Positions 1-64,000 of a stretch of DNA of 64,000 nucleotides are shown here, piece after piece; the first letter of the stretch is position 1; every line of letters starts with the position of its first letter. The notes under the pieces are model-generated. The model did no database searches. It was not told where the DNA came from and saw nothing but the letters and a program-made list of their open reading frames with translations. The DNA comes from Bolinopsis microptera (taxonomy: Eukaryota > Ctenophora > Tentaculata > Lobata > Bolinopsidae). Location of the stretch: NCBI RefSeq assembly GCF_026151205.1, contig NC_087075.1, forward strand, positions 62,001-126,000. Reading direction: 5' to 3'. A program made the position numbers and the translations under genes.

Positions 1-447
1 GGGAGGACGGTTACTGTCCAGGGGGTTCTACCTGTATCTCCGTAGCAGAAGTTGTTATTTGCCTTTTTGTGGACACCCAATATCCATTTAAGAATTTTCA
101 AGTGAGTAGTTTCAAGAGCATCTTTTGCTGCTGCTTTGGGAAGACTCGCTTCTTGATTTTTTGAGAGGATGGCTTTCACGATGTTGGTTGATGGCAGCCA
201 AATAGGGCATCCATATGTGGCCACTGGCTTGACTAAGCTATCAATGAGTTTTAGCATCGTGCTAGTGGTAAGGGCTCTCGTGTCAATAGTTCGTCTCAGA
301 GAGAAGAATGAGCGAAGAGCTTTCTTCCTAAGTTCATCGATTGCTTGCTTGAAGGAACCGTTCAGGGAGAACTGGATTCCTAGATAGCAGTATTTTCTGA
401 CGGGTGCGATGTCCAAGTTGCCTAGTTTGAAGCCGGGTATACTAAAG
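1..447 (-). mobile_element. LINE reverse transcriptase fragment, C-terminal part (runs off the window)
   Basis: Reading the minus strand from about 447 down to 1 gives one uninterrupted frame of about 148 codons with no stop. It contains YLGIQFSLNGSF, then LIDSLVKPVATYGCPIW, and near the window edge LKWILGVHKKANNN. This is the usual order at the end of a non-LTR retrotransposon RT: the 'YLG' thumb motif, the 'L..Y....W' motif, and the 'R.....LG' connection region. There is no Met start because the copy is 5'-truncated near 447; its 3' end lies before base 1. Family assignment (jockey/CR1-like) is from motif style only. It has no obvious relation to the other LINEs in the window. Confidence 0.75.
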
Positions 448-670
448 ATATAATATCCTAACGCCGTGTGGTCACAGAGGCTCCACCACCAACATTAATA
501 GTACAATAGGTCAGTAGTTCAGCGCGGAGCCGGATACATTCTTAAATTGTAAATTATTATTATAATTAGTCCCTTCAATAATCTCGATACTTACTGCAAA
601 TGTGACCATGGCTATTTTATAATTTTATTCACACACGGGATTTCACTGCTGCATTTAAAAAGGGTAGGAG

Positions 671-2394
671 TAATTACCCGCTGATTCAAAACCTGCATTA
701 GGTGAGCAATTCCATTCGGAGTGTCCCCAGGTATCTAATAGTATTTTAAGTGAGGATCGTTCTGATAACAAATTATTGTTGTTTCTGTATTGCGAAGAGG
801 CGGCTAGATTCGAACTTGTCGATGAGATCCTTGCCAAGATACTGGACAATGAATTTGAGGTGTAAACTTATTTTTCAGTTTTGAATGACACAGCAGAGTC
901 GGTTTGTCCTTCAACAAACAGTCCTGAAATAGGTGGCAATGTTGGGTTAACAACCTGCAGGATAGAGGCTTCAAAAGTAGGGCTACTGGAGGAAACATCA
1001 TTCCTCAAAGATAGAGCAGCTCTTCTTCTACCACTCCCGCCTGATGACACGTATAATTTCCCTGCTTGTGGTGTGAACAAACGCGCACCTCCTGTAAAAG
1101 CCTTGTTTGCTGATCAGGTGGAGAGATGTGGTGACTTGCCAGAGTGCGTTACCGTGGTTACTAAGACTGCTAGGAGACCACTATTCGTTATCAGACTTGC
1201 TAAGAGTCTGCGGAAACAGTTTAAACTTGACCTTCCTATGATAGTTATTGACGACGGTCCTGAAGGTTATAGCTCTGAGATAATGGATGAGATTACATCG
1301 AAAATAGATGGCACCCAGCACCTCAACTACTGGCAGAGATTAAAGGCCCTAGATCTGATGTCATTGCAAAGAAGAAGAGAACGGTATTTAATCATCAACA
1401 TGTGGAAAGTTCTGCATTGCAAGTGCCCTAATGATATTGGTATCCAGTTCTCGGTGACTCTCAGACATGGTCAAAAAGCAGTTGTGCCCAGTATAGCTAA
1501 GTCCAGCAGTCAACGTAATCAAGCACTACATGACAACTCATTTGCAGTCACTGGACCTCGATTATGGAATGTAATCCCAACACATATGCACACCATCGAG
1601 GATCCTATGCAATTCAAAGCAGCTTTAACGAACTTTGTGAAGTCATTTCCGGACGAGCCTCCAGCTCCAGGATACAGCCGTCGGAATGGAAACTCCTTGC
1701 TTGATTGGAGTGGTGATAAAACAGTTTCTACACTGTCCGGGGGGTCGACTTTTTCGATGGCCCGATAGAGGATTCTATGAAACCCTACAAAGTAACAAAG
1801 TAAGTAGAGATCGCCAAGTTCCCTAATATATGCAATACGTCATCTCCTCTCCAGATCTAGGCATTGCCGAGGGGAGGAATATCTAGGTCTACGAATGGTG
1901 AAGACTAAATATTTCTTCCTATTAGATGATGATATGGTCGCTACAGAGAGAACAGAAGTTACTAAATTGGTGGAGATATTGGACACCACCGACACCACTC
2001 TCGTAGGGGGAGGGTTTATGTTTGCAGGTTTCTTAGAGTGTGGTCTGGATCTTTATGGGAGATCAACTTTATTCCACTACGAAGACACATGTACTGCTGC
2101 TAACCAAACTGTAACAGGGTTTCCTCATCCTGGTTGTTATAGATGTGAAATTACCGCCAATATGTTCGTGGCAAGAACATAGGATGCTACAAAGCGGTGG
2201 GAGGTTGGAGCAAAGAACTTAAAATAGTTGAGCACAAAGATTTCTTCCTGCGGTTGAAGGGGGCGGGAAAGAAAGTAGTGTTCTGTCCGGCATTTATCGT
2301 GGTAGACGATCACAGCCGGACTCAGGGAGTGGAGCTTTTGGGAGGATTAAGTGTACTACGGCTTTACAAATTTTGGAAGCATGTTGGGATATAG
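671..2394 (+). pseudogene. Beta-1,4-N-acetylgalactosaminyltransferase-like (GT12 family), disrupted
   Basis: GT12 enzymes (B4GALNT1/2-like) are Golgi membrane proteins that move GalNAc from UDP-GalNAc onto glycans or glycolipids. The fold is visible in pieces. CVTVVTKTARRP (about 1136-1180) and MIVIDDGPEG (1239-1268) form the start of the nucleotide-sugar domain. GIAEGRN (1859-1879) is followed by TKYFFLLDDDMV (about 1900-1938), which carries the DxD metal site. Then come GGWSKELKIVEHKDFFLRLK (2198-2257) and FCPAFIVVDDH (2281-2313). The frame ends at 2394, KFWKHVGI. The coding sequence is cut by a LINE at 1294-1806 and changes frame at about 1826-1835, 1880 and 2180. An open stretch at 671-862 may be its upstream part but is separated by a stop and a frame change. 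No intact start is evident. The family call is firm; whether every frameshift is real or some are assembly errors is open. Confidence 0.75.
1294..1806 (+). mobile_element. 5'-truncated LINE (CR1/L2-like) inserted in the GT12 gene
   Basis: These 513 bp encode the last ~155 residues of a LINE RT (KIDGTQHLNYWQRLKALDLM through FSMAR) and a short 3' UTR. The protein is nearly identical to the fragment at 41720-42307 on the other strand. The insertion is bounded by GAGAT at 1289-1293 and again at 1807-1811, a 5-bp target-site duplication. Taking out the insert and one GAGAT joins the host frame as MDEIAKFPN, which confirms the borders. The 3' end is a short AAGTA-like tail (CAAAGTAACAAAGTAAGTA). 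It is a dead 5'-truncated copy. Confidence 0.85.
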
Positions 2395-2482
2395 ATCTGA
2401 TACCAATCGTATATACTGAAAATACTCTAGTACAATTGTAACTGCAGTTTTACAGAACTCTAAATGCAGGTATAACTTTTTT

Positions 2483-3357
2483 GTTGGGGACCGGCCCGAA
2501 GTACCAGCCAATGTTTACTCAAATAATAATATATATAATAAGTGTTATCAATTCAAACTCAAAACTCACACAAGATTAGATCTCATTAAAACGATTAAAA
2601 TGTATATCATGCCCATGGAGCTTGTCGAACAAAACATAGCTGAGCACATATAAAGTTGCCTTTAGTTGAAATTATCATATTAATGCGCTTTTAGAGTTGT
2701 TAGAGTGAAAACAGGCGCATAGCTACGGCTAGCTAGCTATTCCAAAATTTTTAAAATTTAACGACTGTTATCAGTCGCATAGCATCATGCCGTTTTTGCT
2801 GGCGAATTGATGGCAGTGTAACTGAGATGGTATGCAGTGAAATTGATTCTGTGATGGCGTGCTTATGAGACAGAGTTATTATTAGCATTACGGTTGATGT
2901 TGCGCTCTGATTTCCTTAGTCCCGTTATATTGTATAACATAAAGTTAGGCCATTCGTCTGCAATGCCCTCGTTTTGTTGATCAATGAGCATGTTTTTTAT
3001 ACACCTTTTGTAGATGTTAAGGTTGAAGAGACTTGGTAAGGAAGTTGCTGCGACACTATATCTGTTTATTGCTAATAGTGGACCTTTGTAGAATGATGAA
3101 TTATTGTAAGGGTGTTTACCGTATTCATCTGACCATGTAGTTGTAAGACTCGAATCCGGATCGGCGACGTTAAATATTGGTGCACTGTTAGGTATTGTTT
3201 TCTTTATAGAGGGAGGCACTAGACTTGGGAAGTTTTTCAGCTTATGTATAAAAACTAATGCGTTCTTTACGATGATACTATGAACTGTCAATATTTTGTG
3301 TACATAGAAACCAGACTTGGTACTTGCTGGTGGTGTACCATCTTTGTACCGTACCAT
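2483..3357 (-). mobile_element. 5'-truncated LINE copy, same family as the element at 42.3-48.7 kb
   Basis: The minus strand from 3357 to 2863 encodes 164 residues that closely match the C terminus of the intact LINE ORF2 at 47.85-48.34 kb (shared YKDG.PPASTKSGFY, GPLLAINRY and LIDQQNE). The 3' UTR runs on to about 2483. It ends in the terminal sequence GAGTAAACATTGGCTGGTAC followed by a CCGGTCCCC arm, the same as the 3' end of the intact element at 48671-48706. The copy is cut at its 5' end near 3350, where a short duplication (ACCATCTTTGTACC) sits. It supplies an independent estimate of this LINE family's 3' end. Confidence 0.8.
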
Positions 3358-4628
3358 CTTTGTACCGAAAAGATAACCACCCGGCCGTATTCACACTCAG
3401 ACCAGAGTCATTTTCTGATACGAGATTGGGGACTAGACGGGTTCTAAAAACAAACAAACATATATTAAAGTCATTATTGTGACGGTACATTAGAACCAGA
3501 CAGAAACAATATGTAGTTTCTGAGATCTGCATAATGCATAATTCTGAGATTGTTATTTAAGATTGCATAGAGTCTTCAAGATTTATATTATTTAAGATTG
3601 CACAACTTTCGTCTTGGTAGATTCCAAACACAAGGAAATTTTCCTTTTGGTTGGTAATATACTCAATGATGGGAGTACAGTGTATTGGCTATGCCCCGCT
3701 TACTAGTTTAGCTCTTTCTAGTCCCCTGCTACACGGCATGTAAACAGGGATTGGCTAGTTAGAGGCGGTCCGTGTAGGCCTTACACTGTGCTTTCAGCAA
3801 TACTCATAGAGTCTTCAAGCGTCTAATTCCGAAATATAATCACGATATTACTCATCACATATTTTGAATTAATAATAATATTCAAACGAATCCATGCTTG
3901 CTTCTGCTTACATAAACGTAGCGTGCGAAAACATGGTTGATATGCATTATGTCAATCAAAAATTGCCAGGTCCACGACTTGACTATACGACTTGAGCCAA
4001 ACTTCTCGCGTGTGTTTTTCCCTCACAATAACTGTTCCCGCGGTGGGTTGCGGCATAGTTTGAAACTATTTACACTTTATGCATTGTCCTCATGACTCAC
4101 GGCTAAGTGTAGATCCATGGCCATAGACCCACGCTGGCTCCATATATTCAACATAATGTCAAGATTATGTGCAATTCATGGCATTATATTCAAGTATATT
4201 CAACAATGTTACAAGATAATGAGGTAGTAAGTAGTAACTGCTAAATCACTTTACTGTTACATTCAATCTTCGAGATTGTTCTGAAAGGGCCCCGACAGTT
4301 GAAACTAACTCGAATCGATGTATTTTAATGTGATTAAGCATCATAATGAGTGTTCTAATACTATGTTCATACTTAACTGCTACAGTTTATTTTCGTGTGT
4401 TCATTTATTATATTTATATCCCTTAGTCACATTCTTGATAGCTAGGCACCTATTTCTGTCTGCTAGGTAAATTCACTTTTTGATTAAGTTTGACTCCAAA
4501 AATAGCAACAGATCAGGCCCATTAATATTTTAATATGGTTTATTAATTCACTTGTCTTAAAAGTTCACCCTGGCCTCGATGCAAATAAAAAATCCCTATA
4601 AGTATAATATATCTATAAATATAACGTT
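3358..4628. other. Non-coding stretch, no gene seen
   Basis: No ORF with recognisable protein motifs occurs here. A phrase around CATAGAGTCTTCAAG occurs at about 3567 and again near 3806. Otherwise it is AT-rich unique-looking sequence between a LINE tail and the palindrome. Confidence 0.4.
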
Positions 4629-7600
4629 ATACTCTAGTAGCAGGGCATAGTTGAGTGTGCACTTCGATGTACACGATTTCTGATAACACAGGGTTGTTTG
4701 TTAGGTCATTCTAAACCAGAATCGTTTAGGTGGACAATTTGTTTCGCTAGAGACAACCCTACAGGGCAAATTTTCTAAATTACCCTCAGTCGCGTATACG
4801 GGATTTTCGTATTTCGGCTCCTGAAGGTCATAGAGACTTCATTTTTGGCGTAAAATTACTGCAGTGGCCACATTTATATACAACTTATTAATCAATGTAT
4901 GGTCTAAAATTGTTTGTTCCCGAGATATCTGCAAAAACCTAATTTAAGCTCAGGCGTAGGCACAAATTTCATTAAATTTGTATCTCAGCTTCTGAAGGTC
5001 TTAGAGACTAAAACTTTGGCTTAAAATGACCGCAATGCACATGTTTATATTGACACTATAAAGGTCATAAAGGTCCAAAATGCTTGCTTTTGGAAAAAAT
5101 CCAGAAAAACTGATTTTCACTGGGGCGAGTGAAAAAAATCTACTCTAGAAGCTAATTGAAATCGAGTGTGCAGTTTGGTGTCTACAAATTTTCTAGAAAC
5201 CAGGTCCTTTGTAAGGTCATTCTGGATCAGAATTGATAAGGTACGCAATTTCTATCAGTAGTTCCAACCCTAGGGGGGAAATTTCTAAATTACCCTCTGG
5301 CGCAAATATATGACTTTTGTATCTCGGCTTCAGAACGTTGTAGGGGCCTCTCTTTTAGCTCAAACTAACTGCAAAAGCCACATTTACATACAAGCAATAG
5401 AGCAACATATGGTTTATAGTGCTTAGCTTTGGAGATATTCATTAAAAACTGTTTTAACTTTCGTGCATTCTAAAATAGTAACATCAAACATGTAATTAAT
5501 TTTGGTATCCTGGGCTAAAAAAGTCTTACAGACACTTTACTTGCAGAACAGCAAAATGTTCAGCATGAACACATTCAGATAATATTTATGGAGCAACACA
5601 ATTAAGTTTGAGAAGCTCCTTCCAGCTATCTTATCTTATCCCCAAATGTATACATCTAACCATCTCTCTGGCTACTTCAAACTACTTCAATCCCCAAATT
5701 TATACATGAACATCTAACTATCTCGTTATAGCTACTACAAGTTGGGCTCTCTCCAGTACTGTTTGACTATTATGGCTAATCAACTTCAATCCCACCTCAT
5801 GAAGTAGAATCTACTTCTAGCTACCTTTAATTCTGCTACCTCTATGCCATGCCTATTCTACCCAGCTACCACCAGCACGTTATAATTTTAGCTCTTTCTA
5901 GCAACCTCTGAATGCTACCTCCTGCTCTATACAGGTACCACCAGTGGGCAGAAACCACCAATTCCAGCTCTTTTCACCTACTTCGGCTACATCTATTTAG
6001 CTACTACTGCAAGGCCCCCTGGCCCCTCCAACCTCTGCTCTTTCTAGCAAACTTAACTTAAGCTACCTCTTGCCTTTTATAGCACCGCCAGCAACAATTT
6101 AATCTGGCTCTTTCCGGCTGCCTCAGCTGCATTCAACAATTTCCAGCTCATTGAGGAAGAGGAAACCTGCTATTTCTAGCAACCTCTGAATGCTACTTCC
6201 TGCTCTATCTAGCTTCCACCAACATCCACTTATTGGTGTTAAGCTACCACTAGCACCTGCAAATTCTAGTCCTATCCAGCAAACTCAGACTACCTTATGC
6301 TATATCCAGATAGCACAAGCACCCTCAAATTCTAGCTGGAGCCTGGAGGTAGCATGAATTATGTAAAAACAGATAGAATTTGAGAGTGCTCAACAACTGA
6401 ATATGGATGGATGTAGCCCGAAGTAGCTAAAATTTGTGGGTACCGTTTGCTAGTGTGTTAGCTGGATAGAGCAGAAAGTAGTCTGAGGTTGCTTAATAGG
6501 GCTAGAATTTGCAAGTGCTGGCAATAGCTGAACAGAGTAGGAGTACGTCTGAGGTTGCTGGATAGGGCTAGAATTTGCACCTGTGCTAGTGGTAAAATTT
6601 AGACAACAATTATTGGGTGTTGGTGGAAGCTAGATAAAGCAGGAAATAGCATTCAGAGATTGCTAGAAGGAGCTAGAGTGGAGGTAGCAGAATTGAAGGA
6701 AACTAGAAGTAGATTCTACTACATGAGGTTGGATTGGAGTTGATTAGCCATAATAGCCAAACAGTACTGGAGAGAGCCCAACTTGTGGTAAGACCGGGAT
6801 CCCGGCTTAATCCCGATCCCTAATCCCGGTCTTAATCCTGGTCCTGGCACTTTTTCCCAGTCCCAGTCCCGGCCAAACAAGCGGTCCCGGTCGAGCCTTG
6901 GCTTTAACGAAATGGAAGCAACCAGGGAGATGGTCAGATGTATAAATTTGGGGATTGAAGTGGTTTGAAGTAGCCAGAGAGATGGTTAGATGTATACATT
7001 TGGGGATAAGATAAGATAGCTGGAAGGAGCTTCTGAAACTTAATTGTGTTGCTCCATAAATATTATCTGAATGTGTTCATGCTGAACATTTTGCTGTTCT
7101 GCAAGTAAAGTGTCTGTAAGACTTTTTTAGCCCAGGATACCATACATGTTTGATGTTACTATTTTAGGATGCACGAAAGTTAAAACAGTTTTTAATGAAT
7201 ATCTCCAAAGCTAAGCACTATAAACCATATGTTGCTTTATTGCTTGTATGTAAATGTGGGTTTTGCAGTTAGTTTGAGCTAAAAGAGAGGCCCCCTGAAG
7301 CCGAGATACAAAAGTCATATAATTGCGCCAGAGGGTAATTTAGAAATTTCCCCCCTAGGGTTGGAACTACTGATAGAAATTGCGTACCTTATCAATTCTG
7401 ATCCAGAATGACCTTACAAAGGACCTGGTTTCTAGAAAATTTGTAGACACCAAACTGCACACTCGATTTCAATTAGCTTCTAGAGTAGATTTTTTTCACT
7501 CGCCCCAGTGAAAATCAGTTTTTCTGGATTTTTTCCAAAAGCAAGCATTTTGGACCTTTATGACCTTTATAGTGTCAATATTAACATGTGTACTGCGGTC

Positions 7601-7999
7601 ATTTTAAGCCAAAGTTTGAGTCTCTAAGACCTTCAGAAGCTGAGATACAAATTTAATGAAATTTGTGCCTACGCCTGAGCTTAAATTAGGTTTTTGCAGA
7701 TATCTCGGGAACAAACAATTTTAGACCATACATTGATTAATAAGTTGTATATAAATGTGGCCACTGCAGTAATTTTACGCCAAAAATGAAGTCTCTATGA
7801 CCTTCAGGAGCCGAAATACGAAAATCCCGTATACGCGACTGAGGGTAATTTAGAAAATTTGCCCTGTAGGGTTGTCTCTAGCGAAACAAATTGTCCACCT
7901 AAACGATTCTGGTTTAGAATGACCTAACAAACAACCCTGTGTTATCAGAAATCGTGTACATCGAAGTGCACACTCAACTATGCCCTGCTACTAGAGTAT
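4629..7999. repeat. 3.4-kb imperfect palindrome (foldback / long-TIR element)
   Basis: The left arm (4629 to about 6310) is the reverse complement of the right arm (about 6320 to 7999), with mismatches and small gaps. Check points: ACTCTAGTAGCAGGGCATAG at 4631 against CTATGCCCTGCTACTAGAGT ending at 7997; ACAGGGTTGTTTGTTAGGTC at 4688 against its complement near 7921-7940; GCTCTCTCCAGTACTGTTTG at 5745 against its complement near 6760-6780. The centre, near 6310-6370, is degenerate and rich in AGCTAC/GTAGCT words. The outermost bases read TA-CTCTAG...CTAGAG-TA, so a TA target duplication is possible. No transposase ORF is present. Transcription through it would give a very long hairpin RNA. Confidence 0.9.
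6793..6905. repeat. CCCGGT-rich insertion in the right arm of the palindrome
   Basis: The right arm carries about 110 bp with no partner in the left arm. It is made of repeated ATCCCGGT/CCCAGTCCCGG words. The same words, in the other orientation (ACCGGGACCGGGAT), form the subterminal regions of the hAT-type element at 14314-15142. It is probably a piece or relative of that family inserted after the palindrome formed. Confidence 0.55.
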
Positions 8000-10900
8000 T
8001 AAGTTCGTTTTAGACCGTATGTACTTATGTAGGACTAATAGTAATATATATAATAAGCGTAAGTTGAGGACATTCTTCAAAGTGATTTCATCACTGAAAC
8101 AAATTAAACAAAGAGTAAGATTTTCGAACCAACTTTAAAAGCTGGAGTTTCCTGAGCTGAAGATAGCTAACTCCGTAATTTCAATAAATTTACTTGAAAC
8201 CCGATTGTAATGTAATTATGTAATTATGTTCGTACCTCGAGGGCCGGGTGTTATAAAGTTATAAAACCTGAAGCCCAGTTACCTAGTATTTCACTAAATG
8301 GGTGGTCGGCGGTCGCCCACTGGTCAAACATAACGAGATCTTTCCTTTGGACCAGCAGAGTTACTATTAGCACTAAGTGCTCTGGGCCAATTAAATAACT
8401 TGTAAGTAAGGCCTAGTAATTAGTATACCATTTTGGCCTATCCGTATATACGTTTGTAAACGTCCATTTCGTTGTTCACCGTAAGCGTTATTAAAGCTTA
8501 CGGATAGGCCTAGTAAATCTAATCGAGCGGCCATTCCGTGGTCATACTCATATGATGTTATTGTTCGGAATTTTGATACTATATAGCCGACAGTTGGTCT
8601 AACTCTAAGTCTAACTTAATGCGAGCTTTTTCTTTGAATAGGAGATGGGCAATTCGGTTATCTGTCAGTGTCAATGGTCACATATTATAACGCACGGTTA
8701 AGGCACAGCCACAATGGTTACTTAAAGTTAAGGCACACTTAACGGGCACACTTAACTCATGACTATGTGAAAGGAACGTTAGGTTAACGTACCTACCTTT
8801 CACAGAGTCATGAGTCTACGCGTACTACGTGACGCGTACGTGTGTGTGGAGACTTTCAAGGCACTACAACGGGTCGACTAGAACTCTGAGTCTAAAAATA
8901 CATAATTGCTCAAGCGTCTAGTATCTTTTCACCGCCATAAGACAAAGCGCTGAAACTTATCAAGTGGCGTGTTTAGTGTTACCATGTGTTACCATGTGTT
9001 ACCAATAGATTATATAATCCTACAACCGGATGCTTATCGTGATTCTACGAGACCACGGTGCGTACACGTGCGACACTATGCGATGCGTTCTCACGAAATG
9101 TATGTATTCTGTTTAGAGCGTCGTCTGTAACCATGTGTATCTACAGCCGAGGGAGTGACTATACACTATGACATCTATCACATGCGTGTGTAAACCTCGA
9201 ATACTACTCACATCTGTCTCAGTTACTCTCATGAACACAGGATCAGTAACCTTGTGTGTTACCACGCTTCTCACAGCTGGAATACGAGTGGGCGCGTTCA
9301 GTTATATATTTTCACACCATGGTACATGACTCTCAGGTTTATAGCCTATCCTCATCTATGACATTTAATAGTGCATCTCTACTCCATGGATTTTACTGGA
9401 GCCTTCTTCTCGTTCCACTTGTATTGTCAGATCTACTTATGTGCTATTGAACCATGTGTGAGGTATCTCCATGGACATGGTGATATATCCGTCTTATGTG
9501 AACAACATGGATTGGTAATCTCTACTACTGTGTCACGCATCTGAAGAGTGAGAGTTGAGTTGCTCGCTCTGTGTTTGTGTCAACCACGCGTGGATATTAC
9601 TGCCATACAGTGCCTACCCCTGTTATGTTGAGAGTAGTTCTAAGGAGGTAGATAAGTTTGTTTACTAATTTAGTATTGTCTCTACATCCATCAGCGATAG
9701 TCTGTACCACTATCTCAGTTCTAACCAACACAGTGTCTTTGTGCTCACACTTCATGTCATTTCACAAAATCTATGAGATGCAGAGTCAGATAGAGCCACA
9801 CAAACACTACACATCAGGAGATACTAACACACCAGTAGAATCGACTACATATCACATCGTCACTAGTTGAGTCTATATTGTGCACTGAGGTAGAGACTCA
9901 CACAGAAGTGTTCTCACCTCATAACAACTCTGTGAGGTGCTATTATCCTTCGCCATATTATCCTATGCTACTATCTCAGGGTACATTAGCTGATGATGAG
10001 CATCACTAAATAATGCTATGAGGGAATATGATCTATGAGAGTCAGAGTGTCAGAGAGAGTGTCGCTCTCTAGTATGATCGAGGAGTTAAACTCCTAAAAA
10101 ATTATGAGTGAGTGTATCTCTAAATACCAAATTTCTCAGTGTATATTACTACTTTGTCTACTAATGTTCTGGTTGAGATAGTATATTCGTGTGTTTCTTA
10201 CTAGCGGTCAATAAAACAATTTTTCATTTATTGACATAAAGTTCTTTTACCGCAGCTACAGACTCCAGTAACATTACACATAGACACGGTTACAAGTGGT
10301 GTTTAAACACAACACACACAAAGACTCTACAATCCAAGAGCAGGGTGTTACAAATATCAATGTCCCAATGCAAATGAAAGTCACACATGATAACCTAATC
10401 TAGCACAAGAATTTAATCAGGAACACGATAAGGCACACTGACATACATACCGCTCTGTGGTTGGGTGTGAGATTATGAGAGAGGTTACGCAGAGCGAGTC
10501 ACAGATAGAGGTACATTTGATTTACTACAACAACCCGACAAGTGACAAATTCAGCGTATTGAGAGGTACTGACGAATGTATTGATACTACTGTGGCCTCA
10601 CCGCTACTTACTGGAATTCTTCTGTTCTAGTGCTGTATAACTAGAGATCTATTATGTCATGAGACAACCAAAAAAATCAATAACATCACATCAGCTTCTC
10701 TATAGTGTGCTAGTCTCTGAATCCTACTGCAAGTCACAAAGGAGAATGTGAGATACTGAAGTGAATCACACGGAAATGTACAAACATACTTAGAGTATAT
10801 GCTATGTGAGCTGAGTGTGTAACAAGGAATATCAGTCTGTTTTAAACTGAAGGCTCTAGAGATCATAACATTGATGGATAACTAGAGATCATTTTCACTC

Positions 10901-13900
10901 GAGAAGATAGTAATTATAGGACTTCAGAACAGCATAAATGAGCGACAATAAGTTATTCACAGATTGTTTCTCAACTCTCTCTACGATATGAGGCACAACT
11001 GTCTACTGAGATCCCAGAAGACTTATACAAAACTGAGAACACTAAACATCTAAGCATAAACAACAGAGCTTCGACAGAACATCAGATGTTACATACTAGA
11101 TGGTTCAGATAAGTACCTAGGTGTATATAGTCAACTAGAGATCAGTATGCGACTTCAGAGGATTTGTTAAAAACACACTGAAGTGAGCGCGTTTCAGGTT
11201 TAAGCAAGGCGGCTGACTACAAGTGAGCGTATCTATAGAGACAGATGCCGATAGCTGTCAGGCGTTTTCGGAGATGAGGATTCGGGTAAACTGTGGTTTT
11301 GAGCTTGACACGCAAGTATCGACACTGGTTTTCTTTACTCATGATGGTTGTTATGACATGCGTAGCAAAGGCGACTCATGGTTATTCGGCAGGCTATCAA
11401 CAGTATTCAGTCAGTGGTGTAGACACAGGTAGGATGATGATTCCAATTACGTCGAGTGGCGTGAACAGAGAAGCTAGTTGAAAAGGACACAGGGTTGACA
11501 AAATGTCGATGATTCCTGAGACTGTATACAGACTCTGACATAGCAGATATAGTGAACTAATTAGTTGGGGAGAGTTTAGCAAGGGATGCTATGTGAAGAC
11601 ACTCGTTATCAGTCTAGGTGCGATGACAGGTGATGCTCTCAAGGAGTTTTTATGGCTGCGGAGTCAGGTGTGAAATAGGATGCATACTGAGGTAAGGTAA
11701 ATCATTGAACGGGTTTGTTGGTTGACTTATTTATAGGATGTCTTCATTGGAAGATATAAGCGAGCAACATATAGATTTGATTTGAGTCAAATCTGCAGAG
11801 ATTATAGTTAATAGACTCATATCCAAGGTCTTCTATTTTGTTCTCTAAGCACAAACTTTATGCGACTTAGTTTAGCGGGGATAATAGTATGCGATTCAAC
11901 AGAGATCGCGTTCTTTTTCGTGAGCAGATAAACCTTCGTTAGGAGCAGTATCATAGATAGATCAAATATATCATTACCTTCCTTCGCACTACTGTGAGTA
12001 AGGAGAACACATATACGAAATATGATTCACAAGAGTAGAATTGCGATACTAGATTGAGAACCACTGAGTGATTGGTACTTGGTGCGACAGTGAGGCAGAG
12101 ATTGCTATCGAGCCTATGAGCGTATAAAAGACCAATACAGCTGAGCTCTTTTGGTTAACTGATCACATTCTTTATAGCAAGGATCACTTCTCTTAGTATC
12201 TCTTACTAGAGAGATCTTTGTAGAGCAGCTTATAGCTCAATGTAGGCGATCAACAGATTAAAACAGTAGGTTTATAGTACTCAGTTGATATAGTCTACAG
12301 GGACATCCACACTGGTTGACAACAGCTGACAGCGAGACTAGCTTTAAATTGGAACTTAGATGGCGGAACGGACGAGAGTGACTTTCAACAAACAGTGAGA
12401 GTGGTTATATTCTATATAATAGGACTGCGATAAATGTATTACGTAGTCTAATGCACAATTGATCACCTTGATGATACATAGAGAAGTGAGAGATCTCACA
12501 ACAGTGTATCTATAGAGCGAGCCGCCTAGAGAGAGCGATTCACCTCTGGGCATATAACTGACGTGAGCGCTCTAGGATTATGCTTCTGCTATATGATAAA
12601 GACGTTTTTGCGAGTACGCGATTATAAAACCAGTAGGTGATAAGTATTATAGAACAACACGACGACTGACAGTCAGTTAGAGTATACTATATACCATCAA
12701 CATTTAACTTGAGCACACGTATCTCTTCTCAAACAGAATGTAGAATTCAAGTTATTAGAGTGTCGAACTTCTGGAGTGAGCACAACTACTTCATTTGACT
12801 ATGTCGTAACGTCAACATGGAACTGCTATTGGATAACCTGACACTCACATGTATTTCATAGTCTTTAGTGTGATGCTGCTAGTGCTAGTAATCTATATAG
12901 GTCTCAGATTGTGACAATAATCCGATTCAAATATCGAGAGTCTACCTGGTTACCCAACATGCGCTATTAGCCTTCCTACATCAAATATAAAGCGAACTCA
13001 AAGAACATATGGATATATTACCAAACACTTTAATATTCTGAAGTTATATATACGACAAACTATTGGATTATAGATTGTGTCTATGCGCGACATAAGTTAG
13101 AGATATGCATGCGCTTTGATCTGGGTTCAACCTATTAGCTACACCTACAGCCTACTTTATTTTCTTTATCTATTCTGATATGCGATAGTGTGACCACATT
13201 ATTCTCCTACATTTGAATCTCTTAATGAAAGATCTAGTTGGACCAGTCTTGTTATACTACTTTATGTCACGTACAACTAGATATCAATGAGTGTTATATA
13301 TAATAACACGCGACTAAAATTTCAGTACGAACTTCGACATTCGACTAAGCTCATAAGTCAGACATGACAGAGATTGGACTCTCTGACTGCTAGGCTTCAT
13401 AGGCAACTATATGTGGCTCTGAGACATTTCGTTAACATGTGTGTGCTTTAAAACAAAAGTATCATGAATGGCGACAATTCAAAGATCAATCACAACATCT
13501 ATGTAAACATATGTCAGATAATATATCTTTACAAGATATTACTCATCAAGAGACAGTGAGATAGCTAGTGCATTATGATTATACATAGATGTTTAGAGTG
13601 GCGTTACATAGTAAGCGATATCGTCATTACATAAAGATACTTCGAGGCTGAGCCTGTTTTTTTAGCTAATGAGGCAGAGACCTCAAGTTCATATAGGTAA
13701 CGTATTTAATATGAGATTATATTATATAGAATGTCTCTCAAGGTAAAATATTTCTGATTTTAAACGAACGATACATGAAGCTTCCCCTCACTTAATTAGA
13801 GAGAGTACTTGGTCTTTACTCGATCTAAGGAACTACTCTAACGTACTTCTAATGTTTATATATCTTCATCTAAACAATAACGACCCATACAGATTTATTA

Positions 13901-14305
13901 ATATCTACATTTAATTAATGTCAGGAACACAAATTTTATGATAGATTCTATTACTGTGCATCATTGACAGTTAAATGAGCGGAGCTAAAAGGTCGAGGCT
14001 TGTTGTGTTGCGGACATATGGTATAGAGTTAAGGTTAATTTTTGAAAAACCAAATAGCGAGTACGATTTCCTTAATGAACCTGAAGGAGGATTGTCTGTC
14101 CTGTATTGCTACCATGTAACGTCGAGCTAACAAATTGAATCCACATTTTGAGTAATGCATTTGTTAAAAGTTAATGTATGTCCTATTTGCATCCTGAAGA
14201 GTTCCCATTGCATTCAGTTAAACAAAAAATTTCAGTTAAACAAAAATTTCAGTTTTATGCTATTTATTACAGAGTAAACAAGTTTACAATAAATCAATTT
14301 GATAT
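8000..14305. other. 6.3-kb stretch without recognisable genes
   Basis: No ORF here exceeds about 70 codons and none shows protein-family motifs. The texture from about 8.6 to 13.9 kb is unusual: short words such as CTAGAGATC, GAGAGT and TATATAG recur. Sequence near 9.25-9.75 kb looks pyrimidine-rich on the plus strand, while 10.4-12.6 kb looks purine-rich. There is no clear tandem array except GTGTTACCAT-like triplets at about 8979-9003. I see no tRNA or rRNA. Confidence 0.35.
8755..8815. repeat. Short hairpin with stem of about 20 bp
   Basis: ACTCATGACTATGTGAAAGG at 8755-8774 pairs with CCTTTCACAGAGTCATGAGT at 8796-8815 with one mismatch. The loop region is itself partly palindromic (GTTAAC). 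It is followed by another ACGCGTAC/GTACGCGT-like inverted stretch. It has no coding neighbour, so its role is unknown. Confidence 0.7.
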
Positions 14306-14313
14306 TTAAAGGA

Positions 14314-15142
14314 CAGGAATCGACCGGGACATGATTTCAGGCCTGACGGCTGACCGAGACCGGGACCAGGACCAAGAATCCTGAATTAACTGGGACCGGG
14401 ACCGGGATCATAAATCACATTTGACCGGTACCGGGATGAAAAATGTGACTTGACCAGGACCGGGATAGCTCAAAATTGCCAATCCCGGTACCGGGATTCC
14501 CGGTACCAAGAATTCCGGTTGATTACTGGTTAATTCATGATCATAATTGATTACTCAAACTTGTTCAGCAATTTTAAACATTGTTTTATTTGGCTTAGAG
14601 GATGTTTAAAGATGAAATTCACAATGAATGAAAGGAAAAACTTAAAATCACAGGGGCCATAATTTTTAAATTATGTAACAGTATTAGAATTAGAATTAGA
14701 ATTAGAATCAAATTTACACAGCAATACAATAAGAATAAAAAATAATTTAAGAAGCTTCAATCTGCTGTGCAGGACATTCAAGTCAGTCGAAAACTGTTAG
14801 CAGAACACCCTTCTAGGCACATAAGGATATAGTATGTAAAACATAATGAGTAATAACTTAATGAGTGATAAAATAAGATATGATTTAACAGTGAACTGTG
14901 GGCATGAAGGTAACAATTAAGATTACATAGATGCCCACTAGTATAGAATTATTATTATTATTATTAAAATCACAGTGAATGAAATTATGTAAAAGATCCC
15001 GGTCAAAATCCCGGCAAATTTGAGTGATTGACCGGGACCGGGATCATAAATCAGCATTTGACCGGGACCAGGACCAGGATAGCTCAAAATTGCCAATCCC
15101 GGTATCGGGATTCCCGGTACCGGGAATCCCGGTCGATTCCTG
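14314..15142. mobile_element. Non-autonomous hAT-type DNA transposon (829 bp)
   Basis: The element starts CAGGAATCGACCGGGA and ends TCCCGGTCGATTCCTG, a perfect 16-bp terminal inverted repeat. It is flanked on both sides by TTAAAGGA (14306-14313 and 15143-15150), a perfect 8-bp target-site duplication. An 8-bp duplication with a CAGG-type terminus is the hallmark of the hAT superfamily. There is no transposase ORF. Inside, about 200 bp near the left end and about 120 bp near the right end carry GACCGGGACCGGGAT words and a shared GATAGCTCAAAATTGCCAAT segment. These are the kind of subterminal repeats that bind hAT transposases. Confidence 0.9.
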
Positions 15143-15150
15143 TTAAAGGA

Positions 15151-16568
15151 ATCCTAATTCAATGTGTAGTGTGGTTGTCACTCTTTAAATATATTAGATA
15201 TAGGTTGACGGGGCAAAGGAGTGTGCGTGCTGTTCGCTATTGCTCACACCAAACGGTAACCTAGTAAATGTTTTGTATGGACACCGGTCTCCATCAGGAT
15301 ACAAAATTAGGATTGTAGAATTTATTGTATAACTTTTAGTGCAGTGGAGGTAGCGGTGTGGTGCATTACTAGAGTGACAGCCTACTGATTTAGAGTTGTT
15401 TTTAAGTGAGCATAATGGGTATATTTTTGGACCTAAAGGCTTTAGTATGGCAACTTTAAAATTGGTTCTTTTAATCATTTATTAAATATCAGTTAAAAAA
15501 TATATAAATCTGGAATCTGTTCACACTGTGAACCACTGAACCAGTCCTATAAAAATTTCAAAAACCCTCTTAAATTGAATATTTAAAACGTCTCAATAAT
15601 GGAAATAGTCATACAATTAAGAAATTCACCAAATTGGTAATATATCTACCTAAGAGAAAAATACCTACTTAAGTCAATGTCTACCTGTTATTCTGTAAAT
15701 AAGGTGCTTATATAATATATATCTGAGTGAACTTAATAGTAAAATTATTTGATGCCTTTTTGATTGACGATGGATGATGATTAATTACTCTACACTCGAC
15801 TGTCACGTGGCTTTTTCAACCCGTTCTCTAAGTAAAACAAAATTTTTTTAAGTAAAACAAAATTTAAATTTTATTGCCATTACAATGAATAATAATATCA
15901 TAATAAATATAAGTAGACATCCGATAATAAACTTGTTACATCCAGTACAACCCAAGATGTCAGCCGACGCGACTTACAAAAATAAAGAAAGCTAGCATGT
16001 TCATTGTTGTAGTTTTTCTAACGAGCATACTTAGGCTGTACGGAAATAGCTTTAATTCTACGTCATATTAAAAACGTTACATCATTTTTGCTAGATACAA
16101 AAATAAATTTTAGAATAAATAACTCTTTTGCTGCTTAGGCGCAGCACCGCGCTGGGTCCACATGTTATACAGCGTGTAGCAACACAGCGCTGAAAATAGA
16201 AGATGATTGAGCTATAACATATGAGCGGTGCGCCGCGCCTAAACCTAAAACCATAAACTTTAAATTGTAAATATTGTTAAAATATTTAAACGAGTTTTGC
16301 GAAATAATATGACATGCTGATTTCGTAGGATATTACAATTGTAACCGTGCCAGTTCCAAATGTGAGTCAGCGCTTAAACCAAAAGCAGTTGGCAAAAGGA
16401 GCCAGTTGCCTGCAAGAGCTTTACTAGCACCCGATTTACCATTTTTGGAGCACAAACCCAAACCTAAACCGGCCAAGCACAAAAATATGTTATCGCCACG
16501 ATTGGGTGGATTGATTCCCAGAATATTTATCAGCACGCGGCACTAATAATATGAAGTTCATTATCGAA
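15151..16568. other. AT-rich non-coding stretch
   Basis: No gene is seen. A small inverted pair at about 16137-16151 (AGGCGCAGCACCGCGC) and 16223-16242 (GAGCGGTGCGCCGCGCCT) could mark a ~110-bp miniature element, but no target duplication is clear. Confidence 0.35.
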
Positions 16569-17368
16569 TTTTAGATATGCCATGGATCGTTAACACATAT
16601 ATAGAAGGTTATTAAAGAATAATTAATGTTTGGTTGTTGGTATAAATCGATATTAATCAATTATTTAAAATAGTATTTGTGTTTGTTATTATTAATTATT
16701 GAGTTACGTTCGATTTAAATATTAAAACACTACTACAATACATTTCACAAAACAAAACGACGGGGACACAGAAAGGAGAAGGACAACACATCACACGGAC
16801 GGAAACTGCTGCTGAGTTGACGAGTATCTGATTATGTTAATTATGGGTCTCTTGTTCATTAAAATAGGTGTGATCATACTTCTAGAGTATATTGGGCTGA
16901 CACAGTTGCTGCAAGGTTAACATTGGGGTCCGAAACCGGGAGTGTGATACAACTTATTTTCGCGTTACGTAGTAAGGGATACAAAATATAAAATATAAGA
17001 TATATATGACTGCAAGTTTACGGATATAGCGCGGCGTCATTTCATAATTCTGGCGCGGTAAATCACGCTGGGTAATGAAATGATAAAGTTATACAATGTT
17101 TAAGTTTCGCGCGCTACGTTTACACAATATATTTGTGAGTCCGTCCCACGTTCCAGACACACACTCCAGACAAGTCCAGACACTAGTGTAAAGCGGTTGT
17201 GCTGATCAGTGTTGTGTGTTATATGCGTGAATATATAGTTTCTATGTTTGACTGTGGTGTGTATTGTGTGTGTTATTTTGTGTGTGTAGTATGAAATCTA
17301 TATGGACTAGTTTGTGTGTTCTTATTATAGGCACATGTCATTTCCATCAAAGTTGAGTTCTGACCATT
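16569..17368. repeat. Left copy of an ~800-bp direct duplication (LINE 3' end)
   Basis: This segment is almost identical to 23079-23875, with a few single-base indels. It begins TTTTAGATATGCCATGGATC and ends TGAGTTCTGACCATT. In the right copy the same segment runs straight into LINE ORF2 (23983-27192, minus strand), so it is that LINE's last codons and 3' UTR. Here it abuts the TG end of the Ty3 LTR at 17369. Confidence 0.85.
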
Positions 17369-18061
17369 TGTCAGTTGGTTACAATGGTCTTTTACAAATG
17401 ATACACACTGATTCCAGATACAGATAACATCCTGTATAAGTTAATTGTTAGAATGTATTATCAATGATATCATTAGATTACTCAATCACAATATTATCAA
17501 ATATATCATTAGATCAATCAATCACAATATGTCCTTGACATTACTCCCCCTTAAAAAAAATATTTAGCGATAAAGTCGCGTGATAAAATGAGTGTTTTTA
17601 TGCGCGGCTTTAAATGCTAAAAAAATGTACTTTTCTTATGCGTAAGATCTAAAATCTAGCTGTAGAAAAACCGTTATTTCTATGCCACGTATGTTTTACA
17701 AAACATCACGTAAGTCCTGAAAGCTCAATAAAATTTAAAATCAGGTTTTAAAAATGTATCATAATTTGTCATTAAATGCATCTAATAAATATTAGTTAAA
17801 TGTTGATACATCTTTAAATTTATCTCTCAACATAGAATCAGTTTGCTTTTTGTTCATCAACTCCATAAAAAGTTGGTTTACACCAATTCTACCTGACGAG
17901 CCGAACTGTACTTTCCTGAGTAGGTGTGGAGTAGTTGGAGAAACAGCGTGTTGAATAGTCGGAGAGGCAGAGTGTTGAGTAGTTGGAGAAAGTAGGGTGT
18001 TGAATAGTCGGAGAAAGCAGAGTGTTGAATAGTCGGAGAAGTAGGGTGCGAGATGTTTTCA
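17369..18061 (-). repeat. 3' LTR of the Ty3-type element
   Basis: This copy is about 693 bp and has canonical ends, TG at 17369 and CA at 18061 on the plus strand. It is near-identical to 22395-23082. It contains a GGAGAAGTAGGGTGTTGAAT-like minisatellite of about 35 bp at 17930-18045. It lies downstream of the integrase frame, because the element is on the minus strand. No strong polypurine tract is seen next to 18062. Confidence 0.85.
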
Positions 18062-18464
18062 CTAAAAGCTGCCATATCTTCTTGTGGAATATTTATAACA
18101 TTGTTTCTAAATGCAGTCATATCCACTTGTACTTTGTTGAAAGGCAATTTCAGAGCTCTAGTTAAAGTGATACTTCCACTGGGATCTGCTCGAGATGCTA
18201 ATCTTCGTCTAAGTTCGCTCAGAGTTAATTTGAGGCATAGCAGGAGTAGATTCAATCAAATTCTTCTTGGGGCTCCGTTGTCATATTATAGCTTGCGGTT
18301 TTAGATGCTTCGTGTTGTTCATGTATTGGCATTAGATTGTTGTGATGATAGACTTTTATACCACCTTTAGGTCCTTTAATAGCATAGGTGAAGGTCCCCA
18401 TCTTTTTGTCAATTGTGTACGGTCCTCTTTTCCAGTTGGCAGCTATTTAGGATTGGCTCCGTAG

Positions 18465-21400
18465 TTACGTTTCATTCATCACTTCTTGATTAACTGAGTA
18501 TGTGTTTATAACAGCTTTTTTGTCATGCTGCTCTTTATACTGGATTTTTGCTTCCTGTAAGTTGATGCCAGCATTCTGCATGATGATCTTCCCACTCAAC
18601 TTTTGTTTGTCATGTTCTTTTAAACCCATGTAATTATCAACAGGTAATTGAGCATGGTCAGCAAACCATACAAAGGAATGGTGATATTTCAAAGATTTAT
18701 TCACTGTATTGTTGTGGGCCAATACTGCTTCGTAGATGATAAGATCCCAATCATGTACGGATATCTTTCGCATATTACACTAACTAAGGATTTAACAGAT
18801 CCGATTGATCTTTCAGCTAGACCATTTCCCTCTGGGTGATATGGGGAAGATTTCTCTTTGCCAATTCCCAAGTAATCGCATAAATTATTGATCACATTGC
18901 CGTTGACGTTTGCTCCTTGATCTGATCTCAGCTTTATTGGGATGCTAAATATAGACAGCCACTTGTCACACAATGCCTGTTTCAGAGTTTCAGCTTTCTG
19001 ATTACTGAGTGCTGCTACTGAGATGAATCTTGTAGCTAAGTCTACAATTAAAAGGAAACAGCACTTTCCTCGTGGGGATATTGGCATACTTGCCACGTCT
19101 ATGCTGATCGATTCTCTGGATTTGGAACTGCAGGTGTAATTATTTAGTTCCGCTTTAGGAGTTTTTTGTCTTTTACAGGCAGCACAGGATTGGCAGTCAC
19201 GTACCCAGTTTTCGATTTGGCCTAGTCATCCGTCTCCACCAAAATCTTGACTTCACCATAATCACTGTGTTTTCTGCTCCTGAGTGATATTGTCCATGCA
19301 GTTCATCTACAACTTCTCTTTGTAGCTTTTCTGGGATGACAATTCTTTCTCCTCTTTTCAGTACATCATCTTCAATGTGAAGAAACCTGATGTTCCTGAA
19401 CGGACCTTTAATTATTTTCTTTTGTTCTTCAAGCTTTTTCACTACAAATCGCAGTGCTTTATCCTCCTTTTGAAACTTTTTAATCTTTTCAATATCACAC
19501 GTATTTGAGTCAGTTTTATCATCAGTATGATAGATATACTCGTCTCCATCCGCTTCTGTGGCTTACAGGATTTTCTTTGATTTCTACTCTACTTAGGGCA
19601 TCAGCAATCTCGTTATCTTCTCCTTTGATGTACTCAATAGTGTAATCAATTGATTCAAGCTCTAACAACCATCTAACAATCTTTTCCTCTGTTGTCTTGG
19701 TGATTACGGATGAATTTCAAACGGCTCGTGGTCAGTAATAATATTACTTTGCCTGAGCAATACACATCCACTTTCTTGAGCACTCTTTGATAGCAAATAG
19801 CTCCAATTCTGTTACCTTCCAGTTTCTCTGACATTTCTGTAGGGTTTTGGAATGATATCCTAGCGTGATATTCGGCCTTTATCATCTTTCTGAAACAAGA
19901 CTCCTCCCACTGAGATTTCTGATGCATCTGATGAATGTAGAAACATTTTGAGAAATCTGGTAACCCTAGTGCTGGTGCTTTGGTGAGACTGTCTATCAAT
20001 TGATCTAGAGCTTGTTGCTGCTTATTACCCCAGACAAACTTCTCTTTATCTGATAGAATCATGGTTAAAGGTTTGGTTATCTCTGCATATTTGGGGACAA
20101 AACGTCTGTTGAAGTTACCAATACCTAAAAGTCTTTGAACCTGCGTTTTAGTTTGAGGGATCGGGAAGTCAATCAACTTTTTGAACATTGTCTTTTCTGG
20201 GTAACACTTCATTGTGTCTGATATGAAATCCTAGGCAGTCTATTTCTTTGAATCCAAATTCACACTTCTCGGGTTTCAATGACAGGTTGTACCTCTCTAC
20301 CTCTTCTAACACTGCAGTCACGTGCATAGAGGTGTTCTTCGAATGTTTCTGAAAATATGAAAACATTATCACTAAATGCTCCAACTCCATCAATATCTCT
20401 CTCTTTAAGATCATTGATCATTTTATCCATATTCCTTTGGAAAGTTGCTTGGCTATTTTTAAGTCCAAAAGGCATACGATTGAATTCATATTTACCATTA
20501 GGCACGCTGAATGAAGTTTTCTTTTTATCATCTTCATGTACCTCCAAACACCAGTAACCTGAAGCGAGGTCTAGTTGGGTAAAGTAGTTACAGTTCAAAC
20601 AAGCATCAATCATATCATTCACGTCAGGCAGGGGGATAAGAATCTTGGACGTATTCTTATTCAAATTACGGAAATCTATGACAAATCGTTTAGTATTGTC
20701 CTGTTTAGTGACGAGAAGAGGGTTACTATTGTATGGAGATTTAGAAGGGCGGATAATTCCATTATTTAACATTCTCAATCACTTGTTGATTAACTTCATT
20801 TTTCCATTTGTCAGGAATTCTACGTACCTTGTCTTTACTAACACGGTCGTCTCTACTAAAGATACGATGAAGTTCAGTGGTGCACAACTTTGGAGCTTTG
20901 CTGTTTTGACAAAAACTTGGCAAAAATCTTCTACCAACAATTTGATGCTTCTTTCTGATTTTCAGCCAGGTCTTGACCAATCTTACATCTGTTGATGATA
21001 CTGGTGATATCTTTGGTATGATCTTCGGAGACCATGAAAACCCAGTCTTCTCCAATTCTCACTCTTGATTTGTCCAGTCAAATTCAGTGGTTCCAAAATG
21101 TTGCAAAAGTCTCTGCCCAAAATCAAACAAATTCTCCCTGTCAGGAATTGGCAGAGGTTTGACCAGATGCTTTGTCTCCCAAGTTGAACTGATAAGAATC
21201 CTGCATTCAACTGGTTTCTCCAGCATATTCAACACCTCCAATCCCATAAACCTTATGGGACTTGGTTGATACTAATTCAGGAACAGTTCCTCTACTCATC
21301 ACTGATATCCCTGCCCTCCGCTCTGTCAAATAGTATGTCCACGTCCTTCTCAACATTGTTCACTGAGATGATGCCATATTGTCATAAATTGTTCTTCTTT

Positions 21401-22367
21401 GGCAACTTGAAGTATTTGGGGCTACTAGAACTTCTGGAACTTGAGCTATTCGACCTTCTCAAGTGGGGCTATTATATCCTCTGGGAGCTGGAGCTAGAGC
21501 TATTGTGAGCTATTGTTTTCGGTCAATTTTACATAGCATTTTTTCTCATGATGTCCTTCTTTGCCACAACGAACACATTTTCTTTTGCTGCATCGGTTGG
21601 CATAGTGACCGTTTTTCTAGGCATTATCCAGCATTTTCTGTCTTTGCCATTATATCCATCAGCTTGTGAGTTGGGTTTTGTTGTACATAACAATCTGTTC
21701 GTCCTCACCATCATTGTTTTGGTCGTCCTCTTCTTGAAACATTCCCAGCATCCTTGAACATTGTGCAAACCCCTCTCTCAGTTCTTCTGCCCATCTTGGC
21801 ATTTCATCTGCAACAAATACATCAAACTTTCTTTCTCTTTCTTGATGATTTGAGGTGTACTTGTGCTTTTCTTTAGGGTAGTCAATTTATCTTTCGCCAA
21901 TCTTAAAAATTTCCCACCACTGCTGCTGCGTCCATGTCCGGTTTGAATTTGTCAGCATTGTCATCATAGATTTGCTCTCCATCTGGTATGACTTTCAAGT
22001 ACTTCAGCAGTAGCATGTCAGGCGTTATTTTTGGCTATATCTGCTTCGCTTTGCAGTAAGAAGAAATAACTGACTATGTCTGTATATGATCTTGATGCCG
22101 GCTTCAGGTCCCAAAACTCATTCACACTTGATACTCTTCCCACTGTCCCATCTATCAATTCTTCTAAAAGACTAAGTGCCATGCTTTGTCTAGGGTATCT
22201 TCTTTGATCGCGTTTCGGCTAAGAGAACATAGCTGCTGAATACATAAGCCGGTATCATGCTCTTCTTCTGAGCCTCTGTCAGCGTCGCTGTAGCAGCCAG
22301 GTATCTCCTCCTCCATTCTCTCACCGACTGTCCCACTGTTAGGTGGTGGTATTGGAGTTTGTGCCAT
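18465..22367 (-). pseudogene. Ty3/gypsy-type gag-pol, frameshifted
   Basis: Read right to left, the domains run in Ty3 order. Gag starts at 22367 (MAQTPIPPP). A CCHC zinc knuckle (CVRCGKEGHHEKKC) lies near 21535-21580, with remains of a second one just upstream. A protease remnant (ISVMSRGTVPELV) is near 21300. RT lies at 20778-20260 with LDLASGYW and NRMPFGLKN. RNase H lies at 20170-19680. The integrase zinc finger and HGQYHSGAENT are near 19330. The integrase core has Asp in SIDVASM, Asp in LRSDQGANV and Glu in GNGLAERS, from about 19115 to 18850. The RT catalytic YxDD is FSDN here. At least eight frame changes or stops break the coding sequence, so this copy is not autonomous. Confidence 0.85.
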
Positions 22368-22394
22368 CTTTACTTTATAACGAGAGGATGTTAA

Positions 22395-23082
22395 TGTCAG
22401 TTGGTTACAATGGTCTTTTACAAATGATACACACTGATTCCAGATACAGATAACATCCTGTATAAGTTAATTGTTAGAATGTATTATCAATGATATCATT
22501 AGATTACTCAATCACAATATTATCAAATATATCATTAGATCAATCAATCACAATATTTCCTTGACATTACTCCCCCTTAAAAAAAATATTTAGCGATAAA
22601 GTCGCGTGATAAAATGCGCGTTTTTATGCGCGGCTTTAAATGCTAAAAAAATGTACTTTTCTTATGCGTAAGATCTAAAATCTAGCTGTAGAAAAACCGT
22701 TATTTCTATGCCACGTAAGTTTTACAAAACATCACGTAAGTCTGAAAGCTCAATATAAATTTAAAATCAGGTTAAAAATGTATCAAATTTGTCATTAAAT
22801 GCATCTAATAAATATTAGTTAAAAGTTGATACAACTTTAAATTTATCTCTCATCATAGAAATCAGTTTGTTTTTGTTCATCAACTCCATAAAAAGTTGGT
22901 TTACACACAATTCTACCTGACGAGCGAACTGTACTTTCTGAAGTAGGTTGTGGAGTAGTTGGAGAAACAGCGTGTTGAATAGTCGGAGAGGCAGAGTGTT
23001 GAGTAGTTGGAGAAGTAGGGTGTTGAATAGTCGGAGAAGCAGAGTGTTGAATAGTCGGAGAAGTTGGGTGCGAGATGTTTTT
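22395..23082 (-). repeat. 5' LTR of the Ty3-type element, terminal bases lost
   Basis: This is the direct copy of 17369-18061. It starts with the same TGTCAGTTGG, but at its right end the left copy's GATGTTTTCA is replaced by GATGTTTTT running into AGATATGCC, the first bases of the duplicated LINE 3' end. The CA terminus is therefore missing and the join falls in a run of T. The bases next to the TG end (22394 downward on the minus strand, TTAACATCCTCTCG) should hold the primer-binding site; I do not recognise a tRNA match. Confidence 0.85.
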
Positions 23083-23875
23083 AGATATGCCATGGATCGT
23101 TAACACATATATAGAAGGTTATTAAAGAATAATTAATGTTTGGTTGTTGGTATAAATCGATATTAATCAATTATTTAAAATAGTATTTGTGTTTGTTATT
23201 ATTAATTATTGAGTTACGTTCGATTTAAATATTAAAACACTACTACAATACATTTCACAAAACAAAACGACGGGGACACAGAAAGGAGAAGGACAACACA
23301 TCACACGGACGGAACTGCTGCTGAGTTGACGAGTATCTGATTATGTTAATTATGGGTCCTCTTGTTCATTAAAATAGGTGTGATCATACTTCTAGAGTAT
23401 ATTGGGCTGACACAGTTGCTGCAAGGTTAACATTGGGGTCCAAAACCGGGAGTGTGATACAACTTATTTCGCGTTACGTAGTAAGGGATACAAAATATAA
23501 AATATAAGATATATATGACTGCAAGTTTACGGATATAGCGCGGCGTCATTTCATAATTCTGGCGCGGTAAATCACGCTGGGTAATGAAATGATAAAGTTA
23601 TACAATGTTTAAGTTTCGCGCGCTACGTTTACACAATATATTTGTGAGTCCGTCCCACGTTCCAGACACACACTCCAGACAAGTCCAGACACTAGTGTAA
23701 AGCGGTTGAGCTGATCAGTGTTGTGTGTTATATGCGTGAATATATAGTTTCTATGTTTGACTGTGGTGTGTATTGTGTGTGTTATTTTGTGTGTGTAGTA
23801 TGAATCTATATGGACTAGTTTGTGTGTTCTTATTATAGGCACATGTCATTCCATCAAAGTTGAGTTCTGACCATT
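23079..23875. repeat. Right copy of the ~800-bp direct duplication
   Basis: It matches 16569-17368 and is continuous with LINE ORF2 to its right. On the minus strand its first part encodes the LINE C terminus (EWSELNFDGMTCAYNK, ending within the copy); the rest is 3' UTR, including GT-rich stretches. Confidence 0.85.
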
Positions 23876-23982
23876 CATCAGTGTTTCCAGCTTTTTGAGC
23901 ATTGAGTAGCATAGTTTTAATGCGACCTTTAACAAGTGCAATTGGGGACGAGAAGTCAATCTTACTAGAAGGTTTAAGGAAT

Positions 23983-26900
23983 TTATTCCACATATTCAGA
24001 GGTTTTATATACAAACAAATTGGTTGCAGCGGGGTTAATGAAGTAGTTATCACATCGGGGTGACTTTTGAAATAAATTGTACATCGGTATTGGAGTGTGA
24101 AGTTTGATTATTTTAAACATTTCAAGTAGACAGTGGTACTTATACAAATTATGCACGCAGAGTATTTTGTTTCTGCTGAGAAGGGGTTTACTTGATTCTC
24201 GTTTATAGAAGTCGGCTCCAAGTTTTTGGGATCCAATTGGGCGGGTTCTAGCACATGTTTTGAACTTATTACTGTATGCCTCTTGATCACCAAATAGAAT
24301 ACGAGTGCACTTTTTTTTAATTTTAAATATTGGTTCAAGCCTATTGTTCGATATGCCTCCCCACACTGAGATCCCATATCCTAGATGAGATTCGAAGAGG
24401 GTGTGGTAGAGGTCATTATACAGCTCTTTAGGTATAAATCTTCTCATACGGCAGAGTTTACCGACTTCACACTTTAATTTAGAACTAAGATATGCAGTAT
24501 GAGGTTTCCAGTTAAGGTTTTTATCTATAATAACGCCGAGGAATTTAGTTTCATCAACACGTTTAATGACTGTGTTATTCAGCGTTAAAATAAGATCATT
24601 ACTATTACTACTACTACTAGTTACATCCTTCTTTCCTGGTGTAAAGTGAATGTAACAGCATTTCTTGATGTTAATGTGGAGAAGATTGCATTTCATATAA
24701 TTGTAAACAGAATTCATTATAGTATTAGCTTTTTGGTAGAGATTCTGGACAGATTTGTCGACTACAAATATATTGGTGTCATCAGCGAAAAGTATAAATT
24801 TTCCTAGGTCTGATGAGTTATAGATATCGTTTATGTAAATTATAAACAGTAGCGGTCCTAAAACACTACCTTGTGGTACTCCACAAATAACAGGGAGTTT
24901 ATCAGATTCCTCACCTAAAACTGAAACGTACTGCTGTCTGTTAGATAGGTAACTTCCAATAAGCTCGTTTGCGTTACCTCTTATACCATATTTGTCAAGT
25001 TTTATGAGAAGTTTATCGTGACTGATAGTGTCAAATGCCTTTGATAAGTCGATAAAGATACCTAATACATGTTGCTTTTCCTTTATATGGGAGTTTACAT
25101 AGTCAACTGAGTAATTAAGGGCGTGGTTAGTTGAGTGACTCTTCCTAAAACCAAACTGGTTCTCAAACAAAACGTTCTGCGACACAAGAAAACTGTACAA
25201 ACGGGAGTAGATTACTTTCTCAAATAACTTTCCGAACACAGCTAGGGTAGATACTGGCCTATAGTTTTCGAGATATTCTGTACCGTCTTTTTTGTATATA
25301 GGGCTAATTTTACCAATTTTCAGTCGGTCTGGAAAAGTTCCATTTCTCATGTGTTCATTAAATAATACTGACAGGAGTGGGCTTATAATCTTAGACGTTC
25401 GTTTGATGACGTGAATAGGGATGTCACTAGCTTTTCCATTCTTGAGTTCGCTAATGATTTTCTCTATCTCTTCTGGTGTACAATCGCTGAGAAATATACT
25501 TGAGGTATTTGGCCTTGGTAAGTAGTCCGTAAAGCATTGAATTGGACTTAGTCTAATTTGACCGGTTGTACTGTATGATTCATTCAACTTAGGAGCAAGA
25601 GATACAAAGTAATTATTAAATTCGTTAGCTATAATTCTACGGTTCATTATTTTCTCATTATTAATAACAAACGGGGGTTTAATTTCTCGTTTCCCTTTGC
25701 CGCGTATCTTATTGATTAGTTGCCATGTTTTCTTACTGTCACCTTGAACTTCATTAAATTTACCCATATTGTACGAAGTTTGAGCCTTTTCACGTATAAC
25801 TTTGAGTTCTTTTCTATAATATTTATAAGTTAAGTACTCACTGCGCTTTTTGTTACATACTGCGCAGTGACAGAAGCCACCTTTTGTGTCAGTATCTCCT
25901 AGATTGCACTTGACTTTGCGAGCTTTGACCCAGTTTTCGTATAGTTCGTGACAGTGATTTATTGATGTTATAATTGCTGGTGTAATCCATGGATTGTTTT
26001 GCATAGTGCGTTTTGTACATTTCGGGGTTTCTAACTTGAAACATTCGTCAAAAGCAACGTTAAATGTGTCAGCAAAGGTATCGAAACAATTTATTACAGT
26101 GTTATCAAGACTATTGGATAGTTTGTCGGTGAACTTATCTACGTTAGAGTTACAGTAGTCATAAAACTGTTCATACTTAATCTTGCAATCGTTCTGGTCA
26201 AGGTGTGTGTTGAGTGCTAAGAATATGGGGTGATGATGTGTGATTTTGTCTTTGAATGTGCCAGATGTTATAATGTTGTCTAAATCATTGGTAATGATGT
26301 TATCGATGCATGAAGGAATACAGCCGGGTTTTTCATGGGTCATTACAGATATGAGAGGATAGAAGCCTCGACTGTAAAGAACGTGTTCATATTTAGCAAC
26401 CTTGTTGCTGTCGCCGTGAAGATTGATGTTAAAGTCACCAGCTATATACGAGTGTCTGGGGACTTTGTCCAGAGTGTCGGCTAGTTCACTTAGCGCTAAG
26501 TCAAAATTGCCACTCGGAGGGCGGTATAAAACTCCAACAAAGGTGCTTGAGTTACCATTGTTGAATCTTAAAAATAGGATTTCTAGGTTTTCACTTACAT
26601 AGGAGAGGGTGTTATCGATTGTTGCATTTAGTGACTGGTGGATATAAATTGCAACTCCGGTGCCCTTCTTTTTCTCTCGAAAGGTTGCTTGGTAAAAACT
26701 ATTGTATTCGGTTAATTGATACAAACTACTTAATTCAGGTCCTACATTTGTTTCAGCAAGTGCAATTATGGAAAACTTTTTGTTATATCGGCGAAGATCT
26801 ATACACATAGTATCAAAGTTACTTTTGTTACCGTCTATGTTTTGAAACATCATTGACATTTGACCTTCGGTTAAAGTTTCTAGAGTTTGATTAATTTGAC

Positions 26901-27192
26901 TTCTGTTAAGCTGAGAACAACAGTTTAAAATTTGCGAGAGCTTAGTTATCGTATCGTCTAGATCGATTTCTTCGTCGGAGATATCATATTTGAACGGGTT
27001 GTATCGTTTAACAGCAAGATTTACACATGTATTGCAGAGAAAGTTACCGCATAAATCGGTATTGACAATATTGTAGCATTTATGATGAGTTGCATGGTTA
27101 CATTCGGAACACTCGACTATGGCTTGGCCCACATAGATACCCTTGCAGCAGTGTTTACATACCTCTAGCTGGTCCTGAACGACTATTCGCAA
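23983..27192 (-). CDS. CR1-like LINE ORF2: zinc finger, APE-type endonuclease, reverse transcriptase
   Basis: This ~1069-residue ORF encodes the polyprotein that nicks target DNA and primes reverse transcription there. Residues 13-60 form a Cys/His PHD-like finger (CKHCCKGIYVGQAIVECSEC...). Residues ~110-330 are an exonuclease-endonuclease-phosphatase domain with AETNVG, GDFNIN and a degenerate THHHPI end. Residues ~600-880 are the RT, with NYRPVS, IDLSKAFDTI, GVPQGSVLGPLLF and the catalytic FADD. The reading starts at TTG and the frame stays open upstream into telomere-like repeats, so the true start is uncertain and the 5' end may be truncated. The frame ends at 23983, but homology continues in another frame (MWNKFLKPSS... 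to about 23750), so one base has been gained or lost near the AAAA run at about 24,005. No ORF1 is found. Confidence 0.85.
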   Translation of the reverse strand: MRIVVQDQLEVCKHCCKGIYVGQAIVECSECNHATHHKCYNIVNTDLCGNFLCNTCVNLAVKRYNPFKYDISDEEIDLDDTITKLSQILNCCSQLNRSQINQTLETLTEGQMSMMFQNIDGNKSNFDTMCIDLRRYNKKFSIIALAETNVGPELSSLYQLTEYNSFYQATFREKKKGTGVAIYIHQSLNATIDNTLSYVSENLEILFLRFNNGNSSTFVGVLYRPPSGNFDLALSELADTLDKVPRHSYIAGDFNINLHGDSNKVAKYEHVLYSRGFYPLISVMTHEKPGCIPSCIDNIITNDLDNIITSGTFKDKITHHHPIFLALNTHLDQNDCKIKYEQFYDYCNSNVDKFTDKLSNSLDNTVINCFDTFADTFNVAFDECFKLETPKCTKRTMQNNPWITPAIITSINHCHELYENWVKARKVKCNLGDTDTKGGFCHCAVCNKKRSEYLTYKYYRKELKVIREKAQTSYNMGKFNEVQGDSKKTWQLINKIRGKGKREIKPPFVINNEKIMNRRIIANEFNNYFVSLAPKLNESYSTTGQIRLSPIQCFTDYLPRPNTSSIFLSDCTPEEIEKIISELKNGKASDIPIHVIKRTSKIISPLLSVLFNEHMRNGTFPDRLKIGKISPIYKKDGTEYLENYRPVSTLAVFGKLFEKVIYSRLYSFLVSQNVLFENQFGFRKSHSTNHALNYSVDYVNSHIKEKQHVLGIFIDLSKAFDTISHDKLLIKLDKYGIRGNANELIGSYLSNRQQYVSVLGEESDKLPVICGVPQGSVLGPLLFIIYINDIYNSSDLGKFILFADDTNIFVVDKSVQNLYQKANTIMNSVYNYMKCNLLHINIKKCCYIHFTPGKKDVTSSSSNSNDLILTLNNTVIKRVDETKFLGVIIDKNLNWKPHTAYLSSKLKCEVGKLCRMRRFIPKELYNDLYHTLFESHLGYGISVWGGISNNRLEPIFKIKKKCTRILFGDQEAYSNKFKTCARTRPIGSQKLGADFYKRESSKPLLSRNKILCVHNLYKYHCLLEMFKIIKLHTPIPMYNLFQKSPRCDNYFINPAATNLFVYKTSEYVE

Positions 27193-27272
27193 CCCTAACC
27201 CTCTAATCTGACCCCAACCCTAACCCTAACCCAATCCTGAACAAGAGCATTTGCTGAAACCCTAACCCTAAC
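27193..27272 (-). repeat. Interstitial telomere-like repeats (CCCTAA)n
   Basis: Short runs of CCCTAA broken by variants such as CCCTCTAATCTGACCCC lie exactly at the 5' end of the LINE. The animal telomere repeat is TTAGGG. The patch is too short and degenerate to be a chromosome end. Confidence 0.75.
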
Positions 27273-27871
27273 GAGAAATTAGACTAACTTCCTTATACGG
27301 TCATATCACGTGATCGAGACAGTTTTTCGCCAATATCTCGTCAGGAGAGCATTTAAACCCTAATATGTGTCATGGGGGTGATATTCGGAATCAGCGTCCG
27401 AAAATGCATTAACGGGTGATACTCGTAAAATATCTGTTCCATATATATACAGGACCGTCGACGAGTCTAACTCGCGTCCTGGTTGTAAACCTACAAAAAA
27501 TGCATCGATTGAAGTTGGTTTCAATTGTCGGAGGCCCTTTTAGAACAATCTCGAAGATCGACTGTAAAGTGATTTAGCACGCTCGGCAAAGTCCTCCAAT
27601 GCTTTTTAGAGGGTATCAAATAATTTAACTATATAAAGTTTAGTTGCGCGCTAGTGTTGATACATTGTACATGTTTCGTATCCCAATATCAGAGATATAT
27701 ATATATTTTGTAGCTGTACTCCTACACATTAAAAGTCGGTGTTGATTAGATCTTCGAAATAAGTCTTTGCATCATTTTATTAAACATCGTTATCTCAAAT
27801 TATTTGTTATATAGTAGTGTTGAAAGTATTAAAACTGATAATATATAATAATATAATATATATATATATTT

Positions 27872-27900
27872 CCGCCTTCGGCGGCGCGCGCTTCGCGCGC
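27872..27900. repeat. Two adjacent perfect GC hairpins
   Basis: CCGCC-TTC-GGCGG at 27872-27884 is followed directly by CGCGCG-CTT-CGCGCG at 27885-27899. They sit at the edge of an AT/TA tract near the middle of the inverted-repeat element. The position suggests a structural centre; no function is known. Confidence 0.7.
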
Positions 27901-28707
27901 GAAAAGTGGCATGCAACGTATGTCAACGCTAGTGCATGACGTGCACGCGAAAGACTTTGGTGAAAATGATCAGAAAGATACATAAAAACTAATAAATTTT
28001 AATAAACATGCTTTCAAGACTGTCAACGAGTCCAACTCGGCGACCGTTTTGGTAGGTTATTAATTTACCTGGCACAAGCTAGTATAGGTAAGTTATTAAC
28101 AATCTACAACAATTTCTTCGAAGTAGCCTATGCAACGCGAACGAAGTACAAAGTAGCGCACGCCTGATCAGTCCATTAACAATAAACTATGTTAACTACA
28201 TATGTTGTCCATTTGCCATTGTTAACGGTGCGCGCTACTTCATGCATAGCACTTACATGTTACATTTCGTAGCATTTGCTTTTCGAGAAGAAAGCGGCGC
28301 GCGTTACTTCAAAGAAATTTAGATGAGTAAAAAACGTCATCCCAAATCACAAATCGCGCGCATCGCTGTAACTTCTTTCAAACTTTGTGAATCGAGATAA
28401 AATCTTTTGATATGTATTTAGAATCAATATATGCACTTATACAATTATCACTTAAAATACTTTTGACATTTGAAAGAGAATAACAAGCTCAAAAACCGCT
28501 CCTACTAAATCGCTCGCCCAAATTTTAAGAAAATTCTTGTGAAAAGGCCCTTTCGGTATGAAATTAGTCTCGATCGGTGTATTTTTGGACGCTGATTCCG
28601 AATCACCCCCCATGACGTAGGGTAAAAATGCTTCCCTGGAGAGTTATCGGCAAAAAAACCATTTTGGTCACGTGACAGGCTAGTAAAACATGAATTCAAT
28701 TGTTTAG

Positions 28708-28778
28708 GGCTCGGGTTAGGGTAACAGTTGTGGTAAGGGTTATGGATAGCTTCGGGGTTATGGTTAGGGTTAGGGTTG
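28708..28778 (+). repeat. Interstitial telomere-like repeats (TTAGGG)n, inverted to the left patch
   Basis: GGGTTAGGGT, GGTTATGGTTAGGGTTAGGG and related units form the mirror image of the patch at 27193-27272. Confidence 0.7.
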
Positions 28779-28880
28779 GGATTAAGGTTTTTGTAAAACC
28801 GTTTTGTACGGCTGCAATACCATAAAAACCAAAGTCACGTGAAATTTTTGGGCGAGCGAATTAGTAAAAGCCCTCAAAAA

Positions 28881-29845
28881 CCCTAGTGACGTATTTCTCT
28901 GTGAAAAGCACAATAGCGTGAATATTTTTTGTCCAGGTGCCTCGAGAGTGATTCCTCGTTCAATTTTGGTTGTTTCATGTCAACTAAGTGCAGCTGAATA
29001 AAGCAAGTTATAAAACTATTTCATACGTATCAAATTGGATGTGCTTTCGGTGGAGATATAGCGCGCGCCTTACTTGAGTAAATATTTTCAGAAATAGTAC
29101 TGCCAAAGGCAGAAGACTGAACAAAAAGAATTTACTTTGACCATTGCCATTGGTGGTTGATTTGGATAGTACACGCATGATTTTCAATAAAGTTGTCCAT
29201 TATTTATGTTTTCAATCAGTCACAGCTTACTTGTAAAAGTCAAGACAATATACAATAAAGATTGTAATTTGTCTATATCGTTAATTTACTACTTTCTTCA
29301 ATTATAAATGCAGTTCTGAGAATATCACTATCAGCAGAAAAGAAGAAAACTTATCAGCAGAAAAAAGAACAATATTTATTGCAATATTCCAAAAGGGACT
29401 GATTGAGCGAGCACTACTATCTTGAAACGGGTAGTCGAGACGTGATCTGAGTCACCTCATCAAATTAAACCGATGAATATTGCAATTTCTCAAATGTTCC
29501 GCGGTCAATTAATCATGAAAAGCTCCAAAGTGCCTACTAATCAGATAATTGTACCTCGAGTAAGTAAAGTAAGTAGTAACCATCTTACTATATACTAGCT
29601 AGAACTTTTAATTAGTGAATGAGGAGTTCTTTGGGAGTATGAGGGATTCTGTCTGTTCATAAAGTTGTGAGTTGCCCGTTCTTAACCTTACCGCTTATCT
29701 TTTAAATGAAAATCTTTATCCCTCCCCGGACCAGACTTAATAATGGTTTCTTACTGTCGATTTAAATTCAGTAGGCGAATATAATTCTTTGTAGAGATAC
29801 TGATAGTAGCTAAACGTTAAGCTATACACAAAATAATCAGCGCGC
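28881..29845. other. Non-coding stretch
   Basis: No gene or clear repeat is seen. A local duplication around AGCAGAAAAGAA occurs near 29334-29365. Confidence 0.35.
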
Positions 29846-30098
29846 GGGGTACTGACCACACGTGGGGTACTGACCACACGTGGGGTACTGACTACACGTG
29901 GGGTACTGACCACACGTGGGGTAATGACCACACGTGGGGTACTGACCACACGTGGGGTACTGGCCACACGTGGGGTACTGACTACACGTGGGGTACTGAC
30001 CACACGTGGGGTACTGACCACACGTGGGGTAATGACTAGTGACTACACGCGGGGTACTGACCACACGTGGGGTACTGACCACACGTGGGGTACTAAAT
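29846..30098. repeat. 19-bp tandem array (GGGGTACTGACCACACGT)
   Basis: About 13 units of a 19-bp repeat, with A/G/T changes at a few positions and one small interruption near 30032. It shares the core CACACGTGGGGTACTG with the array at 30742-31375 (there TCACGTGGGGTACTG), so both come from one ancestral unit. The reading frames that cross it are by-products. Confidence 0.95.
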
Positions 30099-30165
30099 AC
30101 ACTTGGGGATTGGCACCAAACCACGATAATTGTGGATTTGTTATGTACACAGGAGGTGAGGAGGT

Positions 30166-30597
30166 TTGTTTTATGTTTTATGTTTTATGTTTTATGTTTT
30201 ATGTTTTATGTTTTATGTTTTATGTTTTATGTTTTATGTTTTATGTTTTATGTTTTATGTTTTATGTTTTATGTTTTATGTTTTATGTTTTATGTTTTAT
30301 GTTTTATGTTTTATGTTTTATGTTTTATGTTTTATGTTTTATGTTTTATGTTTTATGTTTTATGTTTTATGTTTTATGTTTTATGTTTTATGTTTTATGT
30401 TTTATGTTTTATGTTTTATGTTTTATGTTTTATGTTTTATGTTTTATGTTTTATGTTTTATGTTTTATGTTTTATGTTTTATGTTTTATGTTTTATGTTT
30501 TATGTTTTATGTTTTATGTTTTATGTTTTATGTTTTATGTTTTATGTTTTATGTTTTATGTTTTATGTTTTATGTTTTATGTTTTATGTTTTATGTT
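30166..30597. repeat. 7-bp tandem array (TTTTATG)n
   Basis: About 61 uninterrupted copies of TTTTATG lie between the two 19-bp arrays. Because 7 is not a multiple of 3, every forward frame cycles through the same words and stays open; these frames are not genes. Confidence 0.98.
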
Positions 30598-30741
30598 ATG
30601 GTTGGAGTTAGTTTGTTTTGACCTACAGCTGTTCACCTCCCTACCAGTAGCCAGAACCAGATTCCCTAGTTTATTAATGAAATATTAAATTTAATATTCT
30701 TTATTTGATCGAAACTGGTGTTGCGACAGTTGACTGGTTCA

Positions 30742-31375
30742 GTCACGTGGGGTACTGCTTGTCACGTGGGGTACTGCTTGTCACGTGGGGTACTGCTTGT
30801 CACGTGGGGTACTGCTTGTCACGTGGGGTACTGCTTGTCACGTGGGGTACTGCTTGTCACGTGGGGTACTGCTTGTCACGTGGGGTACTGCTTGTCACGT
30901 GGGGTACTGCTTGTCACGTGGGGTACTGCTTGTCACGTGGGGTACTGCTTGTCACGTGGGGTACTGCTTGTCACGTGGGGTACTGCTTGTCACGTGGGGT
31001 ACTGCTTGTCACGTGGGGTACTGCTTGTCACGTGGGGTACTGCTTGTCACGTGGGGTACTGCTTGTCACGTGGGGTACTGCTTGTCACGTGGGGTACTGC
31101 TTGTCACGTGGGGTACTGCTTGTCACGTGGGGTACTGCTTGTCACGTGGGGTACTGCTTGTCACGTGGGGTACTGCTTGTCACGTGGGGTACTGCTTGTC
31201 ACGTGGGGTACTGCTTGTCACGTGGGGTACTGCTTGTCACGTGGGGTACTGCTTGTCACGTGGGGTACTGCTTGTCACGTGGGGTACTGCTTGTCACGTG
31301 GGGTACTGCTTGTCACGTGGGGTACTGCTTGTCACGCGGGGTACTGCTTGTCACGTGGGGTACTGCTTGTCACCT
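30742..31375. repeat. 19-bp tandem array (TCACGTGGGGTACTGCTTG), about 33 E-boxes
   Basis: About 33 nearly identical units. Each contains the palindrome CACGTG, the canonical E-box bound by bHLH factors of the MYC/USF/CLOCK type. One unit near 31335 has CACGCG. The long open frames through it come from the repeat. Confidence 0.97.
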
Positions 31376-32085
31376 CACGTCAATTTCAAGGCGGAATTAT
31401 TGCAATTTAGATTACCTGAGAGATGGCAGCTGCTTAATAAGGCAAATATTTGAAATTCAATTTAATGAGGGACTCAGTGCAAGCCGCATATTTGAGTATT
31501 TGGAGTCCACCCCTTGTTTTGTGTGTAAAAATAACTTTTAAATTGCGTTTTATTTGACAGACGTCTGATCACGGCAAGTCTCTCATTTAAACATTATAAA
31601 ACGATCAGGCTGATGGTGTGGTGATTGGCGGAGTGGTCTATATATATGATCTATATTCTATAATACTCTATATTATATATGTATATAATATCGTCTATAT
31701 ATATGTTCATAGTTCATACTAAAGCAGGAGGAGGCTGGGTATTAATGAAGTTTGAGGACTGACAGTAGGAATAGATGGTAGGAATCTTATTTTCAGATCG
31801 CTAAAACCTTGACGTCACCACAATTTGCAGGTAAAGTTCTCATGATTTATTGATACCGCAGAGCGGGGGCGTTAAGTTGAGGGTAATTTATAAGGCTTCA
31901 TGAATCCACCAGCTTAGTAATTAGATTGCTTGGGAGGTTAGATTGCAGCTACTATGTGGGGCTCAAACCATATTCGTTTAAATACTCGTCTACTTCCTGT
32001 TTACAAAGCTCAAGTTACCAATAGTTTATACCTTAAAAGCTCTATTTTGCACATACCCACACATTTTGTTAAACTGTCCTATCCC
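31376..32085. other. Non-coding spacer between arrays
   Basis: AT-rich spacer with a TATA/ATAT-rich patch at about 31636-31702. No gene is seen. Confidence 0.35.
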
Positions 32086-35000
32086 GCTTCAACTGTATTA
32101 TCATTACTGGACACTATCCCGCTCGACTGTATTATCATTACTGGACACTATCCCGCTCGACTGTATTATCATTACTGGACACTATCCCGCTCGACTGTAT
32201 TATCATTACTGGACACTATCCCGCTCGACTGTATTATCATTACTGGACACTATCCCGCTCGACTGTATTATCATTACTGGACACTATCCCGCTCGACTGT
32301 ATTATCATTACTGGACACTATCCCGCTCGACTGTATTATCATTACTGGACACTATCCCGCTCGACTGTATTATCATTACTGGACACTATCCCGCTCGACT
32401 GTATTATCATTACTGGACACTATCCCGCTCGACTGTATTATCATTACTGGACACTATCCCGCTCGACTGTATTATCATTACTGGACACTATCCCGCTCGA
32501 CTGTATTATCATTACTGGACACTATCCCGCTCGACTGTATTATCATTACTGGACACTATCCCGCTCGACTGTATTATCATTACTGGACACTATCCCGCTC
32601 GACTGTATTATCATTACTGGACACTATCCCGCTCGACTGTATTATCATTACTGGACACTATCCCGCTCGACTGTATTATCATTACTGGACACTATCCCGC
32701 TCGACTGTATTATCATTACTGGACACTATCCCGCTCGACTGTATTATCATTACTGGACACTATCCCGCTCGACTGTATTATCATTACTGGACACTATCCC
32801 GCTCGACTGTATTATCATTACTGGACACTATCCCGCTCGACTGTATTATCATTACTGGACACTATCCCGCTCGACTGTATTATCATTACTGGACACTATC
32901 CCGCTCGACTGTATTATCATTACTGGACACTATCCCGCTCGACTGTATTATCATTACTGGACACTATCCCGCTCGACTGTATTATCATTACTGGACACTA
33001 TCCCGCTCGACTGTATTATCATTACTGGACACTATCCCGCTCGACTGTATTATCATTACTGGACACTATCCCGCTCGACTGTATTATCATTACTGGACAC
33101 TATCCCGCTCGACTGTATTATCATTACTGGACACTATCCCGCTCGACTGTATTATCATTACTGGACACTATCCCGCTCGACTGTATTATCATTACTGGAC
33201 ACTATCCCGCTCGACTGTATTATCATTACTGGACACTATCCCGCTCGACTGTATTATCATTACTGGACACTATCCCGCTCGACTGTATTATCATTACTGG
33301 ACACTATCCCGCTCGACTGTATTATCATTACTGGACACTATCCCGCTCGACTGTATTATCATTACTGGACACTATCCCGCTCGACTGTATTATCATTACT
33401 GGACACTATCCCGCTCGACTGTATTATCATTACTGGACACTATCCCGCTCGACTGTATTATCATTACTGGACACTATCCCGCTCGACTGTATTATCATTA
33501 CTGGACACTATCCCGCTCGACTGTATTATCATTACTGGACACTATCCCGCTCGACTGTATTATCATTACTGGACACTATCCCGCTCGACTGTATTATCAT
33601 TACTGGACACTATCCCGCTCGACTGTATTATCATTACTGGACACTATCCCGCTCGACTGTATTATCATTACTGGACACTATCCCGCTCGACTGTATTATC
33701 ATTACTGGACACTATCCCGCTCGACTGTATTATCATTACTGGACACTATCCCGCTCGACTGTATTATCATTACTGGACACTATCCCGCTCGACTGTATTA
33801 TCATTACTGGACACTATCCCGCTCGACTGTATTATCATTACTGGACACTATCCCGCTCGACTGTATTATCATTACTGGACACTATCCCGCTCGACTGTAT
33901 TATCATTACTGGACACTATCCCGCTCGACTGTATTATCATTACTGGACACTATCCCGCTCGACTGTATTATCATTACTGGACACTATCCCGCTCGACTGT
34001 ATTATCATTACTGGACACTATCCCGCTCGACTGTATTATCATTACTGGACACTATCCCGCTCGACTGTATTATCATTACTGGACACTATCCCGCTCGACT
34101 GTATTATCATTACTGGACACTATCCCGCTCGACTGTATTATCATTACTGGACACTATCCCGCTCGACTGTATTATCATTACTGGACACTATCCCGCTCGA
34201 CTGTATTATCATTACTGGACACTATCCCGCTCGACTGTATTATCATTACTGGACACTATCCCGCTCGACCTGTATTATCATTACTGGACACTATCCCGCT
34301 CGACTGTATTATCATTACTGGACACTATCCCGCTTCGACTGTATTATCATTACTGGACACTATCCCGCTCGACTGTATTATCATTACTGGACACTATCCC
34401 GCTCGACTGTATTATCATTACTGGACACTATCCCGCTCGACTGTATTATCATTACTGGACACTATCCCGCTCGACTGTATTATCATTACTGGACACTATC
34501 CCGCTTCGACTGTATTATCATTACTGGACACTATCCCGCTTCGACTGTATTATCATTACTGGACACTATCCCGCTTCGACTGTATTATCATTACTGGACA
34601 CTATCTCGCTCGACTGTATTATCATTACTGGACACTATCCCGCTCGACTGTATTATCATTACTGGACACTATCCCGCTCGACTGTATTATCATTACTGGA
34701 CACTATCCCGCTCGACTGTATTATCATTACTGGACACTATCCCGCTCGACTGTATTATCATTACTGGACACTATCCCGCTCGACTGTATTATCATTACTG
34801 GACACTATCCCGCTCGACTGTATTATCATTACTGGACACTATCCCGCTCGACTGTATTATCATTACTGGACACTATCCCGCTCGACTGTATTATCATTAC
34901 TGGACACTATCCCGCTCGACTGTATTATCATTACTGGACACTATCCCGCTCACCTGTATTATCATTACTGGACACTATCCCGCTCACCTGTATTATCATT

Positions 35001-36139
35001 ACTGGACACTATCCCGCTCGACTGTATTATCATTACTGGACACTATCCCGCTCGACTGTATTATCATTACTGGACACTATCCCGCTCGACTGTATTATCA
35101 TTACTGGACACTATCCCGCTCGACTGTATTATCATTACTGGACACTATCCCGCTCGACTGTATTATCATTACTGGACACTATCCCGCTCGACTGTATTAT
35201 CATTACTGGACACTATCCCGCTCGACTGTATTATTATTACTGGACACTATCCCGCTTCGACTGTATTATCATTACTGGACACTATCCCGCTTCGACTGTA
35301 TTATCATTACTGGACACTATCCCGCTCGACTGTATTATCATTACTGGAAACTATCCCTCTCGACTGTATTATCATTACTGGACACTATCCCGCTCGACTG
35401 TATTATCATTACTGGACACTATCCCGCTCGACTTTATTATCATTACTGGACACTATCCTGCTCGACTGTATTATCATTACTGGACACTATCCCGCTCGAC
35501 TGTATTATCATTACTGGACACTATCCCGCTCGACTGTATTATCATTACTGGACACTATCCCGCTCGACTGTATTATCATTACTGGACACTATCCCGCTCG
35601 ACTGTATTATCATTACTGGACACTATCCTGCTCGACTGTATTATCATTACTGGACACTATCCCGCTCGACTGTATTATCATTACTGGACACTATCCTGCT
35701 CGACTGTATTATCATTACTGGACACTATCCCGCTCGACTGTATTATCATTACTGGACACTATCCTGCTCGACTGTATTATCATTACTGGACACTATCCCG
35801 CTCGACTGTATTATCATTACTGGACACTATCCCGCTCGACTGTATTATCATTACTGGACACTATCCTGCTCGACTGTATTATCATTACTGGACACTATCC
35901 CGCTCGACTGTATTATCATTACTGGACACTATCCTGCTCGACTGTATTATCATTACTGGACACTATCCCGCTCGACTGTATTATCATTACTGGACACTAT
36001 CCCGCTCGACTGTATTATCATTACTGGACACCATCCCGCTCGACTGTATTATCATTACTGGACACTATCCCGCTCGACTGTATCATCATTACTGGACACT
36101 ATCCCGCTCGACTGTATTATCATTACTGGACACTATCCC
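32086..36139. repeat. 34-bp satellite array, about 119 units (4.05 kb)
   Basis: The unit begins TATTATCATTACTGGACACT and continues ATCCCGCTCGACTG. From 32095 to about 34260 the units are essentially identical. From 34260 to 36139 variants appear: an extra T (CCGCTTCGACT, 35 bp), CCTGCTCG, CTCACCTG and others. The left 2.2 kb has therefore been homogenised or expanded recently while the right half has aged. The 1430- and 1360-codon frames across it exist because 34 is not a multiple of 3 and the unit lacks forward stops. Confidence 0.98.
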
Positions 36140-36346
36140 CTTTTGTAAAGGCACCCATGGGCCACACCTTTCCCAGGGGAAGACTATTCTACTTAAGAAT
36201 GAAGATGATGATCAATGATGTAAGCACAGACGAAGATATTATTTGATCATATAGCATATTATTTTTGATCATCTTATCAAAGAGCAAAAATTGTTTCTTT
36301 AACATAGCCTTGTAAAATACATCAAGTATAGTTTAAAAAGCTACAC

Positions 36347-36373
36347 CTCGCTAATACTACCAGTATTAGCGAG
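36347..36373. repeat. Perfect 12-bp-stem hairpin
   Basis: CTCGCTAATACT, loop ACC, AGTATTAGCGAG. It is followed by AT-rich sequence and then the 10-bp array. Function unknown. Confidence 0.8.
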
Positions 36374-36466
36374 ACCATATATATCTGCTGCCATTTTACT
36401 TTCCACGAAAAACCTGAAAGATAATGTACGATTGAAACTTTTGTTGGTTGAGTCAAACACTTTTGG

Positions 36467-36577
36467 GGGAACTAGTGGGAACTAGTGGGAACTAGTGGGA
36501 ACTAGTGGGAACTAGTGGGAACTAGTGGGAACTAGTGGGAACTAGTGGGAACTAGTGGGAACTAGTGGGAACTAGTG
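36467..36577. repeat. 10-bp tandem array (GGGAACTAGT), 11 copies
   Basis: Eleven perfect copies, the last followed by GCAACTG. Each includes the palindrome ACTAGT. Confidence 0.97.
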
Positions 36578-36870
36578 CAACTGCATACTGAATGTGTTTC
36601 TAAAGTGTATTTAGTTATTCACCATCTCCATTACACTCATCTCACATATTAGCGGCGTATTGGTGCCTGACTCTTAATCTCACAATACTATAATACTTGT
36701 ATAGTATACAAGCTACGATAAATACAATAATATCTTGGATTATTTAAATATATTGTAAGTTTCAAAGGAACGAACTTTATAATTTACTAAAAGCTCTACC
36801 TTTGCATATTAATCATTATCATATAAATATTCTTATGTACCCAAGTATTAGTAGGGACTAGTTCAGGGAT

Positions 36871-37043
36871 CAGTTCAGCCCTACACTAAAATCAGTTAAG
36901 CCCTACACTAAAATCAGTTCAGCCCTACACTAAAATCAGTTCAGCCCTACACTAAAATCAGTTCAGCCCTACACTAAAATCAGTTCAGCCCTACACTAAA
37001 ATCAGTTCAGCCCTACACTAAAATCAGTTCAGCCCTACACTAA
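36871..37043. repeat. 22-bp tandem array, 8 copies, upstream of a LINE ORF1
   Basis: The unit reads CAGTTCAGCCCTACACTAAA plus AT. The array ends about 100 bp before the ATG of the broken LINE ORF1 at 37145. Tandem monomers upstream of a LINE ORF1 can act as the element's promoter, as in mouse L1; here that is only an inference from position. Confidence 0.92.
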
Positions 37044-37144
37044 TAGCATACGTTTGTTTAATTTGCTCTCTTATCTGCTTTCTTATCTCGCCTTGTTTAA
37101 CGGTGAGATTTTGTGCCTCTCACCTTGTAGCTTAGGCTTGCATC

Positions 37145-37975
37145 ATGGCAGCTGTGGACGACACGGAGATTGACAGTATTATGTTTAAAGCCGAGGATTG
37201 GATGACAAGAGTTATGGATCAGTTCGGTTGTGAAGAACCAATTCACATAACTTCTGTATTTTGCAAACACTTTTTGCTTAAAAGGACATTAAATCTAGAG
37301 GATAAGGTAAAGTTTGCAGCGTTTTTTTTTTCAGAATCGTTTCATTTGGTTCGCTTTTAAAATGACAATCAAGGATCAGTTTATTGAGAATCAGAAATCG
37401 GTCATCAGCGCTCAGGAATCAATAATTGACTGCAAAGAAAAACAGTCGCAGAAACAGTTGCAGGCAGTGCAGACCGTCGTCAAAGACACGGTAGAAATTC
37501 AGTTTAAATCGTACAGCGATGCAGTTCAGGAAAACGTCATGGTTTGTCAACCTAAAAGTTCAGTTACCGCCGAGACTTTGAAGGAAGTCGTCAAGTCTGT
37601 GGTGCAAGCAGAAGACCAGAGCAAGAACATTATGATTTTTGACTTGAACAAAACTGTCGAGTAAATTTTTGAGGAGATTGGACTGAAACCAGCAATGGAG
37701 CTCAGTAGAGTTGGCAAGTAGTGTTGGCTCAGTAGAGTTGGCAAGTCGAAGGAGAAAACTACTCGGCCAGTCAAGGTTACTCTGTCCAGTTCCAGTACAG
37801 TCTATCAAATAATCAGTCAAGCTCGAAAGCTGTGACAATCAGATGAGTTCAGCTCAGTCTTCATTAGTCCAGACCGCTCTTTGGATGATCGAGTTAATTA
37901 AGCACAGACTTCTTGTTCAAAACCTGCATTAGAAGAAAGAAGCTGAGCCAAACAAGCACCACTACATCAAAGGAG
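37145..37975 (+). pseudogene. LINE ORF1 (L2/CR1-type RNA-binding protein), broken
   Basis: ORF1 proteins of this kind coat LINE RNA. The reading begins MAAVDDTEID at 37145, shifts frame at a run of nine T near 37321-37329, and continues KMTIKDQFIENQKS. A Gln/Lys-rich probable coiled coil (about 37390-37500) is followed by the RRM-like core NIMIFDLNK, a stop, IFEEIGLKPAMELSRVGK, a stop, RPVKVTLSSSSTVYQII, a stop, and SVFISPDRSLDD. This order is typical of L2/CR1-group ORF1. A direct duplication (CTCAGTAGAGTTGGCAAG at about 37699 and 37728) adds to the damage. Only ORF1 remains; no ORF2 follows. Confidence 0.7.
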
Positions 37976-39297
37976 AAACAATTCATACTGAAGACAAATC
38001 AGTGAGATGAGTGTGGCTTTCACTAGAGTGTATTTTTTTACAATACATGTGTTGTTATTTTATTAGGGACGATGGTGTTAGTATGAGGATGGGGACTTGT
38101 CCCGTTGTGATACAATTTTTGTTTGATTGAGTCATTCATTCTGGCCGTTGGAGCACACAAAACTTTAAGTTTTCGCGATATTTGTCATGAGATGAGGTTT
38201 AAATTCAATCGTAAAGTTCCTGTTCTACACAGTGTGGCATTTTCCTATTAAGAGTGCAGTGCCCTTGTGAGGGATTATTACAATTTTTATAATATATTTG
38301 TTAAGATTTAAATTGGTCATTAGAACCACCCGGACACCGTCTCGGTTTACAATCAATCAGTAGTTTTTTGGTATTTGGAGGACTTTGTTAACGGTTTGGT
38401 GACATGATAAAGCTACAACTACCTTAAAAATGACAAATTTAGTCTATCATAAATTTATAAAATATTTTGACTAAAATTGTTGTAAACCAAATTAATTGAG
38501 AGTGAGACTACATTTTTCGGTGACAAATTTAAAAGCAGACCAAAATTTCAGTAGAGCATATAATATGACATGAATATTATTGAGCTTACATTGTTAGTAA
38601 TTAATATTATGACATCACCGTTCCTATACTGCTGAACTTCAACTACACGTGTAATCCACTGCTTTTATGCTTTCACATTCTCTTACTTCCTTTTCCCATA
38701 AGGAAGTATCTGCATCTAGTTTAACTCATTGAAGTAATTATGTGAGACATGCCCTTTAAAGTATGACTGTGCAAAAAAAACTAGCTAAATAATGGAAAAA
38801 TCAAATAAATAGAATGGAAAATGGTCTCGAAAAGTCAAAAAAATGTGACTTAAATTTGTGTAGACTAAAAATTTGCGAAATTTGTGATTGAAATTATGGT
38901 AACCTAAATTGTTTTAACCAAATTTATTGTGAACCAAATTTATTGGCCTTTGCTTCACCGAGTTTTGTAGGTATGAACTTCATAATTCAGTATGAGCTCT
39001 ACCTTTGCGTTAGCCTCATATTATTAACTTCTATATCACTTCTTTATTAATTTCTTTATTAACTTATTATTATATGCAACTTCTTCATTACCAAGATATA
39101 AAACGTGAAGGATCGTAAGAAAGTTTAATCTTTTATATGAAGATATTCTCGCGTTATAGTGGTACGTTTTCGCGCCAACAAATTCAAAACTCGATAATTA
39201 TTATTTATATACATTGATCTAATACATATAATAATATTAATCTAATATGGCCACGTTAATATCTTGCAGAATCCTTGAGGGTTGAGTCCAGTTTGAG
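37976..39297. other. AT-rich non-coding stretch
   Basis: No gene is seen. Local near-repeats of AACCAAATTTATTG-like words occur at 38920-38945. Confidence 0.35.
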
Positions 39298-40012
39298 TTG
39301 GGACTGCACCGTCTGTAATGTCCTATATTGGGATGACTGCACCCTGTACCGTCTGTAATGTCCTATATTGGGACTGCACCCTGCACCGTCTGTAATGTCC
39401 TATATTGGGATGACTGCACCCTGCACCGTCTGTAATGTCCTATATTGGGACTGCACCCTGCACCGTCTGTAATGTCCTATATTGGGATGACTGCACCCTG
39501 CACCGTCTGTAATGTCCTATATTGGGATGACTGCACCCTGCACCGTCTGTAATGTCCTATATTGGTAGGGGTGCACCCTGTACCGTCTGTAATGTCCTAT
39601 ATTGGGACTGCACCCTGCACCGTCTGTAATGTCCTATATTGGGATGACTGCACCCTGTACCGTCTGTAATGTCCTATATTGGGATGACTGCACCCTGTAC
39701 CGTCTGTAATGTCCTATATTGGGATGACTGCACCCTGTACCGTCTGTAATGTCCTATATTGGGATGACTGCACCCTGCACCGTCTGTAATGTCCTATATT
39801 GGGATGACTGCACCCTGCACCGTCTGTAATGTCCTATATTGGTAGGGGTGCACCCTGTACCGTCTGTAATGTCCTATATTGGGATGACTGCACCCTGTAC
39901 CGTCTGTAATGTCCTATATTGGGATGACTGCACCCTGCACCGTCTGTAATGTCCTATATTGGGATGACTGCACCCTGTACCGTCTGTAATGTCCTATATA
40001 TAGGTAATATTG
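39298..40012. repeat. 34-40-bp tandem array, about 18 units
   Basis: Units contain CCGTCTGTAATGTCCTATAT and TGGGATGACTGCACCCTG. Two length classes occur (with and without ATGA after GGG), and two units carry TGGTAGGGGTGCACC instead. The two TGGTAGGGG units, near 39564 and 39840, are about 276 bp apart and suggest a larger duplicated block. The array ends at TATATATAGGTAATATTGGG. Confidence 0.95.
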
Positions 40013-41467
40013 GGATGATCCTGTACATGTCGACATCTCATCACCGTAAGTATCAATTTTGCTTGTACAAGACATTCATACGTTGCTAAGATACCAACTT
40101 CTAATCCAATAATACGATCATCAGCTCACACTTGACAAATGAAGCCATGTCTCGTATTATTTATTCTCTCCTCCTCTTTCATTAACATTGCAGCTTTAAT
40201 ACATGTAAGGTCGCGTTTATTGTTTGTTTTTTTAGAAACATGCTTGTGGCAGCAATGTTTACAAAACCAACTGTTTCTGATCGTGATAGATTTGAGTATT
40301 TGTTAAGTTTTTTGTAGTAAAGTAGGATTAGGGGCAATTTATTAGGGTCAAGTATATATTTAGGTTTTAGGGTTTTAGTACAGTTTTTGCCATAGTTATT
40401 TAATTCTTATAGTCCACAAGGGTAGACAAATTTCCCAGGCTTTCCATGCAGCATCTTTTAGAGCCCTTTTAGTGCAATAGTAATACAAAAGTACAAAGAA
40501 TGTATCAGCTCACTTCTTATCCCCTATATCACGAAGCTGGCGCATGATTGGCTCATATTGAACACGTGACATACTGTTACTATGGTTACAAAATTCGTGA
40601 CTTACATTCTGAGTCTCTAATCTCTATTAGTATTAATAACTTTTTTGTGTTTACCAGTTCTATATAAATTGCTCACTATTTCAGTTGATAAGCCTTGAAA
40701 TTTTAGGCCGAAATTTTACGTGTAATTCTATTGTGTCCCCGAAAGATATTTTGACCTGTTTTTTGTTTTGAAACTACCACTAAAATTTATGTTAAGAATT
40801 TGATCTTTTACTCTCATATTCAATGTCCATGATCAGACTGTGATCTCGAGCTCTCTGGGTTACTATAATTGTAGCCATTATAGTAAGTCTACTCCTTTTG
40901 ATGGTATAACCTGTATAGTGTATAAGCTGAATTAGTTTTTTATATTTAGGCCGGGTTTGTACTTGTAACTTTGTAAATATATTGTGTGCCGAATAGAAAC
41001 TTTTGACACCTCCAGTAAACGAATTACGTAAGTTATTAAAGGGTTGCGAGTGGACAGTTACTTTTGGGCCACCCTGTGTATATATATATGAGTAAAAGCA
41101 TTATTTGCTGTGCTCCCCCATATCTGCTTATAATGACCCCTGTCTATTAAGAGATACTGGAGCATTTCACTAATTGTCCTTATATAAAGAGCATAGCACA
41201 ACACATTAAGCACTATGTGAATGTCTTACAATGGAACAACCAATAGTGGCACTTTGGACTCGATAAGGAGCGTGACAATAGTCAATATTCACATTATTAA
41301 TAGCTCCACGTGCATATAACTCATTTAAATACATATCACTTTACACTCCACCCCTCCACGTGCGGGGTACACGTGCAGGGTGCACGTGCAGCATATTGAA
41401 CATGATAAACAAATTCACTCTGGTACCCTATAATCATAGGCTCATTGTAATGAGATTGCCGTTCTAT
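40013..41467. other. Non-coding stretch
   Basis: No gene is recognised. Near 41360-41391 there are three GCACGTG/CACGTGC words in a short degenerate repeat. Confidence 0.35.
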
Positions 41468-41696
41468 TCATTACATTATGTTTATTACACTATATTTATT
41501 ACATTATGTTTATTACACTATATTTATTACATTATGTTTATTACACTATATTTATTACATTATGTTTATTACACTATATTTATTACATTATGTTTATTAC
41601 TCTATATTTATTACATTATGTTTATTACACTATATTTATTACATTATGTTTATTACACTATATTTATTATATTATGTTTATTACTTACTTTGTTAC
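41468..41696. repeat. 28-bp minisatellite, interrupted by LINEs
   Basis: The unit alternates TTACATTATGTTTA and TTACACTATATTTA. Eight copies are seen here. A short stretch of the same unit resumes at 42309-42345, and another lies at 48717-48845. A LINE fragment (41697-42308) and the intact LINE (to 48716) therefore sit inside one former array, or inside two related arrays. Confidence 0.9.
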
Positions 41697-42308
41697 TTTG
41701 TAGGGTTTCATAGAATCCTCTATCGGGCCATCGAAAAAGTCGACCCCCCGGACAGTGTAGAAACTGTTTTATCACCACTCCAATCAAGCAAGGAGTTTCC
41801 ATTCCGACGGCTGTATCCTGGAGCTGGAGGCTCGTCCGGAAATGACTTCACAAAGTTCGTTAAAGCTACTTTGAATTGCATAGGATCCTCGATGGTGTGC
41901 ATATGTGTTGGGATTACATTCCATAATCGAGGTCCAGTGACTGCAAATGAGTTGTCATGTAGTGCTTGATTACGTTGACTGCTGGACTTAGCTATACTGG
42001 GCACAACTGCTTTTTGACCATGTCTGAGAGTCACCGAGAACTGGATACCAATATCATTAGGGCACTTGCAATGCAGAACTTTCCACATGTTGATGATTAA
42101 ATACCGTTCTCTTCTTCTTTGCAATGACATCAGATCTAGGGCCTTTAATCTCTGCCAGTAGTTGAGGTGCTGGGTGCCATCTATTTTCGATGTAAACGTA
42201 CGCTGAATCCCTTCTAGCTGTCGGATGTCCTTGTTCTTAGAGCAATTCCACAGAGGACAGCAATACTCCAGATGGCTTCTAACGAGAGACTTGTACAGAG
42301 TCATCATT
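41697..42308 (-). mobile_element. 5'-truncated LINE copy, same family as 1294-1806
   Basis: The minus strand encodes 195 residues (41720-42307): MTLYKSLVRSHLEYCCPLW, then the KIDGTQHLNYW... tail, ending FSMAR. The first motif is the RT C-terminal 'SHLEYC..LW' box. It is longer at its 5' end than the copy at 1294 and has one residue difference in the shared part (FKVALTN against FKAALTN), so the two insertions are young and closely related. Its 3' end carries the same CAAAGTAACAAAGTAAGTA tail against the minisatellite. Confidence 0.85.
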
Positions 42309-42470
42309 ATATAATATTACACTATATTTATTACATTATGTATCATTATCATTTTACTACTTTCATTACGCATCAATTCTTTATCATTTTACTACTTTCA
42401 TTACGCATCAATATTTTTCCTCTGTAATCTACCTTTTCTTATCGCACTGAGCTTGTGATTTATACTGATC

Positions 42471-44240
42471 ATGCGACGAAATTCTACACCTAATACCTCT
42501 ACACCTACATCATCCCAGAGGAAGAAACTAGCTTCTAAAGCTGCTTCTGAGTCAATCGCTGACTCAGAAGCACCTCCTATCGGTATGTTGGGGCTTGGGG
42601 TGTCAGGGAATTACACGTTTGCAGCAACAACATGCCTTCACTTGTTAAGCTTACTGCCTGCTCCCGATTTAGATTTTGAGTTCGAAAGACTCCGCCTCCT
42701 TTCGAAAAGTGCTACTAAAGCAAGCACAACGGACAACAAAATTTCTTTTTTACGGAAACATTTATTAGGCCAATGTGCCCTAGACGCTGACGAGACAATG
42801 AACAAATTAACTGCGAGTCTAAAACTCATTTCATGTACCGTTAATGAAGAGGTTGAGAAGGCGGTCAACAGCATCACGGAACGAGCCTGCACTGCGATCC
42901 AGGAAGTCTCTGAAGAGTCCAGGAAGCAGACCTCTCTCATCGTTGAAGCAGCTAGCAGTAGTTCTCCACAGACTCTCTCCCCTTCCGGTGAAGTAGAAAG
43001 TATACCTAACCCACCACCTCCGGTAAGATTTTTGGACTGTGACTTTGGTGAACTTTCTTTTGATGAAATCTACCGCGAGCTTGACTTTAACATGAAACAC
43101 CCGGGGGGCCGTTCAACGTCATATTTTGGCTCGGTACCTTACAGTTATGGCAGAACCAACCACCGTGCAACCCATGATAAGCCCTTGCCACCTGTCCTAC
43201 AGCGCATTTTTGATTGTTTGCATAAATCTGATCCTGACATTACCCCCACGAACTACACCTGCCTCTGTACTTACTATAAGGACGGGTCAGTTGGTATTCC
43301 ATTGCATAGTGACAGCGAATCTAGCATTGTAGAAGATAGTCTGATTTACACTGCATCATTTGGCTCTACCAGAATTATGAGAATGTCAACGTCGACAGGC
43401 CCTTTCGTTGAGCATAACATCCCGCTTGAGCACGGCTCTGTCTTTGCAATGTCTCGATCTGATCAGAACCACTGGCAGCACGGCATTGAACGTGATCCTA
43501 TGTTAAGGCAGCCACGAATCTCGTTCACTCTTCGCAAGTTGAAACAGCCTGATCCCACGGCCTTGCCAGCACCTGCAGCCCCTACTCGGGTCCCGCCTGT
43601 TGCACCACCTACACAGATACAGTCACCAACGTCCCGTCACTCCAGAGTCCTCTTCATTCACGACTCAATACACCGAGAAACACCAGAATGGCTGTTCGAC
43701 CAGATACCTGGCCACCGATGTCAAAAGCGCCTTAACTATCAACTAGTGAACTCACTGGAACATCAACATGAGTTCAAACATTCTAAAGCAGTCGTACTTT
43801 CCTGCGGCATTAATGACCTAGCTAGGTATGGGCAGTCGGCCAGGAGTCTTGCGGACAATTTCTGTCCCCGTTTTATAGACTCTTGTAACAATAACAAGAA
43901 TACCGAGTTTATGTTTTGTGCTTTATCTATGACTAAATTTAACTGGTTGAATGCAGAGATTGACGCTTTTAATATCATAATGTTGAACCTGGCTAAGGAT
44001 ATTCCAAATCTGAGTTTTTTCGATGCCCATGCCGTGATCAAGCGTGTTAACTCATACTACGTATGGGACCGCAACGACAGACATGGCATCCACTTATATC
44101 ACGAGGTGCAAAGGGTAATGGCACATGAACTTGTTAACTGCGTTGGCAAGTTATGTGGATCTGAACAGAGACGTCACAGGAACTGTGAGTGGCTCTATCA
44201 CCACAAGCCTAACAGTCTCTCCAGATATAACCGAAGCTGA
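42471..44240 (+). CDS. LINE ORF1: AlkB-like 2OG-Fe(II) dioxygenase plus SGNH hydrolase domain
   Basis: 589 residues starting MRRNSTPNTS. The N-terminal ~180 residues are low-complexity and probably helical (EEVEKAVNSITERACTAIQE). Residues ~190-360 look like AlkB: YFGSVPYSYGRTNH, LPPVLQRI, NYTCLCTYYKDGSVGIPLHSDSE with the HxD iron ligands at about 278/280, a distal His in NHWQHGIE (about 334-338), and RISFTLR giving the RxxxxxR that grips 2-oxoglutarate. AlkB enzymes oxidatively remove methyl groups from nucleic-acid bases. Residues ~393-560 resemble an SGNH/GDSL esterase: VLFIHDSIH (block I, HDS in place of GDS), CGINDL (block III) and DRHGIHL (DxxH). An SGNH-type esterase in ORF1 is known for CR1 LINEs; I do not recall the AlkB fusion as a standard arrangement. 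ORF2 of the same element follows. Confidence 0.8.
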   Translation: MRRNSTPNTSTPTSSQRKKLASKAASESIADSEAPPIGMLGLGVSGNYTFAATTCLHLLSLLPAPDLDFEFERLRLLSKSATKASTTDNKISFLRKHLLGQCALDADETMNKLTASLKLISCTVNEEVEKAVNSITERACTAIQEVSEESRKQTSLIVEAASSSSPQTLSPSGEVESIPNPPPPVRFLDCDFGELSFDEIYRELDFNMKHPGGRSTSYFGSVPYSYGRTNHRATHDKPLPPVLQRIFDCLHKSDPDITPTNYTCLCTYYKDGSVGIPLHSDSESSIVEDSLIYTASFGSTRIMRMSTSTGPFVEHNIPLEHGSVFAMSRSDQNHWQHGIERDPMLRQPRISFTLRKLKQPDPTALPAPAAPTRVPPVAPPTQIQSPTSRHSRVLFIHDSIHRETPEWLFDQIPGHRCQKRLNYQLVNSLEHQHEFKHSKAVVLSCGINDLARYGQSARSLADNFCPRFIDSCNNNKNTEFMFCALSMTKFNWLNAEIDAFNIIMLNLAKDIPNLSFFDAHAVIKRVNSYYVWDRNDRHGIHLYHEVQRVMAHELVNCVGKLCGSEQRRHRNCEWLYHHKPNSLSRYNRS

Positions 44241-44869
44241 GCGCTTTACAAATCATTGATACCATTCTGATTAAAAAATACGATTCAATTTTTTCTCAAC
44301 TTCCAGTCCACCTTTAACAGATCGTTACCAAGATAGATCATATAATGAAATGATCTGATTGGTGGAATTTTTCTCATTATCTGATAAGCTCATCCATTAT
44401 CAGTATCTCTTATCACCCGATCGCACACAAAACATTTTACTCTACAAATCTGTATCATCCTAAATCAATGAGATTTCATAACTCTATACAACATTCAAAA
44501 TTCACATACAAATCTATAAATAATCAAGTGCGTTCTCTTCAGTATTACTCAAGTTCAGTGCGATAGTCCCTTATTACGTAAACGCTACAAACAAATCAAA
44601 TACAAATAACACCTCACAAAACTACACAACACAAAAGCAACCACTTTATTCGATTTCTATTTTTTAGCCAAATCAGTTATTTAAATCATACTGATAAGGC
44701 CCTAGATAAAGACACTTTATTTCACTTAATTATCCGATTTTAATATAATTTACTTTTAAATCATATCACGATTCTGTAGCATACAGGACCTCCGGTTCTC
44801 GTGAAAGAATCTGATTTGAACTATAGTTTTATATACTATCAGTATCATAATCATAATATTTAGTTATAA
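44241..44869 (+). other. Spacer between LINE ORF1 and ORF2
   Basis: AT-rich, no ORF of note. It is long for a CR1-type inter-ORF spacer and could contain a re-initiation or internal promoter signal; none is recognised. Confidence 0.4.
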
Positions 44870-47800
44870 ATGGAACCCACTGTTACATCTGAAAACAAAG
44901 TCAAGATCAAATGTTCAAGCTGCAGCGGCTGGTGTTACTCTATTAGAAATATTCGCACATGCTCATGGTGTCAAAGTAATGTCCATGTCAAATGTTTTAA
45001 GGATAATTTAGGCTGTACGAGTTGCTGTGAAAGTATCATTCCTGGATTTCACGCAACCTACTATGAAATCTATGACGACTACAGTAAACTTAATAGTGAC
45101 ATATTTAATCCGTACGATCAGAATAGTCGATTTAATCTTATTGGCGACGCCATGACCAACGAAGAGCATCAAGATTCAACTTGGAGCAATATTTCATCTT
45201 TCCTAACTAGTTGTCAGTATAAACAACAACGTAACGTGAAAAAATCTACCTGCTCTCAACTTAAAACATTTTCTATGAACATAAGATCCCTTATTAAGAA
45301 TATAGATCAACTACGTGATGATATTGAGACTTATGATAAGTATGATATATTGTGTTTTAACGAAACTAATTGCACTTTAGGGAAATTACCGAACGGAATA
45401 AACGACGTTACCTTAGATGGATTTCATGAACCATTTATCCAGGATCCAATTCGCCCATCTGGAAAAGGTGGGGGGCTAGCCACTTATGTACACAAACGTG
45501 TAGTCGATTATGATAAAATTGATATTTTCACTCCAAACCCTGAACCAACTAATACTAGTGGCGAATTCCAATTTATCAAGCTCCATCAGTGCAAAGGATA
45601 CAACAGAACGAAAATAATTGGCAATGTTTACCGTTCTCCCGCTAGGAGACCTGAAGCGTTTCTAGAAATTTTCAAAAATACGCTGCACAACCTAGGGAGA
45701 CACACCCGTAAACATATGACGCTTCATGGAGATTTCAACCTTGATTTACTGAAGCACAGCAGCGACCAAGCATGTCAGAACATTATAGATATTGCGTCCT
45801 CTTACGGTTTTATTCAAATTGTATCACGCCCAACTCGCCTAACGGACCATAGTGCCACGCTTATTGACCACATCTACACAAACAATCTTGAGGATACAAT
45901 AAGCTGTAACGTCTTAACGACAGATATGTCTGATCACTTAGCAATAGTCACTACAATAAATCTTGATAACACGCCAACCAGCAGCTACCGCTCTGCGTCT
46001 AACTCACAAAATGTATCTCAAACTGAAACACGTAGATTTAACGACACCAACAATCAAAAATTCAGAGACTTAATTACAGATGAAAGTTGGTCAGAAATTT
46101 TTAACAATACCAATGATGCCAACGAACAGTTCAATAATTTAAATACGGCTTATAATAAGATTTACGAGTCTGCCTATCCCACAAAAAGACAATCACGAAG
46201 ACAAAATGAACGTGTTAATCCGAAACCATGGATGCTGCCCTGGCTCGAAGAAGCTATAGAACGTAAAAATGAGTCATATTATGATTTTGTTAAGGAACCA
46301 TCTGATAGTAACCGCAGTAAATATGACCGTCTGAAGAAGTTTTGTAATAAACACATCGATAAAGCTAAAAACAAGCACTTCAAAAAATTTTTTGAGCAAA
46401 ACAAAGAAAATTCTAAGAAGCAGTGGCAAATGATAAACAGTCTTCTTAATAGGAAAAAATCTAAACCTACTTCAATTAAACTGACTGACGAAGACGGCTC
46501 AATCAGCACTCCGGCAGCTGTAGCAGAAAAATTTAACGATTACTTCTCAAACATCGCTCCTAAAATTAAGTCTGAAATTAGTAGTAGGACCACTTTTGAT
46601 CCTGGTGGAACCCATAGCACACTTCGCAACGCCACTCCAAGTAGTATTTACTTAAAGCCAGTCACTGCCACAGAAATTCAGGACGTCATAAACCTGCTTA
46701 AGAATAAAGCCACACTAGACACTAAAATTGAACCTCTAAAAATCGCTAACAGCTGTCCCAGTTTTACTAGTGTACTAGCCCACGTTGTCAACAGTTCTTT
46801 TGAACAGGGGATCTTTCCACAGGCTTTGAAAGAAGCGAAGGTGGTCCCAATTCACAAAGGTGGATCTAAATCTGACATAAAAAATTACAGGCCAATATCT
46901 CTTCTTGCTTCTTTCTCTAAAGTATTTGAAAAGCTAATGCATAACCGAGTTATAAGTTTTTTAGATAAATACAGCATACTATGTGAAAACCAATACGGTT
47001 TTCGCCCGGGTAGGTCTTGTGAACATGCTCTTCTCAACGCAAAAGACACCATTCTTAATTCAATGTCTAAAAAGCAGGTAACTTTACTTCTTTTAATCGA
47101 CTTCAGCAAAGCTTTCGACCTTGTGGATCATTCCATACTCTTGCGCAAGCTGGACCATTACGGCATAAGGGGTCAAGCCTTAAACTGGTTTAAGTCATAT
47201 CTCACTAACAGGAAACAGTTTGTATCAATTGGCTCGTCAAAATCTTCAACCAACCAAATTTTATACGGCGTGCCTCAAGGGTCAATATTAGGACCTTTAC
47301 TTTTTATAATCTACATAAACGACCTACCTCAAATATCAGATATAGCAAATTTCATTATGTACGCAGATGATGCCAACATCTTCCTGATAGGAGAAAATCT
47401 TAATGAAGTTTACGATAAACTAATAACTCTTAGCGATGCTTTAGTTAAATGGGTAGATAATAATGGTTTAGCTCTCAACCTTAAGAAAACAAATTATATG
47501 ATCTTCTCTCGACAAAGAAATCTTAATTATCGTGATGTGGCAATTTCTGGTGTCACAATTGAGAGAAAAACAGAAGCCCGTTTTTTAGGAGTTATAATAG
47601 ATGATAAACTAAACTGGTCCCATCATATTTCTGCCATGAAAATGAAAATGTCCAGATACATAGGAGTCATGTACAAACTTAAAAAATATCTGCCTCTCGA
47701 AGCACGTCTTCAAATTTATCAAAGTTTTGTGCAGTCACACCTTAATTATTGCAGCCTTGTATGGGGTTTTGCTGCCAAGTCTCATATTGAATCGCTTTTT

Positions 47801-48343
47801 GTAAAACAGAAAATGGGCCTTCGAGCAGTATTACCTGGTTTCGTCAATTACTGGTACAAGGACGGTATCCCCCCAGCAAGTACCAAGTCTGGCTTTTATT
47901 CACATAAAATATTGACAGTACACAGTATCATTGTAAAGAACGCACTCATTTTAATGCATAAATTGAAAAACTTTCCTAATCTAGTACCATTGTCTCTCAA
48001 GAAAACAATTCCCAAAAGTGCACCATTATTTAATACTAACCTGGATTCTATTCTCACTACACAATGGTCAGAAAAGTATGGTCAACACCCTTACAACAAC
48101 TCAGTATTTTTTAAAGGTCCATTATTAGCAATAAACCGATATAATGTTGCAGCAACTTCCCCGCCTAGTCTATTTAACCTGAACATTTACAAAACTTGTA
48201 TAAAAACTATGCTCATCGATCAGCAAAATGAAAACATCGAAGACGATTGGCCTAATTTCATGTTATATTGTATAACAGGACTAAGAAAATCAAAGCGTAA
48301 CATAAACCAAAATGCCGATAATAACCTTGTCTCTACATCTTAG
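44870..48343 (+). CDS. LINE ORF2: zinc finger, APE-type endonuclease, reverse transcriptase
   Basis: 1157 residues, starting MEPTVTSENK. Residues 14-65 hold a PHD/RING-like cluster (CSSCSGWCYS, CSWCQSNVHVKCF, CTSCC). The endonuclease spans ~130-370: SMNIRSL, FNETNC, GGGLATYVHK, GDFNLDLL, IDHIYTNN and MSDHLAIVT, covering the catalytic Asn, Glu, Asp and Asp-His positions. The RT spans ~640-880: VVPIHKGG, NYRPISLLASFSKV, FRPGRSCEHALL, LIDFSKAFDLVDH, YGVPQGSILGPLLF and the catalytic YADD. The C-terminal region (SHLNYCSLVWG, GPLLAINRYNVAATSPPSLF) matches the copy at 2863-3357. All catalytic motifs are present, consistent with a functional target-primed retrotransposition enzyme. Confidence 0.92.
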   Translation: MEPTVTSENKVKIKCSSCSGWCYSIRNIRTCSWCQSNVHVKCFKDNLGCTSCCESIIPGFHATYYEIYDDYSKLNSDIFNPYDQNSRFNLIGDAMTNEEHQDSTWSNISSFLTSCQYKQQRNVKKSTCSQLKTFSMNIRSLIKNIDQLRDDIETYDKYDILCFNETNCTLGKLPNGINDVTLDGFHEPFIQDPIRPSGKGGGLATYVHKRVVDYDKIDIFTPNPEPTNTSGEFQFIKLHQCKGYNRTKIIGNVYRSPARRPEAFLEIFKNTLHNLGRHTRKHMTLHGDFNLDLLKHSSDQACQNIIDIASSYGFIQIVSRPTRLTDHSATLIDHIYTNNLEDTISCNVLTTDMSDHLAIVTTINLDNTPTSSYRSASNSQNVSQTETRRFNDTNNQKFRDLITDESWSEIFNNTNDANEQFNNLNTAYNKIYESAYPTKRQSRRQNERVNPKPWMLPWLEEAIERKNESYYDFVKEPSDSNRSKYDRLKKFCNKHIDKAKNKHFKKFFEQNKENSKKQWQMINSLLNRKKSKPTSIKLTDEDGSISTPAAVAEKFNDYFSNIAPKIKSEISSRTTFDPGGTHSTLRNATPSSIYLKPVTATEIQDVINLLKNKATLDTKIEPLKIANSCPSFTSVLAHVVNSSFEQGIFPQALKEAKVVPIHKGGSKSDIKNYRPISLLASFSKVFEKLMHNRVISFLDKYSILCENQYGFRPGRSCEHALLNAKDTILNSMSKKQVTLLLLIDFSKAFDLVDHSILLRKLDHYGIRGQALNWFKSYLTNRKQFVSIGSSKSSTNQILYGVPQGSILGPLLFIIYINDLPQISDIANFIMYADDANIFLIGENLNEVYDKLITLSDALVKWVDNNGLALNLKKTNYMIFSRQRNLNYRDVAISGVTIERKTEARFLGVIIDDKLNWSHHISAMKMKMSRYIGVMYKLKKYLPLEARLQIYQSFVQSHLNYCSLVWGFAAKSHIESLFVKQKMGLRAVLPGFVNYWYKDGIPPASTKSGFYSHKILTVHSIIVKNALILMHKLKNFPNLVPLSLKKTIPKSAPLFNTNLDSILTTQWSEKYGQHPYNNSVFFKGPLLAINRYNVAATSPPSLFNLNIYKTCIKTMLIDQQNENIEDDWPNFMLYCITGLRKSKRNINQNADNNLVSTS

Positions 48344-48670
48344 ATTATATGCACACACTTATGCATCACTCAATAAACGTCGCATATCTCATCAATTACA
48401 CTGCCAACATAGGACATTCTTTTTTATCGCCGCGATTTCAAATCAAGTTACAAATTCTACAAATTTTGAAGTGCTCAGTCTTGTTTTACTTTTCTTATCT
48501 TTACCTATTAACCATTGGAAAATAAAACTTTAAATTATAAACCTTCATTGCATACTTTACCGGTAGAATCTAAATTGAATAGTTTGAGATTTCCTTTACA
48601 TTTTATATTTATGCATGTGCCCCACGGGGATGAATTTCTTATTACCATTGATATTATATATATTTTTTTG

Positions 48671-48716
48671 AGTAAACATTGGCTGGTACCACGGGCCAGT
48701 CCCCAACAAACTAAAT
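48671..48716 (+). other. 3'-terminal stem-loop of the LINE family
   Basis: GAGTAAACATTGGCTGGTAC leads into a loop closed by CCAGTCC. The stem is GGCTGG with CCAGTCC. The same terminal sequence occurs on the minus strand at 2487-2526 (GGCTGG with CCGGTCC, one G-U pair) and at 49604-49645 (GACTGG with CCAGTC). Such a 3' hairpin is used by some LINE RTs to recognise their own RNA. Confidence 0.65.
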
Positions 48717-48845
48717 TTATTATATTATGTTTATTTCACTATATATAGTAAATTATGTTTATTATTCTATATTTATTACATTATGTTTATTTCACTATAT
48801 TTATTACATTATGTTTATTACATTATATTTATTACGTTATGTTCA
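48717..48845. repeat. 28-bp minisatellite, right-hand patch
   Basis: Degenerate units of the TTACATTATGTTTA/TTACACTATATTTA type, as at 41468-41696, directly after the LINE 3' end. Confidence 0.85.
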
Positions 48846-50445
48846 TTTCTGTCCCTTTTATGTCTCACAACGCGGCTTGAATATAATAAAGCAAGTACTA
48901 TGTAGCACTAGTTGTAAAGATTTAGAGAAATAATGGGAGCTGTATATTCACGTGGTTTGGTAAATGGTATTGTTTTGATTCCATCACATGTTATAGTCTT
49001 ACACTTGTCACGTACACACAAATATAAAATACTAAATCGCTAAATTTGCGTTTTTATAAAATTATTGTTCAAAAAAGTACTAACTTCAATAGCAAATACT
49101 TAAATGAAGGACCAAGCTAAAACAAATTTCCAGTAGATTTTCGGAATGCTTGAATGATTATCTAACTCCGATATGCCCTCAAATGTTGAATAAAATTACT
49201 TCTTATTGGAGCAAAATCGACTTGAAACGTTGTTACTTTGTAAAAAAAGAAGTTTTTAAAAACCGCATAAATTAACTTGATGACGCCATCAAGTGGTGAC
49301 AAACAAGTTTTCGTACAGTCACGGCTTGCTATCAGTTTAGGTACCTAGCGTACTTTATGGAATGACGGCGGTAGTCAGTGTCCAATTAGCTGAGGTTTAT
49401 CGTTATTGCCGAGTAGTGCTTCCGGGTAGTTACAAGTAACTGTTAAGATAATAACAATATCATAAGATTTAAATTTATTATATTAATAGAACTTAAACTA
49501 AAGTGAAAAATAAAGATTTTGACAATAAATGTTTTGTTTACAGTCGCCTTGGTAATGCTTGAGCCAGGCCACTTTGCACTGTTTGTTTGTTTGCTTGTTT
49601 GTTTTTTTGGGGACTGGTTTATAAGCTCCAGTCAATGTTTACGAATATGATAACTTTATAACATAATCATAAATGCATATCATAAATAGATCAAATCTGA
49701 AACAGAAATTTGCACGCAATTAATAAATTTTAAAAAAAAAGAAAATAAAAAGAACGGTTTATTGATAAAACAAAAGATAAAGCACTGTTTGCTTCCAACA
49801 GCCTTTCAGACTCGCGCTTAGTTTGTTTGGGACTGATTTAGGATATCGTAGATATTGCTATGCCTGTATGCCATTAGTTTGGATATGTAGTGTTGTGATT
49901 GTTAAAATCAATTACGGTTTGTGCTGATAGGAGAATAGTGATAATGGGGAATGTGGCAGTGTAAATGTGAACCTGGAATTTAGGATGTGTGCGGCTTATC
50001 CATTAATATTAGTTGCCGCTAGTCTGTGCTCAGTTTGTTCTGGTTTTTTGTGTGCAAATATATATATGTATTTCTTTTTATGTATATATCGTAGTTTATT
50101 TTTGTAATATCATATAATATATAGTACGTAATAATGACCATATGACTAATAACTGATGAACTAATTAACTAATTAAAACTAATTCACTAATTCACTAAAC
50201 TAATATGACCGTTATGTCCAGTAACTCTACCCAATTATGGGTTTTGGTAAAATATCAACCCTCTTTGGTTGATGTCAGGGTCGTTCACAAAGTTAAAATG
50301 TAAAACCGAGAACTTCATCAATAAGAAGGTAATTTCAACGATTTCGAAATTTTACCTTCTAAAACATTACCTTGTGTTTGAGTCAGCATATCTCTCGATC
50401 ACTGACTGAATCTGCCACTTTTTACTAATTCAAGTTGGTAGCTAG
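48846..50445. other. Non-coding stretch with a LINE 3' remnant
   Basis: No gene is seen. Bases 49604-49645 carry, on the minus strand, the 3'-terminal stem-loop of the LINE family at 42.3-48.7 kb without its coding part, probably an extremely truncated insertion. Confidence 0.45.
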
Positions 50446-51772
50446 AGTGAGCTGAGACATTAACAGGAACAGTAGCAGGGACGTAGCCAGGATTTTTCTT
50501 TGAGGGGGGCTGTCGGCGAGCGAAGCGAGCCGACGCGTCCAATCAAGCTGCGCAGCGAGCGAAGCGAGCAAGCTGTGGCAGGGGTCTGGGGGCGCAGCCC
50601 CCAGCGGGGTCCAGGGGCAGCCCCCCGGAAATTTTTTGCGAAACAGGGTGTTTTAGACGACATTTGGCATTAAAGAAATTTGTAGGACAGCAATAAACTG
50701 GGATTGAAAAGAATCAAGTACTCACGTAAATTTGGTAACTTCACAACAGCAATCTGCATTCTCCAATCAGAATTTACGACTTACTCAGGCCTCATCGTCT
50801 TAAGATTTTTACATTTCCTACGGTCTAGGGGACACTATTGACTATAATTATAGAAGTCTTCTAGAATGTTTGCTTGGATTTAATGACATATATTTACTAA
50901 TCCACAGTTCAAATCTTTGACTGACTGCAGTCATAAACACAGCCCAGTTACCAGGCGACCATGGGGACTAGGGGGCTTATCTTTTTTCTGGGGTTCGATT
51001 TTTTCCGGGGGGGGGCTGCCGCCCCCCTAGCCCCCCCCCCCCCCCCCCCTGGCTACGTGCCTGAACAGTAGTAACAGAGCTCTCCTTGTGAGAGACGTTA
51101 ACAGGAACAGTAGTAACAGAGCTCTCCTTGTGAGAGACGTTAACAGGAACAGTAGTAACAGAGCTCTCCTTGTGAGAGACGTTAACAGGAACAGTAGTAA
51201 CAGAGCTCTCCTTGTGAGAGACATTAACAGGAACAGTAGTAACAGAGCTCTCCTTGTGAGAGACGTTAACAGGAACAGTAGTAACAGAGCTCTCCTTGTG
51301 AGAGACGTTAACAGGAACAGTAGTAACAGAGCTCTCCTTGTGAGAGACGTTAACAGGAACAGTAGTAACAGAGCTCTCCTTGTGAGAGACATTAACAGGA
51401 ACAGTAGTAACAGAGCTCTCCTTGTGAGAGACGTTAACAGGAACAGTAGTAACAGAGCTCTCCTTGTGAGAGACGTTAACAGGAACAGTAGTAACAGAGC
51501 TCTCCTTGTGAGAGACATTAACAGGAACAGTAGTAACAGAGCTCTCCTTGTGAGAGACATTAACAGGAACAGTAGCAACAGAGCTCTCCTTGTGAGAGAC
51601 GTTAACAGGAACAGTAGTAACAGAGCTCTCCTTGTGAGAGACATTAACAGGAACAGTAGTAACAGAGCTCTCCTTGTGAGAGACGTTAACAGGAACAGTA
51701 GTAACAGAGCTCTCCTTGTGAGAGACATTAACAGGAACAGTAGTAACAGAGCTCTCCTTGTGAGAGACGTTA
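50446..51772. repeat. 42-bp tandem array, about 17 full units plus a detached partial unit
   Basis: The unit reads GTTAACAGGAACAGTAGTAA, CAGAGCTCTCCTTGTGAGAG, AC. Full units run from about 51064 to 51772; a partial unit (GAGACATTAACAGGAACAGTAG) lies at 50454-50475, cut off by the transposon at 50476-51063. Because 42 is a multiple of 3, several frames stay open on both strands. The main variable site (ACGTT/ACATT) is synonymous in the minus-strand frame that reads VNVSHKESSVTTVP. No start, domain or splice signal makes a gene likely. Confidence 0.95.
50476..51063. mobile_element. Non-autonomous hAT-type DNA transposon (588 bp) inside the 42-bp array
   Basis: The left end is CAGGGACGTAGCCAGG; the right end is CCTGGCTACGTGCCTG. 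These form a 16-bp inverted repeat with one mismatch. The 8-bp direct repeat AACAGTAG flanks it at 50468-50475 and 51064-51071. Just inside the ends are GC-rich arms with GGGGGCGCAGCCCCC-like and poly-C/poly-G tracts, and GAGCGAAGCGAGC words. No transposase is encoded. It is a different subfamily from the element at 14.3 kb. Confidence 0.9.
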
Positions 51773-52131
51773 ATAGAATTGCACGTGCTGATTAGAGTGC
51801 ACACTGAACGTTATATATATATATAATATAATATAATATAATATATATATTATTTGTAAGTAGGTGTTGTGGCTTGTGCTGCAGCCTGCGTTACTACTAC
51901 CACTCCAATAATGTCATGGTTTGGGTGATAATTCTTTAAGCGTACCCTGCAGTTTAAAGTGACGTCATATATAGAGATATAGGGACAGTATCAGTTGCGG
52001 AGATATGTAAGCATGATTTGGAACATTACTTGCAGTTACTTATTTAGAGACAACAGAGATTGCGTCATAATTGTTCCATTTGATACCTCTAATACTAATG
52101 ATTATACTTACTTGTACTTGATTAGGTCTCC
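51773..52131. other. Short non-coding spacer
   Basis: Contains an AT dinucleotide-type tract at about 51811-51853 and probably the 3' UTR of the RTE-type LINE (minus strand) next to 52131, with AAGTA-like words (AAGTACAAGTAAGTATAAT). Confidence 0.45.
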
Positions 52132-54360
52132 TCAATCATTCGAGTGGCCTGCACCAATGAACTCCCGTTTGTGACGTATCATCTCCCTCCAAAGTTTTCG
52201 GTCACTAGCCATCTCGCTCGCTCCTTCTAGGTCTATGTCAGTGTTTCCTGTAAACGCTGCAGCATCTTCCAGCAAACATTTCATCCAGTTCTTTCTTGGA
52301 CGGCCCCTAGATCTTCTCCCATGCGCAGGGGTCCAGTTAAGCAGGTACTTAGGAAGCCTAGTGTCTGGCATTCTGGTGACATGGCCAAACCAACGCAGGC
52401 GGTTTGCTCCTATGAACGTCTCTACTGGATTTATCTTTGCACGCTCCAGCACTTCAGTGTTTCTAACCCGATCGAGCCATCTTATCCTAAGTATTCTCCT
52501 CAAGCAACGCTGATGGAACACCTCAAAGCGATGTAGCTGCTTTTTGGTTGTGTTCCAAACCTCACTACCATATAACAATATTGTCAAAACTGCTGCCTTA
52601 TAAATCCTGATCTTTGTATAAGACTGGATGTTGCGGTTTTTCCATATATTACTCAGTTGATTGAAGGCTCCGGAAGCTTTCTGAATCCTAGCTGACAGCT
52701 CACGGTCGATAGTACCGTCGCTGGAAATAATTGTACCTAAGTACGTAAAGTCACTAACTTGCTGCACTGGCGTGTCTTCAACAGTGATGTTCACTGTGGC
52801 TTCTTTCGTGTATGGCCGTTGAGAGGTTGCTTTACCAATGACCATAGCCTCAGTCTTTTTACCATTGATTCTGAGACCTCCCTGGGCACCATACATACAC
52901 AAAAGGTCAGTTGTTTCTTGAAGACCTTCCTCGCTGTTATCCAGTACAGCCATGTCATCTGCATAGTCTGTATCTAACACAGTGATATCATCAACAAGCG
53001 GACTGATAGATCTTTGAAGAACCGCTCCGTGGGACACCACTTTGTTGCTTTCTGTTCTCTCAGCAGCCACATTGAGGCAGACATTAAAAAGTGGGGGACC
53101 CTGAATGTCTCCTTGGCCACTGCCTGAACTTACTTCAAACCATTCTGATAGTTCACCATTGTGTCTAACAGCACTGACAGTTCCATTAAAGAATGCCTGT
53201 ATTATTCGAATGTATTTACATGGCAGGCCATAATGACTGAAAGCTTTCCAAATATAATTCCTGTCGATAGAATCAAAAGCTGCCTTGAAGTCCACAAAAT
53301 TTACATACAGGGGGAGATTATATTCAATGCAGTTATGTATAATAGTGCGGAGTGAATAAATCTGATCAATGCATGATCTGTTCTTTCTGAACCCACACTG
53401 ATTGTCTCGTAGCAAACTTTCCAAACCGTCACTCATGCGTTGTAAAATGATGATTTGATACAGTTTCGATGCTGTAGATCTTAAAGTGATCCCCCTATTA
53501 TTGGAGCAATGAGAGGTATCACCCTTCTTTGGTACAATTATCACGATGCCTTTCAACCAGTCGTCAGGCACTGCTTCTGAATTCCAAACTTTAGAGAACA
53601 ATTTCTCCATCCTATCCACAAGACCGCTTGCCCCATACTTTAACTGCTCATTAGAGATTTCGTCAATCCCAGCACTTTTGTGGTTCTTCAATTTTTTGAG
53701 ACAGTTTAAAATCTCAAGTCCAGTGGGTGGACCATCACCATCACCAAGATACGGAAAGCATGGAACCACTTCAAGATGGTCCAGGTCAGACAGATCCGCA
53801 TTCGTGGGAGGAGGGTTTAATAGCTCCGAAAAATGTTCTCCCCATCTCTCTCTCTGAGCAGAGGGATCAGCAATCAACTTCCCGGATTTGTCTCTTACAG
53901 CAGTTGATTTCCGATTCTTCTTACCGGACAGTGTTTTTATCCGTTGCCAGACTTCCCTTTGCCGGCCATGGACAGCAGCTGTTTCCAGATCTGCTGCAAC
54001 TCTAAGAGCCCAATTCTCGTCGTCTTTCCTGCAGCTCTTTTTGACAAGTTTGTTGGCTTGAGAATACTCGCTCCTATTGTTTTTGTCACTAGGCGCCATC
54101 TGTTTAATCTTACTGCGTTCTGCAATAAGGCTTTTTGTCTCCTGAGACAAATGCTGCTGCTTTCTGCGCCGGGGGCGCTCACCCAGTACCTCCATAGACA
54201 CTTCTTTAATAGTATCCTTAACTAATGTCCATTCTCCATCAAGATTCTCCTCCATTGGTAGGCAGCTAAAACGATTTTGAAGAGCAATGCAGTACTCTTC
54301 AACCTTGGACTGATCTCTAAGATTCTCAATTGCTGGAGATTTCCTACGAGAGGCGTTCAT
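52132..54360 (-). CDS. RTE-type LINE: reverse transcriptase part
   Basis: 742 residues. The order is a helical linker (ERPRRRKQQHLSQETKSLIAER), then GPPTGLEILNCLKKLKNHKSAG, then RT motifs: IVPKKGD, NNRGITLRSTASKLY, FRKNRSCIDQI, VDFKAAFDSIDR, SGSGQGDIQGPPLF and the catalytic DYADD. After that come FTYLGTIISSDG and LLYGSEVW, and the RTE-style tail RLRWFGHVTRMPD...RSRGRPRKNWM...W. Its first Met overlaps the stop of the upstream endonuclease frame as ATGA. In RTE elements endonuclease and RT normally share one ORF, so the junction in the AAAAAA run most likely marks a one-base indel. Confidence 0.9.
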   Translation of the reverse strand: MNASRRKSPAIENLRDQSKVEEYCIALQNRFSCLPMEENLDGEWTLVKDTIKEVSMEVLGERPRRRKQQHLSQETKSLIAERSKIKQMAPSDKNNRSEYSQANKLVKKSCRKDDENWALRVAADLETAAVHGRQREVWQRIKTLSGKKNRKSTAVRDKSGKLIADPSAQRERWGEHFSELLNPPPTNADLSDLDHLEVVPCFPYLGDGDGPPTGLEILNCLKKLKNHKSAGIDEISNEQLKYGASGLVDRMEKLFSKVWNSEAVPDDWLKGIVIIVPKKGDTSHCSNNRGITLRSTASKLYQIIILQRMSDGLESLLRDNQCGFRKNRSCIDQIYSLRTIIHNCIEYNLPLYVNFVDFKAAFDSIDRNYIWKAFSHYGLPCKYIRIIQAFFNGTVSAVRHNGELSEWFEVSSGSGQGDIQGPPLFNVCLNVAAERTESNKVVSHGAVLQRSISPLVDDITVLDTDYADDMAVLDNSEEGLQETTDLLCMYGAQGGLRINGKKTEAMVIGKATSQRPYTKEATVNITVEDTPVQQVSDFTYLGTIISSDGTIDRELSARIQKASGAFNQLSNIWKNRNIQSYTKIRIYKAAVLTILLYGSEVWNTTKKQLHRFEVFHQRCLRRILRIRWLDRVRNTEVLERAKINPVETFIGANRLRWFGHVTRMPDTRLPKYLLNWTPAHGRRSRGRPRKNWMKCLLEDAAAFTGNTDIDLEGASEMASDRKLWREMIRHKREFIGAGHSND

Positions 54361-55334
54361 TTTTTAAACTGAAGTTTGACTCTAAATTGACCCCGAACCA
54401 AATAATGATCGGAGCCAATGTCTGCACCCCTGCATGATCTTACGTCAAGTAGAGAGTGACTCCACTTGGTAGAAATACAGACATGGTCAATCTGATTTAC
54501 TCTGCGGCCATCTGGAGACTTCCAACTTCCTTTATGAATATCACGATGCTGGAAAAGCGTCCCACCGATTGTCAGTTGATGCAATGCACAGAAATCTAAT
54601 AGTCGAAGGCCGTTGTCATTTGATGAAACGTGAAGGGAATGCTTACCAATCACACCGGACCAAGCTGAGTTATCTTGGCCAATGCGAGCATTTAGATCTC
54701 CAAGTAAAAACTTCACGTCATGAGCTGGTAGTTCATCAAATGCCCCAGATAGCTGCTGATAAAAGTCATCCTTTACTCCGACTGCTGCATCCTCAGTTGG
54801 AGCATAAGCTATCACAATCGAAATGTTGATATGTCGACTGTGCAGCCTCGCTGCAAGAATACGTTCTGATATCGGACTGTATGAAATCAATGAATTTTTA
54901 GTCTTCTTCGAGAGGACTAAACCAACCCCTTGTCGTCTGTACCCATCACTTCTTCCTGAGTTAATAAAGAGGGACCCATCATCCAAGGTAACCTCACCAG
55001 TGCCGGGTCTGTGCGTCTCTGTCAGCCCCAAGACATCCATTTTATATGCTGACATATTCTGTGACAATTCATACAGCTTTGAGGAACTGCTCTCCAATGA
55101 TAACACATTCCACGTTCCCACATTAATGCTGTGTTTGATAAAGTTGCATGGGAGTGCTCTCCCCTTCTCCGGGTCCACATGAGTGATATGCTGTGAACTA
55201 ATAACACTGTTGAAATAAGGCGACTTCTTTGTTCTCATCTGCACACTGGGGTCCTTGCGGCTTTGCCCAGAGCACTTCATCCTGGCTACACCCCTCCTTG
55301 AACTCCGAGAGTCACTCCACTTTTGGTTATTCAT
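54357..55334 (-). CDS. RTE-type LINE: APE-type endonuclease part
   Basis: 325 residues. The EEP nuclease begins near residue 70: VGTWNVLSLE (catalytic Asn), DVLGLTETH (Glu), RRQGVGLVL, VIAYAPTED, FLLGDLNARIG (Asp-x-Asn), QIDHVCIS and SDHYLVRGQ (Asp-His). The first ~65 residues, before the nuclease, have no recognised domain. The frame ends LQFKK and a stop at 54357, where the RT frame begins, one base out of phase. The GPCR gene starts about 330 bp away on the other strand, so this insertion lies just upstream of that gene. Confidence 0.88.
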   Translation of the reverse strand: MNNQKWSDSRSSRRGVARMKCSGQSRKDPSVQMRTKKSPYFNSVISSQHITHVDPEKGRALPCNFIKHSINVGTWNVLSLESSSSKLYELSQNMSAYKMDVLGLTETHRPGTGEVTLDDGSLFINSGRSDGYRRQGVGLVLSKKTKNSLISYSPISERILAARLHSRHINISIVIAYAPTEDAAVGVKDDFYQQLSGAFDELPAHDVKFLLGDLNARIGQDNSAWSGVIGKHSLHVSSNDNGLRLLDFCALHQLTIGGTLFQHRDIHKGSWKSPDGRRVNQIDHVCISTKWSHSLLDVRSCRGADIGSDHYLVRGQFRVKLQFKK

Positions 55335-55659
55335 TGATGTTTCAGTAGCTATTTTAAGGTTGAAGGGTAGCTGGCCCCTCGAACCTGGTAGTTATTTATC
55401 GACCTTTATTGGTCTAGATCCATAGTTTTTTGTTGCACCTCATCTGTTTAAACTGGAATCACCCAGAACAGATTACTGTACTTAATAGTGGCACCTCGTA
55501 AAGGGTGTACTATGGTCATTGAAATAGGAGAGGTTATAAGTTACACGATCACTATTTCCTGAGATTATAAAAATCTCTTGCCACCTAATGATTATAGCAA
55601 TTTTTATTATATGTATAATATTCAGATTACTTGCTCTAAACTAACTATCCTAGCACCAG

Positions 55660-58600
55660 ATGGCACTACATTTAAATAACTCTGAGATGGTGCAGTACAG
55701 TGTTATCACCAGTAACTCTCTCTCCACCGTTCTGGGCATTTACACTGTTCTTAGTCTTATCGTGGGTACGTTATCATATTCATACCCCCAACCCCCATTA
55801 TTATTCATACCCCCAACCCCCATTATTATTCATATTTTTAGGTTTTGAGTCGATTTTTACTAAATCTTTACATTAATACCTACGAGAAGCAATAGATAGG
55901 TAGTGCACCCCCTACAATAGATAGGTAGTGCACCCCCTACACTAGATAGGTAGTGCACCCCCTACAATAGATAGGTAGTGCACCCCCTACACTAGATAGG
56001 TAGTGCACCCCCTACACTAGATAGGTAGTGCACCCCCTACACTAGATAAGTAGTGCACCCCCTACACTAGATAGGTAGTGCACCCCCTACAATAGATAGG
56101 TAGTGCACCCCCTACAATAGATAGGTAGTGCACCCCCTACACTAGATAGGTAGTGCACCCCCTACAATAGATAGGTAGTGCACCCCCTACAATAGATAGG
56201 TAGTGCACCCCCTACAATAGATAGGTAGTGCACCCCCTACACTAGATAGGTAGTGCACCCCCTACACTAGATAGGTAGTGCACCCCCTACAATAGATAGG
56301 TAGTGCACCCCCTACACTAGATAGGTAGTGCACCCCCTACACTAGATAGGTAGTGCACCCCCTACACTAGATAGGTAGTGCACCCCCTACACTAGATAGG
56401 TAGTGCACCCCCTACACTAGATAGGTAGTGCACCCCCTACACTAGATAGGTAGTGCACCCCCTACAATAGATAGGTAGTGCACCCCCTACACTAGATAGG
56501 TAGTGCACCCCCTACACTAGATAGGTAGTGCACCCCCTACAATAGATAGGTAGTGCACCCCCTACACTAGATAGGTAGTGCACCCCCTACACTAGATAGG
56601 TAGTGCACCCCCTACAATAGATAGGTAGTGCACCCCCTACACTAGATAGGTAGTGCACCCCCTACACTAGATAGGTAGTGCACCCCCTACACTAGATAGG
56701 TAGTGCACCCCCTACACTAGATAGGTAGTGCACCCCCTACAATAGATAGGTAGTGCACCCCCTACAATAGATAGGTAGTGCACCCCCTACAATAGATAGG
56801 TAGTGCACCCCCTACACTAGATAGGTAGTGCACCCCCTACACTAGATAGGTAGTGCACCCCCTACAATAGATAGGTAGTGCACCCCCTACAATAGATAGG
56901 TAGTGCACCCCCTACACTAGATAGGTAGTGCACCCCCTACACTAGATAGGTAGTGCACCCCCTACAATAGATAGGTAGTGCACCCCCTACACTAGATAGG
57001 TAGTGCACCCCCTACACTAGATAGGTAGTGCACCCCCTACACTAGATAGGTAGTGCACCCCCTACAATAGATAGGTAGTGCACCCCCTACAATAGATAAG
57101 TAGTGCACCCCCTACAATAGATAAGTAGTGCACCCCCTACAATAGATAGGTAGTGCACCCCCTACAATAGATAGGTAGTGCACCCCCTACACTAGATAGG
57201 TAGTGCACCCCCTACAATAGATAAGTAGTGCACCCCCTACACTAGATAGGTAGTGCACCCCCTACAATAGATAAGTAGTGCACCCCCTACAATAGATAAG
57301 TAGTGCACCCTCTACACTAGATAGGTAGTGCACCCCCTACAATAGATAGGTAGTGCACCCCCTACAATAGATAGGTAGTGCACCCCCTACAATAGATAAG
57401 TAGTGCACCCCCTACACTAGATAGGTAGTGCACCCCCTACAATAGATAGGTAGTGCACCCCCTACAATAGATAGGTAGTGCACCCCCTACAATAGATAGG
57501 TAGTGCACCCCCTACAATAGATAGGTAGTGCACCCCCTACAATAGATAAGTAGTGCACCCCCTACACTAGATAGGTAGTGCACCCCCTACAATAGATAGG
57601 TAGTGCACCCCCTACAATAGATAGGTAGTGCACCCCCTACAATAGATAGGTAGTGCACCCCCTACAATAGATAAGTAGTGCACCCCCTACACTAGATAGG
57701 TAGTGCACCCCCTACAATAGATAGGTAGTGCACCCCCTACAATAGATAGGTAGTGCACCCCCTACAATAGATAGGTAGTGCACCCCCTACACTAGATAGG
57801 TAGTGCACCCCCTACAATAGATAGGTAGTGCACCCCCTACAATAGATAGGTAGTGCACCCCCTACAATAGATAGGTAGTGCACCCCCTACAATAGATAAG
57901 TAGTGCACCCCCTACAATAGATAGGTAGTGCACCCCCTACAATAGATAGGTAGTGCACCCCCTACAATAGATAGGTAGTGCACCCCCTACAATAGATAGG
58001 TAGTGCACCCCCTACAATAGATAAGTAGTGCACCCCCTACAATAGATAGGTAGTGCACCCCCTACACTAGATAGGTAGTGCACCCCCTACAATAGATAGG
58101 TAGTGCACCCCCTACAATAGATAGGTAGTGCACCCCCTACAATAGATAAGTAGTGCACCCCCCTACAATAGATAGGTAGTGCACCCCCTACAATAGATAG
58201 GTAGTGCACCCCCTACAATAGATAGGTAGTGCACCCCCTACAATAGATAGGTAGTGCACCCCCTACAATAGATAGGTAGTGCACCCCCTACAATAGATAG
58301 GTAGTGCACCCCCTACAATAGATAAGTAGTGCACCCCCTACACTAGATTGGTAGTGCACCCCCTACAATAGATAGGTAGTGCACCCCCTACAATAGATAG
58401 GTAGTGCACCCCCTACAATAGATAGGTAGTGCACCCCCTACAATAGATAGGTAGTGCACCCCCTACACTAGATTGGTAGTGCACCCCCTACAATAGATAG
58501 GTAGTGCACCCCCTACAATAGATAGGTAGTGCACCCCCTACAATAGATAGGTAGTGCACCCCCTACACTAGATAGGTAGTGCACCCCCTACACTAGATAG

Positions 58601-61600
58601 GTAGTGCACCCCCTACACTAGATAGGTAGTGCACCCCCTACAATAGATAGGTAGTGCACCCCCTACAATAGATAGGTAGTGCACCCCCTACAATAGATAG
58701 GTAGTGCACCCCCTACAATAGATAGGTAGTGCACCCCCTACAATAGATAGGTAGTGCACCCCCTACAATAGATAAGTAGTGCACCCCCTACAATAGATAG
58801 GTAGTGCACCCCCTACAATAGATAGGTAGTGCACCCCCTACAATAGATAGGTAGTGCACCCCCTACAATAGATAGGTAGTGCACCCCCTACAATAGATAG
58901 GTAGTGCACCCCCTACAATAGATAGGTAGTGCACCCCCTACAATAGATAAGTAGTGCACCCCCTACACTAGATTGGTAGTGCACCCCCTACTATAGATAG
59001 GTAGTGCACCCCCTACAATAGATAGGTAGTGCACCCCTACAATAGATAGGTAGTGCACCCCCTACAATAGATAGGTAGTGCACCCCCTACACTAGATTGG
59101 TAGTGCACCCCCTACAATAGATAGGTAGTGCACCCCCTACAATAGATAGGTAGTGCACCCCCTACAATAGATAGGTAGTGCACCCCCTACACTAGATAGG
59201 TAGTGCACCCCCTACACTAGATAGGTAGTGCACCCCCTACACTAGATAGGTAGTGCACCCCCTACAATAGATAGGTAGTGCACCCCCTACAATAGATAGG
59301 TAGTGCACCCCCTACAATAGATAGGTAGTGCACCCCCTACAATAGATAGGTAGTGCACCCCCTACAATAGATAGGTAGTGCACCCCCTACAATAGATAGG
59401 TAGTGCACCCCCTACAATAGATAGGTAGTGCACCCCCTACAATAGATAGGTAGTGCACCCCCTACAATAGATAGGTAGTGCACCCCCTACAATAGATAGG
59501 TAGTGCACCCCCTACACTAGATAGGTAGTGCACCCCCTACACTAGATAGGTAGTGCACCCCCTACAATAGATAGGTAGTGCACCCCCTACAATAGATAGG
59601 TAGTGCACCCCCTACAATAGATAGGTAGTGCACCCCCTACAATAGATAGGTAGTGCACCCCCTACAATAGATAGGTAGTGCACCCCCTACACTAGATAGG
59701 TAGTGCACCCCCTACAATAGATAGGTAGTGCACCCCCTACACTAGATAGGTAGTGCACCCCCTACAATAGATAGGTAGTGCACCCCCTACAATAGATAGG
59801 TAGTGTACCCCCTACAATAGATAGGTAGTGCACCCCCTACAATAGATAGGTAGTGCACCCCCTACACTAGATTGGTAGTGCACCCCCTACAATAGATAGG
59901 TAGTGCACCCCCTACAATAGATAGGTAGTGCACCCCCTACTCTAGATTGGTAGTGCACCCCCTACAATAGATAGGTAGTGCACCCCCTACAATAGATAGG
60001 TAGTGCACCCCCTACAATAGATAGGTAGTGCACCCCCTACACTATATTAGTTAACAGCTCTGACCAGGTCTAGTTGGGAACGTTGTAGTATTTTGGACGA
60101 TAAACCGAATGAAGCAGAGCAATATAGGAATAGACCATTTCTCTAACATCTTGGTGCAGCACCTGGCCATCGCGGATGTTATGTACAGTGTTGTAGCGGT
60201 GATACCTGCTGCCTTTGTCCACTTTTGCAGAAGGTATGAAAATCTATGTACAATCTGTAACGTATAATGTACTATGTATAATGTACACTTGTTGCAATTA
60301 TTAGTTTTTATCAAAATTCGGGTTCGGTACTCGTTGGCGTGAAACAGTGTGGGATTTGTCTCACACACAATTCCGGACCCCAACATTCCCTCTTCCTAAA
60401 ACAGCCCCCCCCCCCCCCCCCCCCATGACGACTGCCCCCACTAGGTGGCCGTTAGGAGACACCCCCCCCCCTATGACGACTGCCCCCCACCCACCCCCCC
60501 CCCCCCCCCCCATGACGACTGCCCCCACTAGGTGGCCGTTAGGAGACACCCCCCCCCATGACGACTGCCCCCACTAGGTGGCCGTTAGGAGAAACGAGAA
60601 ACCCCCCCCCCCCCCATGACGACTGCCCCCACTAGGTGGCCGTTAGGAGACACCCCCCCCCCCCTATGACGACTGCCCCCACTAGGTGGCCGTTAGGAGA
60701 CACCCCCCCCCCCCTATGACGACTGCCCCCACTAGGTGGCCGTTAGGAGACACCCCCCCCCCCCCTATGACGACTGCCCCCACTAGGTGGCCGTTAGAAG
60801 ACACCCCCCCTATGACGACTGCCCCCACTAGGTGGCCGTTAGGAGACAACCCCCCCCCCTATGACGACTGCCCCCACTAGGTGGCCGTTAGAAGACACAC
60901 CCCCCCCTGACGACTGCCCCTCTAGGTGGCCGTTAGGAGACACCCCCCCCCCCCCCCCCCATGACGACTGCCCCCACTAGGTGGCCGTTAGGAGACATCC
61001 CCCCCCCCCCCCTATGACGACTGCCCCCACTAGGTGGCCGTTAGGAGACACCCCCCCCCCCCCTATGACGACTGCCCCCACTAGGTGGCCGTTAGGAGAC
61101 ACCCCCCCCCTATGACGACTGCCACTAGGTGGCCGTTAGGAGACACCCCCCCCCCCCCCCCCCCTATGACGACTGCCCCCACTAGGTGGCCGTTAGGAGA
61201 CACCCCCCCCCCCCCCCCCCTGACGACTGCCCCTCTAGGTGGCCGTTAGGAGATACCACCTGTTATATGTCTGGTATTCTGATCTACGTGCCCTTGGTTG
61301 CTGACATCCACTTCATCATGGCCCTTTCTCTTCACCGTTTCCTCTTCTGCTCTTCTCCTCTCAGGTAAGCATTATACTATCCATCACTATACTATCGATC
61401 ACTATACTATTCTCATTATATATAATATAGATATCATGGGAAACTGCTTATCACAAACATTTGTGGAGTAGCTGAAAGCATTGTATTGTTCAGGTACGGG
61501 ATACTGGTAACTAGAAAGTAAGCATTGTATTGTTCAGGTACAGGATACTGGTAACTAGAAAGTAAGCATTGTATTGTTCAGGTACGGGATACTGGTAACT

Positions 61601-62976
61601 AGAAAGTAAGCATTGTATTGTTCAGGTACGGGATACTGGTAACTAGAAAGTAAGCATTGTATTGTTCAGGTACGGGATACTGGTAACTAGAAAGTAAGCA
61701 TTGTATTGTTCAGGTACAGGATGCTGGTAACTAGAAAGTAAGCATTGTATTGTTCAGGTACGGGATACTGGTAACTAGAAAGTAAGCATTGTATTGTTCA
61801 GGTACGGGATACTGGTAACTAGAAAGTAAGCATTGTATTGTTCAGGTACAGGATACTGGTAACTAGAAAGTAAGCATTGTATTGTTCAGGTACGGGATAC
61901 TGGTAACTAGAAAGTAAGCATTGTATTGTTCAGGTACGGGATACTGGTAACTAGAAAGTAAGCATTGTATTGTTCAGGTACAGGATGCTGGTAACTAGAA
62001 AGTAAGCATTGTATTGTTCAGGTACGGGATACTGGTAACTAGAAAGTAAGCATTGTATTGTTCAGGTACGGGATACTGGTAACTAGAAAGTAAGCATTGT
62101 ATTGTTCAGGTACGGGATACTGGTAACTAGAAAGTAAGCATTGTATTGTTCAGGTACGGGATACTGGTAACTAGAAAGTAAGCATTGTATTGTTCAGGTA
62201 CGGGATACTGGTAACTAGAAAGTAAGCATTGTATTGTTCAGGTACAGGATGCTGGTAACTAGAAAGTAAGCATTGTATTGTTCAGGTACGGGATACTGGT
62301 AACTAGAAAGTAAGCATTGTATTGTTCAGGTACGGGATACTGGTAACTAGAAAGTAAGCATTGTATTGTTCAGGTACAGGATACTGGTAACTAGAAAGTA
62401 AGCATTGTATTGTTCAGGTACGGGATACTGGTAACTAGAAAGTAAGCATTGTATTGTTCAGGTACGGGATACTGGTAACTAGAAAGTAAGCATTGTATTG
62501 TTCAGGTACGAAATACTGGTAACTAGAAAGTAAGCATTTTATTGCTCAGGTACGGGATACTGGTAACTAGAAAGTAAGCATTGTATTGTTCAGGTACGGG
62601 ATACTGGTAACTAGAAAGTAAGCATTGTATTGTTCAGGTACGGGATACTGGTAACTAGAAAGTAAGCATTGTATTGTTCAGGTACGGGATACTGGTAACT
62701 AGAAAGTAAGCATTGTATTGTTCAGGTACAGGATGCTGGTAACTAGAAAGTAAGCATTGTATTGTTCAGGTACGGGATACTGGTAACTAGAAAGTAAGCA
62801 TTGTATTGTTCAGGTACGGGATACTGGTAACTAGAAAGTAAGCATTATATTGTTCAGGTACGGGATACTGGTAACTAGAAAGAGAGCTAATTTCACTGTG
62901 GCATTTATTTGGGTATATTCCAGCTGCTGTTCCGTCATCACAGCCTTCAGCAAGGGAGAGGTCCACTTCTTTCCGG
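55660..62976 (+). CDS. Class A (rhodopsin-like) GPCR, exons 1-4 (N terminus to TM4); gene runs off the window
   Basis: Four exons join in frame with GT-AG introns: 55660-55765, 60068-60233, 61239-61364 and 62858-62976 (phases 1, 2, 2, 1). The 172 residues read as a seven-helix receptor up to TM4. A short N terminus has an Asn-Asn-Ser glycosylation site. TM1 carries GNVVVF (Gly39-Asn40). TM2 carries LAIADVMYSV (Asp72, the sodium-site Asp). ECL1 is WPLGDTTC with the conserved Trp and Cys99. TM3 ends LSLHRF, so the DRY motif is HRF. ICL2 is PLRYGILVTRK. TM4 contains FIWVYSS (Trp151). The coding frame is broken only by the introns. Ligand cannot be told from this half. The next exon probably begins with the DSAMCR codons of the 39-bp array, continuing the frame into ECL2. 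Residual doubt: no transcript evidence, and TM5-TM7 lie outside. Confidence 0.85.
55780..55843. repeat. Short tandem repeat in intron 1, after the donor
   Basis: CATACCCCCAACCCCCATTA followed by TTATT occurs twice as a ~25-bp repeat directly downstream of the intron 1 donor GTACGT at 55766. Confidence 0.85.
55891..60044. repeat. 25-bp satellite array filling GPCR intron 1, about 166 units
   Basis: The unit is ATAGGTAGTGCACCCCCTAC followed by AATAG or ACTAG. Most variation is at three sites: A or C in ACA/CTAG, G or A in ATAGG/ATAAG, and GATTGG in a few units. ACTAG units are commonest in the left third and AATAG in the rest. Blocks repeat at a higher level: the series starting at the GATTGG unit near 58466 recurs near 59096, about 625 bp (25 units) later. 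Each unit contains GTAGTG and a CTAG/ATAG end after a C-rich tract, a weak splice-site look-alike, but it does not copy the start of exon 2. Confidence 0.97.
60405..61238. repeat. Tandem array of the exon 3 splice acceptor in GPCR intron 2 (15 decoy copies)
   Basis: Each unit has a poly-C run, (TA)TGACGACTGCCCCCACTAG, then GTGGCCGTTAGGAGACAC. The real exon 3 follows the same acceptor (CCCCTCTAG at 61230-61238) and begins GTGGCCGTTAGGAGAT. So 15 upstream units each reproduce the pyrimidine tract, the AG and the first 15-16 bases of exon 3. Units vary from about 40 to 65 bp through the length of the C run. The minus strand is correspondingly rich in G runs. The Pro-rich frames here are by-products. 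Confidence 0.93.
61475..62857. repeat. 44-bp array of acceptor plus exon 4 start in GPCR intron 3 (31 decoy copies)
   Basis: Each 44-bp unit is GTAAGCATTGTATTGTTCAG (20 bp) plus a 24-bp copy of the start of exon 4 (GTACGGGATACTGG...GAAA). The first copy of that 24-mer is at 61494-61517 and the real exon 4 starts at 62858, exactly 31 x 44 bp later. The nine bases GTAAGCATT equal the true intron 3 donor at 61365-61373. Only the last copy continues into AAGAGAGCTAATTTC, the TM4 codons. Variants are few (ACAGGATGC, ACAGGATAC, ACGAAATAC). Confidence 0.96.
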
Positions 62977-63032
62977 GTTAGTAGTGTACTGATGTAGACA
63001 AAACTCTTGATTTAAATCGTTATCCTTATCTC

Positions 63033-64000
63033 TAGAGTAAGTCACCTCACTATTTCAGATAGTGCTATGTGTAGAGTAAGTTACCTCACTATTTCAGATA
63101 GTGCTATGTTTAGAGTAAGTCACCTCACTATTTCAGATAGTGCTATGTGTAGAGTAAGTCACCTCACTATTTCAGATAGTGCTATGTGTAGAGTAAGTCA
63201 CCTCACTATTTCAGATAGTGCTATGTGTAGAGTAAGTCACCTCACTATTTCAGATAGTGCTATGTGTAGAGTAAGTCACCTCACTATTTCAGATAGTGCT
63301 ATGTGTAGAGTAAGTCACCTCACTATTTCAGATAGTGCTATGTGTAGAGTAAGTCACCTCACTATTTCAGATAGTGCTATGTGTAGAGTAAGTCACCTCA
63401 CTATTTCAGATAGTGCTATGTGTAGAGTAAGTCACCTCACTATTTCAGATAGTGCTATGTGTAGAGTAAGTCACCTCACTATTTCAGATAGTGCTATGTG
63501 TAGAGTAAGTCACCTCACTATTTCAGATAGTGCTATGTGTAGAGTAAGTCACCTCACTATTTCAGATAGTGCTATGTGTAGAGTAAGTCACCTCACTATT
63601 TCAGATAGTGCTATGTGTAGAGTAAGTCACCTCACTATTTCAGATAGTGCTATGTGTAGAGTAAGTCACCTCACTATTTCAGATAGTGCTATGTGTAGAG
63701 TAAGTCACCTCACTATTTCAGATAGTGCTATGTGTAGAGTAAGTCACTTAGTCACCTCACTATTTCAGATAGTGCTATGTGTAGAGTAAGTCACCTCACT
63801 ATTTCAGATAGTGCTATGTGTAGAGTAAGTCACCTCACTATTTCAGATAGTGCTATGTGTAGAGTAAGTCACCTCACTATTTCAGATAGTGCTATGTTTA
63901 GAGTAAGTCACCTCACTATTTCAGATAGTGCTATGTGTAGAGTAAGTCACCTCACTATTTCAGATAGTGCTATGTGTAGAGTAAGTCACCTCACTATTTC
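63033..64000. repeat. 39-bp array with acceptor, mini-exon and donor in GPCR intron 4 (about 24 copies, continues)
   Basis: The unit is GTAAGTCACCTCACTATTTC then AG, followed by a 17-nt segment (ATAGTGCTATGTGTAGA; first copy 63059-63075) that ends at the next GTAAGT. Joined to exon 4 (one spare base, G), the 17-mer reads D-S-A-M-C-R, in frame and with a Cys where ECL2 normally has one. By analogy with introns 2 and 3, the true exon 5 probably lies beyond 64000 as the last copy. One irregular unit (GTCACTTAGTCACC) occurs near 63745. The 240-codon frame over it is an effect of the 39-bp period. Confidence 0.93.

Follow-up and report, generated by a model that had tools for sequence, protein, structure and literature searches.

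How did the introns of one receptor gene come to consist of tandem copies of the following exon's splice acceptor and first codons, and do these copies lie idle in the introns or serve as usable exon material? The first-pass annotation raised this question for a GPCR gene at 55660–64000 of the 64,000-nucleotide stretch of DNA analysed here (the window). Its observation on the introns of this gene was real in large part. The reading that we favour, with a probability of about 0.78, is a plain minisatellite expansion of the type described as "mirages" in amphioxus, with the last acceptor used in splicing.

The receptor gene and its exons

The 3′ part of the window contained, on the plus strand, the start of a rhodopsin-type (class A) GPCR gene, visible as its first four exons. 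According to the gene model and homology, exon 1 runs from the ATG at 55660 to 55765, exon 2 (GLVGN...LAIADV) occupies 60068–60233, exon 3 (WPLGDTTC...SLHRFLFCSSPLR; 126 nt) 61239–61364, and exon 4 (YGILVTRKRANF...; 119 nt) 62858–62976. Spliced via GT-AG introns, the four exons gave a single open frame of 517 nt; introns 1 and 4 were in phase 1, and introns 2 and 3 in phase 2. The predicted product matched Pfam 7tm_1 with an E-value of 1.5e-19 (profile positions 1–128 of 260) and a beta-3 adrenergic receptor chain with an E-value of 7.1e-17, a match that does not identify the ligand. The query for both matches included five residues from the first copy of the intron 4 array. The open spliced frame and the two matches confirmed the assignment as a GPCR gene.

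The alignment with the beta-3 adrenergic receptor was gap-free through RWPLGDTTC and PLRYGILVTRKRA, which are the array-exon joins at exon 3 and exon 4, respectively. In this alignment, exon 3 starts within RWPLG and exon 4 within PLRYG. Gap-free homology over both joins is expected if the last array copies are the ones used, and it bears out the proposal that the genuine exon is the last copy in introns 2 and 3.

Tandem arrays in introns 1–4

The existence of arrays in introns 1–4 was beyond doubt. Intron 1 (55766–60067, plus strand, by TRF and the gene model) was 4302 nt long, and 97% of it was a 25-bp array. The array, with 166 copies of the unit CAATAGATAGGTAGTGCACCCCCTA at 55890–60041 (TRF score 7742), was purely intronic; it ended 26 nt upstream of the acceptor and contained no exon sequence. 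Because of this, the claim that every intron of the gene is built from the border of the next exon was too strong. The other part of that claim, namely that three consecutive introns hold different arrays, was reproduced by TRF for introns 2, 3 and 4, with periods of 50, 44 and 39 (scores 1012, 2702 and 1843). We also considered whether units 1–4 might be copies of one another and rejected this, as BLAST found each unit in its own array only, bar a single match of 13 bases of unit 4 at 40672–40684.

Intron 2 (1005 nt, 83% array) held its array at 60407–61257 on the plus strand, with a unit of ~50 bp that includes a poly-C tract of variable length and crosses the 3′ splice site. Fifteen decoys, each consisting of an acceptor and the start of exon 3, preceded the final copy, which is the real exon 3 start; one additional unit, near 60490, has lost its acceptor. 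The exonic stretch common to the decoys and exon 3 was 15 nt, exact in 13 of the 15 decoys. The acceptor was CCCCCACTAG in 13/15 decoys, GCCACTAG in 1/15 and CCCCTCTAG in 1/15, the last form being that of the real acceptor. The first-pass count of 15 decoy acceptors in this intron was therefore correct, whereas their description as identical was not, given three forms among 15; similarly, the shared exon start is 15 bases long here and not 16, while the 24 bases given for intron 3 were right.

In intron 3 (1493 nt), 93% of the length was a 44-bp array, located at 61476–62882 on the plus strand. The unit comprised a 20-nt intronic part, GTAAGC...TTCAG, followed by the first 24 nt of exon 4. The gene model returned the 31 decoy acceptors counted earlier, and the final copy forms the genuine start of exon 4. 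The array was homogeneous: 22/31 copies had the commonest form, and in 23/31 the 24 exonic nucleotides were identical to the start of exon 4. GTAAG was present in 31 copies. Within 61494–62857, spacings of 6, 7 and 12 units each gave two coincidences between variant copies, and a spacing of 11 gave one, which hints weakly that blocks of units were duplicated inside the array.

The array of intron 4 (63033–64000, plus strand) made up 95% of the visible part of the intron and reached the end of the window. Its 39-bp unit consisted of GTAAGT...TTTCAG (22 nt) and ATAGTGCTATGTGTAGA (17 nt); 19 of 22 complete 39-mers had the commonest form, and GTAAG was found in 25 copies. The window contained 24 acceptors of this array, in agreement with the earlier count, and ends before the real acceptor and exon 5. 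The exon-4 frame does continue through the array, as had been claimed, up to an 8-bp insertion at ~63748. By analogy with arrays 2 and 3, this array probably spans an acceptor-exon border as well; the "same form" ascribed to intron 4 is an analogy because its exon 5 falls outside the window.

Long, near-identical arrays and poly-C are hard to assemble, so the copy numbers may be wrong, and the gene is visible only as its first four exons. Such features would fit an assembly artefact or a dead gene. Against this explanation, the copies differed by scattered point variants and joined cleanly to unique exon sequence, and the four exons retained an open frame and GPCR motifs. We regard it as very improbable.

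Coding capacity of the decoys

The first-pass annotation also proposed that the process has left either many decoy acceptors or a reservoir of mini-exons. In a functional version of the reservoir idea, alternative acceptors and mini-exons would vary the second intracellular and second extracellular loops of the receptor. Read-through from a decoy into the real exon was open in 0/15 cases in intron 2 (2/15 in phase) and in 0/31 cases in intron 3 (10/31 in phase). Of the 24 decoys of intron 4, the final 6 were open to the window end, and the other 18 precede the frame-shifting 8-bp insertion near 63748. These counts mostly contradict a reservoir of usable acceptors.

As a spliced-in cassette, the 24-nt mini-exon of intron 3 would be the sole part to keep the frame. 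Spliced at its GTAAG, it would add YGILVTRK, and a gene model with two extra intron 3 copies gave an open translation with YGILVTRK repeated. The 39-nt unit of intron 4 was likewise open in the exon-4 frame, as part of an ORF of 257 codons whose end lies past the 8-bp insertion. Both features would suit a reservoir. The 17-nt mini-exon of intron 4, however, would break the frame, and the introns separating adjacent mini-exons would be 20–22 nt long, which is below the usual minimum for spliceosomal introns. Coding constraint on the exonic parts of the decoys was considered and rejected: in array 3, minority bases filled 13/744 exonic versus 3/620 intronic cells, the cells being non-independent owing to shared variants, so the exonic part was the more variable one. 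Since most decoys are not open and those of array 3 show no exonic constraint, we consider a general reservoir unlikely; the copies have the behaviour of plain minisatellite DNA. The functional version, with varied receptor loops, seems to us highly doubtful.

Splice signals and placement of the arrays

The intronic parts of units 3 and 4 open with GTAAGC and GTAAGT, respectively, and close with TTCAG. Because the units also carry GTAAG, each copy of arrays 3 and 4 resembles a mini-intron with a mini-exon, a likeness that may be taken as a weak lead. It invites the alternative that a process targeting intron-exon borders has repeatedly made such units, either by repair or template switching among splice-site-like sequences, or by duplication of a whole small intron together with the exon start. 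That three consecutive introns are affected, each at its acceptor, would fit such a process. The unit of array 2, however, has no GTAAG, and array 1 reaches no exon. The GTAAG expected by chance was 0.038 per unit for unit 3 and 0.033 for unit 4, and both carry one; the motif was spotted after the fact.

Further support for targeted borders came from the true donor of intron 3, as 9 of the 13 nt that follow GTAAG in array 3 agreed with this donor region. A likeness of 9 positions also occurred at 100 of 49014 non-array positions (0.2%), and when the arrays are excluded, 41 GTAAG sites remain, of which one scored 9 and the next best 7. Against this stands intron 4, the donor region of which was unlike unit 4 (9/22 positions agreed, with the common GT counted), and the leftmost copy of array 3, from which the GT is missing. 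Moreover, U1 pairing did not single out the GTAAG sites, with values of -4.5 in unit 3 and -5.9 in unit 4, compared to -5.0 to -7.3 at other sites in the units, apart from one at -2.5. The real donors gave -5.6 and -5.7 (the weaker ones) and -7.0 and -11.0 (the others). The GTAAG sites were accordingly rejected as "strong decoy donors", being near the weaker real donors and below the others.

The placement of the arrays was compared with a null in which a unit-sized seed falls anywhere overlapping the array-free intron, intron 4 being scored as spanning and on its visible part only. The array-free length, defined as intron minus array with the intronic part of one unit kept, was 175, 207, 131 and at least 78 nt for introns 1–4. 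Under random placement, the probability of spanning the acceptor was 0.12, 0.19, 0.25 and 0.33, respectively. For three or more of the four arrays to span the acceptor, P was 0.033, and it rose to 0.22 when either border was allowed. The value of 0.033 is low yet not compelling, and it depends on the chosen null. The three border arrays were all at acceptors and none at donors, an outcome of 1 in 8 if both borders are equally likely.

The earlier proposal that one process has repeatedly amplified intron-exon borders thus holds as far as the borders are amplified; with P of 0.033 and 0.22, there is no need to invoke a special process that targets borders. In addition, the viral contigs searched yielded no confirmed relatives for an ancestral-state reconstruction. 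We consider a targeted process unlikely. A further possibility is that border duplications are currently creating or remodelling the introns of this GPCR gene. Such a process could yield new introns and could also insert eight residues in frame into an intracellular loop of the receptor; we rate this possibility as improbable. Units 3 and 4 would then be complete mini-introns (20 or 22 nt) with mini-exons (24 or 17 nt), and unit 3 would have captured the true donor, a view of the units that appears equally doubtful.

Other features of the window

The surroundings of the gene were rich in minisatellites, with 14 arrays accounting for 23% of the window, and for 13% when positions 1–55659 are taken alone. 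These arrays, used for coverage and for masking, were hand-picked from the TRF list. The 23% is a low estimate because it omits six additional loci (at 17456, 17924, 22482, 22949, 42346 and 55777), whose TRF scores were 116–188. The 34-bp array at 32079–36139 (119 copies, 99% matching) carried three overlapping plus-strand ORFs of 1381–1434 aa, which were repeat-derived. Three distinct arrays with units of 18, 7 and 19 bp lay inside ~1.5 kb at 29846–31373, and the 42-bp array at 51063–51773 (17 copies), with a unit length that is a multiple of three, had open frames on both strands. The 40-bp array at 39304–39999 was examined as a candidate exon-bordering array and rejected; by eye, a decayed version of part of the unit recurs in the flank on its right. 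The Pfam search beyond the GPCR covered 15 window ORFs (6 + 9), 11 of which came from the 33-ORF list (one shortened), with shorter ORFs left out, and it does not make the arrays outside the gene exon-free.

Mobile elements were also apparent. The same two tandem repeats (units of 36 and ~24–25 bp) were present at 17456–18048 and 22482–23070, ~5.0 kb apart, and fragments of reverse transcriptase, RNase H and integrase were found between them on the minus strand. The two regions are perhaps the long terminal repeats of an LTR retrotransposon. One part of the plus-strand ORF 866–1768 matched a glycosyltransferase weakly (E 0.014, below the cut-off), and the tail of this ORF was, by eye, almost identical to the end of the minus-strand ORF 41720–42316, which had no Pfam match. 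This tail may be the end of a retroelement that was inserted into the gene or became fused to it. ORF 42459–44240 contained a 2OG-Fe(II) oxygenase domain (E 5.3e-19) and adjoins the ORF with endonuclease and reverse transcriptase at 44870–48343; it may perhaps be the first ORF of that LINE.

Viral contigs, a collection that would hardly include animals, were searched by pattern for relatives of the LINE and the GPCR; this gave matches, none of which was confirmed by tblastn. The same was true of the 2OG-Fe(II) ORF in prokaryote genome contigs, where animals are hardly expected. Rfam and tRNA scans of the window returned no match.

Probable mirage-type expansion and known systems

The favoured mirage-type expansion has its observed basis in the anatomy of the introns, the open spliced frame, the GPCR homology of the final copies in introns 2 and 3, the uniformity of the units in arrays 3 and 4, and the failure of most decoy frames. 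We counted against it the restriction of the arrays to acceptors, the GTAAG in units 3 and 4, and the placement P of 0.033. The expansion would have started from short introns, of perhaps ~80–210 nt in the ancestral gene, in a minisatellite-rich stretch of the genome. In introns 2 and 3, and probably also in intron 4, a short segment across the 3′ splice site would have undergone tandem duplication, and the resulting units would have expanded through slippage or unequal exchange, presumably in independent events. Because all copies lie upstream of the last, intact acceptor, they would stay intronic as long as the spliceosome pairs this acceptor with the real downstream donor. Exon definition may favour the last copy, given that exon 3 has 126 nt and exon 4 has 119 nt, whereas decoy exons would be 17–24 nt long, out of frame or stopped.

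The first-pass annotation knew of no described gene with this design in every intron. Repeats of this kind have been published, however: PMC3087553 describes amphioxus "mirages" as minisatellites spanning exon-intron borders, in Adh3 and the globins BflGb6 and BflGb9. The Adh3 units are 10–72 bp long, and many mirage copies have AG/GT signals; the BflGb6 haplotypes have 3 and 6 units, and the globin mirages occur at both intron borders (PMC3087553). According to the same paper, Adh3 data and globin RT-PCR suggest undisturbed regular splicing. PMC3902484 adds PGBD5, with units of 60 and 108 bp in 2–7 copies, and cites troponin C.

The GPCR introns fit the anatomical definition of mirages, in a strong form, and belong to a kind already published. 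As in amphioxus, the units contain an intron end and an exon start in introns 2 and 3 and, by analogy, in intron 4, but not in intron 1. Here too the copies carry splice signals (15, 31 and 24 acceptors, and GTAAG in 31 + 25 copies), and GPCR homology identifies the authentic exon as the terminal copy for exons 3 and 4. Relative to the amphioxus cases as far as the sources describe them, two and probably three consecutive introns of one gene are affected here, the upstream copies number 15, 31 and at least 24 in place of 3 and 6 (BflGb6) or 2–7 (PGBD5), and the border arrays are all at the acceptor.

Two other systems were compared. In potato RdRp, a border-crossing duplication with a new intron was detected (PMC4974935). 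The duplication there also lies over an intron-exon boundary, and the exonic piece of the upstream copy turns intronic and supplies the donor; unlike the multi-copy arrays here, the potato case is one duplication, and its new intron was detected. In fish, the GPCR genes MC2R, MC5R, P2Y receptors and CHRM3 have novel introns at proto-splice sites, some of them ultrasmall and one in the DRY motif (PMC3151243). These share with our locus their position within GPCR genes, although the abstract of that report mentions no border-spanning tandem arrays.

The GPCR arrays offer a strong natural test of how splicing settles on one acceptor when dozens share its local sequence. They also test the idea, proposed from the amphioxus globins in PMC3087553, that border-spanning minisatellites such as mirages can seed new introns. 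If the host is not a cephalochordate, mirages are not confined to cephalochordates.
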